Source: Microbulbifer salipaludis | Lineage (GTDB): Bacteria; Pseudomonadota; Gammaproteobacteria; Pseudomonadales; Cellvibrionaceae | Direction of reading: 5' to 3' | Length of the DNA: 64,000 bases | Assembly (NCBI RefSeq): GCF_017303155.1 | Contig: NZ_JAEKJR010000001.1 | Span: 930,001-994,000, forward strand | Shown: positions 1 to 64,000 of the stretch, piece after piece | How positions within the stretch are numbered: position 1 is the stretch's first letter | Layout: the number at the start of each line of letters is the position of its first letter | Notes under the pieces: model-generated | What the model saw: only the letters and a program-made list of their open reading frames with translations | Databases searched by the model: none | What the model was told of the DNA's origin: nothing | Translations under genes and position numbers: made by a program

Positions 1-9
1 TGAAACGGT

Positions 10-654
10 GTGAATCCGCACATGAATAATAGAGAACACAGCCAGTCCGGCGCTGATCAAAATGCAGATGACGGGCTGCAGGAATTGGCAAGTCTCTGGC
101 AGCAAGCACCAGTCGAAGTGCCGGTACCCACAGCCATTCGCGCGCAGGTAGTCCGGCAGGAGCGTCGTATGCGCTGGTATGCGTGGTTTGAATGGATCGC
201 GTCGCTGGTGGTCGGTGTTGGTGGTGTCTACCTGATGCTTGATAGTGGGGCAGCCGACGCCCCCTGGCGTGCGTTGCTGGTGGTCGTGCTCTTGGCCTGG
301 GCCATGGCCTTTTCCGTTTCAAACCGTCGAGGTGTGTGGGAGCCGCTGGAGGAATCCGTGCACGGTTATCTCGATCTGGCGCGACAGCGACTGGTGCGCA
401 AGCGCCGCATGTTGCGCTTTACCTGGCTGTTTTTTATTGCGGAGCTGGGTATTTTTGCCGTGTGGCAGTGGCTGTCGGGCTATGGCTGGCTGGAGCCGAT
501 TTTCGCTGGTGACGGTCGCTTTGCCATGACCTGGATCAGCGTGTTTGCACTGGCGATGGGCTTCTGGAGCGCCTGGTACTGGCATCGGATAAAAAGTAGC
601 GAGCGGCAGATTGCAAAATGGCAGCGGGAAAATATCGAAGCGATGGGCAAATAA
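10..654 (+). CDS. Four-helix inner-membrane protein of unknown function
   Basis: A 214-residue protein with a soluble N-terminus of about 55 residues followed by four predicted membrane segments (about 57-77, 86-104, 137-158 and 172-192), with a charged stretch between helices 2 and 3. The GTG start at 10 overlaps a TGA at 11-13 that would close an upstream frame, so translational coupling to a gene outside the window is likely; an in-frame ATG lies at 22. The layout (soluble N-terminal segment, then helices, coupled to an upstream gene) resembles membrane proteins that follow ECF sigma factor genes, but the upstream gene is not visible and that role is inference. I do not recognise the family. 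Confidence 0.72.
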   Translation: MNPHMNNREHSQSGADQNADDGLQELASLWQQAPVEVPVPTAIRAQVVRQERRMRWYAWFEWIASLVVGVGGVYLMLDSGAADAPWRALLVVVLLAWAMAFSVSNRRGVWEPLEESVHGYLDLARQRLVRKRRMLRFTWLFFIAELGIFAVWQWLSGYGWLEPIFAGDGRFAMTWISVFALAMGFWSAWYWHRIKSSERQIAKWQRENIEAMGK

Positions 655-742
655 ATTGTAAGAAAACGGATGGCGCGGGTACTACACAAGGTGTCGATCG
701 ATCAGTCAATAATTCACACTAATCATGAAAGAGATATTCACC

Positions 743-1051
743 ATGTTGTCGAACCTTGAACAAAAACTTTCCGGTTTCCTCGATCTGTTTGCACAAATGG
801 ACCTGTTGCAAACGGTGGGCTTCGTTATCTTCTTTTTTGCGATCTGGTTTTTGCCAAGCTTGCTGGCAATCTTCTTTAATCGCAATCACCTGGGGAAAAT
901 TTTCCTCGCCAATGTGCCTGCAGGGCTATCGTGGATCGCCTGGGTGGCACTGCTAGTATGGGCGGCTACTGGCAAGATGAGCGGCAAGCTGACGGCCAAG
1001 TATGGAAGCAACGATTCCAGGGCAAACTTAAACGCCGAAGGGAAAGCTTGA
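743..1051 (+). CDS. Superinfection immunity-like small membrane protein
   Basis: A 102-residue protein with two hydrophobic segments, the first followed by LPSLLAIFFNRNHLGKIF and the second containing PAGLSWIAWVALLVWA. This pattern (helix, LP, short basic turn with N-x-x-x-x-KI, helix with W) matches the Imm_superinfect family, named after the phage T4 Imm protein that blocks DNA entry of a second phage; most bacterial members are chromosomal and uncharacterised. An in-frame ATG at 725 has no visible ribosome site, whereas 743 follows an AAAGAG stretch, so 743 is preferred. It is a stand-alone gene between two unrelated small genes. Confidence 0.66.
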   Translation: MLSNLEQKLSGFLDLFAQMDLLQTVGFVIFFFAIWFLPSLLAIFFNRNHLGKIFLANVPAGLSWIAWVALLVWAATGKMSGKLTAKYGSNDSRANLNAEGKA

Positions 1052-1155
1052 GGAACCCCGCGCCGGAAATGGCGTGGAAGTGGCACACCTCACCCACGTG
1101 TGCCATATACCTTGGTTGGCACATCTTCAGGAATCGACAATAAGGGAGTCTTAAA

Positions 1156-1497
1156 ATGGGCAAATCAACCAACCAATCTCACCAGCATCACGCCAACTGC
1201 GGACACACCGCCATTAAGCATGGCGATCATGTTGACTATCTGCAGGATGGACACCTGCACCACCCCAATGGGGGCAGCAATAGCGAGCATGTACTGGACG
1301 TGAGTGCCACCAACCCGAGCGAATGCAAGCCAATGAACCCCGCCTGCGACCCCGATCACAACCACGGCCCTGACTGCGGGCATGAAATGGTGCCCCACGG
1401 GGATCATTTTGACTATCTGGTAGACGGCCGTTTGCACCACGTGCACGGGGAGCATTGCGACGACCACGGGCCAGTGGAAGTCGTGAAAGGTCATTGA
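1156..1497 (+). CDS. His-rich protein with duplicated metal-binding-like motif
   Basis: A 113-residue soluble protein very rich in His, Cys and Asp, built from two copies of a 22-residue unit (C15-H36 and C74-H95). Each unit reads C-G-H, then H-G-D-H, D-Y-L, D-G and a terminal L-H-H. The ligand density suggests Zn or another transition metal is bound, but this is inference. The spacer also holds Cys and His. GGGAG about 8 bases before ATG 1156 supports the start. Similar short proteins occur near metal transport genes elsewhere; no transporter is adjacent here. A perfect 12-bp hairpin follows the stop. Confidence 0.7.
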   Translation: MGKSTNQSHQHHANCGHTAIKHGDHVDYLQDGHLHHPNGGSNSEHVLDVSATNPSECKPMNPACDPDHNHGPDCGHEMVPHGDHFDYLVDGRLHHVHGEHCDDHGPVEVVKGH

Positions 1498-1516
1498 TGG
1501 GATGTGGGCAGCACTG

Positions 1517-1546
1517 AATTCCGGCGGAGGGCTTTCCGCCGGAATT
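1517..1546. terminator. Perfect hairpin between convergent genes
   Basis: A 12-bp perfect stem (1517-1528 with 1535-1546) and a 6-base loop lie between the His-rich gene and the convergent hutH. There is no T-run on either side, so it may stop transcription from both directions weakly or act as a 3' mRNA-stabilising stem. Confidence 0.5.
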
Positions 1547-1567
1547 GCAGCTTAGTAGGAAAGCTGA

Positions 1568-3118
1568 TTAACGGTTACTGGGTAGCATTTCAGTGGCGAG
1601 GTACTCCCGGTAGTACGCGCTCGCCAACAATTGTTTGGCTTCCTCAATATCCGGTGCAAAGTAGCGGTCCTTATCGTAGAAGGGTACGCGCTCACGCAGG
1701 GCGGCCTTGGCGTTTTCCAATTTGTCGGTGGTCTTCAGTGGGGCGCGGAAGTCCAGGCCCTGGCAGGCGGCCAGCAGCTCTACCGCGAGGATGCCGCAGG
1801 TATTGTCGGCCATGTCGCGCAGGCGGCGGCCGGCAAAGGTAGCCATGGACACGTGGTCTTCCTGGTTGGCAGACGTGGGCAGTGAGTCGACGCTCGCCGG
1901 GTGCGCAAAGGTCTTGTTCTCGCTGGCCAGTGCTGCGGAGGTAACCTGCGCGATCATAAAGCCGGAGTTCACGCCGCCGTTGTCCACCAGGAACGGCGGC
2001 AGGCCGGACAGGTTGGAGTCGATCAGCAGCGCCATGCGGCGCTCGGACAGGGAGCCGATTTCCGCGATGGCCAGGGCCAGGTTGTCGGCGACCATGGCCA
2101 CCGGTTCCGCGTGGAAGTTGCCACCGGAAATAATGTCGGAGTTTTCCGGATTGTCCACATCGGTAAATACCAGCGGGTTGTCGGAAACGCCATTGGCTTC
2201 CGCCAGCAGGATTTCGGCGGCGAAGCGAATCTGCTGCAGGCAGGCGCCCATCACCTGGGGCTGGCAGCGGAGGCTGTAGGGGTCCTGCACTTTTTCGCAG
2301 TCCTCGTGGGACTCGCCAATTTCACTCTGGTCACCCAGCAGGTCGCGGTAGCACGCGGCTACATCGCGCTGTGCCAGCTGGCCGCGCACCATGTGGATGC
2401 GGTCATCGAACGGGCGGCGCGAGCCCTTGGCCGCTTCCAGGGTCAGCGCGCCGGTAACCACGGCGCCGGCGAACAGGTCCTCGGCGGAAAACAGTCCCTG
2501 CAGCGCGAACGCGGTGGAAGCCTGGGTGCCGTTGAGCAGTGCCAAACCTTCCTTCGGTGCCAGTACCACCGGACGCATTTCCGCAAAGCGCAGGCCTTCG
2601 GACGCGGGTTTGCGTTCGCCGTTGATAAAGCATTCCCCTTCTCCCAGAAGTACCACGCTCATGTGCGCCAGCGGTGCCAGGTCGCCGGAGGCACCCACGG
2701 AGCCTTTTTCCGGGATGGCCGGGTACACGCCGGCGTTGACCAGCTTGATCAGCGCTTCAATGACTTCCAGGCGGATGCCGGAGAAACCGCGCGCGAGGGA
2801 GTTGATCTTCAGCACCATGAGCAGGCGCACGGTGTCTTCGCTCATGAAGTTGCCGGTGCCGGCGGCGTGGGACAGGACGATGGCACGCTGCAGGGTTTCC
2901 AGGTCTTCCTGCTTGATGCTGGTGTTTGCCAGCAGGCCAAAACCGGTGTTGATGCCGTACACGGTACGGCCCTGTTCCAGCACATCGGCCACGGTTTTTG
3001 CGGACGCATTGATGGCGGCGTGGGCGCCTTTGTTCAGGGTCAATTTTACCGGCTCGCGGGCCACACGACGCAATTGCTCCAGGCTCAGTTGGCCGGGGGT
3101 GATTTCCAGTTGGTACAT
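1568..3118 (-). CDS. hutH: Histidine ammonia-lyase
   Basis: First step of histidine use: removes ammonia from L-histidine to give urocanate, in the cytoplasm. The 516-residue length fits the family. The self-processing MIO triad Ala-Ser-Gly lies at residues 143-145 within [14 protein letters not shown], and the catalytic tyrosine is in [10 protein letters not shown] (Y54). It follows hutU on the same strand, but the 183-bp gap is filled with palindromic repeats that could reduce or modulate read-through. Regulation by the HutC repressor encoded upstream is expected. Confidence 0.97.
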
Positions 3119-3145
3119 AAATTTTTACCGAAAATGAGATCTTGC

Positions 3146-3193
3146 CTGTAGGAGCCTGCTTGCAGGCGAATATTCGCAAGCAAGCTCCTACAG
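3146..3193. repeat. REP-like palindrome with GTAGGAGC ends
   Basis: Imperfect palindrome with ends CTGTAGGAGC and GCTCCTACAG and a centre GCGAATATTCGC. It resembles the abundant REP sequences of Pseudomonas and relatives that begin TGTAGGAGC. It lies between hutU and hutH, directly upstream of the hutH start. Only one copy was seen in this window. Confidence 0.8.
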
Positions 3194-3214
3194 GGTGGAT
3201 ATATTCAACTATTC

Positions 3215-3285
3215 GTAGGGCGGATAAGCGAAAGCGCATCCGCCGGTTCCGATTGGTGGATGCGCTGGCGCTTATCCACCCTGCG
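3215..3285. repeat. Paired inverted repeat of the GTAGGGYGGATAAGCG family
   Basis: Two copies of a 29-30 bp unit (reading GTAGGGCGGATAAGCG... and, inverted, ...CGCTTATCCACCCT) face each other at 3215-3244 and 3255-3285, able to form a long hairpin in the hutU-hutH gap. The same arrangement occurs at 28100-28175 and a single unit at 15003-15026. Confidence 0.82.
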
Positions 3286-3301
3286 GGTCACTCGCTGTGA
3301 A

Positions 3302-4975
3302 TTAACTCTTGAGCATCGGCAGGTCGAGGCCCTGCTCCTTCGCACAATTCTTGGCGATGTCGTAGCCCGCATCCGCGTGGCGCATCACGCCGGTGGCCGG
3401 GTCGTTCCACAGTACGCGTTCGATGCGTTTTTTCGCCGCCTCGGTGCCGTCACACACGATCACCACACCGGAATGCTGGGAGAAGCCCATGCCCACCCCG
3501 CCGCCGTGGTGCAGGGAAACCCAGGTGGCGCCGGAGGCGGTATTCAGCAGGGCGTTCAGCAGCGGCCAGTCGGAAACCGCATCGCTGCCGTCCAGCATGG
3601 ATTCGGTTTCGCGGTTGGGGCTGGCGACGGAGCCGGAGTCGAGGTGGTCGCGGCCGATGACCACCGGCGCTTCCAGTTCGCCGTTGGCAACCATTTCGTT
3701 GAACGCCAGCGCCAGGCGCGCGCGGTCTTTCAGGCCGACCCAGCAGATGCGCGCGGGCAGGCCCTGGAACTGGATGCGCTCGCGGGCCATGTCCAGCCAG
3801 TTGTGCAACTGGGGATTGTCCGGGATCAGTTCCTTGACCTTGGCGTCGGTCTTGTAGATGTCTTCCGGGTTGCCGGAAAGCGCCGCCCAGCGGAAGGGAC
3901 CGATGCCCTCGCAGAACAGCGGGCGGATGTACGCGGGCACGAAGCCGGGGAAGTCGAACGCGTTTTCCACACCCACTTCAAACGCCATCTGGCGAATGTT
4001 GTTGCCGTAGTCGAGGGTGGCGGCACCGCGCTCCTGCAGGGTGAGCATGGCCTGCACCTGCACACCCATGGATTTCTTCGCCTCTTTGACTACCAGCGCT
4101 TCGTCGCGCTTTCTCATTTCGGCGGCTTGGTCCATGGTCCAACCTTGCGGCAGGTAGCCATTCAGCGGATCGTGGGCGGAGGTCTGGTCGGTGACGCAGT
4201 CCGGCAGAATATTGCGTTCGACAATCTCCGGGAAGACGTCGGCGGCGTTGCCGAGCAGGCCAACGGAGATGGCCTCTCCCTTTTCCATGGCGTCGTTGAT
4301 CATTGCCAGGGCGTCGTCGAGGCTGGTGGCTTTCTTGTCGACGTAGCCGGTGCGCAGGCGGAAGTCGATGCGGGTCTCATCGCACTCGACGGCGATCATG
4401 CAGAAGCCGGCCATGGTGGCGGCCAGTGGCTGGGCGCCGCCCATGCCGCCGAGGCCGCCGGTGAGTACCCATTTGCCTTTGGCTTCACCGTCGAAGTGTT
4501 TACGTGCAACTGCGGCAAAGGTTTCGTAGGTGCCCTGGACGATTCCCTGGGAGCCGATATAGATCCAGGAGCCGGCGGTCATCTGGCCATACATGGCGAG
4601 GCCTTTTTTATCCAGCTCGTTGAAGTGCTCCCAGTTGGCCCAGTGGGGGACGAGGTTGGAGTTGGCGATGAGTACGCGGGGGGCGTCGGCGTGGGTTTTG
4701 AAAACGCCGACGGGTTTGCCGGACTGGACCAATAACGTTTCGTCGTCTTCCAGGCGCTGCAGTACTTCAACGATTTTGTCGTAGCACTCCCAGTCGCGCG
4801 CGGCGCGGCCGATGCCGCCGTACACGACGAGGTCTTCCGGGCGTTCGGCGACGTCGGGGTGCAGGTTGTTCATCAGCATGCGCAGGGGGGCTTCGGTGAG
4901 CCAGCTTTTGGCATTCAGCTTGGTGCCGGTGGGGGCGGCAATTTTACGGCTGGGGTCGTGGCGTTTATCGGTCAT
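3302..4975 (-). CDS. hutU: Urocanate hydratase
   Basis: Second step of histidine breakdown: converts urocanate to 4-imidazolone-5-propionate using tightly bound NAD+. From the ATG at 4975 the protein is 557 residues, the usual urocanase length; a longer in-frame start at 4996 is rejected because GAGG sits 5-9 bases before 4975 and homologues begin with M-T-D/N-like starts. Recognisable blocks include [19 protein letters not shown] near the N-terminus, the nucleotide-binding [12 protein letters not shown] and the [15 protein letters not shown] block near the C-terminus. It is the first gene of a minus-strand hutU-hutH unit; a 105-bp repeat element lies between it and hutC. Confidence 0.97.
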
Positions 4976-5065
4976 GGTTGCCTCGTCTGTTTCCAAATTC
5001 TTGGTTTGAAATTGAAATCTGTGGGCTTTTGGCCCGGAGTTTTAAATTTGTTGTTGTGGCCGCGC

Positions 5066-5166
5066 AGTGCCGGGTGGAGGTTTTCAGGACCGCTGCGAGT
5101 ACATCCATGTACGCTTCGGCGCAAACATCCTGTTTGCGACGATCCTGAAAACCTCCACCCGGCACT
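5066..5166. repeat. Family-A palindromic element, copy 1
   Basis: About 101 bp with perfect 24-bp terminal inverted repeats (5066-5089 and 5143-5166, ends AGTGCCGGGTGGAGG). Two smaller hairpins sit inside: GTACATCCATGTAC and GCAAACATCCTGTTTGC. Read on the minus strand it aligns along its length with the copy at 32901-33002. It lies in the hutU-hutC gap. Confidence 0.88.
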
Positions 5167-5208
5167 CCGCCTTCAATTCAAGTTTCTTTACTTCGTCGTG
5201 CTTCTTTT

Positions 5209-5946
5209 TCAAAAACGCAGTTGTGCGCCCAGTCGATACCGGTTGCCCGGATGCACCAGTCGCGCAAAGCTCACGGTACCGGCACTACTTTTGGTACGCC
5301 GCCAGATCTGCAGGCAGGCGGTGCCCGATTTAATTTCCAGCGCTTCGCCAACGGTGTCATCCGCACCAATCGCCTCTACCGTGGTGTCCGCTTCCGTCAG
5401 CGGCGCCACGCGAGTCAGGTATTCATTGGGCGTGGCTGCGGTGAAGTCCTGTTGCAGGTATTCCGGCACCAGGGTGGGGTTGGTATAGCGTTCTTCGAAC
5501 TGGATCGGCAGGTCGTTATCCAGGTGCACGATGACCGAGTGGTAGACAGCGCTGCCTTCGGCGAGGCCGAGGGCCACGGAGACTTCCGTGCTGGCGGTGG
5601 TTTGTTCGAGTTTGAGAATGCGGTTGGCGTAGCTGTGACCGCGCGCGGCAATTTCGTCGGCTATGTTGCGTACTTCCAGCAGCGAGCCCGCCGGTACCGG
5701 TTCGGCGACGAAGGTGCCGAGGCCCTGGGAGCGGATGAGTACGCCTTCGTCGGTGAGCTCGGACAGGGCGCGGCGGGCGGTCATGCGGCTGACGCTGAAG
5801 TCGTGGGCGAGCTGGTTTTCCGAGGGCACGCGAAAGTGGGCGGCCCACTCGCCGGATTCGATCTGGGCGCGGATGTGCGCCTTGATCGCGGCGTAGCGGG
5901 GCTGGCTGCCGGGCTCTGTGGTGCCTGTGGGAATCTGACTGCTCAT
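5209..5946 (-). CDS. hutC: Histidine utilisation repressor, GntR/UTRA family
   Basis: Transcriptional repressor that binds hut operators and is released by urocanate. The 245-residue product has a GntR winged helix at about 10-80 (RYAAIKAHIRAQIESGEW, then SVSRMTARRALSELTDEG) and a C-terminal UTRA ligand domain. The ATG at 5944-5946 is chosen over the longer frame starting at 6027, because the extension would run through the operator and promoter. A palindromic operator at 5998-6011 just downstream of the predicted transcription start indicates autorepression. Family-A repeats flank it on both sides. Confidence 0.94.
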   Translation of the reverse strand: MSSQIPTGTTEPGSQPRYAAIKAHIRAQIESGEWAAHFRVPSENQLAHDFSVSRMTARRALSELTDEGVLIRSQGLGTFVAEPVPAGSLLEVRNIADEIAARGHSYANRILKLEQTTASTEVSVALGLAEGSAVYHSVIVHLDNDLPIQFEERYTNPTLVPEYLQQDFTAATPNEYLTRVAPLTEADTTVEAIGADDTVGEALEIKSGTACLQIWRRTKSSAGTVSFARLVHPGNRYRLGAQLRF

Positions 5947-5997
5947 ACTTGTGTGGCCTTTGCCTGCTCGGGTAGAGTGTCCACCTGGTTGTACATT

Positions 5998-6011
5998 CTT
6001 GTATATACAAG
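5998..6011. promoter_or_regulatory. HutC-type operator
   Basis: A perfect 14-bp palindrome CTTGTATATACAAG, matching the TTGTAT-ATACAA type site described for HutC in Pseudomonas. It starts about 9 bases downstream of the predicted start of hutC transcription, a position suited to autorepression. It is also 350 bp upstream of hutI. Confidence 0.82.
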
Positions 6012-6026
6012 TGTGCTGTTGAGGCA

Positions 6027-6055
6027 ACTATGGATTTGATTGTGGTTGCTGTCAA
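6027..6055 (-). promoter_or_regulatory. Sigma-70-type promoter for hutC
   Basis: On the minus strand a perfect -35 hexamer TTGACA (6050-6055) is followed after 17 bases by CATAGT (6027-6032), a 4/6 match to the -10 consensus. The HutC operator lies immediately downstream. Confidence 0.62.
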
Positions 6056-6155
6056 TAAGTGGGGCGGCTGTTTGCCTGCTGGCGGGCTCCCACGCGGACC
6101 CCGGACCGATTTTAGGGAGCTGGCGTTTGAAGTGCAGAACTACGAATGGAAGGTT

Positions 6156-6259
6156 GAGTGCCGGGTATGGCTTTTTGAAAGCGTCAGCGGCAGGGACGCC
6201 GCTGACGCAGCGTACAGGGATGTATTCACCGCGGTTTCAAAAAGCCATACCCGGTGCTC
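6156..6259. repeat. Family-A palindromic element, copy 2 (diverged)
   Basis: About 104 bp with near-perfect 25-bp inverted ends (6156-6180 and 6235-6259). Inside is a perfect 11-bp stem, GCGTCAGCGGC with GCCGCTGACGC (6181-6191, 6198-6208), followed by GTACAGGGATGTATTCACCG, which matches the internal segment of copy 3. The outer arm sequence differs from copies 1 and 3 except for the GTGCCGGGT end. It occupies most of the hutC-hutI gap. Confidence 0.82.
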
Positions 6260-6360
6260 GACCGCCACAGAGCTAGAACAGCGCTCTTGTGGGTGAGAAA
6301 CCGCGCCAAAACGCCCCAACAGGGCTATCGTTACAATTAACGCCAATCCAGTGAGAAAAT

Positions 6361-7590
6361 ATGACTGAGCGCTGTGATCTGCTGATTACAAATGTCCACG
6401 CGGCCACGATGGATCCGTCCCGGCCCGGTGCCTACGGTGCGGTGGAGGATGCCGCGGTGGCGGTGACCGGCAACAAAATTGTGTGGATCGGCCCCCGCCG
6501 GGCGCTGCCCGAAACCGCCGCCGATCAGGTAATCGACGGCGAAGGCCAGTGGCTGACACCGGGGCTGATCGACTGCCATACCCACCTGGTCTACGGTGGC
6601 CACCGCGCCGGCGAATTTGCCCGCCGCCTGGGCGGTGAAAGCTACGAGGAAGTCGCGCGCGCCGGTGGTGGCATTCTCTCCACCGTACGCGCCACCCGCG
6701 CCACCAGTGCCGAAGAGCTCTACCGCAAAGCTGAGCCCCGCCTCAAGGCCCTGATGGGTGAGGGCGTCACCACCGTCGAGATCAAATCCGGCTATGGCCT
6801 CGATCTCGATACCGAGCTGAAGCAACTGCGGGTCGCCCGCCGGCTCGCGCAGCACCATCCGGTCAGCATTCTCACCACCTGTCTCGCCGCCCATGCCCTG
6901 CCACCGGAATACGATGGCCGCGCCGACGACTATATCCAGCTCGTGTGCGAGGAAATCCTGCCGGCGGTTGCCAAAGAACAGCTCGCCGATGCGGTGGACA
7001 TGTTCTGCGAAAACATCGCCTTCTCCGTGGAGCAGTGCGAGCGCGTGATTGCCGCGGCACAGAAGCTGGACCTGCCGGTGAAAGTCCATGCCGAGCAGCT
7101 CGCCGCTACCGGGGCCACCAGAATGGCCGCCCGTGCCGGAGCCCTGTCGGTCGATCACATTGAATACATCACCGATGAAGACATCGCCGCCATGGCGGAA
7201 AGCGGCACTGCCGCCGTGCTTTTGCCGGGCGCGTTTTATACCTTGAAGGAAACCCGTGTACCGCCGGTCGACAAACTGCGTGCCGCCGGGATTCCTATGG
7301 CCATTTCCACCGATCTCAATCCGGGCAGTTGTCCCATTGCGTCGCTGCGCCTGATGATGAACATGGGCTGCAACCTGTTTGGTCTCACCCCCGCCGAAGC
7401 CCTCGCCGGGGTTACCCGCGCCGCGGCCCGTGCGCTCGGGGTGTGTTGCTCGCGGGGCGTGCTGCGCGCCGGATTGCACGCCGATATGGCCCTGTGGCCA
7501 ATGGAGACGCCAGACCAGTTGGCCTACGAGGTGGGTGCCCTGAAACCTGCGGAAATTTTTGTTGGGGGACAGCATGTTACAGCTGGCTGA
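6361..7590 (+). CDS. hutI: Imidazolonepropionase
   Basis: Third step of histidine degradation: hydrolyses 4-imidazolone-5-propionate to N-formimidoyl-L-glutamate. The 409-residue amidohydrolase shows the metal-binding D-C-H-T-H motif (H73, H75) after LTPGLI, a KVHAEQL block with a further metal ligand, and ISTDLNPGS near the C-terminal part of the barrel. It is translated divergently from hutC and overlaps hutG by 17 bases, so the two are surely one operon. The region upstream holds a family-A repeat rather than an obvious second operator. Confidence 0.96.
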   Translation: MTERCDLLITNVHAATMDPSRPGAYGAVEDAAVAVTGNKIVWIGPRRALPETAADQVIDGEGQWLTPGLIDCHTHLVYGGHRAGEFARRLGGESYEEVARAGGGILSTVRATRATSAEELYRKAEPRLKALMGEGVTTVEIKSGYGLDLDTELKQLRVARRLAQHHPVSILTTCLAAHALPPEYDGRADDYIQLVCEEILPAVAKEQLADAVDMFCENIAFSVEQCERVIAAAQKLDLPVKVHAEQLAATGATRMAARAGALSVDHIEYITDEDIAAMAESGTAAVLLPGAFYTLKETRVPPVDKLRAAGIPMAISTDLNPGSCPIASLRLMMNMGCNLFGLTPAEALAGVTRAAARALGVCCSRGVLRAGLHADMALWPMETPDQLAYEVGALKPAEIFVGGQHVTAG

Positions 7591-8527
7591 TATGCGCCTG
7601 TGGAGCGGGCGCGTCGATAGTGAAGATGGCAAGGCCGGCAAGCGCTGGCACCAGGACATCGTGCCGCTGCATCTCGACAGCCCCCCGGGGTTGGCGATTC
7701 TCGGTTTTGCCTCCGATGAAGGGGTGCGCCGCAACAAGGGGCGTATCGGTGCCGCCAAGGGTCCGCGCATACTGCGCCTGGCCCTGGCCAACCTGCCCAA
7801 GACCTTCGGCGCGCCGCTTTACGACGCCGGCAATGTGCGTGTGGAGAAAGACGACCTGGAATCCGGGCAGGCCATGCTCGGCGCGCGCATCACCGACCTG
7901 ATGACCGCCGGCCACTTTCCCCTGGTGCTCGGCGGTGGCCACGAGATCGCCTATGGCAGCTATCAAGGTATCGCCCGCTGGATGCGCGAGCAGCAGCGGG
8001 ACAAGACTCTCGGCATTATCAACTTTGATGCGCATCTGGATCTGCGCCTGCCCGCGCCGAATGGCTCGTCGGGAACGCCGTTTTTCCAGATTGCCGAGCA
8101 GTGCGACGTCAACGGCCGACCATTCAATTATCTGTGCGTGGGCGCCGCGGCGACTGCCAATACCCCCGCGCTGTACAACCGCGCCGAAGAGCTCGGCGCA
8201 CAGGTCATTTCCGACCGCGAGATCGTGCCCTGGCGTCTTGAGCTGGTGCAACGGCAGATCGCCGACTTTATCGAGCGGGTGGACTTTGTGTACCTGACCA
8301 TCGATCTCGACGTCTTCCCGGCCGCCGTGATGCCGGCGGTGAGCGCGCCCGCCGGGCGCGGGGTGGCGTTCGAACTGTTCGAGCCGCTGCTGGACACGGT
8401 GCTGGAGTCGAAAAAGGTGTGCCTGGCGGATATCGCCGAGTTCAATCCCTATTTCGACATCGAAGACCACGCCGCACGCACCGCCGCACGGGTGGTGTTC
8501 CAGATTGCCAACGGCATCAAGGGATAA
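7574..8527 (+). CDS. hutG: Formimidoylglutamase
   Basis: Last step of this hut route: hydrolyses formimidoylglutamate to glutamate and formamide. A 317-residue ureohydrolase (arginase fold) with the Mn-binding signatures GGGHEIAYG, NFDAHLDLR and TIDLDVFP. The ATG at 7574 is preferred over the upstream TTG at 7559 because GGGGGAC lies 6 bases before it; it lies inside the 3' end of hutI, implying coupled translation. This choice of enzyme (hutG rather than hutF plus a formylglutamate deacylase) gives the four-enzyme pathway. Confidence 0.94.
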   Translation: MLQLADMRLWSGRVDSEDGKAGKRWHQDIVPLHLDSPPGLAILGFASDEGVRRNKGRIGAAKGPRILRLALANLPKTFGAPLYDAGNVRVEKDDLESGQAMLGARITDLMTAGHFPLVLGGGHEIAYGSYQGIARWMREQQRDKTLGIINFDAHLDLRLPAPNGSSGTPFFQIAEQCDVNGRPFNYLCVGAAATANTPALYNRAEELGAQVISDREIVPWRLELVQRQIADFIERVDFVYLTIDLDVFPAAVMPAVSAPAGRGVAFELFEPLLDTVLESKKVCLADIAEFNPYFDIEDHAARTAARVVFQIANGIKG

Positions 8528-8545
8528 GGCGAGAACGGGAAACCG

Positions 8546-9136
8546 TTACGGCGTCTGCCGCTCCGGAGGTGAGGGCGTCGCCGGCTCCTCTGGCGGCAAC
8601 TGCCGTGGGGGGCGTCGGGCCTTCAGGTAGCGCTTGATGTACGGCTTGTGGGTGTAGATCACGTCCTCAGGCAGGTTGTGCAGCTCGAAGAAGCGGTAGC
8701 CATAAATCTCGCCGTCGCGGATGGTCACCTGCTTGTCCTTCAGGCGCCCGCGGATCGCGATGTTGATGATCCCCGAGCGCGGCACCTTGTTCACTTCCAG
8801 CACTTCGAAATCATCAATCTTGATATCGAGCTCCTCACGCAGTTCCCGCCGCGCCGATTCCTCGAAGGACTCGTGGCGCTCCACCCAGCCTCCGGGCAGC
8901 GCCCACTTGTCCTGGTAGGTATGGCGCACCAGCAGCAGCTGATTGTTGCGCTCCACAAAATACACCATCCCCACCACAAACTTGTCGGTGAGCGCGAAGG
9001 AGATGTTCCAGCGGATTTTCGGCGGCAGCTGGCGATAGAGCTCATACTTGAGCCCCGGGAAGGCCACGAACACGAGCGCGGTCAGCAGGCCGAGGGCCAG
9101 CATCAGGAGAACGGCTTTTTTCAGAAATGATCGCAT
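8546..9136 (-). CDS. Membrane-anchored Nudix hydrolase
   Basis: A 196-residue protein with an N-terminal hydrophobic segment (about 7-26) likely to anchor it, then a Nudix domain. The Nudix box is GWVERHESFEESARRELREE followed by L-D-I; the usual Gly near the end is Asp here, while the catalytic R-E-x-x-E-E is intact, so hydrolysis of a nucleoside diphosphate derivative is plausible but the substrate cannot be told. The C-terminal tail is Pro-rich. The ATG at 9136 places the hydrophobic segment at the N-terminus; longer frames upstream look non-coding. It is convergent with hutG, with an 18-bp gap. Confidence 0.85.
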   Translation of the reverse strand: MRSFLKKAVLLMLALGLLTALVFVAFPGLKYELYRQLPPKIRWNISFALTDKFVVGMVYFVERNNQLLLVRHTYQDKWALPGGWVERHESFEESARRELREELDIKIDDFEVLEVNKVPRSGIINIAIRGRLKDKQVTIRDGEIYGYRFFELHNLPEDVIYTHKPYIKRYLKARRPPRQLPPEEPATPSPPERQTP

Positions 9137-9323
9137 GGGCCCGGAACTGCTTTCACTGCAAATGGGGGATTCCCTAAAGTGTATCTGAGGCTTGCCCCGG
9201 CTTTCGAGTACTCTTTTACCTGCGAGGATGACGATTCGCACCGAAATGGCACTATTCCGCGTGCCATGGGTCATACTCGGGGCCAGATAGTGCCCAAAAA
9301 CAACCATCTCACAAGGACTCGCC

Positions 9324-10652
9324 ATGCCGTTACCGATCACCGCTTGTTCCCGGCCATCCGCTCCCGTCCGCTGGGGCGCGCTGGTGTGCGGGCTGTGGAT
9401 GTGGGCGCTGGCGCCATCGTTGGTGCAGGCGGGTGCGCTCTCCTCCCAGCAGCTGGAGGCCGCGGTGATCGACGCCATTCAACCGGTGGTGGAAAAACAT
9501 CGCATCCCCGGAATGGCGCTGGCATTGACCATCGAGGGTGAACCCTATTTTTTCAATCTGGGGGAAACTGCGCTGGAGGGCGGTGAGCCGGTTACCGAGC
9601 ACACCCTGTTCGAGATCGGCTCGGTGAGCAAGACGTTTACCGCCACCCTGGCGGCTTACGCGCAGGTAAAGGGCGCACTGGATTTCAACGCGCCGGTCAG
9701 CACGTATCTGCCGGCACTGCGCGGCAGTGCCATGGGCGATGTCTCGGTGTTGAACCTGGCCACGCACACCGCCGGACATTTTCCGCTGCAGTTGCCAGCA
9801 GAGCTGCGCAGCGAGGATGAACTGCTGGCCTATTTCCGCAACTGGCAGCCGCAGTACACCCCCGGCAGCAAACGTACCTACGCCAACCCCGGTAGCGGCC
9901 TGCTGGGGGTGCTGGCAGCGCGCAGCCTCAATCAGCCTTTTGCCCAAGCGATGCAGGATGCGGTATTTCGTGGGCTCGGTCTCGGGCACACCTTTATTGA
10001 AGTGCCCGAGGAAAACATGGTCGGCTATGCCGAGGGTCACAACCGCGAGCATCAGCCCGTCCGGGTAACGATCGGCCTGCTGGGGGAAGAGGCCTATGGC
10101 GTGCGGTCCAGTGCCGCAGACCTGACCCGCTACCTGGCGGCGCAGATGGAACTGATCAGGGTGGCACCGGAAATACAGCAGGCATTGCGGATTACCCGCC
10201 AGGGGTACTTTCGCACCGACTATTACGTGCAGGACATGGTGTGGGAGCAGTACGCCCTGCCGCTGAACAAGGCGCACCTGCTGGCGGGTAACTCGCGCGT
10301 AATGCTTCGTCACGACCATCCGGTAACGGCGATCTCGCCGCCGCTACCTCTACAGCGCAATGTGCTGATTAACAAGACCGGGTCTACCGGCGGTTTTTCT
10401 ACCTACGTGGCGTTTATTCCCGAGAAAAAATTCGGCTTCGTGCTGTTGGCCAACAAGTATTTCCCCAACGATGAGCGGGTTGCGATGTTGTATGGCATTT
10501 TGCAGGCAATCCTGCCGGAGGTGATCGCCACACCGGAAGCCGGGGCGAAGGATATATCTGGTGGAGTGTCTGGTCTCGTATCAGATGTTGTGGCGACACA
10601 CAGTCAGCCGGCACATGGGGTCAGCCTCACAGAGAAAAATCCCAGGGGATAA
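9324..10652 (+). CDS. Class C beta-lactamase-like serine hydrolase
   Basis: A 442-residue exported protein with a signal peptide (about 1-36) and all three active-site motifs of the AmpC/penicillin-binding fold: S100-V-S-K103, Y186-A-N188 and K351-T-G353. Spacing and motif identity (YAN rather than YSN) fit class C beta-lactamases, which hydrolyse beta-lactams in the periplasm; a DD-peptidase or esterase role is the alternative. The C-terminus extends about 60 residues past the usual end. AAGGA lies 6-10 bases before the ATG. No AmpR-type regulator is adjacent. The next gene starts 11 bp downstream on the same strand. Confidence 0.88.
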   Translation: MPLPITACSRPSAPVRWGALVCGLWMWALAPSLVQAGALSSQQLEAAVIDAIQPVVEKHRIPGMALALTIEGEPYFFNLGETALEGGEPVTEHTLFEIGSVSKTFTATLAAYAQVKGALDFNAPVSTYLPALRGSAMGDVSVLNLATHTAGHFPLQLPAELRSEDELLAYFRNWQPQYTPGSKRTYANPGSGLLGVLAARSLNQPFAQAMQDAVFRGLGLGHTFIEVPEENMVGYAEGHNREHQPVRVTIGLLGEEAYGVRSSAADLTRYLAAQMELIRVAPEIQQALRITRQGYFRTDYYVQDMVWEQYALPLNKAHLLAGNSRVMLRHDHPVTAISPPLPLQRNVLINKTGSTGGFSTYVAFIPEKKFGFVLLANKYFPNDERVAMLYGILQAILPEVIATPEAGAKDISGGVSGLVSDVVATHSQPAHGVSLTEKNPRG

Positions 10653-10663
10653 CGGTAGCAAGG

Positions 10664-11413
10664 ATGATGCGAGAGACGGGCGGCTTTATTGGTGAGGTGT
10701 GCACGGAGATGGCGCCGGCAAGTGGGGTGCGTGTGGTGCGTTGCGCGTTTGATAGCGACCGCTATCAGCCAGGGCTGTTTACCGAGCTCCGCATTGCCAT
10801 GCCGGAATCCATCGCGCGATCGGTGCCCAAGAGGCAGGCGGAATTCCTTGCCGGGCGCTACGCTGCGGCGCTGGCGCTGCAGTATCTGTCTCCGGCAGCT
10901 ATCGGGAGCACTCAGGTTGGCATCGGCGAGCGTCGCAATCCTCTCTGGCCGAACGGCGTGGTGGGCTCCATTTCCCACACAGACGTTGTCGCGGTGTGCG
11001 CAGTGGGCTTGCGTACCGGGTTGGACTATCTCGGTATTGATAGGGAAGCGCTGATGTCCGCCCGGGTGTGTGACGAGGTGGCACCGGTTGTGTCTTCACG
11101 TCCGGAGCGGGAGCGGCTTTGCGCCGGGGGCCTGTCAGAGCAGGCGGCCACTACCCTGATTTTTTCTGCCAAAGAGAGCCTGTTCAAGGCGCTGTACCCG
11201 TTGGTGCGCGACTACTTTGGCTTTGAAGTGGCCGAGGCCACAGCGCTCTGCCTGGAAGAGCAGATTCTGGTGCTGCGCCTGAGTGAATCCTTCGCCAGCA
11301 AATACCACCTGCCGCGGGAGTACCGCTGCCAGTTCACCCTCGGTGAGCACTGGATCCAATCGCTGACCTGCGGAAAGTTGCTCGGCCGTGCGCGTGCGGG
11401 GGTGAGCGGCTGA
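10664..11413 (+). CDS. 4'-phosphopantetheinyl transferase, EntD/Sfp type
   Basis: Transfers the phosphopantetheine arm of CoA to a carrier protein Ser. The 249-residue product shows the family motifs: KRQAEFLAGR (about 56-65), WPNGVVGSISHT (95-106), GID with metal ligand D126, and FSAKESLFKALYP (167-179). The closest type is EntD of siderophore synthesis. No polyketide, peptide synthetase or fatty-acid gene is adjacent, so its carrier substrate must be encoded elsewhere. ATG codons at 10664 and 10667 are both possible after AAGG; the stop of the beta-lactamase-like gene is 11 bp upstream. Confidence 0.9.
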   Translation: MMRETGGFIGEVCTEMAPASGVRVVRCAFDSDRYQPGLFTELRIAMPESIARSVPKRQAEFLAGRYAAALALQYLSPAAIGSTQVGIGERRNPLWPNGVVGSISHTDVVAVCAVGLRTGLDYLGIDREALMSARVCDEVAPVVSSRPERERLCAGGLSEQAATTLIFSAKESLFKALYPLVRDYFGFEVAEATALCLEEQILVLRLSESFASKYHLPREYRCQFTLGEHWIQSLTCGKLLGRARAGVSG

Positions 11414-11525
11414 GGGCATCACAAGCGACTTTTTCCGGTATCGTGCAATGCGTTGCACATCCATTAGTGGGCGGCTAAGGTGTTTCAGTCACCAAATAAT
11501 AAAAAAGAAAACGCCGAGGCTGCCC

Positions 11526-13331
11526 ATGTCTGCGTCCAATACCTCAGTACCCTCTGAAGGTTCCAGTTCCAGTTCCAGTTCCAGTTCCAGTTTCAATCCC
11601 AATCCCAACCCCAACCCCAACCCCAACCCCAACCCCAACCCCAAACCGAGCCGTTTGCGCATAGGCCGTCGCTATCGCGCCGGGCGACTCGCGGGGCCCT
11701 ACGATGCCATTGTCATCGGCTCCGGGATCGGAGGGCTGACAACGGCGGCCCTGCTGAGTGCCGCCGGAAAAAAAGTGCTGGTGCTTGAGCAGCACTACAC
11801 TGCGGGCGGTTTTACCCATGCCTACGATCGCAACGGTTACGAGTGGGATGTGGGGGTGCACTACATTGGCGATGTGGGTGGCCACCCCACCATGACGCGC
11901 AAGCTGTTCGATTTTATCTCCGGTGGCCACCTGCAGTGGGCCCCCATGGATAGCACCTACGACCGCATCTGCCTGGGTGACGAGCAGTACGATTTGGTGG
12001 CGGGCCGGGAGGCGTTTGTCGACGAACTCAGCCGGCGCTTTCCCGGCCAGCGGCCGGTGATCGAGGCATATCTGGAGCGAGTGATGGCGGTGGCCAGCGC
12101 CATGCCCCTGATCACGCTGGAGAAACTGTGCCCGCGCTGGTGCGCCCCCCTGTTCGGCCTGTACAAAAAGCTGCGCTGGCCGGACTACCTGCACAAGACG
12201 ACCTACGAAGTGCTACGAGAGCTGACGGATAACGAGACGTTGATCGCGGTGCTCACTGGCCAGTGGGGCGACAACGGCATGACGCCCAAAACCGGCAGTT
12301 TCATTATTCACGCACTGATCGCCAAGCACTACCTGTACGGGGGCTACTACCCGGTGGGTGGCGCCAGCAAGATGGCGGAAACCATTATTCCCCAGATCCA
12401 GAAAACCGGCGGTGAGGTATTTACCTACGCGCGGGTAGAAACCCTGTTGCTGGATGGGGCACGGGTAACCGGTGTGCGCATGGAGGATGGAACAGAAATC
12501 TTTGCACCGGCGGTCATCTCCAATGCGGGCGTATTTAACACGTTTGAAAAGCTGTTGCCGGAAAGTGCCGCCAGCGCCGCCGGCTATCCGCGCCAGCTGC
12601 AAACGGTGCAACCGTCAATGAGCCATTTGTGCCTGTATATCGGCCTGCGGAAAACCGCCGCAGAGCTCGGCTTGCCGAAGACCAATTACTGGCTGTACCC
12701 GAGCCCGGACTACCAGGCAGATACCGAGGCCTTCCTGCAGGACCCAGGGGCGGAGATTCCACTGGTGTACATTTCTTTTCCCTCTGCCAAAGACCCGGAG
12801 TTTGAAAACCGCTACCCCGGCCGCGCCACCATCGAAGTGGTGGCACCGGCACAATACGCCTGGTTCGAACGCTGGCAGGAGAAAACCTGGGGCAAGCGCG
12901 GCGCAGACTACGAGGCCCTGAAGCAGCAGTTCAGTGAGCGCTTGCTGGCGCACCTGTACCGGCATTTCTCGCAGTTGCGCGGGCAGATCGATTACTGCGA
13001 ACTCTCCACCCCGCTCTCCACGCGTCATTTCTGCGCATACACCCAGGGGGAAATCTACGGCCTCAACCACGACCCGGCCCGCTTTGCGCAGACCTGGTTG
13101 CGACCAAAGACGCGGGTGCCCGGCCTGTATCTCACCGGCCAGGACATCATGAGCTGTGGGGTCGCGGGCGCCATGTTTGCCGGGCTGGTGACCGCGCAAA
13201 GCCTGCTGGGATGGCGCCGGGGTGGGGCGTTGATGCGGCGGATTTTTAGCGGAAGTACAGCAGAAAATAACGGGGCTCAAAGCACGTCACCCCTGTCCAA
13301 GCTGGGCGCTGATCGTCTCCGGGCCCCCTGA
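11526..13331 (+). CDS. FAD oxidoreductase, retinol saturase / carotenoid isomerase family
   Basis: A 601-residue flavoprotein whose dinucleotide-binding site YDAIVIGSGIGGLTTAALLS (59-78) and following EQHYTAGGFTH place it in the phytoene desaturase / CrtISO / retinol saturase group. The C-terminal GLYLTGQDIMSCGVAGAMFA closes the FAD site. Such enzymes reduce, desaturate or isomerise polyene bonds; the substrate is unknown. The N-terminus before the FAD domain is low complexity: ten Ser (residues 13-22) then eight Asn-Pro repeats, encoded by perfect hexanucleotide repeats. The ATG at 11526 follows GAGG by about 8 bases; a longer start at 11448 lacks one. Confidence 0.88.
   Translation: MSASNTSVPSEGSSSSSSSSSSFNPNPNPNPNPNPNPNPKPSRLRIGRRYRAGRLAGPYDAIVIGSGIGGLTTAALLSAAGKKVLVLEQHYTAGGFTHAYDRNGYEWDVGVHYIGDVGGHPTMTRKLFDFISGGHLQWAPMDSTYDRICLGDEQYDLVAGREAFVDELSRRFPGQRPVIEAYLERVMAVASAMPLITLEKLCPRWCAPLFGLYKKLRWPDYLHKTTYEVLRELTDNETLIAVLTGQWGDNGMTPKTGSFIIHALIAKHYLYGGYYPVGGASKMAETIIPQIQKTGGEVFTYARVETLLLDGARVTGVRMEDGTEIFAPAVISNAGVFNTFEKLLPESAASAAGYPRQLQTVQPSMSHLCLYIGLRKTAAELGLPKTNYWLYPSPDYQADTEAFLQDPGAEIPLVYISFPSAKDPEFENRYPGRATIEVVAPAQYAWFERWQEKTWGKRGADYEALKQQFSERLLAHLYRHFSQLRGQIDYCELSTPLSTRHFCAYTQGEIYGLNHDPARFAQTWLRPKTRVPGLYLTGQDIMSCGVAGAMFAGLVTAQSLLGWRRGGALMRRIFSGSTAENNGAQSTSPLSKLGADRLRAP
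11562..11642 (+). repeat. Two in-frame hexanucleotide tandem repeats
   Basis: (TCCAGT)x5 at 11562-11591 encodes ten Ser; after one TTC codon, (AAYCCC)x8 at 11595-11642 encodes eight Asn-Pro pairs. Six of the eight second units are identical. Since the unit is six bases, slippage would change linker length without breaking the frame. Confidence 0.95.
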
Positions 13332-13450
13332 GCGGGTGCGGAATCGTCGGGTAGCGCCCAATTCTCGGGCAGGCTGACAAGGAGACTTGCTCAGAAAAAT
13401 GTGAACGGACAGCCATTTTCAGGGATTAGCGCGACAAAACTGCTGTTGAG

Positions 13451-13495
13451 CGTGCACAACTTGCACGATTGACCAATAATTGGCCATTGTATAGG
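13451..13495 (+). promoter_or_regulatory. Candidate promoter with palindromic operators for the TetR gene
   Basis: A 17-bp palindrome CGTGCACAACTTGCACG (13451-13467) is followed by TTGACC (13469-13474), the palindrome CCAATAATTGG (13473-13483) and TATAGG (13490-13495). The 15-base spacer is short for a sigma-70 promoter. The palindromes overlapping the hexamers suggest autorepression by the TetR protein encoded 55 bp downstream. Confidence 0.5.
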
Positions 13496-13549
13496 GTTTG
13501 GCATTCATTTCCCTCTGCACCCGCATAATTCCTGTTTGAGGCAATCGAC

Positions 13550-14239
13550 ATGGCAACCGGCTTCGACGCTGGCAAAATCACCCCCGAGGAGACAACTCGC
13601 AAGGCCTCTGCCACGAACAAGAAGGCCGAGAAACGCGAGATCGCCAAGGCCAAAATCCTCAACGCGACCCTGGACATCATTGCCAAAAAGGGTCTCGCCG
13701 CCCTGTCGCACCGCTCTATTGCCAGTGCCGCGGGCGTGCAGTTGGCGATGACCACCTATTACTTCGGCACCATCGACAACATTCTGGTGGCGGCATTCCG
13801 CGAGTTTGTTAAATCGATGGAGCCGGTGAACGCGGACCTGATCCGTCGCGGCGACGCGTTTTTGGCCCAACTGCAGGGTGCCGATGGCACCGTGAAAGAC
13901 TGTGAGCGCTACATTGAGGGCATCGCAGACATTTTCGCCCAGATGATCGACAGTGGCCTGTCTTCCCGGCGGGACCAGTTGCGCATTGAGAGTCAGTACC
14001 TGTTTGAGCAGCACCCCTCGGAAGCCCTCGCCGAGGAAATTCAGGCGTACAACGACTGGCTTGCGGATATCGCGCTGCGTTTTATCCGTCCCATCGGCGC
14101 ACAGGACCCAGAGCTGGATGCCCAGCTGTTCCTGTGGACCGTGCAATGCCTGGATTTTTCCAACGTTAGCAGTGTGCAGGTCAAGGGGCCGTCGAGCCGC
14201 GATGTCCTGCTGCGCCTGATGCGCGGCTTCTGCGTGTAA
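13550..14239 (+). CDS. TetR/AcrR family transcriptional regulator
   Basis: A 229-residue one-component regulator. The N-terminal helix-turn-helix is at about 25-75 (AKILNATLDIIAKKGLAALS, HRSIASAAGVQLAMTTYYFG), preceded by a Lys-rich tail; the remainder is a helical ligand domain without diagnostic residues. GAGGC precedes the ATG by about 10 bases. The upstream gap carries two palindromes overlapping a candidate promoter. The flavoprotein gene upstream on the same strand is a possible target, but this is inference. Confidence 0.9.
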   Translation: MATGFDAGKITPEETTRKASATNKKAEKREIAKAKILNATLDIIAKKGLAALSHRSIASAAGVQLAMTTYYFGTIDNILVAAFREFVKSMEPVNADLIRRGDAFLAQLQGADGTVKDCERYIEGIADIFAQMIDSGLSSRRDQLRIESQYLFEQHPSEALAEEIQAYNDWLADIALRFIRPIGAQDPELDAQLFLWTVQCLDFSNVSSVQVKGPSSRDVLLRLMRGFCV

Positions 14240-14328
14240 TCGCTCCGGGCTGGTATCCTTCCCACCTTTTCCATCGCCCTCTGGTCCCATCACCCTCTGG
14301 TCCCACTGGCCTGTACCGAGTTCGAGTT

Positions 14329-15000
14329 TTGCGTCCCTACTATCCACCCACCGACCCCTATCTGGATGTCGTCTACGCCGATACCCACCTGCTGGTACTG
14401 GACAAGCCCAGTGGCCTGCTGACGGTGCCGGGCCGCGCGCCGGAACATCAGGACAGCCTCGCCAGCCGGGCGCAGGCGGAATACCCTGACGCGCGCATTG
14501 TGCATCGTCTGGATATGGACACCTCGGGGCTGGTGGTGATGGCGCTGGGTGCGGACATGCACCGCCTGTTGAGTGGTCTGTTTCAGAATCGTCAGGTGGA
14601 AAAAAGCTATCTGGCGCGTGTTTGGGGTGAGCCGGAGCGGGATGAGGGTGAGGTGGACCTGCCGCTGATTTGCGACTGGCCGAATCGGCCGCGGCAAAAG
14701 GTGTGTTTCGACTCCGGCAAGCCGTCGCTGACCCGCTGGCAGAAACTCGACAGCGACGGCAGCACCAGCCTGCTGCAGCTGACCCCGGTCACCGGTCGCT
14801 CACACCAGCTGCGGGTACATATGCAGGCCATGGGCCACCCGATTCTGGGCGATCCCTTCTACGCGCATCCGCAAGCCCTGGCCGCGGCGCCGCGCTTGCT
14901 GCTGCACGCGCAGGCGCTGGGGTTTGAGCACCCGGTGCTGGAGAAAGAAATGCACTTTTTGTGCAATCCCGGTGACGGTTTTCTGGATTTCCCTCTCTAA
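14329..15000 (+). CDS. rluA: RluA-type rRNA/tRNA pseudouridine synthase
   Basis: Isomerises uridine to pseudouridine; E. coli RluA modifies U746 of 23S rRNA and U32 of several tRNAs. The 223-residue protein aligns with E. coli RluA from memory over most of its length: N-terminal YYPPTDPYLDVVY, LDKPSGLLTVPGR, the catalytic-Asp motif HRLDMDTSGL, LICDWPNRPRQKVC and TGRSHQLRVHMQAMGHPILG. There is no S4 domain, as expected for RluA. The start is a TTG at 14329 because the conserved N-terminus begins there and no ATG or GTG is nearby. A strong bidirectional terminator follows. Confidence 0.93.
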   Translation: MRPYYPPTDPYLDVVYADTHLLVLDKPSGLLTVPGRAPEHQDSLASRAQAEYPDARIVHRLDMDTSGLVVMALGADMHRLLSGLFQNRQVEKSYLARVWGEPERDEGEVDLPLICDWPNRPRQKVCFDSGKPSLTRWQKLDSDGSTSLLQLTPVTGRSHQLRVHMQAMGHPILGDPFYAHPQALAAAPRLLLHAQALGFEHPVLEKEMHFLCNPGDGFLDFPL

Positions 15001-15002
15001 CA

Positions 15003-15026
15003 TGGTGGATAAGCGCAGCGCATCCC
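15003..15026 (+). repeat. Single unit of the GGATAAGCGCAGCGCATCC family
   Basis: One partial unit of the repeat seen in pairs at 3215-3285 and 28100-28175, placed just after the rluA stop codon. Confidence 0.7.
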
Positions 15027-15031
15027 TCACG

Positions 15032-15061
15032 AAAATGGGCGGCCAGTGGCCGCCCATTTTT
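15032..15061. terminator. Bidirectional intrinsic terminator
   Basis: A perfect 13-bp stem AAAATGGGCGGCC / GGCCGCCCATTTT with a 3-base loop, T-rich on both outgoing strands. It separates convergent rluA and tex and can serve both. Confidence 0.9.
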
Positions 15062-15083
15062 GTTTCCGGGAAAGAAAAAACGC

Positions 15084-17438
15084 TTACTTCTTGCCCTTCA
15101 TGGCCGCCGCCAGCAGGTCGCCCATGCTGCCGCGACCACCGCCCGCGTTGCCACCGCCCTGTTGCTGGCGGTTGCGGTTGTTGTGGCGTTGCGCTTGTCT
15201 GCTCTCACGGTGGTCGCCTTTCTTGACGCCGCCGCTGCCCTGTTCGCCGGGCTCGTCAGACATGCGCATGGACAGACCGATACGCTTGCGCGCTACGTCC
15301 ACTTCCATCACCTTCACCTTGACGATGTCGTTCGCCTTCACCACTTCGTGCGGGTCCTTGACGAACTTTTCCGAGAGCGCGGAGATATGCACCAGGCCGT
15401 CCTGGTGCACGCCGATGTCCACGAAGGCGCCGAAGTTGGTGACGTTGGTGACGGTGCCTTCCAGCACCATGCCCGGGCGCAGATCCTTGATCTCTTCCAC
15501 ACCGTCTTCGAACTGGGCGGTACGGAACTCCGGGCGCGGGTCACGGCCGGGCTTTTCCAGTTCGGCAATGATGTCTTTCACCGTCGGCAGACCGAATTTT
15601 TCATCGGTGTAATCCGCCGGGTTCAGGCGGCGCAGGAAACCGGAGTCGCCGATCAGGCTGTTGATCTCGCGGCCGTTTTTCTCCGCGATACGCTTCACCA
15701 CGATGTAGGACTCCGGGTGTACCCCGGATTTGTCCAGCGGGTTCTCGCCGTTGTTGATACGCAGGAAGCCGGCGGCCTGTTCGAACGCCTTGGGCCCGAG
15801 GCGCGGCACTTCCTTCAATTGGTCGCGGCTCTTGAACGCGCCGTTCTGGTCGCGGTAGCTGATGATGTTGTTGGCGATCGACTGGCTGAGGCCGGACACG
15901 CGCGCCAGCAGCGGTGCCGAAGCGGAGTTCAGTTCGGCACCGACACCGTTCACACAGTCTTCCACCACCGCGTCGAGGGAACGCGCCAGCTGCGACTGGG
16001 ACACGTCGTGCTGATACTGGCCCACACCGATGGACTTGGGCTCGATCTTCACCAGTTCCGCCAGCGGGTCCTGCAGGCGGCGGGCGATAGAGATGGCGCC
16101 GCGGATGGTCACGTCCAGGTCGGGGAATTCGCGTGCGGCGAATTCGGAGGCGGAATACACGGAGGCACCGGCCTCGTTCACCATCACCTTCTGCGCGGTG
16201 AGCTTGAACTGCTTAATGGTCTCGCCCACGAACTTGTCGGTCTCGCGGCTGGCGGTGCCGTTGCCGATGGCAATCAGGCCCACATCGTACTTCTTGCACA
16301 GGGTGGCGATCACGGCAGCGGATTCCGCCAGCTTGTTCTGTGGCGGGTTGGGGTAGATGGCGGTGTGGTCCAGCACCTTGCCGGTGGCGTCGACCACGGC
16401 CACTTTTACCCCGGTACGCAGGCCCGGGTCGAGGCCGATGGTGGCCTTCTGGCCAGCGGGGGCGGAGAGCAGCAGGTCTTTCAGGTTGCGGGAGAACACC
16501 TTGATGGCTTCCTCTTCCGCCTTCTCGCGCAGCTGGCCCAGCAGGTCGGTTTCCAGGCTGGTGAGCAGCTTGATGCGCCAGGTCCAGCGCACCACTTCAC
16601 CCAGCCACTTGTCCGCGGGGCGGCCGTGGTCTTCGATGTCCACATGGCGGGCGATCATGGCCTCGCAGGGGTGGCTGGCAGTGGCCGGGCGCTCTTCGTC
16701 GCCGTCGAGCCCCAGGTTAATCGCCAGAATGCCCTCGTTGCGGCCGCGGAAGATGGCCAGGGCGCGGTGACTGGGCACCTTGGCCCAGTCTTCGGCGTAT
16801 TCAAAGTAGTCGCGAAACTTGGCCCCTTCCTCTTCCTTGCCGGCGAGTACCTTGGACTTCACCTGGCCATCGCGGCTGAGGAAATTGCGCAGCTTGCCCA
16901 GCAGCTCGGCGTCTTCGGCAAAGCGCTCCATCAGGATGAACTTGGCCCCGTCGAGGGCGGCCTTGATGTCTTTCACATGCAGGGCGGCGTCTTCGTTTTC
17001 CGTGTTGAGGTACTTCTGGGCTTCCTCTTCCGGGTTCAGGCTGGGGTCGGCGTAGAGAGCGTCGGCCAGAGGCTCCAACCCCGCCTCGATGGCGATCTGG
17101 CCCTTGGTGCGGCGCTTGGGTTTGTAGGGCAGGTAGAGATCTTCGAGGCGGTTCTTGGTGTCGGCCGCATTGATCTGCTGTGCCAGTTCCGGCGTAAGTT
17201 TGCCCTGCTCGTCGATGCTTTTCAGGATGGCGGCACGGCGCTCTTCCAATTCGCGCAGGTAGCGCAGGCGCTCTTCCAGGTTGCGCAGCTGGGTGTCGTC
17301 CAGCTCACCGGTTACTTCTTTCCGGTAGCGGGAGATGAAGGGCACCGTTGCGCCCTCGTCCAGCAGGCCTACGGCGGCAGCCACTTGCTGCGGGCGCACG
17401 TTCAGTTCTTCGGCAATACGGGCGTTGATATCCAACAT
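15084..17438 (-). CDS. tex: Tex-family RNA-binding transcription accessory protein
   Basis: A 784-residue cytoplasmic nucleic-acid-binding protein. The N-terminal Tex helical region includes [20 protein letters not shown]; the middle has the YqgF-like nuclease fold ([20 protein letters not shown]), then helix-hairpin-helix segments, and a C-terminal S1 domain (about 645-715, with [21 protein letters not shown]). The tail is Gly/Arg/Gln-rich, as in family members. Length is typical. It is single and convergent with rluA. Confidence 0.96.
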
Positions 17439-17702
17439 CTTGTTATTTACATCCTCGGGAGGTCATCGATAGTCACTTTTCCGACGGCGGCGCCGGCGTC
17501 ATAAAAGGGCGGCCATTATGGGCCATGCGGCGTCGGCGACCAAGATTGACAGTAACGGGAATTGTGAAAGCGGGGCGGTTCATTTTGGTCATTTGCGGCC
17601 AAGTGCAGTCTGCTGCGGTGGCCTGCATGCAGAGGCGGTTCCAAAGTGGCCCAAGCCCTGTAGAATGCGCAACTAGTTAAATTTTGATCAACGGAAGCTT
17701 CT
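17439..17702. other. Intergenic region between tex and the efflux operon
   Basis: 264 bp separating divergent tex and the RND adaptor gene. It must contain both promoters, but I see no hexamer pair, palindrome or repeat convincing enough to mark. Confidence 0.5.
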
Positions 17703-18962
17703 GTGAATCCTTCGAAAAAAAGCACCAGTAAAAATAAAGTATTGGGAATCGTTGTCGCCGTGGGCGTGGCTGCGGTAGCTGCTGTGATTCTGTTTGCGCC
17801 CAAGCCTGAGAAAAAAGTTTCGGAGCCGGTGCTGCCGCCAGTAGCGGATGTACTGTATGTGGAGCCCGGCCAGCGCACCCTGCTTGTACCGAGCCAGGGT
17901 ACCGTACGTGCGCGTCATGAGATCGATGTGGTTGCGCGTGTGGGCGGTGCTATTGAGCGGGTCGGAGACATGTTTGTCGCCGGTGGGTTCTTCGCTGAGG
18001 GAGATTCGCTGTTGCAGATCGAGGCTGCCGATTATCAGTTCCAGCTGACCCGCGCCGAATCTCAACTGGCCAATGCCCAGTCCGCACTCGCACAGGAGCA
18101 GGGGCGGGCCAAACAGGCCAAGCGCGAGTGGCGCAACCTGGGCAGCGAGGAGGCCAATGCCCTGTTCCTGCGCACGCCGCAACTGGAGGCGGCCCGCGCC
18201 GCCGTGGAGGCCGCGCGCGCGGATCGCGACCAGGCCAAGCTGAACCTGGAGCGCACCCGGGTGCGCACGCCGTTTGCTGGTCGTGTGGTGGAGACCTATG
18301 TGGACCTTGGGCAGTTTATTGCCGCCGGTACCAAGCTGGCGCGCATCCACAGTACCGGTGTGGCGGAGGTCCGCCTGCCGCTGACCGATCGCCAACTGGC
18401 ATTGCTGGACCTGCCGCTGGGGCAGGCGATCGAGAACGGCCCGGCGGTTCGCCTCAGCGCCGAGATTGCCGGCCAGCCTCGGGAGTGGCGTGGCCAGTTG
18501 GTGCGTACCGAGGCCGCTATTGACGCTAGCAGTCGCTTTGTTTACGCGGTTGCCCGGGTGCAGGACCCATACTCGGGTGCCGCGCCACTGGTGAATGGCC
18601 TGTTTGTCGAGGCGGATATTGCCGGAAAGACCTTGGAGAATGTCGCACGCCTGCCGCGCCAGGCCTTACACGAGGGCAGCCATGTGCTGGTGCTGGACGA
18701 CGAAAACAAGCTGCGCTTTAGGGATGTGGAGCTGCTGCAGGCGGTGGATGCCGAGGTGTGGGTGCGCGGGCAACTCGCCCGCGGCGAGCGCGTGGTGGTT
18801 TCGAGCCTCGGCTACTTGCGCGAGGGTATGGCCGTGACCGCTAACCCGCTGAACGAAAAGCCTGACGGCATCCAGCTCGGTGATGAGGGTGCAGCGGCGG
18901 AGGCCGAGGAGCAGCCCGCGGTGACCGCTGGCCTCGGTGACGCGAAAGCGGGGGCATTCTGA
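17703..18962 (+). CDS. RND efflux periplasmic adaptor (membrane fusion) protein
   Basis: A 419-residue HlyD-type adaptor that links an inner-membrane RND pump to an outer-membrane channel. A membrane anchor at about 12-32 is followed by a lipoyl-like half (EIDVVARVGGAIERV), a helical hairpin with Ala/Gln-rich coiled coil (about 110-190), and the second lipoyl half (RTRVRTPFAGRVVETYVDLG). The GTG start at 17703 is supported by GGAAG upstream and by placing the anchor near the N-terminus. Its stop codon shares one base with the start of the pump gene (TGATG). No outer-membrane channel gene is present, so a shared TolC-like channel is likely. Confidence 0.92.
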   Translation: MNPSKKSTSKNKVLGIVVAVGVAAVAAVILFAPKPEKKVSEPVLPPVADVLYVEPGQRTLLVPSQGTVRARHEIDVVARVGGAIERVGDMFVAGGFFAEGDSLLQIEAADYQFQLTRAESQLANAQSALAQEQGRAKQAKREWRNLGSEEANALFLRTPQLEAARAAVEAARADRDQAKLNLERTRVRTPFAGRVVETYVDLGQFIAAGTKLARIHSTGVAEVRLPLTDRQLALLDLPLGQAIENGPAVRLSAEIAGQPREWRGQLVRTEAAIDASSRFVYAVARVQDPYSGAAPLVNGLFVEADIAGKTLENVARLPRQALHEGSHVLVLDDENKLRFRDVELLQAVDAEVWVRGQLARGERVVVSSLGYLREGMAVTANPLNEKPDGIQLGDEGAAAEAEEQPAVTAGLGDAKAGAF

Positions 18963-21900
18963 TGCAGGGCATTATCGGGTGGTTCGTTCGCAACAGTAAG
19001 GCGGCCAACCTGCTGATGATCATGATTTTCATCGGCGGGATCTTCGGTGTGCAGAGTATCGGCCGGCAGGTGTTCCCGTCGATATCCTCCGATACGGTTT
19101 CCGTGGAGATCTCCTACCCTGGCGCCGGGCCGGCAGAAGTGGAGCAGCAGGTTACCGTGCGGGTTGAGCAGGCTATCACCGAAGTCAAGGGCATCAAGGA
19201 GGTCAACTCGTTTTCCCGGCGCAGCCATTCCTCCGTACAGGTGCGTGCCGTTGAGGGTTACGACCAGCTGCGCCTGCTGAATGACATCAAGGTCAAGGTC
19301 GACAGCATCAATACCTTCCCCTCCGGAATCGAGCGCCCGGTAGTCGGGGTGCAGGAGTGGGAGGCGCAGATGATGCACATTGCCGTCGGTGGCGATGTGC
19401 CGGAGCGTCAGCTCAAGGACATAGCGGTCAATCTGCGCGATCGCCTGGTGCTGCTCACCGGCGTGCGCAGGGTGGATATCTGGGGTGAGCGTGCCGATGA
19501 GATGTCCATCGAGGTTTCCGAAGTCGATCTGCGCCGCTATAGCTTGAGCTTCGACGACGTCGCCAATGCGGTCAGTCGTTCTTCACTGGACCTGTCCGCG
19601 GGCACGATCCGCTCCGACCGCGGTGACATTCAGGTGCAGACTCGCGGCCAGGCCTATACCGCTGAAGACTTTGCCCGTATCCCGGTGTTGAGCCGACCAG
19701 ACGGTACCAAGCTGCTGCTGCGTGATGTGGCCACCATTCGCGACGGTTTTGAAGAGGAGAGTGGTGCTATCCGCTTCAACGGCAAGCGTGCCATGAATCT
19801 TAGGGTGCTGCAGGGTGATCCGCTGGACGTGGTTGCTACCGCCGAGCGGGTGCGCAATTTTGTGGAGGAAGCGCGCAAGGACCTGCCGCCCGGTATGCAT
19901 CTTGAGATCTGGTCGGACATGTCGGACATGTACTCGGACCGCATGAACCTGTTGCTGAAGAATGCTATTGGCGGTCTGATTCTTGTGTTTGTGCTGCTGA
20001 TGCTGTTCCTGCGCCCGTTGTTGGCGATCTGGGTGACCATTGGTATCGCCACCGCCTTCATGGGCGCGCTTTGGCTGCTGCCCATCACTGGTGTGACCCT
20101 GAACATGCTGTCGCTGTTCGCATTCCTGCTGATTCTGGGGATCGTGGTGGACGATGCGATCATCGTCGGCGAGGCGGTGCACGCCGCACATGACAAGGGC
20201 ATGACCGGCCTGCAGGCCGCTGACCAAGGCGTGCGTCAGGTGGCCAAGCCGGTGATCTTCGCTGTGGTGTCCACCATGGTGTTCTTCCTCCCCTTCCTGT
20301 TCCTGCCCGGAGGCACCGCACAAATGGCACTTTCGCTGGCGGCGGTGGTGTTGCTGTGCCTGTTCTTCTCCCTGGTGGAATCACTGTTGATCCTGCCCGC
20401 GCATCTGGTAGGCATGAAGCCGGAAAAACCTGCGCGCTCGGGTTTGGGGAAAAAACTGCAGGCGCTGCGCGGAAAATTTGCCGGTGCGCTCAAAACTGCC
20501 AATGAAAAATATTACGGGCCATTGCTCGAAAAATCGCTGCGCAATAGCCGGGTCACCGTCATGGTGTTCTTCGTTGCACTGATTACTTCTTTCCTGCTGT
20601 TCGGCAAGGGCTATCTCAAGTCCAGCTTTATGCCGAATGTGGCCTCGGACATGTTGCAGCTGAATACCAGCATGGCCGCCGGTGAGCCTTTCCAGGAAGC
20701 CGAGCGAGTAATGAACCAGTTTGTTACGGCCGCGGATCGCCTTGCACAGGACGAGGAAATGCTCGCCAAGAACCATGGTAAGCCGTTCGTCAAGAGCAGC
20801 ATGATGTTCCTGTGGCGCGGTAATATTTATGTGCTCCTGCAGCTGACACCCGGTGAAGAGCGTGATGTGGAGCCCGCTGAGCTAACCCAGCGCTGGCGTG
20901 AGTACATTGGTGAGTTGCCGGGCAGTGTCGAAGATATGCGTATCACCGGCAGCATTAACGATTCCGGGCCGGGCATGTCTCTGCACCTGAGTACTGGCTC
21001 CGGTGACATGGCGGAGCTGCGCCGGGCCGCGGATGAGGTGAAGAAGAAGCTCGAAAGCTACGAGGGTGTCTACGATGTGCGCGACAACCTCAGCAGCGCG
21101 CGCCGTGATATTGAAATACAGCTCAAACCGTATGCGGAAAACATGGGGGTGAACCTCACCAGCATCGCTCGTCAGGTACGTCAGGGCTTTTACGGTCAGG
21201 AGGTGCAGCGCATTCCCCGTGGCAGTGAGGATGTGCGAGTGATGGTGCGTTACCCGCAGGAAGAGCGCGCCAGTGAGGATCAGATCGACCGGGTGCGCAT
21301 CCGCACCAGCGACGGCGAGGTACCCTTTAGTGCGGTGGCCGATGCGGTGTACGTGCCCGGCTTCACCACCATCCGCCGCAACGACCGCGAGCGTGCGGTG
21401 CGCATCTCGGCGGAAATCCAGCCGGGCACCACAGAATCCTTCAAAGTACTGAAGGACCTGCGCGAGACCGCCTTCCCGGAGTGGCAGCGCCAGTTCCCGG
21501 GCTTCAGCCTCAAGACATCGGGCCAGATGCAGGAGGAGAAGGAGTTCAACAGTGCGATGACCGCATTCTTCGTGCTGGCACTGTTTGCCATCTACGCGCT
21601 GCTGGCGATTGCTTTCCGCTCCTACTCGCAGCCTGTGCTGATCCTTACTGCGGTGCCATTTGGTTTCTTTGGCGCCATCGTTGGGCACCTGATTACCGGG
21701 CATAACATCAGCATGATGTCACTGCTTGGTTTCCTCGCGGCGGCGGGTGTTGTGGTGAACGACAACCTGGTATTGATGGACCGCATCAACCAGTTGCGTG
21801 CGCAGGGTATGGCGGTGATGGATGCGGTGGTGCAGGCGGGTCGCGATCGTTTCCGCCCGATTATCCTGACTTCCATTACCACCTTCGTGGGTCTGGTACC

Positions 21901-22096
21901 GATCATGTTCGAGCGCTCTATCCAGGCGCAGTTCCTGATCCCGATGGTGGTCAGCCTGGCGTTCGGCGTACTGTTCGCTACGTTCGTGACCTTGATCCTG
22001 GTGCCCAACCTGTACAAGGTGATTGAGGTGCTGCGGATCAAAATGAAAGGTGACAAGGCTGCTGAAGAGCTGCCGGTCAGCTTCGAGAAAGCTTGA
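18962..22096 (+). CDS. RND efflux pump permease, HAE1 family
   Basis: A 1044-residue AcrB-type proton-driven transporter: one N-terminal helix, a large periplasmic loop, six helices, a second periplasmic loop and five final helices. Helix 4 carries the acidic pair in GIVVDDAIIVGEAVHA that forms the proton relay. Length is standard. Substrate cannot be read from sequence; homologues of this subtype are often only annotated as multidrug or solvent pumps. The 3' end holds a small tandem duplication (TTCGAGAAAGC-TGATG repeated across the stop). A GC-rich hairpin follows. Confidence 0.94.
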   Translation: MQGIIGWFVRNSKAANLLMIMIFIGGIFGVQSIGRQVFPSISSDTVSVEISYPGAGPAEVEQQVTVRVEQAITEVKGIKEVNSFSRRSHSSVQVRAVEGYDQLRLLNDIKVKVDSINTFPSGIERPVVGVQEWEAQMMHIAVGGDVPERQLKDIAVNLRDRLVLLTGVRRVDIWGERADEMSIEVSEVDLRRYSLSFDDVANAVSRSSLDLSAGTIRSDRGDIQVQTRGQAYTAEDFARIPVLSRPDGTKLLLRDVATIRDGFEEESGAIRFNGKRAMNLRVLQGDPLDVVATAERVRNFVEEARKDLPPGMHLEIWSDMSDMYSDRMNLLLKNAIGGLILVFVLLMLFLRPLLAIWVTIGIATAFMGALWLLPITGVTLNMLSLFAFLLILGIVVDDAIIVGEAVHAAHDKGMTGLQAADQGVRQVAKPVIFAVVSTMVFFLPFLFLPGGTAQMALSLAAVVLLCLFFSLVESLLILPAHLVGMKPEKPARSGLGKKLQALRGKFAGALKTANEKYYGPLLEKSLRNSRVTVMVFFVALITSFLLFGKGYLKSSFMPNVASDMLQLNTSMAAGEPFQEAERVMNQFVTAADRLAQDEEMLAKNHGKPFVKSSMMFLWRGNIYVLLQLTPGEERDVEPAELTQRWREYIGELPGSVEDMRITGSINDSGPGMSLHLSTGSGDMAELRRAADEVKKKLESYEGVYDVRDNLSSARRDIEIQLKPYAENMGVNLTSIARQVRQGFYGQEVQRIPRGSEDVRVMVRYPQEERASEDQIDRVRIRTSDGEVPFSAVADAVYVPGFTTIRRNDRERAVRISAEIQPGTTESFKVLKDLRETAFPEWQRQFPGFSLKTSGQMQEEKEFNSAMTAFFVLALFAIYALLAIAFRSYSQPVLILTAVPFGFFGAIVGHLITGHNISMMSLLGFLAAAGVVVNDNLVLMDRINQLRAQGMAVMDAVVQAGRDRFRPIILTSITTFVGLVPIMFERSIQAQFLIPMVVSLAFGVLFATFVTLILVPNLYKVIEVLRIKMKGDKAAEELPVSFEKA

Positions 22097-22121
22097 TGTT
22101 CGAGAAAGCCTGATGGATGTT

Positions 22122-22149
22122 GCCGCCGGGCCCGGCTGGGCCCGGTGGC
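22122..22149 (+). terminator. GC-rich hairpin after the RND operon
   Basis: Stem of 12 bp (22122-22133 with 22138-22149, one G-T pair) and loop GGCT directly downstream of the pump gene. There is no T-run, so it is a weak intrinsic terminator or a 3' stabilising stem. Confidence 0.5.
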
Positions 22150-22273
22150 GCTCCCATCAGGGCGCTTCGCGCCAAGCCCCCGTCACGTTGAGCTCCAAAC
22201 GGCGCAAGCCTACAACTTCCCTCCTTCCTGTATTACCCTTCACGCAACTCTGTACCCTGTTCAGGATTGATCG

Positions 22274-23026
22274 TTGCGTATTCCCCGAATCTTTTCCGCC
22301 GAACCTCTGGCGGGTAAATCTGAAGTCCAGCTGGACGAAGCCGCGTCGCGCCATCTGGTCAAGGTGTTGCGCCTTGGCCCGGGTCGGCCGCTGGTGCTGT
22401 TTGATGGCGCCGGCGGCGAGTACCAGGCGGAGTTGCTCGAGGCAGGCAAAAAGGCGCGGGTGACGCTTGGCGACTACACGGCGGAGGATCGCCAGTCGCC
22501 CCTGGCCATCACGCTCGCCATTGGCATTTCCCGCGGTGATCGCTTCGACTGGGTCATCCAGAAGGCTACCGAACTGGGGGTACAGGCGATCCAGCCCCTG
22601 TTTACCGAGCGCTGCGAGGTGAAGCTCACCGGTGACCGGTTGCAGAAAAAACTCGGCCAGTGGCAACAGATCGCCATCAGCGCCTGCGAGCAGAGTGCCC
22701 GCAACCGGGTGCCGCAGGTGTTGCCGCCAGTGAAGCTGCCGCAGTTTCTCGATACCGCGGAAAAAGACCTCGACGGTGGTGATACCCTGAAACTGGTATT
22801 GCACCACCGCACCGAGGAAACACTGGCGAACCTGGAACAGCAATACGGCCGTCCGCAGGCGGCGCTGTTGCTGGTGGGACCCGAGGGTGGCCTTTCCGCG
22901 GAAGAGATTGCGCTGGCACTCGGGCGTGGCTTTCACGCGCTGCGGTTGGGGCCGCGGGTTTTGCGCACGGAAACGGCACCGGTGGCCGCGCTATCGGTAC
23001 TGCAATTTCAATGGGGTGATTTTTAA
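22274..23026 (+). CDS. rsmE: 16S rRNA m3U1498 methyltransferase
   Basis: Methylates N3 of U1498 in 16S rRNA using SAM. The 250-residue product has the N-terminal PUA-like domain (RIPRIFSAEPLAG, SRHLVKVLRLGPG) and the SPOUT knot at the C-terminus (LLLVGPEGGLSAEEI, LRLGPRVLRTETAPVAAL). The start is TTG at 22274 with CAGGA upstream; homologues begin M-R-I/V-P-R, matching exactly here. It is followed 23 bp later by a small membrane protein gene, possibly co-transcribed. Confidence 0.95.
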   Translation: MRIPRIFSAEPLAGKSEVQLDEAASRHLVKVLRLGPGRPLVLFDGAGGEYQAELLEAGKKARVTLGDYTAEDRQSPLAITLAIGISRGDRFDWVIQKATELGVQAIQPLFTERCEVKLTGDRLQKKLGQWQQIAISACEQSARNRVPQVLPPVKLPQFLDTAEKDLDGGDTLKLVLHHRTEETLANLEQQYGRPQAALLLVGPEGGLSAEEIALALGRGFHALRLGPRVLRTETAPVAALSVLQFQWGDF

Positions 23027-23049
23027 CGCTTTTTTGCAAGGAGCAAAAA

Positions 23050-23412
23050 ATGAAAGCAATTGTCTGGCTGATTGGTGTAGCCATCACCGCCATGTCTGTT
23101 CTGGTGATTCTCAAACCGCAAATCGCGCGCGATATGAGCGAGCGGATGAATCCGCAGATGTTCTATTTTGGCGCCTGGGCACGAATCATTATCGGGATGG
23201 TATTCCTGCTGATTTCCGATACGCGCAGCTGGGGAACCCTGTTCAACGTACTGGGCATTCTGCTGGTGGTCATCGGGGCGTATGCCCTGCAGGCGGGCTA
23301 CGAGCGGACCCGTGAATTTGTGCTGGGCATTGTGCACGGCAACGAAAACCTGGTGCGCGTGGGTGGTGCCGCTGGCGTACTGATCGGCATACTGCTGATT
23401 TCCGCCACTTGA
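23050..23412 (+). CDS. Small membrane protein of unknown function
   Basis: A 120-residue protein with about four hydrophobic segments (4-21, 44-57, 64-82, 100-118) and short polar turns, so it is almost certainly integral to the inner membrane. AAGGAG lies 6-11 bases before the ATG. It sits between rsmE and the HAD phosphatase gene on the same strand with short gaps, which suggests an operon but no clear shared function. I do not recognise the family. Confidence 0.8.
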   Translation: MKAIVWLIGVAITAMSVLVILKPQIARDMSERMNPQMFYFGAWARIIIGMVFLLISDTRSWGTLFNVLGILLVVIGAYALQAGYERTREFVLGIVHGNENLVRVGGAAGVLIGILLISAT

Positions 23413-23448
23413 GTATTTCGTCAGGAACGCGCGCTAGCAAGGAACAGT

Positions 23449-24108
23449 ATGCAAAACCCCTTCTCTGATAAACGTCTGGTCATATTTGATTGCGACGGTG
23501 TGCTGGTGGATAGCGAAAGTATTGTCTGCCGCGTACTGGCCGAGGAAATGACCAAGCTGGGTATGCCGGCAACGGCGGAAGAGCTGGACGAACAGTTCAG
23601 TGGCCGTCCGTCGCAAGACTGTATCCTGGATATCGAGGCACGCTACGGCGGCCCGTTGCCCGAGGCCTATTTTCACACCACCGAGAGCCGCATTCGCCGG
23701 GCCTTCCACGAAGAGCTGGAGGCGGTGAATGGCATTCACGAGGTGCTGGAAAGGTTGCAGGGTACCAGCCTGCAATCCTGCGTGGCATCTTCCGGCCCCC
23801 ATGCAAAAATGCAGATCACCTTGAACAAGACAGGCCTGTGGGACTATTTTGCCGGGCGTATTTTCAGTGCGGACGACGTGGGTCGCGGCAAGCCGTGGCC
23901 AGACCTGTTCCTGCACAGCGCCGCCCATTTCGAGGTGGCGCCGGAGCACTGCTTGGTGGTGGAAGATTCCATTGCCGGGGTCAAGGCGGCGGTGGCCGCG
24001 GGTATGCCGGTGATTGGTTACAGCCATAATGGAACCCGTGCCCGCCAGCTGGAAGCGGAAGGCGCGCGGGTAATCAACGACATGCAGCTACTGCTGGATT
24101 ATTTGTAG
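23449..24108 (+). CDS. HAD-superfamily phosphatase (subfamily IA)
   Basis: A 219-residue cytoplasmic sugar-phosphate phosphatase. HAD motif I is FDCDGVLVDSES near the N-terminus (nucleophile and general acid Asp), motif II lies around VASSGPHAK, motif III includes the Lys of GRGKPWPDLF, and motif IV is VVEDSIAGVKAA. The cap is the small helical type, like phosphogluconate, beta-phosphoglucomutase or phosphoglycolate phosphatases. Substrate is uncertain. GGA precedes the ATG closely. The convergent neighbour begins its 3' end 19 bp downstream. Confidence 0.9.
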   Translation: MQNPFSDKRLVIFDCDGVLVDSESIVCRVLAEEMTKLGMPATAEELDEQFSGRPSQDCILDIEARYGGPLPEAYFHTTESRIRRAFHEELEAVNGIHEVLERLQGTSLQSCVASSGPHAKMQITLNKTGLWDYFAGRIFSADDVGRGKPWPDLFLHSAAHFEVAPEHCLVVEDSIAGVKAAVAAGMPVIGYSHNGTRARQLEAEGARVINDMQLLLDYL

Positions 24109-24127
24109 CGCTCGCCGCTTGCAGCGC

Positions 24128-24880
24128 TCATTGGGTCAGACGAATATCCACCGACGCGCTGCGGCGGGTGTCCTTGTCATCCACAAAAGTGCGGGTATAG
24201 CGCACCTGGTAGATCCCGTTACCCACCAGTTCGTTCACCAGCCCCGGCGGCAGCATCACGGTTTCCTTCAGCGTACTGTTGCCCCTGGCAACCAGGGGCT
24301 GAGCCACTTCGTAAACAACCCGATCGCCTACCAGGAACTGGCCGCTTTCCGACACGGCATTGATACTGCCAATGTCGCCATTCAGGCTCCACGCCAGCAT
24401 CATCTGCCGCGACTTGCCGCTCACGGTCTGCGTCGGCGGTGATGCTTCGACCTGCGCCAGGCGACCACTGGCGTCGAGATCAAACAGAATATGATTGGAC
24501 AGGCTGCCGGCGGCTCCGGCAAACACCCGGCGGTAGCCCACCCGGCGCACACCCTTGGCGTGCCAGCTGCGCGCCTGTGCCGGGGAAATCTGCACCACTT
24601 CCGTTACTTCGCCCCGGTCGCCGCTGAACTCCAGAATCTGGTCTACCACGGCCAGCTCTTTGTTGTTGTCCAGATTCACGAAAACACCGCGCGGTGAAGC
24701 CGCGCCGCCTTTACTGGCCACCCGCCAAGTCACGGTCTCGCGGTAGCCTTCATTGGCATTCAGCCAGCCGTCACCGGGGTCGACAGTGATAATCTGTTGT
24801 GCGTTCACGGAGGAACCGAGTACGGCAGCAATGATGATTGCGCCTGCCCCGAGCAGGGTGAGTAGTAACTGTTTGTTCAT
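24128..24880 (-). CDS. Secreted protein of unknown function
   Basis: A 250-residue exported protein with a clear signal peptide (MNKQLLLTLL..., likely cleaved after VNA at 27). The rest is beta-rich with no Cys and no recognised catalytic motif; the pattern of alternating hydrophobics and turns (for example GIYQVRYTRTFVDDKDT near the end) suggests one or two beta-sandwich domains. GGGAGA just before the ATG at 24880 decides the start over a longer frame at 24934. I do not recognise the family. Confidence 0.78.
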   Translation of the reverse strand: MNKQLLLTLLGAGAIIIAAVLGSSVNAQQIITVDPGDGWLNANEGYRETVTWRVASKGGAASPRGVFVNLDNNKELAVVDQILEFSGDRGEVTEVVQISPAQARSWHAKGVRRVGYRRVFAGAAGSLSNHILFDLDASGRLAQVEASPPTQTVSGKSRQMMLAWSLNGDIGSINAVSESGQFLVGDRVVYEVAQPLVARGNSTLKETVMLPPGLVNELVGNGIYQVRYTRTFVDDKDTRRSASVDIRLTQ

Positions 24881-25076
24881 AGCGGTCTCCCAGGGAGTGC
24901 GGGCATGGTCACAGGGTAGGGTCCTGCTGATCATCTCAGAAATTGGCTGTCGCGCCTAACGCACACCCAACCTGCTTCTGCTACCCTGCTCTCGCGGCCC
25001 CGCGCCTGCCGCTACGGAATGTAGCAGGGCGATCCTAGAATCGTGTGGACTCCGGCAACCAAGAGAAGCTGGCCCC

Positions 25077-25712
25077 ATGCCTGAAAATCGTGCTTGCAAC
25101 ACAATCCTTACGGCCTCCAGAGCCATGCGCTGGTACTGCGCACTCTCATTCGCTGTTTTTTCCACGCTGATCCTGACCGGCTGCCCGGATCCCACCAAAA
25201 AATACACACTGGACCCGCGCGACCTGGTGAGCAACGGGCTTGGCGAGCAGTCGGCCCGCACGGCGGCACCGTTTGGGGACGACATGGTGCGTTACCTGAT
25301 GGGTCAGGAAAGAGAAGAGGGCGATACGTTTATTCTGGGCGTGGATTTTGAACCCGGCGCCTTTGCGCCAAAAATGGAAAGCCTGCATGACATTGAGGCC
25401 TTGCTGGTGATTATGCGGGATTTCCCGGCACTGAAAATCGTGGTCGAAGGGCACACGGATAACGCGGGCGATGCGAAGAAGAACCGCAAGTTGTCCCAAT
25501 GGCGTGCCAACTGGGTGCGCCAGTTCCTGCTGGAAAGGGGGATCGACAGTGCGCGCGTAGAGGCTGCCGGCCTCGGGGACTCTGACCCGATCGCAGACAA
25601 CGATACCCAGCGCGGCCGAGAAAAGAATCGGCGCCTGGTGGTGCGCGTTATCGATTTTGATGGCAAGCCCATCAATGTGCAGATGGACGGTGCCAAAAAA
25701 GAGCGTAATTAA
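25077..25712 (+). CDS. OmpA-family lipoprotein
   Basis: A 211-residue envelope protein. A lipobox LILTGC (Cys about residue 36 from ATG 25077) predicts lipid anchoring; the C-terminal half is an OmpA-like peptidoglycan-binding domain with VVEGHTDNAGD, NRKLSQWRANWVRQFL and a terminal REKNRRLVVRV. Pal and its relatives share this plan. An in-frame ATG at 25125 would give a more conventional signal peptide length, and I cannot decide between them. It is convergent with metF; a hairpin without T-run (25723-25749) lies between them. Confidence 0.88.
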   Translation: MPENRACNTILTASRAMRWYCALSFAVFSTLILTGCPDPTKKYTLDPRDLVSNGLGEQSARTAAPFGDDMVRYLMGQEREEGDTFILGVDFEPGAFAPKMESLHDIEALLVIMRDFPALKIVVEGHTDNAGDAKKNRKLSQWRANWVRQFLLERGIDSARVEAAGLGDSDPIADNDTQRGREKNRRLVVRVIDFDGKPINVQMDGAKKERN

Positions 25713-25722
25713 TATAGTGCAC

Positions 25723-25749
25723 TGGCGATGCCGCTCGCCGGCATCGCCA
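25723..25749. terminator. Hairpin between convergent genes
   Basis: An 11-bp perfect stem (TGGCGATGCCG with its complement at 25739-25749) and a 5-base loop lie between the OmpA-like gene and metF. No T-run follows on either strand. Confidence 0.5.
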
Positions 25750-25785
25750 CATGTGCGTCTTGGCGCAGGCCGATGATCGGAACCA

Positions 25786-26631
25786 TCAGGACGACTGGGT
25801 GTTATCCAGATCCAGCGCCTTCAAAATATCCGCGGTGGGGTTTACCTGGTTCATGGTGTAAAAGTGCAGCCCCGGTGCACCGCCTTCCAGCAGGGTTTCG
25901 CACAGGTCGGTGACGATCTCAAGGCCAAGCTTTTTCATGTCTTCCGGGTTGCGGAAACTCTCCATGCGATACTTCAGCCAGCGCGGAATCTCTGCGCCGC
26001 AGTTGCGTGAGAAGCGCGCCAGATTGGTGAAATTAGTGATCGGCATAATGCCCGGGTAAATCGGCGCGTCGATACCGGCCTTTTCACACTGATCCAGGAA
26101 ATAGAAATACGCATCCGGGTTGTAGAAGTACTGAGTCAGTGCGCTGTTCGCGCCCGCCTCAAATTTGCCCTTTAGGAAGCGGATGTCGTCGTCGTAGCTA
26201 TCCGCTTCCGGGTGAATTTCCGGGTAGGCGGCTACCTCCAGTTGGAAGTGGTCGCCGGTGTGGCGGCGGATGAACGCCACCAGCTCATTGGCGTACACCA
26301 GTTGCGCGACCGAGCCCATGCCCGAGGGCATATCGCCGCGCAGGGCGACGATGCGGTCTACGCCCGCTTCCTTGTAGCGCTCCAGCAGGCCCAGCACGAT
26401 TTCTTCGTTGTCGCCACCGAACGACAGGTGCGGCGCGATGGAAATGCCATCCCTGCGTAGGCTGGTGACAATATTCGCGGTGGTGTCGCGGGTGGTACCG
26501 CCGGCACCGTAGGTTACTGAGAAAAACTCGGGATTAAATGCCTGCAGCTGCTCGCGGGTGTTATACAGTTTGCCCCGGCCCTCTTCGGTCTTTGGCGGGA
26601 AAAATTCAAAACTGATGCGTAATTTGCTCAT
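25786..26631 (-). CDS. metF: 5,10-methylenetetrahydrofolate reductase
   Basis: Reduces 5,10-methylene-THF to 5-methyl-THF, the methyl donor for methionine synthesis. The 281-residue FAD enzyme has SFEFFPPKTEEG at the N-terminus with the catalytic Glu, and the barrel segments SVTYGAGGTTRDTT, LRGDMPSG and PGIMPITNF. The ATG at 26631 gives the typical short N-terminus; the 26655 start adds eight residues with no homologue-like sequence. It is the last gene of the minus-strand cluster regulator-metK-ahcY-metF, so one-carbon and SAM-cycle genes are grouped. Confidence 0.96.
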   Translation of the reverse strand: MSKLRISFEFFPPKTEEGRGKLYNTREQLQAFNPEFFSVTYGAGGTTRDTTANIVTSLRRDGISIAPHLSFGGDNEEIVLGLLERYKEAGVDRIVALRGDMPSGMGSVAQLVYANELVAFIRRHTGDHFQLEVAAYPEIHPEADSYDDDIRFLKGKFEAGANSALTQYFYNPDAYFYFLDQCEKAGIDAPIYPGIMPITNFTNLARFSRNCGAEIPRWLKYRMESFRNPEDMKKLGLEIVTDLCETLLEGGAPGLHFYTMNQVNPTADILKALDLDNTQSS

Positions 26632-26651
26632 TGTTCTTTTCCATTCCCTCG

Positions 26652-26689
26652 GCACACGGGAACCCGGGAGCGGGCCCGGGTTCCTGTGC
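26652..26689 (-). terminator. Operon-internal hairpin between ahcY and metF
   Basis: GCACA + GGAACCCGGG pairs with CCCGGGTTCC + TGTGC with one 2-base bulge (26652-26668 and 26675-26689). It lacks a T-run, so it more likely limits or processes the message between the two genes than ends it. Confidence 0.45.
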
Positions 26690-26697
26690 GGAGGTGT

Positions 26698-28083
<1,386 letters not shown>

Positions 28084-28099
28084 TACCTAAATCTCAAAT

Positions 28100-28175
28100 G
28101 GTGGATGCGCTGCGCTTATCCACCCTACAATTTTTCATTCGTCCCCGTAGGGCGGATAAGCGCAGCGCATCCACC
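28100..28175. repeat. Paired inverted repeat of the GTAGGGYGGATAAGCG family
   Basis: Two inverted 28-29 bp units (28100-28128 reading GGTGGATGCGCTGCGC..., and 28147-28175 reading GTAGGGCGGATAAGCG...) fill the metK-ahcY gap and can form a long hairpin in the operon message. Same family as 3215-3285. Confidence 0.85.
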
Positions 28176-28189
28176 GTCCGGTGTCAAAA

Positions 28190-29410
<1,221 letters not shown>

Positions 29411-29463
29411 TGTGAGGTTCTCCTTGTCTCCCGCTGGCGGCGGATCGTGTAAATCTTGTTTTG

Positions 29464-29546
29464 TGCTCCGTAGCCTTTTGGTTCGGAGCGCTGTTTTGGG
29501 TGATCTGGCGCCCCGAGCTGTAACAGAGCTCGAAAGGCTACGAAGC
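29464..29546 (-). promoter_or_regulatory. Long inverted repeat in the metK leader
   Basis: GCTCCGTAGCCTTT (29464-29477) and AAAGGCTACGAAGC (29533-29546) are inverted with one mismatch and enclose about 55 bp that can fold further. On the minus strand this lies between the regulator stop and the metK start, so it would be in the leader of metK in the polycistronic message. It does not match a SAM or SAH riboswitch that I recognise. Confidence 0.45.
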
Positions 29547-30524
29547 TCAAAGCTTCAAAAACTCCTGAATCTGAATCTGAAACCCATTGCGCAGAGCGCT
29601 GTGCACACTGCGGCCTTTGGCCAGGCCTGCGTCTGCGGCCCACTCAACCAGTTGTTGCGGCGCAAACCCCAGCCATAAATCCCCACAGGCATCCCGCGCC
29701 CAATCCTGACCGTGGTCGTGCAGCTCGGTAATCAACAGCTGCCCACCGGGCTTCAGGGATTTTTGTAAATCGTGAAAAATCTGTGCGGGCTCCGGCGTGT
29801 GGTGCAAAACCATATTCACCACAATGCAGTCCGCACTCTCCGGGCGCGATGCTGCCGCGCGGGTGTCGTCGCAGACAAACTCGATATTCTGCAGGCCCTT
29901 GTCATCGGCGAAAGCCTGGGCTCGTTCCAGCATCGTCTCCGATAGATCCAGAGCGGTCACCGTACCGAAGCGGCTCGCCAGCTCCTCAAGGAACTCCCCT
30001 TCACCGGGGCCAACCTCCAAAGCGTGACGCCCCGGTTTCAGTAGCTGTGCTACTTGCGGGCCATAGACGCTATAACTGGCGATCAACTCCTGCTGCTCGC
30101 GGAAGCGGTTGCCATAGTCGGCAAAAAAACGGCGTGAGGCCTCGGCGCGTTCCGCGGCAATCTGTGCCACGGTGGTGGCACGGCTTTCGTTCAGCGGCAG
30201 TTGGTCGAGACCTGTAAACAGCTGCTGCAACAGTTCGTTGCCAGCGGTGCGGCGGTAAAACAGGTTGTTGCCCTCGCGGCGTTTGCTCACCAGCCCCGCC
30301 TGGGCCAGTACCTTGAGGTGGTGCGAGAGGGCCGGCTGACGCAGGTCGAAGATGCGGCACAGCTCCAGCACGCTGTAAGAGTCCTGGCTGAGCAGGCGCA
30401 GAATCTCCAGGCGCAACGGGTCCCCGGCGGCCTTTAAAGTCGCTGCCAGTTGCGGGATCTGGGCGCTGGCGTGGGTTTCCCGCTCGGCACCGGTGCCACT
30501 GTTGGAGTTGCTGGATGTAAGCAT
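29547..30524 (-). CDS. ArsR-type regulator fused to SAM-methyltransferase fold (SahR-like)
   Basis: A 325-residue protein with an ArsR winged helix at about 22-100 ([30 protein letters not shown]) and a C-terminal class I methyltransferase fold whose SAM site is [12 protein letters not shown] (168-179). This architecture and position upstream of metK-ahcY-metF match the SahR group of proteobacterial regulators, which sense S-adenosylhomocysteine to control the SAM cycle. No metal-binding Cys pair of classical ArsR is seen. Two palindromes in its upstream gap are candidate operators. A catalytic methyltransferase role cannot be excluded. Confidence 0.85.
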
Positions 30525-30555
30525 GGCGCGAAGTCTAGCAGTGCCTTTTGCCTAT

Positions 30556-30595
30556 ATCAAAGTATTTTGATGTAGCTTTATCGAAAAATATTGAT
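30556..30595. promoter_or_regulatory. Two palindromic sites, candidate SahR operators
   Basis: ATCAAAGTATTTTGAT (30556-30571) and ATCGAAAAATATTGAT (30580-30595) share the form ATCRAW-N4-WTYGAT and start 24 bp apart, so on nearly the same helix face. They lie 32-71 bp upstream of the regulator start and could control the whole minus-strand SAM-cycle operon. Confidence 0.6.
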
Positions 30596-30845
30596 GCAGG
30601 TGTAACCAAATTTACCCGGAACCTGCGGCGAGCAGCAGGATTGCCGTTTGTTAGGAAAATGTTGCTGCCTTCGGGAAAGAATTGGACCCGCAGGCTTTGC
30701 GCCCGGCAGGGTATTACGGGAAAATACGGCCCCCGTTTTGCCAGCCCTTAATAACCCTCGGCAAACCGGGTTCGCGGCAAACTGGCCGTCAGAGCCGGGC
30801 CCGCAGCGCATCTGATGAACCGAAGATCCAAACCGAGAGATCCCT
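30596..30845 (+). other. Leader region of tkt
   Basis: Together with the operator pair this makes a 321-bp gap between divergent genes. It must contain the tkt promoter, but no hexamer pair is convincing. It is not coding by codon pattern. Confidence 0.4.
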
Positions 30846-32846
30846 ATGTCTTCTACTCCGTCTCGCACAGAAAAGGCCAACGCCATCCGCGCCCTGTCCA
30901 TGGACGCGGTCCAGAAAGCCAAAAGTGGCCACCCCGGCGCCCCTATGGGCATGGCAGATATCGCCGAAGTGCTGTGGAACGACTATCTGAAGCACAACCC
31001 GGCCAACCCCGAGTGGGCGGACCGCGACCGCTTTGTGCTGTCCAATGGCCACGGTTCCATGCTGCTGTATTCCCTGCTGCACCTGTCCGGCTATGACCTG
31101 TCCATCCACGAGCTGCAGAATTTCCGCCAGTTGCATTCCAAGACCCCGGGCCACCCCGAGTACGGTTATGCACCGGGCGTAGAGACCACCACCGGCCCGC
31201 TGGGCCAGGGCATTACCAATGCCGTGGGCATGGCGCTGGCGGAAAAGGTCATGGCGGCCCAGTTCAACCGCGTCGGTTACGAACTGGTTGACCACCACAC
31301 CTACTGCTTCCTCGGCGACGGCTGCCTGATGGAAGGTATCTCCCACGAAGCCTGCTCCCTCGCCGGCACCTTGGGCCTGGGCAAGCTGATTGCGTTCTAC
31401 GACGACAACGGCATCTCCATCGACGGCGAAGTAGAAGGCTGGTTCACCGACGACACGCCCAAGCGCTTTGAGTCCTATGGCTGGCACGTGATCCCGAACG
31501 TGGACGGTCACGACCCGGCTGCGATCAAGGCCGCCATCGAAGAAGCCCGCGCAGAAACCAGCAAGCCCACCATCATCTGCTGCAAAACCGTGATCGGCTT
31601 CGGCTCCCCCAACAAGCAGGGCCGCGAAGAGTGCCACGGTGCCCCGCTGGGCGACGAAGAGATCGCGCTGGTGCGCGAAACCCTCGGCTGGAAGCACGAG
31701 CCGTTTGTCATTCCCGAAGACCTCTACCACGCCTGGGACGGCCGCGCCAAAGGCGGCGAGCAGGAAGACGAGTGGAACGACATCTTCGAAGACTATAAAG
31801 AAGCGCACCCGGAACTGGCGGAAGAGTTCGTACGCCGCATGAAGGGCGAGTTGCCCGCAGATTTCCTGGCCAAGGCCGACGAGTACATCAAGCAGTGCCA
31901 GGCCGACGCCGAGAAGATCGCCTCGCGCAAGGCCAGCCAAAACAGCCTCAACGCCTATGGCCCGCTGCTGCCGGAATTCCTCGGTGGCTCCGCCGACCTG
32001 GCCGGCTCCAACCTCACCATCTGGTCCGGCTCCAAGGGCGTGAGCGCCAGCGACGCCAGCGGCAACTACCTCTACTACGGCGTACGCGAATTCGGCATGA
32101 GCGCCATCATGAACGGCATCGCCCTGCACGGCGGCTTCGTCCCTTACGGCGCCACCTTCCTGATGTTCATGGAATACGCCCGTAACGCCGTGCGTATGGC
32201 CGCGCTGATGAAGCAGAAAGTCATCTTCGTCTACACCCACGACTCCATCGGCCTCGGCGAAGACGGCCCCACCCACCAGCCGGTCGAACAGCTCACCGCC
32301 CTGCGCGCCACACCAAACCTGCAGACCTGGCGCCCCTGTGACGCCACCGAATCCGCCGTGAGCTGGAAAATGGCCGTGGCCCGCAAAGATGGCCCCAGCG
32401 CCCTCATCTTCAGTCGCCAGGGCCTCGCCCCGCAGCCGCGCACCGACGAGCAGCTGGCAGCCATCAAAAAAGGCGGCTACATCCTGCGCGACTGCGACGG
32501 TGAACCGGAAGCGATCATTATCGCCACCGGCTCCGAAGTCGAACTCGCCACTGCCGCCGCCGAACAGCTGTCCGGCCGCAAAGTACGCGTCGTCTCCATG
32601 CCCTGTGCCGAAGCCTTCTCCGCCCAGTCCGCCGACTACCGCGAATCCGTACTGCCGTCTTCCGTACGTGCCCGCGTAGCCGTAGAAGCTGGCCACAAGG
32701 ACTACTGGTACAAGTTCGTCGGCTTCGACGGCGCCATCGTCGGCATGGACACCTTCGGTGAATCCGCACCGGCTGGTGACCTGATGAAGCACTTCGGCAT
32801 CACTGCCGAGAAAGTTGCGGAAGCGGTTGAAGGACTGCTGAAGTAA
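30846..32846 (+). CDS. tkt: Transketolase
   Basis: Thiamine-diphosphate enzyme of the non-oxidative pentose phosphate pathway, moving two-carbon units between sugar phosphates. The 666-residue length is standard. Visible: [14 protein letters not shown], the TPP/Mg motif [13 protein letters not shown] with [24 protein letters not shown], and the C-terminal domain [14 protein letters not shown]. Gene order tkt-epd on the plus strand, divergent from the SAM-cycle operon, is typical of Pseudomonas-like gammaproteobacteria. Confidence 0.98.
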
Positions 32847-32900
32847 GAAACTCTGGCGGCTGACATCCTAACGGAATGCAGCGGCCAGAATTCCAGGGCG

Positions 32901-33002
32901 GGTGCCGGGTACGGGTTTTCAGGAGCGTCGCAAACAGGATGTTTGCGCCGCAGCGCCCAGGGATGGGTTCACAGCGGTCCTGAAAATCCGTACCCGGTAC
33001 CC
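32901..33002. repeat. Family-A palindromic element, copy 3
   Basis: About 102 bp with inverted ends GGTGCCGGGTACGGGTTTTC... (32901-32924) and ...CCGTACCCGGTACC (32978-33001). Internal segments GCAAACAGGATGTTTGC and CCAGGGATGGGTTCACAGCG match copy 1 (inverted) and copy 2. It occupies the tkt-epd gap. Confidence 0.87.
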
Positions 33003-33062
33003 GGCCGCCACCGCACTGGAAAAGAATCGAACCGAGGGCGGTGGTAAAAGCCCGAGGTACGT

Positions 33063-34085
33063 ATGCCCAATAATCCAATAAGACTCGCAATCAACGGTTA
33101 CGGCCGAATCGGGCGCTCAGTGTTAAGAGCCCTGTACGAATCTAACCTGCGCGATCAACTGCAGATCGTCGCCATCAATGAGCTGGCCGACTGCGCCACC
33201 ATCGCCCACCTGACCAAATACGATTCCGTCCACGGCCGCTTTCACGGCACCGTCGCCGTGCACGACCAAATGCTGCACATCAACGACGACAAAATCGCCG
33301 TTACCCATCATGAACAACTCGAAGATCTCGATTGGACCGATCCCCAAGTCGACATCGTGCTCGAATGCACCGGTAGTTTCACCGAGCGTGAACGCGCCGC
33401 GTTGCACTTAACGGCGGGTGCTGAAAAGGTAATTTTCTCGCAACCCGCCCAGAGTGACGTCGATGCCACCATCGTCTACGGCGTGAATGACACCGCGTTG
33501 ACTGGCAACGAAAAAATCATCTCCGCCGCCTCCTGTACCACCAACTGCAGCGTGCCCGTCATTGCCGCACTGGAAAAAGCCTTCGGTATCGAATCCGGCG
33601 TGATCACCACCATCCACTCCGCGATGAACGACCAGCCGGTGAATGATGCCTACCATCACACCGACCTGCGTAAAACCCGCTCCGCAATGAACTCCATCAT
33701 CCCGGTCGACACCGGCCTCGCCCGTGGTATCGAGCGGATACTCCCGGACATGGCCGGAAAATTTGAAGCGCAAGCCATGCGTGTGCCCACCGTGAATGTT
33801 TCCGCGATCGACCTCTCGGTACAACTGAAAAAAAATGTCACCCAGGCCGAAGTGAACAGCGTCCTCAAAACCGCCGCCGCCAATCAGTTTGCCGGCGTGC
33901 TCGGCTATACCGAAGAACCCTTAGCCTCCTGCGATTACAACCACGACCCCCGCTCCGGCATCGTCGATGCCAGCCAGACCCGTGTTGCCGGAGGCAAGCT
34001 GGTGAAAGTGCTTATCTGGTTTGATAACGAATGGGGCTTTGCCAATCGCATGCTAGACGTCACGCGCGCGTTGCAATCACAGTAG
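33063..34085 (+). CDS. epd: Erythrose-4-phosphate dehydrogenase
   Basis: NAD-dependent oxidation of erythrose-4-phosphate to 4-phosphoerythronate, feeding pyridoxal phosphate synthesis. The 340-residue protein has the GAPDH fold: Rossmann [18 protein letters not shown], catalytic Cys158 in [12 protein letters not shown], and [15 protein letters not shown]. The block [20 protein letters not shown] and [20 protein letters not shown] match Epd rather than GapA, as does its place after tkt. A side activity as GAPDH is possible. The next gene starts one base after the stop. Confidence 0.93.
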
Positions 34086-34086
34086 C

Positions 34087-34584
34087 GTGCAAGTTTTACT
34101 ACTGACCCACGAGCGCGAGCTGGAGCGCCCCAGTAACACGGGACAGCTTGCGCTGACCAGCGCCACTAGCGCCGTTGTTCACAGAATCGTATGGCAGCGC
34201 ACTGACCCAGATCCAGACTTGTTGTCCATCGTAAGCAGGGCTGACGTCGGCCTGGTGTATCCGGTTAGCGAGGTGCCCACGGAAAAATCTGTAGCACACC
34301 CCCTCTCCATTGAAGCCTGCAATATCTTTATTGTGTTGGATGCCACCTGGCAGGAGGCGCGCAAGATGTACAACCGCAGTGCCTACCTGCATGGCGTCGC
34401 CCGGGTTTCCATGGACAGTGCCCGGGCTTCCCGTTACGCGCTGCGCAGAAACCAGAAGCAGGGTGGCTTGTGTACGGCGGAATGTGTGGTGGAAATTCTG
34501 CGGCGGAAAGGTCAGCGCATTCTGGCCGCCGATCTTGAATCACGGTTTTTACAGTTCAATACACAGAACGGGCGTCCAATCTAA
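34087..34584 (+). CDS. DTW-domain protein, short TapT/YfiP-like form
   Basis: A 165-residue protein with the DTW motif as D85-A-T87-W88 in IVLDATWQEARKMYNRS, the signature of tRNA aminocarboxypropyltransferases that make acp3U at position 47 (TapT), and YALRRNQKQGGLCTAECVVEIL. It lacks the N-terminal Cys-rich zinc segment usual in YfiP, starting directly at the fold. The GTG start is one base after the epd stop, so translation is probably coupled. tRNA modification is inferred from the family; some short DTW proteins remain uncharacterised. Confidence 0.83.
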   Translation: MQVLLLTHERELERPSNTGQLALTSATSAVVHRIVWQRTDPDPDLLSIVSRADVGLVYPVSEVPTEKSVAHPLSIEACNIFIVLDATWQEARKMYNRSAYLHGVARVSMDSARASRYALRRNQKQGGLCTAECVVEILRRKGQRILAADLESRFLQFNTQNGRPI

Positions 34585-34781
34585 ATCCCTCTTTGCGCGA
34601 TAGCACAAGCCTGACTCATTCACGGGTAGTGGTCTTCACGCTTTTCTCCTTGCGCTTCCCCCTCGATCTATTTAGTCCCACGTTAACTGCAGGTTGATAG
34701 TGGGAAAACCCTTGCTGATACCAGTTGATAGATTGGAGAGACGCGTGATAGCGCGCGTGAAAATAATGAGGGAAAAAAACA

Positions 34782-36938
34782 ATGCAAAATAACAATAGCT
34801 ATAAAAAGTTGCTTCTCACCGTCGGCCTGACGGCCGCACTGCCGGCTTTCGGCCAGCAGTGCCAGTCGCCGACGCCGGTGTGGGAAGACAATTTCGACGG
34901 TACCACTTTGGACACCTCAAAGTGGGAGCCCATGATTGGCGATGGTTGTAGTTACGGTATCTGTGGCTGGGGCAATAGCGAGCTCCAGTACTACAAGGCC
35001 GAGAATGCCACCGTGGCCAACGGCATGCTCACCATTACTGCACGCAAGGAGCGGGTACAGAGCAAGGCTTACACGTCGGCACGCCTGCGCACCGCCAATA
35101 TGCCGAATGGTGGCGAGTGGACCAATGGGCGCTTCGAAGCCCGGGTCAAGGTACCGGACGGCACCGGCATGTGGTCGGCGTTCTGGATGCTGCCCACCGA
35201 TCCCGCCGAAGCCTGGCCGATCAGCGGTGAGATCGACATCCTGGAGTCTGTCGGGCAATCGGACGAGTATGTATTCGGCACACTGCATTACGGCGAGCTG
35301 TATCCCAACAACTCCTTTACCGGTAATCGACTGTTAATCCAGCCCGAGCCCTGGTCGGCGGGCTTCCATGTGTATGCACTGGAGTGGGAGCCCAACGAGA
35401 TGCGCTGGTATGTGGATGACCAGCTTTACGCCACCCTGACCCCCAATGACCTGACTGATGCCTCCTACTGGACGTTTGAAGATCACCGCTACCACTTTCT
35501 GTTGAACCTGGCAGTAGGCGGTAATCTCGGCGGGGTGGTGGATGACTCCATGCTCCCGCAGACCATGCAGGTCGACTATGTGCGGGTCTACGATCACGGT
35601 CAGCCCAGTATCACGGGTGATCGCATCGTGGATAACGGTGAAACCACCAGCTACTCGGTCGCCGGCGCCATTGGCGGCAACGCCAGCTACAGCTGGAGCA
35701 TTCCGGCCGATGCAACACTACTGTCGGGTGGCAACAGCGATACCGTCACCGTGCAGTGGGGCAGCGCTGGCGGCGACGTGAATGTCAGTGTCAGCGACAG
35801 CTGTGGCAGTCGCAATCTCAGTCTGCCGGTCCATGTGGGGCCCAAGCTGGTGCAGGAAACCGTGCTGGATGACTTCGAGTCCAACCGCACCCTGGCCTAC
35901 AACACCTTTGATGGCACCCTTGTGCAGGACGCAGTCAATCCGCAAGCGGATACCACCAATGGCTCATCCACTGTGGCCATGTACACGCGCTCTGCCGCTG
36001 CGCAGTACGACGTGATCATCGCCGGCACCAGCGCTGTTCCAGACGCGGATCCGTTCCTGTCAGGTGACAAGGCGTTCTATATGGATGTATTCACCACCGC
36101 CGCACCGGGCACGCAGATCCTGGTGCAGATGGAGGACAGCTCCAGTGCCACTGCCAGCAATTATCCCACCGGGCGCCACTCCAAGTACGCGGCACATGTG
36201 GGTGAGGGCAGCGATTGGCAGCGGCTTAAATTCGAGCTGGATGACCGGATCGACGGCGGCACCCCATCGACCGCGGTGGACAGCCTGGTAATTCTGTTCG
36301 ACCCCAACACACTCAATGGTGACACCTACTACTGGGACAACTTCAACATCTATGGCGTCGACAACGTTGGCAACCAAGCGCCGATGGCCAGTGCGACCCA
36401 TGGCTGTAGTGGACTGGAGTGCAGCTTTGATGCCAGCGCCAGCGCCGACAGCGATGGCACCATTGCCGGCTATCAATGGGATTTCGGTGATGGCGAGAGC
36501 GGCTCCGGAGTAACCGTCACTCATACCTACGCTGTCGCGGGCACCTATACCGCGACACTCACCGTTACCGACGATCAGGGAGCCAGTGACCAGGCCAGCT
36601 TTGAAGTGATCGCAAGTGATGCTGGGGAAGCGACCACTATGTACGTCTCCAGTGTAGTGACCGGTACCGCGTCTGCCGGCCGTGGACAGAAGTATGCTAC
36701 CGCCACCGTAACCGTGCTCGATGATCTCGGGCGTGGTGTGCCCGGGGTTTCCGTGACCGGTAACTTCAATGGCAGCATCAGCGAGAGTGGTGCCAGTGGA
36801 ACTACGGACAGCAATGGTATAGCCGTGGTGACCAGTGCAGCGAGCGCCGGCGGCAATGTGTCGGTGAGCTTCTGCGTGACAGACCTGAGCGGTGGACTGA
36901 GCCACGACACCGCCGCTAGCATAGGCCTGTGCCAGTAA
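34782..36938 (+). CDS. Secreted GH16 beta-glucanase with accessory domains
   Basis: A 718-residue exported enzyme likely to cut beta-1,3-glucans such as laminarin. After a signal peptide (1-24) comes a GH16 domain (about 30-272) with catalytic E150-I-D152-I-L-E155 and the start VWEDNFDG...LDTSKWEP typical of laminarinases. Then: a beta-sandwich segment (275-352), a jelly-roll/CBM-like segment (360-527), a PKD domain (531-611, YQWDFGDGESG) and a C-terminal Big1-like Ig domain (about 619-718). GAGGGA precedes the ATG. Laminarinase fits better than agarase or carrageenase because of the core motif, but activity is inferred. Confidence 0.9.
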   Translation: MQNNNSYKKLLLTVGLTAALPAFGQQCQSPTPVWEDNFDGTTLDTSKWEPMIGDGCSYGICGWGNSELQYYKAENATVANGMLTITARKERVQSKAYTSARLRTANMPNGGEWTNGRFEARVKVPDGTGMWSAFWMLPTDPAEAWPISGEIDILESVGQSDEYVFGTLHYGELYPNNSFTGNRLLIQPEPWSAGFHVYALEWEPNEMRWYVDDQLYATLTPNDLTDASYWTFEDHRYHFLLNLAVGGNLGGVVDDSMLPQTMQVDYVRVYDHGQPSITGDRIVDNGETTSYSVAGAIGGNASYSWSIPADATLLSGGNSDTVTVQWGSAGGDVNVSVSDSCGSRNLSLPVHVGPKLVQETVLDDFESNRTLAYNTFDGTLVQDAVNPQADTTNGSSTVAMYTRSAAAQYDVIIAGTSAVPDADPFLSGDKAFYMDVFTTAAPGTQILVQMEDSSSATASNYPTGRHSKYAAHVGEGSDWQRLKFELDDRIDGGTPSTAVDSLVILFDPNTLNGDTYYWDNFNIYGVDNVGNQAPMASATHGCSGLECSFDASASADSDGTIAGYQWDFGDGESGSGVTVTHTYAVAGTYTATLTVTDDQGASDQASFEVIASDAGEATTMYVSSVVTGTASAGRGQKYATATVTVLDDLGRGVPGVSVTGNFNGSISESGASGTTDSNGIAVVTSAASAGGNVSVSFCVTDLSGGLSHDTAASIGLCQ

Positions 36939-37208
36939 TCGGCAATGAGCGCGCGATCATATTCACGGCAGGCCCGTGACACCTGCTCCGAATTTATCGT
37001 CTGCGCTGTAATGGAGTGAGAGAGGCCTGCACCGGAAACGGTGCAGACCTCGCAGGTTTTGCCAAAGGATCCACGTACCCATGCACGGCACAAGTCAAAT
37101 AAGCTAATTGCCCGCCAATCGTGCCGCAGTTGGTACAAATGTATGGTTTTCGGCCGGCTTTTCACATAATCTCGACGGCTATTCCATCGCCGGGTTACAG
37201 GCTCTGTC
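36939..37208 (+). other. Intergenic region upstream of the TIR gene
   Basis: 270 bp with no coding pattern. CATAAT near 37168 could be a -10 element, but no matching -35 was found. It should contain the promoter of the 37209-41756 gene cluster. Confidence 0.35.
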
Positions 37209-39269
37209 ATGAGCAACAACAATAACTCCCAGCGTTACCGGGCCTTCATTAGTTACAGTCATACCAACGAGCAGGCGGCCAAATGGCTACAGCGTGCGTT
37301 GGAATCCTATCGCCTGCCCAAACACTTGGTAGGGCGGCAAACCGCCGCTGGGGTGCTGAAACCCCGGATCGGAAAGGTTTTTCGCGACCGAACCGATCTT
37401 TCATTGGCCCCCGATCTTTCCGAGGAATTGCAGGGCCGACTTGCCGCGAGCGACTACCTCATTGTTATTTGTTCACCGGCGGCCGCCAAATCACGCTGGG
37501 TAAATGAAGAGATACAGCAGTTTATCCGGATGCGCGCGCCCGACAGGGTGCTTGCACTGATCGCCGATGGTGAACCATTTGCCTCGTTCGCGGGACGCCC
37601 CGAAAAGGAATGTCTGCCCCCAGCCCTGCGCTTCCAGCTGAATCCAGATGGCTCGCTGTCCGACCACGCCGCGGAGCCCCTTGCCTCCGATATGCGCGCA
37701 AAGGGCGACGGCCCCCGCATGGCGCTGCTAAAAATTCTCGCATCCATTCTGGATCTTGGCCTGGATGAGTTGGTGCGCCGCGACCATCAGCGCCGTATGC
37801 GAGTGCAGCAGCTGATCTCTGCCACCGCGCTGGTTGCGGTGACCATTTTCGCCGGCCTGAGTTACCTGGCCATTTCTGCGCGCAATGTGGCGGAAGAGCG
37901 CCGGCTGGCAGCGGAAGACCTGGTCAACTTCATGCTGACCGACTTGCGTCAGCGGCTGGAGCCCATCGGGCGGCTGGATGCGCTGGATCTTGTTGGAGAG
38001 AAAGTGCTCGACTTTTACTCTCAGCAAAAAACGACGGTGTTGAATGCCGATGCACTGGGTAGGCAGGCCTCCGCCATGCATCTACTGGGCGAAATTCGTG
38101 ACTTGGCCGGCGATACGGATGCAGCGATTGCGCTCTTTTCACACGCCGCGCAGACCACCGAGGAGCTGCTGGCGCGGGAACCAGACAATGCACAGCGCGT
38201 CTTTGATCATGCGCAGAGCACTTTCTGGGTCGGCTATCCGGATTATCAGCGTGGGGAATACCAGCGCGCACAATACTGGTTCGATCAGTATCTGCGCCTC
38301 TCGCGCCGATTGGTTGAACTGGAGCCGAAAAAGAGCCGCTCGCAAACCGAGCTGTTTTACGCGCTGAATACCCAGGCGGTACTCAAGTATGCGGATCAAC
38401 AGTATGCGGAAAGCCTGGCATTGTTTGAGGAGGCTGGGGGCATTCTGCAAGCACTGCCGCCCAATGCAGAGAACCGGGAAGCGCTGATCAACAACACGGC
38501 CTGGATAGCTTCGGTAAATTTCATGCGTGGAGACTTTGATGCGGCGATCGCAGCGCGGCTGCACCAGCTTAACCTGATTGAACAATGGCGAGAGGAAGAG
38601 CCGGACCGGGCCAACCTCACCGACTATACGATGACCGCCGAGCATGAATTAACCCGCCTCTTCCAGATTACTGGGAATCATACACGCCTTCAGGCAATCA
38701 TTCATTCTGGTAAGGAAACCGCAGAAAAACTGATTCGCCAGGACCCCCAGAATCTGGATTACCGGTTGCGGGCTTATCAGTTTTACCTCACTGCAGCATT
38801 GAGCGGGTATGGTAAAAGCGCGGGGCCCGAATCCTTACTGATCGATGTTCGCAAGCTCGCCGCCGAGCGGCCAGAAAACCTGGATGCACAGATTTTACGC
38901 TGGACCGCTGAGCTGGGGCTGCATCTCAAAATGAGCGCGCCGAAAGGCTCGCTGGAGCTGCTTTCTGCTGCACAGGCTTTTGGACGTTGGGCGTCAGAAA
39001 AAAGTGCACCCGGTCAGCAAAAAAAAATCCAACATCTGGCCATGCTCGCAGACTTGATTTTAGCGCTTGACCCCGCGCTGGCGGAGCCAGAGCGCCAACA
39101 GCATGTGCGCAACAGCAAAAATGTTCTCGGCGCCAGCGCAAATCAATTGAAGTATGCGGTGCATTGCAATGAATCTCATCTGGACCCGCTGCTCAGTACC
39201 AGCTTGACTGATACGGATCCACTGATGTCGGTAGTCAGGCGCTGTTTTGGCCTGCAAAACACGCGGTAA
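37209..39269 (+). CDS. TIR-domain membrane protein with C-terminal TPR-like region
   Basis: A 686-residue protein. The N-terminal TIR domain (about 9-125) has YRAFISYSHTN, KVFRDRTDLSLAPDLSEEL, YLIVICSPAAAKSRWVNEEI; the W97-x-x-E100-E101 pattern matches where TIR NADases place the catalytic Glu. A transmembrane helix follows at about 202-222, then a helical region (230-680) with TPR-like repeats (for example GEYQRAQYWFDQYLRLSRRL). The TIR part would face the cytoplasm, the TPR part the periplasm. It begins a same-strand cluster of three genes; NAD cleavage, signalling or scaffold roles are all possible. Confidence 0.85.
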   Translation: MSNNNNSQRYRAFISYSHTNEQAAKWLQRALESYRLPKHLVGRQTAAGVLKPRIGKVFRDRTDLSLAPDLSEELQGRLAASDYLIVICSPAAAKSRWVNEEIQQFIRMRAPDRVLALIADGEPFASFAGRPEKECLPPALRFQLNPDGSLSDHAAEPLASDMRAKGDGPRMALLKILASILDLGLDELVRRDHQRRMRVQQLISATALVAVTIFAGLSYLAISARNVAEERRLAAEDLVNFMLTDLRQRLEPIGRLDALDLVGEKVLDFYSQQKTTVLNADALGRQASAMHLLGEIRDLAGDTDAAIALFSHAAQTTEELLAREPDNAQRVFDHAQSTFWVGYPDYQRGEYQRAQYWFDQYLRLSRRLVELEPKKSRSQTELFYALNTQAVLKYADQQYAESLALFEEAGGILQALPPNAENREALINNTAWIASVNFMRGDFDAAIAARLHQLNLIEQWREEEPDRANLTDYTMTAEHELTRLFQITGNHTRLQAIIHSGKETAEKLIRQDPQNLDYRLRAYQFYLTAALSGYGKSAGPESLLIDVRKLAAERPENLDAQILRWTAELGLHLKMSAPKGSLELLSAAQAFGRWASEKSAPGQQKKIQHLAMLADLILALDPALAEPERQQHVRNSKNVLGASANQLKYAVHCNESHLDPLLSTSLTDTDPLMSVVRRCFGLQNTR

Positions 39270-39313
39270 TTTTCCTATCGCGTTAACTAGTAAGATGTAT
39301 CAAGGAGAGATTC

Positions 39314-39766
39314 ATGAGTATCGATAACAAGTTTCGTATAAACATCTGCAGCGCACCTGATGGGAACGATGGGTGTGATGTGGTCTTTGTGGAAGACCCC
39401 CACGAGAAGCATCATTCCGCTTCGATCAATGGAGACGGCACCATCTCAATTACTAAGCCCAAAGGTGCGGCGGTAAAAATCGCGTTTCGCCTGCAGTCTG
39501 GTGTCTATGATGGTTATAAATTCAATCAGCAGACCTCGTTTTCTGCATCCAAAGTCGAGACCGGGGAAGTCGGAAACTTTGCCTGTGAACTCGGCGACTC
39601 TGATGATCCTGAACTTTCTGTGGCAAAGGTGAAGGACAGTTCACGTACCCTGGTGGTGATCGACAAGAATGATGATGGCAGTGACTGGCAGTACACACTC
39701 ACGATTTACAAGGACAATGCGGCGGTAATTCTGGATCCAATGATCAAAAACAATACCATGGCCTGA
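39314..39766 (+). CDS. 150-residue acidic protein of unknown function
   Basis: A soluble, acidic protein without signal peptide or membrane segment. The pattern of short strands and D/N/G turns (SINGDGTISITKPKGAAVKIAF, SRTLVVIDKNDDGSDWQYT) suggests a single beta-sandwich, possibly Ca-binding through the DKNDDGSDW loop, but this is inference. GGAGA precedes the ATG. It lies 44 bp after the TIR gene and 91 bp before the RyR gene, all on one strand. I do not recognise the family. Confidence 0.78.
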   Translation: MSIDNKFRINICSAPDGNDGCDVVFVEDPHEKHHSASINGDGTISITKPKGAAVKIAFRLQSGVYDGYKFNQQTSFSASKVETGEVGNFACELGDSDDPELSVAKVKDSSRTLVVIDKNDDGSDWQYTLTIYKDNAAVILDPMIKNNTMA

Positions 39767-39783
39767 TCGCCCGCGTTTGGGCC

Positions 39784-39814
39784 GCGTGACATAGGTTGCG
39801 AGCCGGTGTCACGC
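39784..39814 (+). other. Hairpin in the gap before the RyR gene
   Basis: GCGTGACA (39784-39791) pairs perfectly with TGTCACGC (39807-39814) around a 15-base loop, with partial extension of the stem. No T-run follows. It could adjust the downstream message level. Confidence 0.4.
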
Positions 39815-39857
39815 TGCCCGGGCCCCGATCGAATGACACTGTCAGGGTGGATTAGCT

Positions 39858-41756
39858 TTGGAAGAAAAATTGCGGCAGTCGCTTTACGCCTACTGGGGCT
39901 GGTTCAAAAGGAACGAGGCTCTATTTATTGCCGGCATGATCGCGGGGTTATTTTTTGCCGGCTATTGGGGATATTTGCAGGTTCTCCCGCGGGCCGGCAG
40001 TGACGATTCTGCTTTGCAGTGGGATGCGGTCTATAGTGCAATCAAGCTATTTATTTTTAACGGACCCGATGTGACGCAGGAGTGGCCGTTCATCCTGCAA
40101 GTGGTTCGTATCCTTGCCCCTTTTCTGCTTATCTATACCGCTGTGAAGACTCTGTGGCTGCGCGCAGGCGAGCACATTTCGCTATTTCTGCTGCGCTTTC
40201 GTTATCGGCGTTTTGTTGTGGTGTGCGGCATCGGCGAGACCGGCTATCGCCTTGCGTTGCAATATCTACAGTGCTCAAAAAAGCGCGTTGTGCTTATTGA
40301 TGATCGCCCTATGAATCCACTGGTCGCCAAGCTGAACATCATGGGTGCTATTGCCCTGATGGGCGATGCACTGGACGGTGCGACACTGGCGCGGGCGCGT
40401 GTGGCATCCGCCAGCGAAGTGTTCGTTTTCTCTGGTGATGATGAAAAAAATGTTGCGGTGGCGAAGGCGATTCACCGGGTCGTGCGAACAAAGTCATCGA
40501 GTGCCGAATCGACGGGCCATGTTGCTGCGGATCGCCCGCGACTTCGTTGCCATATTCAGGTGGATACCGGTGAAGTGGCTGAAATCTTTCAAGACCACTC
40601 CTTCTTTAATCTGATTGATGATCGTCTTGAATTGCGCATATTCAATCGGAATGTTTCCGTTGCGCGCAATATCATGGATAAGTGCGCGCCCGACCTCTAT
40701 TACCGGCCAGCTTCCGATCAGGACGAGCCGATGCATGTACTGTTCCTTGGCTTCGGGCCTCTGTCTCAAGCGCTGTTGATACAGTACGCCCTGACCGCGC
40801 ACTACGCCGACTTTCGCAAGCCGTCGGCGACCGTGCTGTGCGACGATCAATGTCGCCGTGCTGTGGATCGTTTTCGGCAGCGCTACACGCATATCGACGA
40901 AGTGCTTGATCTGACGTTCCGCTTTGTCGATCCGCAGACCCTCGACCCGCAAAGCTGGAAAGCGATGCTTGAACAGCAGCGATTCCAGCTGTGCTATACC
41001 GCTCTGGAACACGATGTTGACGGCATCCTTGCCGCGCGGCGCCTGAACCGTATGCGGAACACCATGGGCGTAGCGCCGATACACTTTGTCGTCTGCCTCA
41101 ATCAGCAGTCGTGGATTTCCGAAGTGGTTGATGACGATTTTCTGCCGATTGAGATGGATAAAACGGGCCTCGGCGCTGCCGTCCCGATAGAATATTTTGA
41201 GACCCTGGATGAGACCATCACGATTGATGTGGTGGTGAACGATCGCCTGGATCAGCTGGCGGTAGCCATTCATGAGCGCTATTTGCAGGGGCAAATCGAC
41301 GCGGGTACCAGTAGAGCGGATAACCCCTCCGTGGTGACCTGGCGCTACCTGCCGCTGTACAAGAAAGTGGCCAATCAGCGTGCCGCCGCACATCTGGATG
41401 TGAAGTTGCGCATTGCGCTCTGCCGCCGGGCGCAGGTGCAGGCACCATTGCCGCGGGCAAGCTTTCCCCCGAATAGTGAGCTTATGGAAGTTCTGGCAAA
41501 GGTGGAACACCAGCGCTGGTGTGCCGATAAGCGTTTGGCGGGGTACCGCTACGGTGCCGTGCGTGACGATGTACGCTTTCTTCACCCGGACCTGAAGCCG
41601 TGGGGTGCGCTAACCGAATCCGACCGGGAAAAAGACCGTGCACTGATCCGCGAAATCCCGGCATTGCTGGCGCTGATTGGCCAGAAGGTGGTCTCCGAAG
41701 TCGGCGTCGAAGTCGCGGCTCAGGGGGCTCTGGTCGAAGAAGAGGCGGGCCCCTGA
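39858..41756 (+). CDS. Channel-like 2TM protein with two Rossmann (TrkA-N/RCK) domains and C-terminal RyR domain
   Basis: A 632-residue protein. Two membrane helices (about 22-42 and 80-98) flank a stretch where a potassium channel would have its pore, but no TVGYG filter is present (IFNGPD instead). A first Rossmann domain follows (119-200, VVVCGIGETGYRLALQY), then a second (293-400, VLFLGFGPLSQALLIQY), like paired RCK domains. At 541-603 is a RyR (ryanodine receptor repeat) domain: VEHQRWCADKRLAGYRYG, HPDLKPWGALTESDREKDRA. The TTG start follows AGGGTGG by about 8 bases. Third gene after the TIR/TPR gene; NAD/nucleotide sensing is inferred. Confidence 0.85.
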   Translation: MEEKLRQSLYAYWGWFKRNEALFIAGMIAGLFFAGYWGYLQVLPRAGSDDSALQWDAVYSAIKLFIFNGPDVTQEWPFILQVVRILAPFLLIYTAVKTLWLRAGEHISLFLLRFRYRRFVVVCGIGETGYRLALQYLQCSKKRVVLIDDRPMNPLVAKLNIMGAIALMGDALDGATLARARVASASEVFVFSGDDEKNVAVAKAIHRVVRTKSSSAESTGHVAADRPRLRCHIQVDTGEVAEIFQDHSFFNLIDDRLELRIFNRNVSVARNIMDKCAPDLYYRPASDQDEPMHVLFLGFGPLSQALLIQYALTAHYADFRKPSATVLCDDQCRRAVDRFRQRYTHIDEVLDLTFRFVDPQTLDPQSWKAMLEQQRFQLCYTALEHDVDGILAARRLNRMRNTMGVAPIHFVVCLNQQSWISEVVDDDFLPIEMDKTGLGAAVPIEYFETLDETITIDVVVNDRLDQLAVAIHERYLQGQIDAGTSRADNPSVVTWRYLPLYKKVANQRAAAHLDVKLRIALCRRAQVQAPLPRASFPPNSELMEVLAKVEHQRWCADKRLAGYRYGAVRDDVRFLHPDLKPWGALTESDREKDRALIREIPALLALIGQKVVSEVGVEVAAQGALVEEEAGP

Positions 41757-41778
41757 GCCTACCGAAAACACGCGCGGG

Positions 41779-43095
41779 TTAGCTGCTTATGCCACAGGAG
41801 CCTACGCGATTTTTGTAAGGCTGTGAGTCCTGCAGGAAGGTCAGATAGTCCGCGCGAAAGCTGGCACAGGAGCTGGTCGCATCATCGGAGGTGGCACAGC
41901 AGCGGATGGTTTCGCGCAGCGCGCGCTCCGAGGCTGCGTCGAATGCCTGTGAGTGTCCGGCACCGTACATGATGCTGTCGCTCCAGGATTTCGCCGGGCG
42001 CCAAGAGTTGTTGCCGTAGGCCCCGCCATAGAAGCATCCTGTGCCCTGCAGGCAGTCCTGGCCGATGTCCTCGGTGCCCCATGCTGGGGTGCACTGCCCG
42101 CCAAAGTAGTCGTCTTCGGTGTCTTCCGACCAACCGCAGCAGGTGTAATTGCCTTCGTCGTCGGTTTCACATTCGCCTTCCGCGGAACGATTGAAGCTGG
42201 TGCAGCTCGCCTTGTCGGTAAGGGTTGGGCAGGTTGCATTGGCGGACTGGGTGTACTCGGAAGCGGGTTTGAAGCTGTTACACCATTTGGCGCAGCCGGG
42301 CCCGTCCAGATTGGCCCACGCACGGGACAGTTCACTGGGCCAGCCGGTGACCGCCGTGCCATCGGCGTTGACCCCGCCATCGTACAGGTCCGCGAGTCCG
42401 AAGTTATGGCCTACCTCGTGGATGACAATGTTGCGCAGCTGATGCAGGGCGGTGCCACTGTCCTGCCAGTCGCGGTCGCTGGCTACATAGATAATCTCGC
42501 CCCCGCTAGCGCCGTAATCCCCTTCCGCGATGACCACCTTCATTACACCGTGGATATCATTACTGCCGCATTGCTGCAGAATGGCTGAATGTATCTGATC
42601 GATGTCGCAGTAAAACCCGCCCCCGGAATTACGGCTACAGCCCAGGGAGGCAAAGCCCTGCAGATCAATCTGATAAAAGGCAAACTGCCCCGAATACTCG
42701 GAAAATGGTGGCAGCCCCTGAAACTGGTTTTCCACGGCATCCTGCACAATCTGGTCGAAGTACGGTGCCCCGTCGAGGTTGGCAAACAGCACCTTGAGGG
42801 GGGCCTCACTATTGCCGGCGAAGGGAAGGCAGCGCTCCAGTGTGGCGTAGTTTCCGGCCGCGACATCTTCGCTCTCCGGGCTTTGTTGGGTTGAATCCCC
42901 GTCGGAGGTGGAGGGTGTGCTGCCGGAGGAATCCGAACTGTCGCCCGGCGCGTAAGAAGGAGGCGTCGGGTTCAGTTCTGTGTCATCCGATGCCTCCGTT
43001 CCTCCGCCGCCACCGCAGGCGGTAAGCGCCATCAGCAGGCTGAACACAAAGAGGATGCGCAGGGCACGATACGGATATGTGAAGAGAGCTGGCAT
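41779..43095 (-). CDS. Cys-rich lipoprotein, putative zinc metalloprotease
   Basis: A 438-residue surface or periplasmic lipoprotein: lipobox LTAC with Cys27, then a Gly run and a Ser/Asp/Pro-rich linker to about residue 80. The globular part has H227-E-V-G-H231-N-F-G-L-A-D237, a zinc-protease motif of the HExxHxxGxxD metzincin-like form, and many Cys likely in disulfides. Proteolysis is inferred from the motif; I do not place it in a named peptidase family. It converges on the RyR gene with a 22-bp gap and no terminator. Confidence 0.8.
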   Translation of the reverse strand: MPALFTYPYRALRILFVFSLLMALTACGGGGGTEASDDTELNPTPPSYAPGDSSDSSGSTPSTSDGDSTQQSPESEDVAAGNYATLERCLPFAGNSEAPLKVLFANLDGAPYFDQIVQDAVENQFQGLPPFSEYSGQFAFYQIDLQGFASLGCSRNSGGGFYCDIDQIHSAILQQCGSNDIHGVMKVVIAEGDYGASGGEIIYVASDRDWQDSGTALHQLRNIVIHEVGHNFGLADLYDGGVNADGTAVTGWPSELSRAWANLDGPGCAKWCNSFKPASEYTQSANATCPTLTDKASCTSFNRSAEGECETDDEGNYTCCGWSEDTEDDYFGGQCTPAWGTEDIGQDCLQGTGCFYGGAYGNNSWRPAKSWSDSIMYGAGHSQAFDAASERALRETIRCCATSDDATSSCASFRADYLTFLQDSQPYKNRVGSCGISS

Positions 43096-43315
43096 AACAG
43101 GGGTTACGGTGTTCGATTATTGTGTTTGTCCCTGCGCAGCAGAATTGTGACTGCCTGGTACTGTTTCCCTGTGCCGGAGCGCGCAAAAAGGCAGCATTTT
43201 ATGGGCCTGCTGCCATTGAAGCCAGCGCTGAAAAGCCTGAAACTGACGATGGATAATGAGTCATGAAAGCGGGCTGTTTGTCCCGTTGGAATTAACCTTG
43301 GATTGGGAGAAAAAA
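43096..43315. other. Intergenic region, lipoprotein/peroxiredoxin
   Basis: 220 bp between divergent genes. Nothing beyond the ribosome site GGGAG before the peroxiredoxin start was recognised. Confidence 0.35.
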
Positions 43316-43834
43316 GTGAGAAAACTGTTTCTTTGGATGGTGTCGATGGCAATCACTATTCCGGCATTGGCACTCGAGGTAGGAAGCCCCGCTCCGGAAT
43401 TTTCTTTGCCGGGGTCGGATGGAAAAACCTACACATTGTCCGATTTCAAGGGCAAGCAGGCGGTAGCCATTGCCTGGTATCCCAAGGCGTTTACCAAGGG
43501 GTGCACCATCGAGTGCAAATCCCTCGCGGAGAATGGCCACCTGATTCGTGAATACGACGTGGCTTACTTCATGGCCAGTACCGACGAACTGGAGGACAAC
43601 ACCAAGTTTGCCGAGGAGATGAAAGCGGACTTTCCGCTACTGAGCGATCCCAGCGGCGAAGTGGCGGAAGCCTATGGTGTGAAAATGCCGGTGCTGAACA
43701 TGGCCAAACGCGTGACTATCTATATCGGCAAGGATGGGAATGTGTTGAAAATCGACCGCGACATCAAGCCGGCCACCAGTGCGGAAGATATGGCGAAAAC
43801 CCTGGGTGAACTGGGCGTTGCCAAAAAGGGATAA
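43316..43834 (+). CDS. Exported BCP-type peroxiredoxin
   Basis: A 172-residue thiol peroxidase with a signal peptide (1-19, ending PALA), so it acts in the periplasm, unlike cytoplasmic Bcp. The active-site segment is AWYPKAFTKGCTIECKS with peroxidatic C63 and a second Cys at 67, close to but not at the usual resolving spacing. The GTG at 43316 is chosen because GGGAG lies 6-10 bases upstream and it puts the signal at the N-terminus; a longer ATG frame from 43256 would bury it. It stands alone, divergent from the lipoprotein gene. Confidence 0.88.
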   Translation: MRKLFLWMVSMAITIPALALEVGSPAPEFSLPGSDGKTYTLSDFKGKQAVAIAWYPKAFTKGCTIECKSLAENGHLIREYDVAYFMASTDELEDNTKFAEEMKADFPLLSDPSGEVAEAYGVKMPVLNMAKRVTIYIGKDGNVLKIDRDIKPATSAEDMAKTLGELGVAKKG

Positions 43835-43855
43835 TCACCGGTAGATAAATGGTCC

Positions 43856-43879
43856 AAAAAAAGGCCGCTAATGCGGCCT
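43856..43879 (-). terminator. Intrinsic terminator for the DUF2884 gene
   Basis: On the minus strand AGGCCGC-ATTA-GCGGCCT is followed by seven T. It lies about 90 bp past the stop of the 43966-44781 gene. Confidence 0.78.
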
Positions 43880-43965
43880 AACACTTGGGGGGTCTTTCTC
43901 CTTGGGTTTGGGGGGAGAAATTGGGTGCTCCAGGTAGAGTAATCAGGTTGAATTAGTCGCCGGCG

Positions 43966-44781
43966 TCAGTTCTGCTCGATCACTTCAAATGTCGCGATGG
44001 TCGGAATGGTTCCCTGCAAGTCTGTTTCTATGGTGTCCATGACCCTGAGGTTGTGGCACAGGTTTTCCGCACGGGATTCCAGCAGGCGGGCCCGCTCCTG
44101 AACGACGGCTTCAGCGGCCTCTGCGGCGGCTTCTGCATCGCGCGCAATGCTCGCGCCACCGGTAAATACGGCCTTCAGTGCATGCCAGGTGAGGGTGCCT
44201 GCAGACTGCAAGGCAATCTTTTCAATGCGCGGCTCCAGTTCGCTCTCAATAATCTGCTCGATCGTATTTTCGATGTTTTCTCCGGCAGCCACATCCCAGT
44301 TATCGCCCAGAACATAGATGCCGTTTTCGTTGCGCAGCCGGTCGCGCGTTGTGTAGCGCACCTGGCTGGCGGCATGCTGAAACTCCACAGAATCTGGGTG
44401 GTCGGCTCCAGCCAGTGCCGTTAAGGCAATACCCACACCTTCCATGGCGATATCCACCGCATCGATGGTGATGTTGGTAATATCCTTGCCGGTCTGCAGA
44501 AGTCCCGCGTGGTAAGCCTCCAGTTGATTCTGTTGCTTCGTGTCCAGCGTAATTACCTGCCCATTTATATCCAGCTGCTGCGGCTTGTCCGCCACATAAC
44601 GCAGTATTTGCTGGCTATCGTCGTGTATGACCTCAAAGAACTCCGCACTCACTCGGGTGCTGTGGTGCAGGCGCATGGAGCATTGCTGGTCGGTGTCGTG
44701 CATCAGACTGATCTCTCCCGCAGTGGTGGCTAGTGGAGCGCTGAGGGCCGCGACAGACAAGAAAATCAGGGCATTTTTCAT
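43966..44781 (-). CDS. YggN-like periplasmic protein (DUF2884)
   Basis: A 271-residue exported protein, signal peptide about 1-21 (MKNALIFLSVAALSAPLATTA). The arrangement of a short strand region (DINGQVITLDTKQQNQLEAY) followed by helices and a late Cys in AENLCHNLRVMDTIE resembles E. coli YggN, the DUF2884 family of unknown function. The ATG at 44781 is preferred over the frame start at 44814, which would add a charged extension. It is divergent from the TonB receptor, whose sigma-54 promoter sits in the shared gap. Confidence 0.78.
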   Translation of the reverse strand: MKNALIFLSVAALSAPLATTAGEISLMHDTDQQCSMRLHHSTRVSAEFFEVIHDDSQQILRYVADKPQQLDINGQVITLDTKQQNQLEAYHAGLLQTGKDITNITIDAVDIAMEGVGIALTALAGADHPDSVEFQHAASQVRYTTRDRLRNENGIYVLGDNWDVAAGENIENTIEQIIESELEPRIEKIALQSAGTLTWHALKAVFTGGASIARDAEAAAEAAEAVVQERARLLESRAENLCHNLRVMDTIETDLQGTIPTIATFEVIEQN

Positions 44782-44888
44782 AGTACGTTCTACAGAAATT
44801 CCGGTTGATGGCACTGTGACGTCTTCAGCGCACCGGCCGGATGCACTGACGCGAAAAAAATATCGTCAATTTTTTGTCCCGCCCTAAC

Positions 44889-44904
44889 TGGCACGCTTAT
44901 TGCT
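44889..44904 (+). promoter_or_regulatory. Sigma-54 (RpoN) promoter for the TonB receptor
   Basis: TGGCACG-CTTA-TTGCT is a full match to the RpoN consensus TGGCACG-N4-TTGCW, with GG and GC exactly 10 bases apart. It reads toward the TonB receptor gene 161 bp downstream, implying a long leader and control by an enhancer-binding activator not encoded nearby. Confidence 0.85.
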
Positions 44905-45065
44905 CTTTCCCTGGTAACGGCAGTCGCAGTTTCTCTGCACCAATATTTATCCGATGTACAACAGCGAATTACGTTGCGAATCCCTTGGGTTGCGCAATAC
45001 GGGCAGCTTTTGCCTGAAGAAAGTGATGGTTCTGACGATGGTTCAAAAACGAGTGGGGAAAACCT

Positions 45066-47603
45066 ATGAAGCGTAAAGCTCTGAGTTGTGCTGTGATGGC
45101 GGTTGCCGCCGGTTTTGCATTGGTGCCGGCAGCACCGGTGGTGGCGGAAGAAATTGAGGAGGTTGCGGTAACCGGGGTGCGGGGCAAGCCGCGCTCGGTG
45201 TCTGATTCTCCGGTGCCGGTAGATGTATTCGGAAGTGAGGCGCTGCAATCGGTTTCCTATACGGACACCAACGACGTCCTGAAGACCCTAGTGCCTTCCT
45301 ATAACGTCACCAGGCAGCCGATCAGCGATGGCGGTACCTTTATTCGTCCAGCGCAGTTGCGGGGCATGCCTACCGACAAAACCCTGGTACTGGTCAATTC
45401 CAAGCGTCGCCACCGTGCCGCGCTGGTACAGATTGGCGGTTCGGGTACCCAGGGACCGGATATCGCCACCATCCCGAGTTCGGCGCTCAAGTCTGTGGAA
45501 GTGCTGCGCGACGGCGCGGCCGCACAGTATGGCTCGGACGCCATCGCCGGGGTGATCAACTTTATTTTGAAAGATAATGCAGAGGGTGGTTTGTTCAGCA
45601 TCAAGAGCGGTGAATACAGTGAAGGCGATGGCTTCCAGACCACCGCCACCGCTAATGCAGGGCTGCCTCTGGGCTCAGACGGGTTCCTGAGCATTTCCGG
45701 TGAAGTCGCCAAGGCAGATTTTACCTCGCGCAGTGAGCAGTATTGCGAAAGCTGGTTTTGTCTCGAAGAGCAGGACCCGGCCTTTATCGAGGCCGCAAAA
45801 AGTGCCTCACTGGAAGGTGATGTGGTACAGCCCTGGGGGCAACCCAACTCCGAAGCGGCGCGCATCTTCTTCAATGCTGGCTACGATCTGGGAGACGGTA
45901 AAGAGCTGTACGCATTTGGTAACTATTCCGAGAGCGAGGCAGACGGCAGCTTCTACTATCGCTACCCCGGTAATGGCACCATCGAGGATCTGCGCGAGTC
46001 GGATGGCTCTATCTACAGCCCGCTGGAAAAATTCCCTGGTGGATTTACCCCGCGCTTCTCCGGTGAAGTGACCGATTACTCGCTGGTCAGTGGCTTCAAG
46101 GGCGAGATGCTCTCTGGCCTGCTGTATGACTTCAGTGCGCGCTACGGCAACAGCGAAGTGGCCTACACCTTGCGTAACACCATCAACCCCTCGATGGGGC
46201 CGGACAGCCCCACAGCCTTCAAGCCGGGCACGCTGGCCAACGAAGAGATTCAGTTGCAGGCGGACTTTTCCAAAGAGATGGACCTGGGTTTGAGTGCGCC
46301 GGTACTGGCCGCATTCGGTTTGAGTTACATGGATGAATCCTATGAGCTCACCGGCGGTGATGAGGCCTCGTATACCGCCGGCCCATACGCCACCCGCGAT
46401 CCGTGGGGTTTCTGTGATGGCGATATGCCCACGACCGCCGGCCAGGCGGTAATCGATGGCGGCTCCACGCTGGACTGTGCGGATGCGAGCGACCCCGTGT
46501 ATCGGGTGGTTGGCGTTGGTTCCAACGGTTTCCCCGGTTACTCTCCGGAATATTCCGGTAGCTACACGCGGGACTCTTATGCGGTTTACGGCGACCTCAG
46601 CTCGGATGTCAGCGAGCGGTTGTTTGTACAGGCGGCGGTCCGCTTTGAGGACTATTCCGATTTTGATTCGGAGCTGGTTGGCAAGCTGGCCATGCAGTAC
46701 GACCTGACCGAGAATATCGGTCTGCGGTCATCCGTGGGCACGGGCTTCCGTGCACCAACACCGGGCCAGCAAGGCACCACAAACGTGTCTACCCGTCTGC
46801 CCAATGGTTTTCCAGTAGCGACCGGCCTGTTCCCGGCCAGTAGCTCCGTGGCACAGGCCCTGGGCGCGGAGGCCTTGAAGCCGGAAACGTCCACCAACTT
46901 CACCTTTGGTTTCACTGCCGACTTCGACAAGCTGTCCATGACCGTGGATTTTTATCGCATCGATGTGGATGACCGCACCTATGCCATTTCTACCCTCGAT
47001 GTATCGGCAGACAACAGCAGTGGTGCCGCGTACGACAACTACCTGGCGCTGGTCGATGCCGGTGTGGTTGGCGCCGAGTCGATTGGTGGGGTCTTTTACT
47101 TTACCAACGCGTTCGACACCCGTACCCAGGGTGTGGATGTGGTGGCGACCTATCCGGTGAGCTGGTCCGACACCAGTACCACCAATCTGACGGCATCGTT
47201 TAACTACAACAAGTCCGAATTTGCCTCCGACCCCAGTGAGTATCTGAACGAAGAGGATGAGTTCGATTTCGAAAACTTCCAGCCAAAACTGCGTGGTGCG
47301 ATCACCGCAATGCACGATGTTGGCCCGGTATCGTTGATGGCACGCGCCAACTGGTATGGCAGCTACGAGAACTTCCAGAGTGGCCTGGTTCAGGAATACG
47401 ATCCCCTGGTCATGGTCGATCTGGAGGGCCGTTATCACCTGACCGAAGCGACCAATGTCAGTGTTGGTGGCCGCAATATCTTTGATCAGTATCCGGACAA
47501 AGATGAACTGGGTGATTATTGCTGTGGAGCGGTTTACGCATCGGACACCGTGGTCGACTGGCAGGGCAGCTTCTACTACCTGAGCCTGAATCACACCTTT
47601 TAA
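45066..47603 (+). CDS. TonB-dependent outer-membrane receptor
   Basis: An 845-residue outer-membrane transporter: signal peptide (about 1-27), plug domain (about 45-170, with LRGMPTDKTLVLVNSKRRH and GSDAIAGVINFILKDN), then a 22-strand barrel ending in NHTF with terminal Phe. The EEVAVTGVRG segment after the signal may be the TonB box. It imports a scarce substrate using TonB energy; the plug resembles receptors of carbohydrate/peptide users rather than siderophore types, which is only an impression. GGGGA precedes the ATG. Preceded by a sigma-54 promoter and followed by a strong terminator. Confidence 0.94.
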   Translation: MKRKALSCAVMAVAAGFALVPAAPVVAEEIEEVAVTGVRGKPRSVSDSPVPVDVFGSEALQSVSYTDTNDVLKTLVPSYNVTRQPISDGGTFIRPAQLRGMPTDKTLVLVNSKRRHRAALVQIGGSGTQGPDIATIPSSALKSVEVLRDGAAAQYGSDAIAGVINFILKDNAEGGLFSIKSGEYSEGDGFQTTATANAGLPLGSDGFLSISGEVAKADFTSRSEQYCESWFCLEEQDPAFIEAAKSASLEGDVVQPWGQPNSEAARIFFNAGYDLGDGKELYAFGNYSESEADGSFYYRYPGNGTIEDLRESDGSIYSPLEKFPGGFTPRFSGEVTDYSLVSGFKGEMLSGLLYDFSARYGNSEVAYTLRNTINPSMGPDSPTAFKPGTLANEEIQLQADFSKEMDLGLSAPVLAAFGLSYMDESYELTGGDEASYTAGPYATRDPWGFCDGDMPTTAGQAVIDGGSTLDCADASDPVYRVVGVGSNGFPGYSPEYSGSYTRDSYAVYGDLSSDVSERLFVQAAVRFEDYSDFDSELVGKLAMQYDLTENIGLRSSVGTGFRAPTPGQQGTTNVSTRLPNGFPVATGLFPASSSVAQALGAEALKPETSTNFTFGFTADFDKLSMTVDFYRIDVDDRTYAISTLDVSADNSSGAAYDNYLALVDAGVVGAESIGGVFYFTNAFDTRTQGVDVVATYPVSWSDTSTTNLTASFNYNKSEFASDPSEYLNEEDEFDFENFQPKLRGAITAMHDVGPVSLMARANWYGSYENFQSGLVQEYDPLVMVDLEGRYHLTEATNVSVGGRNIFDQYPDKDELGDYCCGAVYASDTVVDWQGSFYYLSLNHTF

Positions 47604-47630
47604 ATTGCAGTTGTCTTCTGCAAAACTTGA

Positions 47631-47655
47631 ATCCCCGCTTCGGCGGGGATTTTTT
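47631..47655 (+). terminator. Intrinsic terminator of the TonB receptor gene
   Basis: ATCCCCGC-TTCG-GCGGGGAT followed by T, a stable stem with a UUCG-type loop, 28 bp after the stop. Confidence 0.92.
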
Positions 47656-47727
47656 ATGCAGTGCAATTTTTTGTGGTGAAGGTTTTTATGCGGTGAAAGT
47701 TTCTATACGGTGAAAATGATCGAGCAC

Positions 47728-47750
47728 AAAAAAGGCCAGCAATGCTGGCC
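47728..47750 (-). terminator. Intrinsic terminator of the aminotransferase operon
   Basis: On the minus strand GGCCAGC-ATT-GCTGGCC is followed by six T, 26 bp past the aminotransferase stop. Confidence 0.88.
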
Positions 47751-47775
47751 TGTGATGGGATCGTAGTGACCGGAT

Positions 47776-48924
47776 TCAGGTCATGCGGTGCAGCACCTTG
47801 GGCAGTGCGGACGTGTATTTCTGCACGTCTTCAATTTTGCCCATGCTGACCCGGGACCAGTTGGTGTAATCGCGGTAGATACCACGGATAAAGACATTCT
47901 CTTTTTCCATCTCTGCGCGGAAGGTCTCCGCATTGAGATCGCCGAGATTGACAAACATGAAGTTGGTGACAGACGGCAGCGCGGTCAGCCCATTTTCTTT
48001 TACTGCGGCACTGACCATGTCCCGTGCTTCTTTGACCTTGATCCGGCAGTAGTCCATAAACTGCTGGTCTTCATAACAGGCGATGGCGGCGGCAAGACCG
48101 GCCTGGTTCAGGCCATACCAGCCAAGGCCATAGCGCTCCATTTCCTTGATTTTCTCCGGCTGCGCGATCAGGTAGCCCACGCGCATACCGGCGAGGCCAT
48201 AGATTTTGGAGAAGGTCCGCGCAACGATGATGTCGTGCCCTTGCTTGATCAGCGGCACCACGGTGTTTGCATCACTGTTGTCGGTGAGTTCGTTGTAGGC
48301 CTCATCCGCCAGCACGGTGCACTTCTTCGATGCCTTGATACAGAAATTCCGCATGGCGATCGGGTCGATCAGCATACCGGTCGGGTTATTTGGGTTGGTG
48401 ACCTGCACCATGGAAATGGAACCGTCGATGGCCGCGTACATGGCATCGAGATCGATCGCCAGGGACTCGAGTTTCGGCAAGCGTTTGATTTCGCCAATTT
48501 CCTGGATTTCCACTACGCGCGAGGTCGTGTCCCAGAACAGATCGGGCCCCAGGATGCTCCCTTTTTGAGCGGCGGCAATCGCTGCTGCGGCCAGTCCCGC
48601 ACTGCTGCCGGAGCCGAGGGTAATGTGATCGGGTGTGAGGCCGTGGCGTTCGGCGATCATGGATTTGAGACGCGCGACGCTGTCGTAGACGTAGTAGGCG
48701 CCTTTCTGGCTGGCTTCCATCATGGCCTTGAGCGCCTTGGGGCTCGGGCCATAGGGGTTTTCGTTGGCGTTCAGTTTGGCCACTCCAGGTGGCGGGCCGT
48801 AGAGCGGCGCAGGACGAGCGATTTCTTTCGCGGCGGCGCTGCTGGCCAGCCCGCTCATAGTGGCCGCTGAAAGGGCCGCTGTGGAGCCATGTAAAAACAT
48901 CCGTCTGCTTAGCGATTTTTGCAT
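47776..48924 (-). CDS. Tat-exported PLP aminotransferase, HisC-like
   Basis: A 382-residue fold-type I aminotransferase with a twin-arginine signal at the N-terminus (SRRMFLHGSTAALSAA, R7-R8), so it should fold with its cofactor and act in the periplasm. PLP-site residues are visible: N180 in TNPNNPTG, D207 in LADEAY and the Schiff-base Lys K240 in ARTFSKIYGLAGMRVGY. Resemblance is to histidinol-phosphate aminotransferases, but no histidine biosynthesis gene is near and export argues for another substrate. GGGGAG about 8 bases before ATG 48924 decides the start. It follows the TauE/SafE gene by 49 bp. Confidence 0.88.
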   Translation of the reverse strand: MQKSLSRRMFLHGSTAALSAATMSGLASSAAAKEIARPAPLYGPPPGVAKLNANENPYGPSPKALKAMMEASQKGAYYVYDSVARLKSMIAERHGLTPDHITLGSGSSAGLAAAAIAAAQKGSILGPDLFWDTTSRVVEIQEIGEIKRLPKLESLAIDLDAMYAAIDGSISMVQVTNPNNPTGMLIDPIAMRNFCIKASKKCTVLADEAYNELTDNSDANTVVPLIKQGHDIIVARTFSKIYGLAGMRVGYLIAQPEKIKEMERYGLGWYGLNQAGLAAAIACYEDQQFMDYCRIKVKEARDMVSAAVKENGLTALPSVTNFMFVNLGDLNAETFRAEMEKENVFIRGIYRDYTNWSRVSMGKIEDVQKYTSALPKVLHRMT

Positions 48925-48973
48925 TATTGTATTCTCCCCGTGTGAGTGTTTTTCAAGCATCAGTTGGAATGGA

Positions 48974-49792
48974 TCAAGCCTTGGCAAACATCGCCAGGGA
49001 TACCACGATCAGGTAGATCCCGAACAAGCGTTTCAGGTGTAGTTCATTGAGGCTGTGGGCCCAGCGCGCGCCGATGGGTGCTGAGATAATGGAAAATACG
49101 GAAATGGCAACCAGCGCTGGGAGGTTGATGTAGCCGATCGAGCCCATGGGCAGATTCGGTGCGTTGAGCCCCATAATGAGGAATCCGATCGCGCCAGGCA
49201 GGCCGATTAGAAAGCCTATTCCGGAGGCGGTCGCCACGGCCTGATGCGCCGGCCGATTACACAGCACCATGGTCATCACCGTGATGGTGCCACCGCCAAT
49301 ACCCAGCAGTGAAGAAAACCCGCCGAGAAAGCTCGCCAGTCCCGCCCGCGCCAACCCGGTGGGCATCTCCAGTTTACCCTTGAAACCGTCGAACAGGTGG
49401 GGAAACAGGAAGTAAATGGAGTAGAGCAGAACACCGGTAGCGAAGACGTACACCAGGCTTTTGCTGTCGGTAAACGACGCGATATATAGCCCACCGCCCA
49501 CGCCGAGCACAATCCACACCGACCAGTCCCGCAGTACCTTGAAGTCCACTGCGCCCCGCTTGTTGTGGGCCTGTACCGAGCGCGCCGACGACACCACGAT
49601 GGACGCAAGAGACGTTCCCACCGCCACACGCATCATTTCATCCGACGCGCTGTGCAGGAATGGAAACACCGCTAGCAGCGCGGGGACTACCACAAACCCA
49701 CCGCCATTGCCGAACAGCCCTGCGGTGATACCGGCAATCAGGCCCGCGACACAGAGCAGCAGGATAAAAAGTGATACTTCCTCGACGGTCAT
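48974..49792 (-). CDS. TauE/SafE-family membrane permease
   Basis: A 272-residue inner-membrane protein with about eight helices in two similar halves; each half starts with a Gly-rich motif (GITAGLFGNGGGFVVVPAL and GGFSSLLGIGGGTITVMTM), the hallmark of the sulfite/organosulfonate exporter family. The transported anion is not predictable. GGGAGA precedes ATG 49792. It heads an operon with the Tat-exported aminotransferase, which suggests export of a product or uptake of a compound handled in the periplasm. Confidence 0.9.
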   Translation of the reverse strand: MTVEEVSLFILLLCVAGLIAGITAGLFGNGGGFVVVPALLAVFPFLHSASDEMMRVAVGTSLASIVVSSARSVQAHNKRGAVDFKVLRDWSVWIVLGVGGGLYIASFTDSKSLVYVFATGVLLYSIYFLFPHLFDGFKGKLEMPTGLARAGLASFLGGFSSLLGIGGGTITVMTMVLCNRPAHQAVATASGIGFLIGLPGAIGFLIMGLNAPNLPMGSIGYINLPALVAISVFSIISAPIGARWAHSLNELHLKRLFGIYLIVVSLAMFAKA

Positions 49793-49921
49793 TGGCTCTC
49801 CCGGTGTTCTTTATTGAACACCTTTTCAAAGCATTAACTGTGCCAATAAGCGCCTGAGATGAATGGATGCGTTGAAGCGAATCCTGTGGTCGCGACGAAG
49901 TGGTGGAGAGCGGTATCGGTG

Positions 49922-49942
49922 AAGCGCTTTAGCGCTTTTTTT
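49922..49942 (+). terminator. Intrinsic terminator-like hairpin upstream of a metalloprotease gene
   Basis: AAGCGC-TTTA-GCGCTT followed by further T (seven in total). It reads toward the metalloprotease gene 121 bp downstream with no visible gene to end, so it may be an attenuator in that leader or the end of a short untranslated RNA. Confidence 0.5.
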
Positions 49943-50063
49943 GCTCCGCAGTAGACCGAAATACACCATGGAGGTTTACGGATGTGCGGCGTCTGGTTAT
50001 CTTCGTCGCCTGATCTAACAAACTCAGCCAAATAAAATTCCGTAAGGCACAGCCGGGGGAGAA

Positions 50064-52454
50064 ATGTTCAAAAAAATAATCGCGCTGGTAGCACTGGTCT
50101 TCAGCATCGGTGTACAGGCTGAAACCATCAGCAGCCTGACCGCAAATATGCAGAAGCAGCAGGGGCTGTTCGACTTCTACTGGGATGAATCCAAAGGGCG
50201 CATCCTGTTGCAGGTTGACCAGTTCGACCGCGAGCTGCTGCTGGTGACCGGGCTCGCCCAGGGGCTGGGCTCAAACCCGGTGGGTCTGGACCGCAACCAG
50301 GCCGGTGAAAGCCGTGTGGTCAAGTTTGAGCGGGTTGGCAACAAGGTTCTGATCCATCAGGTCAATCTGGATTATCGCGCCCAATCAGAGAATCCGGCGG
50401 AGCGCCGCGCGGTGGAGGAAGCCTTTGCCACCTCTGTGCTGTGGGGCTTTGAGGTAATTGCCGAGGAAGGGCGCGGCGTGCTGGTGGATTTTACCCCGTT
50501 CCTACTGAGCGATCAGCACGGTATCGCGAAGCGTCTGAAAGATGCCAAGCAGGGCAGTTACCAGATCGACGCCGGCAAGTCAGCGATCTATCTCCCGCGT
50601 ACCAAGAGTTTTCCCCAGAACACCGAGTTTGAGGCGCAACTGACATTCGCCGGCAGCGAGCCCGGCAATTACATGCAGGAAGTGGTGCCGACGCCCGAAC
50701 TGGTCACCCTGCGCCAGCATATCTCGCTGGTGGCTCTGCCAGACGATGGTTATCAGCCACGCAAGTTTCACAGTCGCAGCGGCTACTTCCCGCTGCAGTA
50801 CCGCGACTACGCAACGGCAATCGACCAGCCAATGGATCAGCGGTTGATTTTCCGTCACCGCCTGGAGAAGAAAGCGGGCAGTAACGAAGTGGTGGAGCCC
50901 ATCGTTTACTACGTGGATTCCGGTGTGCCGGAACCCGTGCGCAGTGCACTGATCGAAGGCGCCAGCTGGTGGAACCAGGCATTTGAAGCGGCCGGTTTTG
51001 AAAATGCGTTCCAGGTGAAAATCCTGCCGGAAGATGCGGACCCGCTGGATGTGCGCTACAACGTGATCAACTGGGTGCACCGCTCTACCCGCGGCTGGTC
51101 CTATGGCTATTCTGTTTACGATCCACGCACCGGTGAGATTCTCAAGGGGAATGTTACCCTCGGCTCCCTGCGCGTACGTCAGGACTTGCTCATCGCCCAG
51201 GGCCTGCTGCAGCCTTATGACAGCAAAGATGCGGATGTTGAAAACCTGAAGGCTATGGCGCTTGCCCGCATTCGCCAGCTGTCAGCCCATGAAGTGGGGC
51301 ACACCCTGGGGATCGCACACAACTTTATTTCCAGTGCGGAAGGCCGTGCCTCTGTGATGGATTACCCGGCACCCCTGGTTACCCTGAGCGGGCGTGATCT
51401 AGAGCTGGGCGAGGCCTACGCCACCGGAATCGGTAGCTGGGACAAGCTGGCGGTGCGCTACGGCTATGGCATTGCCGATGGTAATGAAGCGGAGTACCTC
51501 GCCAGCGTACTCAGCGAAGCCGAGAAGCAGCAACTGCGCTTTATCTCCGACCCGGATTCCCGGGCCATCAATAACGCCCACGCGGCGTCCCACCTGTGGG
51601 ATAACGGTGGCGACGTATTGGAGGAGTTCCAGCGTATGACGCAGCTGCGTCGCCACGCACTGGAAAACTTCTCCACCGCCGCCAATCGCCCGGATGTGGC
51701 CCGCTCTTCCCTGGATGAAACTCTGGTGCCGGTGTATTACGGGCATCGTTACCAGGCGGAAGCCGTGGGCAAACTGATCGGGGGCCTCGATTACAACTAT
51801 CTGTACAACGATGCCGGGGCTGAGAGTTACACCATGGTGGCGGGCGACCGCCAGCAGCAGGCCATCGACGCGCTGGCGTCTACCCTGAAGCCGGAATTTC
51901 TGACATTACCGGAAAAGGTATTGAGCCTGCTGCCGCCCAAATCCTACGGCTACGCGCGCACCATCGAGAGTTTCCCTGCCTACACCGGTGTGGCCTTTGA
52001 CGCGATCGCCATGGCCGAGGCCGCCGCCGGCCACACGTTCTCTATCCTGCTGCACCCGGAGCGGGCCGCACGTCTGCAACAGCAGCAGGCACGGCGTGGC
52101 GAGGGCCCCGGCTTCAATACGCTGCTGGCACAGCTGACGGCGCAGGCGCTGGCCAGTGAAGACTACACCGGGCTGGAAGCGGCCATCCATCAGCGCGTCA
52201 ACCATGTGTATATCCATCAGCTGATGGTGCTCGCGAACAACAATAAAGCAGCGGAGTCGGCCCGCGCTCGCGCCAGTTTTGAGCTGGCAAAATTCCAGCA
52301 CGCGATCGGCGAAATGAAGCTGTTTGGGGATGACCCACATGGTTACAACGCGCATTATTTTTACGAGGCCAACCGCATCGGGTCCTTTATGGATGGCCAT
52401 CTGAAGGTGGACAAGGCTGACCTGAAGCCCATGCCGCCGGGTTCCCCGATTTAA
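50064..52454 (+). CDS. Secreted zinc metalloprotease of the DUF5117/DUF5118 type
   Basis: A 796-residue exported metzincin-like protease. Signal peptide about 1-19 (ending VQA). The N-terminal part (about 25-200) matches the DUF5118/DUF5117 region (FDFYWDESKGRILLQVD), and the zinc motif is H409-E-V-G-H413-T-L-G-I-A-H419 followed by a Met-turn candidate SVMDYPAP. These large proteins are common in Bacteroidetes and marine gammaproteobacteria; targets are unknown. A bidirectional-looking terminator follows the gene. Confidence 0.9.
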   Translation: MFKKIIALVALVFSIGVQAETISSLTANMQKQQGLFDFYWDESKGRILLQVDQFDRELLLVTGLAQGLGSNPVGLDRNQAGESRVVKFERVGNKVLIHQVNLDYRAQSENPAERRAVEEAFATSVLWGFEVIAEEGRGVLVDFTPFLLSDQHGIAKRLKDAKQGSYQIDAGKSAIYLPRTKSFPQNTEFEAQLTFAGSEPGNYMQEVVPTPELVTLRQHISLVALPDDGYQPRKFHSRSGYFPLQYRDYATAIDQPMDQRLIFRHRLEKKAGSNEVVEPIVYYVDSGVPEPVRSALIEGASWWNQAFEAAGFENAFQVKILPEDADPLDVRYNVINWVHRSTRGWSYGYSVYDPRTGEILKGNVTLGSLRVRQDLLIAQGLLQPYDSKDADVENLKAMALARIRQLSAHEVGHTLGIAHNFISSAEGRASVMDYPAPLVTLSGRDLELGEAYATGIGSWDKLAVRYGYGIADGNEAEYLASVLSEAEKQQLRFISDPDSRAINNAHAASHLWDNGGDVLEEFQRMTQLRRHALENFSTAANRPDVARSSLDETLVPVYYGHRYQAEAVGKLIGGLDYNYLYNDAGAESYTMVAGDRQQQAIDALASTLKPEFLTLPEKVLSLLPPKSYGYARTIESFPAYTGVAFDAIAMAEAAAGHTFSILLHPERAARLQQQQARRGEGPGFNTLLAQLTAQALASEDYTGLEAAIHQRVNHVYIHQLMVLANNNKAAESARARASFELAKFQHAIGEMKLFGDDPHGYNAHYFYEANRIGSFMDGHLKVDKADLKPMPPGSPI

Positions 52455-52479
52455 CCATTGCTGCGAACCGTGCAAACCC

Positions 52480-52512
52480 AAAGAGCCGCGTATTGACGCG
52501 GCTCTTTTTTTT
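52480..52512 (+). terminator. Strong intrinsic terminator
   Basis: AAAGAGCCGCG-TATTGA-CGCGGCTCTTT followed by T. It lies between convergent protease genes and also carries AAA on the opposite flank, so it may act on both strands. Confidence 0.92.
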
Positions 52513-52523
52513 GCAGAAGGCGA

Positions 52524-54464
52524 TCAGAAGTAACAGCGCCCACCCCAGCGAAAACCGCAGGTTGCGGTGACGCTCTTGGTGATGGAGTGGCTTTCGCCGG
52601 CGTCGTCGGTGACGGTCAGGGTTACGCTGTAGGTGCCATCTTCCGCATATTCATGGCTCGGGTTCTGCGCATTGGAGCTGCTGCCATCGCCGAAATCCCA
52701 ATGCCAGCTTTCGATGCTGCCGTCAGCGTCGCTACTGGCATCGGTAAAGCTGGCCGTCGCGCGGGCGACCGAGAAGGTAAAGTCGGCAACCGGGGCCTGA
52801 TTCGGGGTGGTGGTATCCGGGTCGGTTACCGTGACGGTCTGGCTGCGGGTGGCGCTGGTGCCCTCGTTGTCGGTGACGGTCAGGGATACGGAATAGGTGC
52901 CGGCCGCACCGTAGGTGTGACTGGGGTGCTGGACGCTGCTGCGGTTGCCATCACCAAAATCCCAGTCCCAGGCGGTGATATTACCGTCGGCATCGCTGCT
53001 TTGATCCTGGCAGTCAATGGTCAGTGCCTCGTCCACACACGTGAATCCCACAACCGGCGGCTGATTGCCATTACTGACCGTATTGAGGGCCGCACGGGCA
53101 TCCAGGATGCCCGCGCCGCAACCGCCGCTGCAGTTGCCGGGTAAGTCCCGCGCGGTATCGCGCAGCGCGTTGCGCACCTGGTCGGGAGAAAGGTCGGGAT
53201 TTGCCTGATACAGCAGTGCGGCCACGCCGGCTACATGCGGCGCCGCCATACTGGTGCCTTGATAGAACCGATAGCTTTCTCCCGCCGGCCCCTGAGTGCC
53301 ACTGTTGAGGGTAGAGAGAACGCCGTTACCGCTGGTGCTGGTTTCGCCACCCGGCGCGCTGAGATCGATGGCCGTTCCGTAGTTGGAATACGACGCCCGA
53401 TTGCCCTCGCGATCCGTAGCCGCCACCGTCACGACGCCATTGCAGTTTGCGGGAGAGAATTCATTGGCATCGGCGTTGCTGTTGCCGGCCGCCGTCACCA
53501 CGGTGGCACCATTGCTGCGCGCGGTGTTGATCGCATTTTGCATAGCCGTGCTGCAGCTGCCCGTGCCGCCAAGGCTGAGATTGATTACCTGCGCCGGGGT
53601 GTTATTGGTGGGCACACCGGGCACGTTACCGCCGCTCGTCCATACGATGGCATCGATAATGTCGGACGTGTAGCCGCCGCATTTTCCGAGCACCCGGGCG
53701 ACCAGTACCCTGGCCCCGTGGGCGACACCGGCAACACCGCGGTTGTTGTTGGTCAAGGCGGCAATGGTGCCGGCCACATGGGTTCCGTGCCAGCTACTGT
53801 TGCGTGGCTGTGACGGATTGAAGAAGCCACACTCCCAGGCGCGCAGCCAGTCACCGGGATCACTGGGATCGCTGTCGCGGCCGTCGCCATCATTGGCCAC
53901 TGCGGTGTCATCGATGAAGTCGTAGCCCAGGATGATGTTGTCATTCAAATCCGAATGGTCGGTAATGCCGGTATCGATCACCGCTACCACCACACCACTG
54001 CCGTCGTGGGTATCCCAGGCCGCCTCAAGGTTAATGCCTCCGGTGGCCTCAAAATAATGCCACTGCTCGTTGTAGCGGCTATCTCCCGGTATCGCGGTAT
54101 GCTGCATCAGCTGGTCGACCTCGACCGACAGCACGCCGGGCTGGTTGCTCAGGGCACTGACCAGTCTCTGCAAGCTGGCAGGGGCGAGCCGCTGTTGCAG
54201 TCGCAGTACGTCGAATTGTCCATTGGCGAGGCTGCGCCGATAGTGCAGTTCCACTCCGGTAAGCTGGGACAGGCTGGCCGCGATATCGGGGGCGTGATGA
54301 TCCGCGCGCGGCAGCGCGAATTGCAGAATAAGCTGCTGCGCATGGGGCGCAGAGCTCGCGCTGGAAATGTCGGGAGATGCTTGTGCGGTGGAAGTTACCG
54401 AGAAGAGCGCGGCGAGGGCAAAATACAGGCTCGCCGATGCGCGCCGAACGGAAAAAAAGGCCAC
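52524..54464 (-). CDS. Secreted subtilisin-like (S8) protease with two PKD domains
   Basis: A 646-residue exported serine protease. From the GTG at 54464: signal peptide about 1-29, I9-like propeptide (about 40-125), catalytic domain (150-440) with D164 in AVIDTGITDH, H226 in WHGTHVAGT and S405 in YQGTSMAAPHVAG. Two PKD domains follow (about 485-560 and 568-640; WDWDFGDG and WHWDFGDG), then a short aromatic end GFRWGGRCYF. The GTG is chosen because AAGGA lies 7-11 bases upstream and the long frame from 54533 would put 23 odd residues before the signal. PKD domains may hold insoluble protein substrates. Confidence 0.92.
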   Translation of the reverse strand: MAFFSVRRASASLYFALAALFSVTSTAQASPDISSASSAPHAQQLILQFALPRADHHAPDIAASLSQLTGVELHYRRSLANGQFDVLRLQQRLAPASLQRLVSALSNQPGVLSVEVDQLMQHTAIPGDSRYNEQWHYFEATGGINLEAAWDTHDGSGVVVAVIDTGITDHSDLNDNIILGYDFIDDTAVANDGDGRDSDPSDPGDWLRAWECGFFNPSQPRNSSWHGTHVAGTIAALTNNNRGVAGVAHGARVLVARVLGKCGGYTSDIIDAIVWTSGGNVPGVPTNNTPAQVINLSLGGTGSCSTAMQNAINTARSNGATVVTAAGNSNADANEFSPANCNGVVTVAATDREGNRASYSNYGTAIDLSAPGGETSTSGNGVLSTLNSGTQGPAGESYRFYQGTSMAAPHVAGVAALLYQANPDLSPDQVRNALRDTARDLPGNCSGGCGAGILDARAALNTVSNGNQPPVVGFTCVDEALTIDCQDQSSDADGNITAWDWDFGDGNRSSVQHPSHTYGAAGTYSVSLTVTDNEGTSATRSQTVTVTDPDTTTPNQAPVADFTFSVARATASFTDASSDADGSIESWHWDFGDGSSSNAQNPSHEYAEDGTYSVTLTVTDDAGESHSITKSVTATCGFRWGGRCYF

Positions 54465-54599
54465 GATTACATCCTTGTACTGCTGGACGCGGGAATACGC
54501 GCCGGACTGCTCACAGCACCATCCTGGCGCCACTCATTTAAGCCTAGCAGGCGGGTGCGTCCTGGCCAGCACTGCGAGATCGCGCGCGGATGCCGGACA

Positions 54600-55415
54600 T
54601 CACCCGCGAATAAACTGAGACTTTTTAATCCAGTGCTTGCCGCGGTAGCGGCGGGTGGGGGCGGAGGTGGTCTTGGCCCAGAAGTAGTCCCGGTTGAACT
54701 GGAACTCGACCTCGTAGCCCTCCGCGAGTGCCGCCAGAGGCATGGCCTGCCATGTGGATTGGCGGCGCTTGCTGGTGGCTTCCAGCAGGTATTCGGTGTC
54801 GTCGACAATGGCGATCACCCAGGCATGGCCCTGTCCCTTGTGCGTGCCCAGGGCGACGCGCGCATCAATGCCGAGGTTGATCAGCCAGTCGGCGAGTAGG
54901 ATGGCATGGTCTTCACAGTCGCCGCGTTTCTGGTAATAGGCCTGGCGCGAGGTCTGCCAGATATCCGCGAGCCCGGCGTACTGCAGGTGATCGTATTGGT
55001 ATTCCTTGCGGGTTGCCAGAGTGTACAGGGGTACCCACAGTGCTTTGGTTTCAAACGGCTGGAAGCCCACCAGATAGCTGTTGGCAAAATGATGTAGCTT
55101 GTCGAGCCCGCGCGCAGAGGCGGTAACCGATTCCAGGCCCTGCCAGTTCCAGATGGAGATGTAACTGCTTTCCTGCTCGGAGCGTTTTCCCACCGCCTGC
55201 TGCACCATAGCTTCCGTGAGTGGGGCACTGGTGCCGGGTACGACCACCGTACCCCGCTGGTTGTCGCGCATGCTGGGTGTCTCTGGCTCGCCGCGCACGG
55301 ATGCCAGTTTGCGCTCCTGCAAGGTGTGTTGCGCAGGCAAATGTTGCCACTGTCGCACAACCTCCGGCAGTAGCAGCAGTATGGCCAGCAGGGCGCTGGC
55401 GAGTAACCACCTCAC
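54600..55415 (-). CDS. Transglutaminase-like cysteine peptidase, membrane-anchored or exported
   Basis: A 271-residue protein with an N-terminal hydrophobic segment (2-18). The core matches bacterial transglutaminase-like cysteine proteinases: YYQKRGDCEDHAILLADWL with C167, GHAWV with H197, and LEAT where the third catalytic residue would be (Glu rather than Asp, or another residue serves). The best-known relative group contains LapG, which cleaves adhesins, but no calcium-binding or adhesin partner is adjacent. A small DUF350-like membrane protein gene lies 9 bp upstream on the same strand. Confidence 0.8.
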   Translation of the reverse strand: MRWLLASALLAILLLLPEVVRQWQHLPAQHTLQERKLASVRGEPETPSMRDNQRGTVVVPGTSAPLTEAMVQQAVGKRSEQESSYISIWNWQGLESVTASARGLDKLHHFANSYLVGFQPFETKALWVPLYTLATRKEYQYDHLQYAGLADIWQTSRQAYYQKRGDCEDHAILLADWLINLGIDARVALGTHKGQGHAWVIAIVDDTEYLLEATSKRRQSTWQAMPLAALAEGYEVEFQFNRDYFWAKTTSAPTRRYRGKHWIKKSQFIRG

Positions 55416-55424
55416 TGTCAGCGC

Positions 55425-55688
55425 CTAGCCTTTTAGCCCGAAGGAAATAATCAATGCGACGAAGATCAGGATCGTTGAGGCAAAAATAGCCACGGCGATA
55501 TTGCCGTTCTTCAGTTCGCCTTCGATGTCTACGTGCTTGAGCAGTTTTTTGTCGATGATCAGCAGCGCCACCATGCCAATCAGTAACGCCAGCAAGGTAT
55601 ACAGCAGGTTCAGCCCAAGATTGAACAGGGTCGCGGTGAGGAATTCAGATTGCACGTGATTCGGTCCATGTCGGTCAATTTTGCGCAA
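55425..55688 (-). CDS. Small DUF350-like membrane protein
   Basis: An 87-residue protein (76 if translation begins at the GTG at 55655) with two hydrophobic helices (about 25-45 and 64-85) and between them KKLLKHVDIEGELKNGNIAVA, the charged loop with E-x-x-x-x-N-x-A typical of DUF350. Function is unknown. It is 9 bp upstream of the transglutaminase-like gene, so the two are probably co-transcribed. The ATG start has no strong ribosome site. Confidence 0.72.
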   Translation of the reverse strand: MRKIDRHGPNHVQSEFLTATLFNLGLNLLYTLLALLIGMVALLIIDKKLLKHVDIEGELKNGNIAVAIFASTILIFVALIISFGLKG

Positions 55689-56053
55689 TTAGAGCATAAC
55701 CGCCGCGGCATTTCTGCCCGCTGTTTGCGGCCCGTGTACCTTGGGTTTCGCAGTGCAGTCGGGGGTCTTCCCGGTACAAACTTGGCTGGAGGTGGGCCTG
55801 CAGACAAAAAAGTGTGCAAAAAAGCATTTTTACACCAGGAAAAACCGTGCTCCGGAAGCGCCGCGCTGGAGGAAACTAGTGCACACCGAAAGACTTTGAG
55901 GGTAGAACAGCAGTGATAAGTTGATCGAAGCAAAACCGCTGACCAAAGTTGCCGCTGCAGTTTCAGATAACCCGGATTTTAGCCGGTTTTTTGTTGGGAA
56001 CGGTATTTTCGCTGAGTAGACTTCCGGACACGTTGAAAGAGGAGGTGTTCTCC
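55689..56053. other. Intergenic region upstream of a small secreted-protein gene
   Basis: 365 bp. Apart from a strong ribosome site AGAGGAGGTG (about 56036-56047) for the next gene, I see no gene, repeat or clear promoter. Open frames here have no homologue-like character. Confidence 0.4.
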
Positions 56054-56443
56054 ATGCGTTATTTACTACCTGTAGTTCTGTTTTGTTCGCTCTCTGGTGT
56101 CGCGATGGCACAGCAACCGATGTCTCAGCTGCCGGCTGGTGCTTCGGAAGTGCAGATTTTGGGTAAAACCTACTGGCACAGCGGCGATAACTTTTATCAG
56201 TTCAATGAGGAAACCGGCATGTTCTATCAGGTTCCTCAGCCCACTGTGCAGGCTCACAAGGACCGTATTTCTCAGTCGCACATGTATCAGCGCAGCCAGA
56301 CTCTGCCGGGTACCGGTCTGACCGGTGACCAGATCGAAGGTTGTCGTAATGCCGCTGCGGATAAATCCAATGAGGTGCCTAACCGCGGTAGTCAGGTGTA
56401 CATCAATGAGTACAATGCCTGCATCCGTGATCTGCAGCAGTAA
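56054..56443 (+). CDS. Small secreted protein of unknown function
   Basis: A 129-residue exported protein: signal peptide MRYLLPVVLFCSLSGVAMA (1-19), a Gln/Pro-containing segment with KTYWHSGDNFYQFNEETGMF, and a C-terminal part with two Cys (GCRNAAADKSNEVPNRG and NACIRDLQQ) that could pair. An exceptionally good ribosome site (AGAGGAGG, optimal spacing) and a strong terminator suggest high expression. An upstream ATG at 55949 would add a second hydrophobic stretch and is rejected. I do not recognise the family. Confidence 0.8.
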   Translation: MRYLLPVVLFCSLSGVAMAQQPMSQLPAGASEVQILGKTYWHSGDNFYQFNEETGMFYQVPQPTVQAHKDRISQSHMYQRSQTLPGTGLTGDQIEGCRNAAADKSNEVPNRGSQVYINEYNACIRDLQQ

Positions 56444-56482
56444 CATCTGCAGCAGTACTCTCGAAGATTAGGTGAGAGTAGA

Positions 56483-56514
56483 AAGGTCTGCCGGGGAACC
56501 GGCAGACCTTTTTT
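56483..56514 (+). terminator. Intrinsic terminator of the small secreted-protein gene
   Basis: AAGGTCTGCC paired with GGCAGACCTT, GC-rich loop, then T-run; 40 bp after the stop. Confidence 0.9.
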
Positions 56515-56555
56515 ATTGCGTGCTGATTACGTGCCCATTTTGCATGCTCTGCCGA

Positions 56556-56954
56556 TCAGTAGGCTCCACGGATCAGCTCAATACCGGGGCCGATGGCGCG
56601 GCGCCAGGCGAGTTCGGTGGCTTCATCAAATTGGGGGTCATACTGGCGCAGGGTGGCAAGCAATGCGTCCAGCCACAGGCCATACCATTCCGGACGGATG
56701 TTATGTCCTTTGCGGGAGTGGCTGCACCCGAGGGCGCGCAGTTTGGTATCCGGCATACCGCGAGCATGCAGCACCAGTTGCAGAATGCCATTGCGCAGCA
56801 GATGGCGCTGCGCAGGCATATCGGTATCCTTGAACAGCGAGCGGATGACTTCAGAGCTGCTCATAAAGCGGTCGTAAAAATCGATGAAAAAACGATCGTT
56901 GTTACAGCAGCGGCCATAGCTTTGAAAAACGATATCACTGTCGGCATTTCCCAT
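56556..56954 (-). CDS. Single-domain globin-like protein
   Basis: A 132-residue protein with helical globin character: SYGRCCNNDRFFIDFYDRFM (A-B helices), LVLHARGMPD and RPEWYGLWLDALLATLRQYD (G helix), then the H helix. A haem-coordinating His is expected in the LVLHARG or SHSRKGHNI region; I cannot assign it safely. The family (bacterial globins with WYGLWL-like motifs) is usually uncharacterised, perhaps oxygen or NO related. The ATG at 56954 has AGGGGGT upstream, better than the frame start at 56990. Confidence 0.8.
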   Translation of the reverse strand: MGNADSDIVFQSYGRCCNNDRFFIDFYDRFMSSSEVIRSLFKDTDMPAQRHLLRNGILQLVLHARGMPDTKLRALGCSHSRKGHNIRPEWYGLWLDALLATLRQYDPQFDEATELAWRRAIGPGIELIRGAY

Positions 56955-57096
56955 TGCCGTTACCCCCTGGCTATTGTTATCTCTGCGCACGCAGGCGCAG
57001 GCAGCCGCGGATTCTAGCGGTGGTCATCATGGCAAAATTGATCTAGATCATTTTCGACGGGGCGGAGGCGAGTAACCAGGCCGGAGAAGCCAGCAA

Positions 57097-57120
57097 TAAA
57101 AAAGGGGCCCGAAGGCCCCT
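57097..57120 (-). terminator. Intrinsic terminator of the S8 protease gene
   Basis: On the minus strand AGGGGCC-TTCG-GGCCCCT is followed by five or six T, about 20 bp after the protease stop. Confidence 0.92.
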
Positions 57121-57138
57121 CTGGTGTGATTATGTCGA

Positions 57139-58707
57139 TTACTGTGTGCAGTTTTTGCCTTTGCAGGGCTTGCCGCCACCGCCACTGCCGCCATCACCGC
57201 CGTCGCCACCACTGCCACCACAGCCGTTCGCAGTCAGGTAATCCACTGCCGCTTTGGCCTGTACCAGTCCGTGGCCGTAGGCGTTGTCACGGCCGGCCGC
57301 ACCGAGATCTTCCGCGGTGCTGGTGAGCGCCGAGCGGATCTGGCTGGCAGAACAGCTGGGGAAGTGACTCCAGACCAGTGCGCTAACGCCGGCAACATGC
57401 GGGGTCGCCATGGAGGTGCCGTTGAAGTAGGCGTAGTCACTGGGCTCGATGGCCAGATTGGCGCTGCTGCCCAGTTGGCCCAGGAGTGCTGCGCCATCGG
57501 TATCGGAAATGCCCGCAGACGGGATGCTGGTGGCAACGCCACCCATGGTGCCGTAAAGCATGCCCGGCTCATTGTTGTAGATGACCGCGCCGATGCCGCC
57601 ACCGGCCTCACACGCCAGTACTTTGTCGGCAAAGCTGATGTTGCCGCGGGAGATCAGACAGATCTGGCCGGCGGCGCCCGCACAGGCAGACTCGCCCAGG
57701 CCGCAATCAACCAGGTTGCCGGTGACGTTGCCCATGGGGCTCTCATCCATGCCGGCCGCTTCGATGGCGCTGCCGCTGACACTGAAGGTGGTAGAAAGGC
57801 CCATACCCACGGGTACGGAAGACAGCACGTCGACACCGGGTCCGGACAATTCAACCTGGTCGGTCTGCTGGGAGAAATCCGCGATCATCTTGTTGCTATC
57901 AATCGCCGCTACCGATACGACCGAGTCGTAAGATGCCGGATAGGAGTGGCGGGTGTTGCCGTCGTTACCGGCAGCAGCAATGGACAGTACGTTCTGGTTA
58001 TACAGGTCGGCGAAGGCCCGCTCTTCGGTGCGGGACTTGAAGGTGCCGCCCAGGCTCATGTTGATTACTGTGGCGCCGTTTGCCGCACACTCGTCCGCCG
58101 CGGCCACCAATGAGGAAGAATAAGCCCAGCCGTCAGCGCCAAAGACTTTGACGATATGCAGGTTGAGGTTGCCATTGGGGTTTACGCCCACAACGCCTTT
58201 GCCGTTTCCGCCAATGGCGGCAATGGTGCCGGCGACATGGGTGCCATGACCATTTTCATCGGTAAACCAGTCGCCGGTGCCGGTGTCGTAATTGCCGGTC
58301 ACATTGCCGCTGGGAAGGTCTTCGTGATTGAGCGCATAGCCCGAGTCGATGATGCACACGGTCTGGTTGCCGGCCATGGCATCGCTGAGTTGGTCAGCCT
58401 GTACCATGGGGATACCAAAGGGAACGGTTTCCGCCAGCGGGAAGCGTTTCACATCCTGCTCAACATATTCCACATTCGGATTGTTGCGCAGCGCACTGAG
58501 GGCCTTGGTCGGCAGGTTCGCGGCCATGGCATTGCGCTTTTGCAGTGCCAGGGCGGAGCGGCCGCCATTCTTCTCCATCATGGATTTGACGGCCTGGCCC
58601 TTACCTTCCTTGAACTTGATGATATAGCGATCGTCGGCGGCACTGGCATTCCCGGCCAGGGACAGCGCGAGCGCGCTGGCAAACAGGGTTGGAATTATTT
58701 TCTTCAT
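57139..58707 (-). CDS. Secreted subtilisin-like (S8) protease with PA insert
   Basis: A 522-residue exported serine protease: signal peptide about 1-23, I9 propeptide (25-90, DRYIIKFKEGKGQAV), catalytic residues D121 (CIIDSGYALNHED), H154 (GHGTHVAGTIAA) and S432 (FNGTSMATPHVAG). A protease-associated domain is inserted at about 320-415 (LVDCGLGESACAGAAGQICL, GAVIYNNEPG), typical of some S8A proteases where it may affect substrate choice. The C-terminus is a Gly/Asp-rich run ending in KPCKGKNCTQ, possibly disulfide-closed. A relatively distant GGAG precedes the ATG. It is a second, unrelated S8 enzyme, not a copy of 52524-54464. Confidence 0.93.
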   Translation of the reverse strand: MKKIIPTLFASALALSLAGNASAADDRYIIKFKEGKGQAVKSMMEKNGGRSALALQKRNAMAANLPTKALSALRNNPNVEYVEQDVKRFPLAETVPFGIPMVQADQLSDAMAGNQTVCIIDSGYALNHEDLPSGNVTGNYDTGTGDWFTDENGHGTHVAGTIAAIGGNGKGVVGVNPNGNLNLHIVKVFGADGWAYSSSLVAAADECAANGATVINMSLGGTFKSRTEERAFADLYNQNVLSIAAAGNDGNTRHSYPASYDSVVSVAAIDSNKMIADFSQQTDQVELSGPGVDVLSSVPVGMGLSTTFSVSGSAIEAAGMDESPMGNVTGNLVDCGLGESACAGAAGQICLISRGNISFADKVLACEAGGGIGAVIYNNEPGMLYGTMGGVATSIPSAGISDTDGAALLGQLGSSANLAIEPSDYAYFNGTSMATPHVAGVSALVWSHFPSCSASQIRSALTSTAEDLGAAGRDNAYGHGLVQAKAAVDYLTANGCGGSGGDGGDGGSGGGGKPCKGKNCTQ

Positions 58708-58979
58708 TCTTTGTGGAGCTCCAGTTTGGTCTGGTACTTCTTATTGTTGGATTGGAAAACTGGCTGCTCGCCAATTAGCGCCCGTTGGAATTGGCACTGG
58801 CGTACAGCCGGTGGCTAAAATGTAGCAGCTTTATGCGCACCTCCAATGGTTCGTGAATGGTCCGTACAGCGTATTGGGCGGTGCTTGGCAAAAAGGATTT
58901 TTTAGGTGGAAATGGGTGACAAGTTGTTGGAGGGGGTTGCGGGGTCGTTCGTCTGGTGGCGACTCAGCATGCAGGGCGA
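58708..58979. other. Intergenic region upstream of the S8-PA protease
   Basis: 272 bp downstream of the CPXCG gene and upstream of the protease, both on the minus strand. It must hold the protease promoter; nothing specific was recognised. Confidence 0.35.
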
Positions 58980-59174
58980 TTACACATCGTTCTCGTGCTT
59001 TAGCTGCACCTGCCAGTCTCCCTCCAGGTCCACGCTCACCAGTACCTGAATAGGTCGGCAGCACACGGCGCAGTCTTCGATGTAGTGGCGGCTGCCGGCT
59101 GAGGTGTCGATCATCAGCAGGATGGTCTCGCCACAATAGGGGCATCGGTCGCTGAATTCTTCTACGGTGAACAT
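58980..59174 (-). CDS. CPXCG-motif small zinc-ribbon protein
   Basis: A 64-residue protein with two Cys pairs, CPYCG (residues 11-15) and CAVCCRPIQV (35-44), forming a likely zinc ribbon, then DLEGDWQVQLKHEND. This matches the short CPXCG family found across gammaproteobacteria, function unknown. It is short but has conserved motif spacing and a plausible start. Confidence 0.86.
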   Translation of the reverse strand: MFTVEEFSDRCPYCGETILLMIDTSAGSRHYIEDCAVCCRPIQVLVSVDLEGDWQVQLKHENDV

Positions 59175-59473
59175 GGTTGACGACTTCCCGGTGTCTGCTG
59201 GTTGAAATCTGGCCGGCTTCTAGGCTCGCAAAAGCCTGTTACATAAATAGCATTTGCTCACGAGGTTGCCCGCTAATTGACGGCGGGCCATGGCATAAAT
59301 CTACGTTCTTCCGGCCGCTATGCCTGGCGGCAAGTGCAATTACCGTGTTTTTTGCCTTCTTGTAAAAATGACAACGGTGTCACCCGCGTATTCCTGCTGT
59401 GCGGTAATCCATTTACAAAACCGGTTGATATACTGCGCCGCCTGGCCAGTGGTGCCGCATTGACCGCAGCAGC
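59175..59473. other. Gap upstream of pgk
   Basis: About 300 bp with no gene recognised. A GCCCGC/GCGGGC inverted repeat near 59264-59287 may form a hairpin. The promoter of pgk follows. Confidence 0.35.
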
Positions 59474-59474
59474 G

Positions 59475-59503
59475 GTGACCGCCGCGGGGGCAGAGCGTAT
59501 AAT
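59475..59503 (+). promoter_or_regulatory. Sigma-70 promoter for pgk
   Basis: GTGACC (59475-59480), a 17-base spacer and a perfect TATAAT (59498-59503). The start site would be near 59510, about 65 bp before the pgk ATG. This gives pgk-fba its own promoter away from tkt-epd. Confidence 0.72.
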
Positions 59504-59573
59504 CCGCGCCCGCTTTCTCCCGGTAGCAGATCGGGTGAATGAGTATTCAGCAACCAGCAAATGAGGATTGGCT

Positions 59574-60737
59574 ATGGCGGTTAAATTGATGAAGGACCAG
59601 GATCTGGCGGGTAAGCGTGTACTGATCCGTGAAGACCTGAACGTGCCGGTAAAAGACGGTGCAGTTACCTCCGATGCGCGTATTCGCGCGGCACTTCCCA
59701 CCATCAAGGCCGCCTCCGATGCCGGAGCCAAAGTCCTGCTGATGTCCCACCTGGGGCGCCCCACCGAAGGCGAATACGCCGAAGAATTCTCCCTGGCTCC
59801 GGTTGCCGCCCACCTGGGCAAGCTGCTGGGCAAGGATGTGCCGGTCATCAAAGACTGGCAGAACGGCGTGGAACTTGCAGACGGTGACGTGGCCCTGCTG
59901 GAAAACGTTCGCTTCAACAAGGGCGAGAAAAAAGACGATGAGGCGCTGGCCAAGCAGTACGCCAGCCTGTGCGACATCTTCGTGATGGACGCCTTCGGCA
60001 CTGCGCACCGCGCCCAGGCGTCTACCCACGGCGTGGCCAAATTCGCGCCGGTTGCCTGCGCTGGCCCGCTGCTGGCCGCGGAGCTGGATGCCCTGGAGAA
60101 AGCCCTGGCCGAGCCCGCGCGCCCCATGGTAGCCATCGTTGGCGGCTCCAAGGTGTCGACCAAACTGACGGTGCTTGAGAGCCTGTCAGACAAGGTAGAC
60201 CAGCTAATTGTGGGTGGCGGTATTGCCAACACCTTCCTCGCGGCAGCGGGCAAGCCGGTGGGTAAATCCCTGTGTGAGCACGACCTGCTCGATACCGCCA
60301 AGGGCCTGATGCAGAAATGCGATATCCCCCTGCCCAGCGATGTGGTCACCGGCAAGGCGTTCAGTGAGTCCGCAGCGGCGGAAACCAAAGCCGCTGACGC
60401 GGTTGCCGAAGACGACATGATTTTCGATATCGGCCCGGATTCGTCTGCGGCGCTGGCGGAAATCCTGAAGAGCGCCAAGACCATTATCTGGAATGGCCCG
60501 GTGGGTGTGTTTGAATTTGATCAGTTCGGTGGCGGCACCGAGCGCCTGTCCAGGGCAATTGCCGATAGTGACGCTTTCTCCATCGCTGGCGGTGGTGACA
60601 CCCTGGCGGCCGTGGACAAGTACGGCATTGCCGAGCAGGTTTCCTATATTTCTACTGGGGGTGGTGCTTTCCTCGAGTACGTGGAAGGCAAAGTACTGCC
60701 GGCGGTCGCCATGCTGGAAAGCCGCGCCAACGACTAA
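59574..60737 (+). CDS. pgk: Phosphoglycerate kinase
   Basis: Transfers phosphate between 1,3-bisphosphoglycerate and ADP in glycolysis. The 387-residue protein starts [11 protein letters not shown] and shows the signature [27 protein letters not shown], and [10 protein letters not shown]; near the C-terminus [10 protein letters not shown] and [10 protein letters not shown] complete the nucleotide site. GAGGA 5-9 bases before ATG 59574 decides against TTG 59568. It is normally next to epd, but here about 25 kb away. Confidence 0.98.
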
Positions 60738-60746
60738 GTGTGTGGC

Positions 60747-60770
60747 AGGTGGCGCCTGCGGGCGCCACCT
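60747..60770 (+). other. Strong hairpin just after pgk
   Basis: AGGTGGCGCC-TGCG-GGCGCCACCT, a perfect 10-bp GC-rich stem 9 bp after the pgk stop, without T-run. Possibly an mRNA-stabilising or processing stem in the pgk-fba message. Confidence 0.6.
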
Positions 60771-60790
60771 CGCTAGCGGCCTGCGGTTTT

Positions 60791-60844
60791 GATGTTGTTT
60801 TTGATGTTGTAGATACGGATGTAGATACGGATGTAGATACCGAG
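60791..60844 (+). repeat. Tandem 12-bp repeats between pgk and fba
   Basis: Three tandem units GTAGATACGGAT (60809-60820, 60821-60832, last one diverged 60833-60844), preceded by related GATGTTGTTTTT / GATGTTGT units with the same 12-bp period from 60791. The region is not coding on the plus strand. Confidence 0.85.
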
Positions 60845-60959
60845 GTACCCAGAAAGCAGTACCCGATTAAAAAAAGAGATGCGACCGGGCCCCGCTCAGG
60901 AATCGCACGCACATGCAGTACCAAATACCAATTTTATATCGACGAGAAAGGGTTTTTTC

Positions 60960-62024
60960 ATGGCTTTAATCAGCTTGCGTCAGCTGCTGGATCACGCGGC
61001 CGAACACGGCTACGGCGTGCCGGCGTTCAACGTCAACAACCTGGAGCAGATGCGCGCGATCATGGAGGCGGCCGATGAAACCGACTCCCCGGTGATCGTC
61101 CAGGCCTCTGCCGGTGCCCGTAAATATGCCGGTGCACCTTTCCTGCGCCACCTGATCCTGGCTGCGGTGGAAGAATTTCCGCACATCCCGGTGGTGATGC
61201 ACCAGGACCACGGCACCAGTCCTGCCGTTTGCCAGCGCTCCCTGCAGCTGGGCTTCAGCTCGGTGATGATGGACGGCTCGCTGATGGAAGATGGCAAAAC
61301 CCCATCCTCTTACGAGTACAACGTGGACGTAACTCGGCGCGCTGTCGAGATGGCCCACGCCTGTGGCGCGTCTGTCGAGGGCGAGTTGGGTTGCCTGGGC
61401 TCGCTGGAAACCGGTATGGCTGGTGAGGAAGACGGTGTTGGTGCCGAGGGCAAGCTGTCCCACGACCAGCTGCTGACCGACCCGGAAGAAGCCGCGGATT
61501 TCGTTAAGCAGACCCAGGTGGACGCCCTCGCTATTGCCTGCGGTACCAGCCACGGCGCCTACAAGTTCACCCGTCCGCCTACCGGGGACATTCTTGCCAT
61601 CGATCGCATCAAGGAAATCCACGCGCGCATCCCGGATACCCATCTGGTGATGCACGGGTCCTCCTCGGTACCCCAGGAGTGGCTGAAGGTCATCAACGAG
61701 TTCGGTGGCGAGATTCCGGAAACCTACGGCGTGCCCGTCGAGCAGATCTGCGAGGGCATCAAGCACGGCGTGCGCAAGGTCAACATCGATACCGACCTGC
61801 GTCTCGCGTCCACCGGTGCGGTGCGTCGCTTCCTGGCCCAGAACCCGGCGGAGTTCGACCCGCGCAAGTTCCTCAAGGCCACTACCCAGGCAATGAAAGA
61901 TATCTGCCTGGCCCGCTATGAGTCCTTTGGTACCGCCGGCAACGCGAGCAAGATCAAGCCCATTAGCCTGGAGGCCATGTACCAGCGCTATGAGAAGGGT
62001 GAGCTGGTGCCCAAGATTAATTGA
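60960..62024 (+). CDS. fba: Class II fructose-bisphosphate aldolase
   Basis: Zinc-dependent splitting of fructose-1,6-bisphosphate into two trioses. The 354-residue protein has [16 protein letters not shown], the metal-site GTSHGAYKF and [12 protein letters not shown], and [18 protein letters not shown] lies upstream of ATG 60960; the longer frame from 60879 runs through non-coding repeat sequence and is rejected. It belongs to the Calvin-type class IIB group common next to pgk in Pseudomonas-like bacteria. Confidence 0.97.
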
Positions 62025-62110
62025 CGGGTATGTCTAAAATTTACTGCGCGTGCGCCGGGCGGCGTCCGCGCTGCGATTTTAGAGCTCCCCCGGTTTTCGG
62101 GGATGTAGCA

Positions 62111-62138
62111 AAAGGGTGAACTTCGGTTCGCCCTTTTT
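62111..62138 (+). terminator. Intrinsic terminator of fba
   Basis: AAAGGGTGAAC-TTCG-GTTCGCCCTTT with one G-T pair, then T-rich. It lies 86 bp after the stop, and the next gene starts within 30 bp. Confidence 0.88.
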
Positions 62139-62165
62139 CGTTTTAAAATGCAGTACCATTGGGTC

Positions 62166-63146
62166 ATGGATCTGCTGAAAGACTTTAATGCTATCGAGCC
62201 CACGCCGGTCATTCGCCGGCCGGATTACTCGGCGCTGCGCAAGGAATTGCCCGCGCTGGACTTTGCCTGTGATCAGCCCCTTCCCGGGTCGGTGGCCTCC
62301 TACCGTACTTATTACCACCTGAATTTTGACGAAGCCGCGGGCACCGGCATCGGCACCTTCAAGGCCGCCGGATTCGAACTGGTTGCCCAGTACTGGCTGG
62401 TGGCCGAGCCCCGGGGCACCCTGTTTATCTGCCACGGTTATTTCGATCACACTGGTATTTACGGCGCTGCCATCCGGTATGGGCTGCAGCGCGGTTTCAA
62501 TGTGGTTGCGGTGGACTTTCCCGGGCACGGGCTTTCCAGTGGCGAGCCGGTGGCCATCGATACCTTTCTGCAGTATCGGGAAGTGCTGGAGGCGTTGCTG
62601 CGCCGGGCGCAGGGCAAGGTGCCCGAGCCCTGGCATGGGCTGGGGCAGAGCACCGGCGGTGCGACGCTGCTGAGTTATTTACAGTTCAGCCTGTGGCAGC
62701 CCTTCGACAAAATCATGCTGCTGGCACCACTGGTACGGCCCGCCAACTGGCATCTGCGCAAGTGGATGTTTTATCTTGGCCGCTATCTGATGCCGCGCCC
62801 GAGTCGCGGGTTCAATATCAACACCCATGACGCCGAGTTTGCACGACGCCAGGCCCATCGCGACCCGTTGCAGTCGCCGGTAATGTCGATCCGCTGGCTC
62901 GGGGCCATGGTGGATTGGCTGAAGGTGTTTCCCAAAACCCACCGCAACCGCCGGCCAATTCTGGTGGTGCAGGGGACCGATGACCAGACTGTCGACTGGC
63001 GCTACAACATGCGCGTCATTCGCGATCGGTTCCCCAATAGCAAGCGGGTCATCATCCGCGGCGCCCGCCATCAGATGATCAACGAAACCCAGCCCTACCG
63101 ACAGCAGATTCTCGCCGCCCTCGATGCCTGGCTGGACCAGCCCTGA
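62166..63146 (+). CDS. Alpha/beta hydrolase, monoglyceride-lipase/lysophospholipase-like
   Basis: A 326-residue cytoplasmic hydrolase of the S33-like group. Visible: TLFICHGYFDHTGIY (oxyanion-side HG), VVAVDFPGHGLSSG, nucleophile Ser in HGLGQSTGGATLL, a late Asp in VQGTDDQTVDW and His in RGARHQMINE. Substrates are likely lipid esters, but this is inferred. ATG 62148 and ATG 62166 are both in frame; the latter starts where homologous sequence seems to begin, but neither has a strong ribosome site. It is followed by convergent rarD. Confidence 0.86.
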   Translation: MDLLKDFNAIEPTPVIRRPDYSALRKELPALDFACDQPLPGSVASYRTYYHLNFDEAAGTGIGTFKAAGFELVAQYWLVAEPRGTLFICHGYFDHTGIYGAAIRYGLQRGFNVVAVDFPGHGLSSGEPVAIDTFLQYREVLEALLRRAQGKVPEPWHGLGQSTGGATLLSYLQFSLWQPFDKIMLLAPLVRPANWHLRKWMFYLGRYLMPRPSRGFNINTHDAEFARRQAHRDPLQSPVMSIRWLGAMVDWLKVFPKTHRNRRPILVVQGTDDQTVDWRYNMRVIRDRFPNSKRVIIRGARHQMINETQPYRQQILAALDAWLDQP

Positions 63147-63173
63147 GGGCGGGTCAAATCGTCTCGTTTCTTT

Positions 63174-64000
63174 TTAGTCTCTCAGTGCGCGACGCTTGCG
63201 CCGCTGCATCAGGGCGTCCACCGAGTAAAAGCCCAGAGCCGTCCACACAAAGATAAAGGTCGCCAGCTTGGCCTGATCAAACGGCTCGTTGTACAGCAGT
63301 ACCGCGAGGAAAAACATAATCGTTGGCCCAAGGTACTGCAGGAAGCCAAGGGTGGAGAGGTTGAGGCGGCGTGCGGCGATGTTAAACAGCAGCAGCGGTG
63401 TCAGGGTAATGGGGCCGGCCAGGAGTAGCAGGCCATTCAGCTCCCAGGAATTGTTCAGCAGGTTGCTGGTGGGGCTGGTGGTCCAGAACAGAAAGCCCAC
63501 CGCCAGCGGCAGCAAAAACAGGGTTTCCACGGTTAACCCGGTGAGGCTGTCCACCGGTGTTTTCTTGCGCACCAGTCCGTAAAAACCAAACGTCAGTGCA
63601 ACGCCGAGGGCCACCAGCGGCAGGCTGCCGAACTGCCACAGTTCGTAACCAATACCCAGTGTGGCCAGGGCCACGGCGATCCACTGCAGCGGTCGCAAGC
63701 GCTCGCCGAGTACCAGTACCCCAAGCAATACGCTGATCAGCGGGTTGATGTAGTAACCGAGGCTCGCATCCAGCAGGTGGTCATTCACCACCGCCCAGAT
63801 GAAGATCAGCCAGTTGGTGCTGATCAGTGCGGTGGACACCAGCAGCGCCAGCAGGGTGGTGCGCGAGGTCAGAACCGCGCGCAGCCCCTTCAGTTTGCCC
63901 AGTGCCGCCAGCGCCACCAGAGCCAGCAACAGCGACCAGATGCTGCGGTGCGCGAGTATCTCCGGCGCCGAGAGATCGCCCAGCAATTTGAAATAGAGCG
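63174..64000 (-). CDS. rarD: RarD-family EamA transporter (5' end beyond window)
   Basis: The last gene continues beyond base 64000, so the first residues are missing; the visible 275 codons begin ...LYFKLLGDLSAPEILAHRSIWS, which matches the RarD N-terminal region after its first helix. It is an inner-membrane protein with about nine remaining helices and two EamA halves (DASLGYYINPLISVLLGVLVLGERL is diagnostic). Its substrate is uncertain; E. coli RarD is linked to chloramphenicol sensitivity in old literature. It is convergent with the hydrolase gene. Confidence 0.9.
   Translation of the reverse strand, partial: LYFKLLGDLSAPEILAHRSIWSLLLALVALAALGKLKGLRAVLTSRTTLLALLVSTALISTNWLIFIWAVVNDHLLDASLGYYINPLISVLLGVLVLGERLRPLQWIAVALATLGIGYELWQFGSLPLVALGVALTFGFYGLVRKKTPVDSLTGLTVETLFLLPLAVGFLFWTTSPTSNLLNNSWELNGLLLLAGPITLTPLLLFNIAARRLNLSTLGFLQYLGPTIMFFLAVLLYNEPFDQAKLATFIFVWTALGFYSVDALMQRRKRRALRD

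Follow-up and report, generated by a model that had tools for sequence, protein, structure and literature searches.

Three consecutive genes in the window, the whole 64,000-nucleotide stretch of Microbulbifer salipaludis DNA analysed here, encode a membrane-anchored TIR protein with a TPR-like tail, a small acidic protein and a channel-like protein that ends in a RyR domain. We put the chances at about even that this locus is a Thoeris-like circuit working with an NAD-derived signal, in which a RyR-gated, channel-like protein would act as a new type of receptor and effector.

Organisation and insertion site of the locus

As first described, the three open reading frames (Table 1) lie on one strand and are separated by 44 bp (genes 1 and 2) and 91 bp (genes 2 and 3), in a block between epd and pgk, both of which were found again. 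Shine-Dalgarno-like motifs were recognised by eye upstream of gene 2 (AAGGAGAG) and gene 3 (AGGGTGG), and terminator-like sites are absent from both gaps; a shared transcript of the three genes is plausible.

Table 1. Features of the three-gene locus and its flanking genes (window position 1 is contig position 930001).
Feature	Position in window	Strand	Product	Description
epd	33063-34085			flanks block; named by eye
gene 1	37209-39269	+	686 aa	TIR (about 1-150), single TM (clearest helix, 202-220), TPR-like tail
gene 2	39314-39766	+	150 aa, acidic	modelled beta-sandwich, DP-EP/SO1698-like, C-terminal D141-P142-x-I-x-N146
gene 3	39858-41756	+	632 aa, TTG start	2TM-RCK-RCK-RyR(R12), H551/W554/H576/D593
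RyR domain (PF02026) inside gene 3	41478-41690	+		contig 971478-971690
pgk	59568-60737			flanks block; named by eye

The flanks recur throughout the genus, with tkt-epd-DTW on one side and a metalloprotease-like gene and a peroxiredoxin gene on the other. In two genomes (G025 and G027) the site is empty and DTW directly adjoins the metalloprotease-like gene, and at the epd site of M. hydrolyticus the TIR and small-protein genes are present without the RyR gene, which is found at a second locus of that genome. The block is a variable insertion from which the RyR gene is separable. Its occurrence is patchy: within the genus, 3 of 37 genomes have it, one of them being the window's. Searches of plasmid and phage records gave no match to the RyR protein, and viral contigs searched with the RyR and TIR alignments gave no relatives.

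The TIR protein and the small protein

The protein encoded by gene 1 matched the Pfam families TIR_2 (6e-12) and ThsB_TIR (PF08937; 7e-9, 36.4 bits against a cut-off of 21.2), both over the cut-off, and gave only weak TIR matches in PADLOC. Its tail reads weakly as TPR (TPR_12, 8e-5, below cut-off); the same tail reads strongly as TPR in a relative (L126). The previously reported succession of a TIR domain, one membrane helix and a TPR-like tail was thus recovered. Both glutamates of a W97-x-x-E100-E101 motif had been singled out, of which only the second withstood comparison: E101 is invariant in all 21 aligned TIR/TPR proteins and E100 is variable (the alignment omits the L010 remnant, two G199 matches, G046 and G352). 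Lying four residues after W97, E101 matches by position the WVxxE motif of TIR domains that cleave NAD. By sequence, then, the catalytic glutamate of the TIR domain has a candidate in E101, and the gene 1 product is presumed to be an NAD-consuming signal maker.

Gene 2 had been left as a 150-residue unknown. Its model shows a fold like that of the peptidase SO1698, with which it shares a C-terminal DPxIxN, so that two traits of the DP-EP family (PF08985), an SO1698-type fold and a C-terminal DP, are found, the fold as a prediction. The PF08985 profile matched neither the gene 2 protein nor anything else in its genome, and one homologue (P0116) carries PF08985 in a precomputed annotation and not in our local Pfam run. 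D37 and K98, residues with a role in SO1698, are not kept in gene 2, where T43 and Q126 align with them; D37 is also not kept in three PF08985 matches in the same alignment. The best named relative of gene 2 (85%) is from Microbulbifer sp. Q7.

The small protein travels with the TPR tail. A DP-type small gene follows all 11 TIR-TM-TPR genes examined from the window's TIR subfamily in the order sample, and by a strict pattern no DP gene was found beside TIR genes without the subfamily-I tail (L135, L136, L139-L144) or at other loci with related TPR proteins (L145-L148, L154, L156, L158, L159). Three of seven wHTH-type loci (L087-L089) were reached via the DP-EP search itself, and the TIR/TPR search also lists them.

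A channel-like protein with a RyR domain

Pfam matches over the cut-off were obtained for gene 3 with TrkA_N (6e-12) and RyR (PF02026; 1.5e-11, 44.8 bits against 27.4). The model of the protein, one of the two predicted structures obtained (genes 2 and 3) of the three proposed at the outset, begins with TM1, a short helix and TM2 and contains two Rossmann domains; its fold matches are CASTOR/DMI1, GsuK, TrkA and RyR3 848-1055. The layout of an RCK K+ channel, TM1-pore helix-TM2 plus an RCK gating ring, is therefore present in gene 3, as seen in a model and not in an experimental structure. A TVGYG-type K+ filter is absent from gene 3, where the loop reads LFIFNGPD, and one homologue among the 104 shows a filter-like pattern in its first 130 residues; ion conduction is thus uncertain. 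Model, Pfam and sequence together bear out the initial reading of two membrane helices, two Rossmann domains and a RyR domain without TVGYG. We presume that the gene 3 product is both signal receptor and membrane effector. PADLOC gave no match for genes 2 and 3.

RyR and TIR/TPR genes occur together

The RyR protein occurs in 6 of the 390 genomes of the order sample and the TIR/TPR protein in 13; five genomes have the two together (Fisher p = 1.0e-7, or 2.6e-6 when the window's genome is left out). Among 58 relatives, three encode the RyR protein and five a TIR/TPR relative, and all three RyR genomes, the window's own being one, have both. A non-exhaustive, pattern-based scan of the collection of species genomes yielded 34 stretches with 10 RyR loci, which, merged with the genome-search matches, made 13 close RyR loci. 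Had homologues of the RyR protein mostly occurred without a TIR/TPR gene, this would have told against the proposed cluster. They do not: the search of their neighbourhoods for TIR/TPR and small genes found a full TIR/TPR gene, of either TIR subfamily, at most 5 kb from the RyR gene at 7 of the 13 loci (the window, Q7, YPW16, M. hydrolyticus, NOR5-3, Kineobactrum and Ww294). A 40-residue TIR remnant, the only TIR/TPR relative in that genome (L010), adjoins the RyR gene in KW1-S15_72. Three further genomes (NKW57, Haliea Biocath and H. pacificus) encode TIR/TPR elsewhere, not beside RyR, and the remaining two, Haliea Ww140 and P. sediminis (L006 and L008), have no TIR/TPR relative: Haliea Ww140 has only another TIR kind (TIR-AAA-TPR) and P. 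sediminis none, L008 being devoid of any TIR_2 match.

The three RyR proteins encoded beside subfamily-I TIR genes form one group in their tree (99/99), next to which stands the protein of NKW57 (81/82), a genome with an unlinked subfamily-I TIR and small protein. H. pacificus also has an unlinked subfamily-I TIR pair, yet its RyR protein falls outside the window's group. The H. pacificus pair has a patatin neighbour too.

RyR proteins are rare in the phylum (8 of 398 genomes), and five of the seven RyR loci of other lineages adjoin conflict-type genes. The neighbours are a caspase and a TIR-nSTAND gene at L081, an nSTAND-FGE gene at L082 and patatin at L083, L086 (both by Pfam) and L084 (by eye); the RyR protein of L080 is a RelA/SpoT fusion and that of L085 is short. 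A distant RyR protein in G321 sits between two TIR genes, and the gene order in Kineobactrum is RyR-TIR-patatin.

These data bear on whether gene 3 might be a stand-alone membrane protein of marine gammaproteobacteria, gated by NAD(H) or adenine nucleotides, with the TIR genes as passengers of shared variable sites. GsuK, whose fold the gene 3 model resembles, is activated by NAD+ and ADP (PMC3510474, in the available text), and 5 of the 13 close loci lack any TIR gene within 10 kb, some of them in incomplete MAGs; the two genomes without TIR/TPR relatives point the same way. We nevertheless regard this explanation as unlikely, since the co-occurrence and adjacency of RyR and TIR lie far above expectation, members of two TIR subfamilies replace one another next to RyR and the RyR proteins of other lineages keep the conflict-type company described above.

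The third gene position is exchangeable

The TIR-TM-TPR genes of the phylum sample are followed by a TPR-S gene at 8 of 11 loci. It comes after the DP-type small gene in seven of these eight and at L137 instead after an unrelated 224-residue gene. PF20308 (Tetratricopeptide Repeats-Sensor) was over the cut-off in all five proteins tested, one of which has a guanylate cyclase domain; five of the loci found with our TPR-S profile had also served to build it, and these five were confirmed by Pfam. The assignments at L130, L132 and L134 (also L135, L136 and L068) are by profile alone, and L150 enters no count. The profile has no match in the window, where the third gene encodes the RyR protein. 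Burroughs and Aravind reportedly predicted TIR/TPR-S conflict systems in 2020, in which TPR-S would read NAD+-derived signals. The present locus resembles such systems in its homologous TIR-TM-TPR and DP proteins, followed by the gene of a presumed nucleotide-signal sensor, and differs in that the RyR-channel protein occupies the sensor position instead of TPR-S.

A ligand tetrad shared with phage RyR proteins

Phage RyR-domain proteins cleave or sequester 2′cADPR and 3′cADPR, and in one of them, RyDEP, the ligand residues are H75, W78, H100 and D117, with H75/D117 as catalytic dyad (PMC13232231, a bioRxiv preprint of May 2026, here and below in its available part). The tetrad of gene 3 has spacings (+3, +25, +42) identical to those of RyDEP. 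It is complete, with the same spacing, in 103 of the 104 homologues of gene 3, and is found in six of eight distant RyR proteins, L086 being without the Asp and L085 without the motif. The four residues are a general feature of PF02026, found also in animal RyRs that bind adenine nucleotides; the tetrad therefore permits but does not prove cADPR binding. Of eight phage homologues assayed for 2′/3′cADPR, six bound and two did not (PMC13232231). The RCK/RyR protein had been proposed to sense the signal; an NAD- or ADP-ribose-linked pairing stands, with the RyR domain likelier than RCK alone to grip the ligand.

With the RyDEP dyad kept as H551/D593, the RyR protein could also degrade the signal, or sequester it, and so guard the cell as an off-switch for the TIR product. 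We think this improbable because RyDEP alone, and no other homologue reported as tested in that text, degraded the signal (PMC13232231), because an off-switch would need no 2TM and gating-ring part, and because the M. hydrolyticus pair lacks a linked RyR gene, though this genome has one at its second locus.

Proposed circuit and relation to known systems

In the Thoeris-like circuit that we favour, the TPR tail together with the DP-EP-like protein would sense a trigger that is probably a phage or damage to the envelope. The membrane-anchored TIR domain would then use E101 to make a signal from NAD+, a cyclic or linear form of ADP-ribose, as its family and invariant residue suggest. Residue identity with RyDEP makes H551, W554, H576 and D593 the likely grip of the RyR domain on this signal, upon which the RCK gating ring may open or deform the 2TM channel-like part; loss of ion balance and growth arrest would follow and might confer antiphage activity. 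A more specific version, in which gene 3 is a cADPR-gated RyR-domain ion channel fired by the neighbouring TIR and an immune effector interchangeable with TPR-S, is a tentative proposal that we hold with distinctly less confidence. The logic of cADPR acting on RyR channels has long been debated in animals.

It is doubtful that the same circuit instead serves envelope stress or self/non-self signalling, with a TPR tail predicted outside the cytoplasm to report on the envelope: the N-terminal side of the membrane helix is more positively charged in 19 of 21 TIR/TPR proteins and TIR subfamily II has secreted-looking neighbours, but the topology is weakly predicted and reversed in 2 of the 21, gene 2 has no signal peptide by eye, and the patchy distribution and variable-site insertion fit defence better.

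Known Thoeris receptor/effector types are the SLOG-type ThsA, TM-macro and caspase proteins, a list that may be incomplete. Pfam, PADLOC and NCBIfam detected no SLOG, macro or caspase receptor domain in gene 2 or gene 3. The locus shares with Thoeris a TIR domain with a conserved glutamate, the ThsB_TIR match and a separate receptor/effector gene, but its TIR protein is membrane-anchored with a TPR tail, a small DP protein lies in between, and the receptor is a RyR domain on a 2TM-RCK-RCK body. Likewise, gene 3 resembles the RCK channels GsuK, MthK and CASTOR-DMI1 in the modelled 2TM start and gating-ring Rossmann domains, but has the LFIFNGPD loop in place of TVGYG and a C-terminal RyR domain, and gene 2 resembles SO1698/DP-EP in modelled fold and C-terminus but lies below Pfam detection and has exchanged D37 and K98. 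Since one defining feature of each is lacking, we do not assign the locus to Thoeris, gene 3 to the K+ channels or gene 2 to DP-EP. Phage RyDEP and the RyR sponges have the RyR/R12 domain and the ligand tetrad in common with gene 3 (PMC13232231). Unlike them, gene 3 belongs to the host, joins the domain to a membrane gating-ring protein and lies beside a TIR gene, as a putative receptor rather than an anti-defence protein. The NAD link between TIR and RyR set out in the preliminary description gains from co-occurrence, adjacency, partner swapping and the 2026 preprint; the claim of an undescribed system has to be narrowed, its kind being partly known from Thoeris and the TPR-S logic and the proposed RyR receptor/effector being new.

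Phage RyR proteins are known to cleave or sequester the signals of Thoeris (PMC13232231); the locus would provide, on the host side, a receptor with a RyR domain and would connect this domain in bacteria with the gating of a membrane protein. If the proposed circuit is true, bacteria would have a counterpart to an animal signalling pathway. The locus also offers a candidate role for an orphan family of DP-EP-like small proteins, which is tied to the TPR tails found in TIR and STAND proteins, and it makes the reading of cADPR by R12 domains directly testable in a small protein.

Genomic context of the TIR and RyR genes

The variable insertion site in the genus extends from epd-DTW to a metalloprotease-like gene (window 33063-43095; loci L166 and L167) and is empty in genomes G025 and G027. 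In M. hydrolyticus a GH16-PKD protein is encoded downstream of the TIR pair, whereas in the window it lies between DTW and the TIR gene.

A family of secreted-looking proteins adjoins RyR genes and TIR/TPR genes of subfamily II at five loci; Pfam searches with two members (L009, L011) gave no match. Close to the TIR/TPR genes of loci L060, L066 and L067, a SLOG-like protein of ~600 residues (VAVTGHRDL, by eye) is encoded, for which a Pfam search at one of the three loci (L066) retrieved no family over the cut-off. DP-EP type small genes adjoin each of the wHTH-nSTAND1-TPR type genes at L087, L088, L089, L149 and L151-L153, one copy at L087 showing by eye a signal-peptide-like stretch at its start.

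Features of the window and of related loci
Feature	Locus	Position	Remark
GH16-PKD protein	window	34782-36938
Secreted-looking protein	L009	5500-7383
Secreted-looking protein	L011	8261-9928
Secreted-looking protein	L053	5732-7780
Secreted-looking protein	L059	6083-7822
Secreted-looking protein	L067	5472-6914
TIR N-terminal remnant	L010	2772-2891	40 residues; immediately 3' of RyR gene
RelA/SpoT-TPR-RyR fusion protein	L080	7041-9563
Short RyR protein	L085	8234-9175	ssb- and integrase-like genes adjoin (by eye)
RyR protein with MlaE-type permease, ATPase, MlaD-like and lipoprotein-like genes	L055 (G321:C2:224000-243000)	4446-15786	MlaD-like: match below cut-off

Other RyR architectures

The short RyR protein of L085 is perhaps a sponge carried by a prophage. 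The TM-RCK-RyR proteins of L083, L084 and L086 are adjoined by a patatin gene and a SLOG/SLATT-like gene, the latter assigned by a SLATT_3 match below cut-off in L086 and by eye in L083 and L084; these loci possibly represent a distinct RyR-patatin system. At L055, two TIR genes flank the group with the MlaE-type permease and its RyR protein, which has no visible 2TM part, and this gene group may encode a lipid transporter controlled by RyR.
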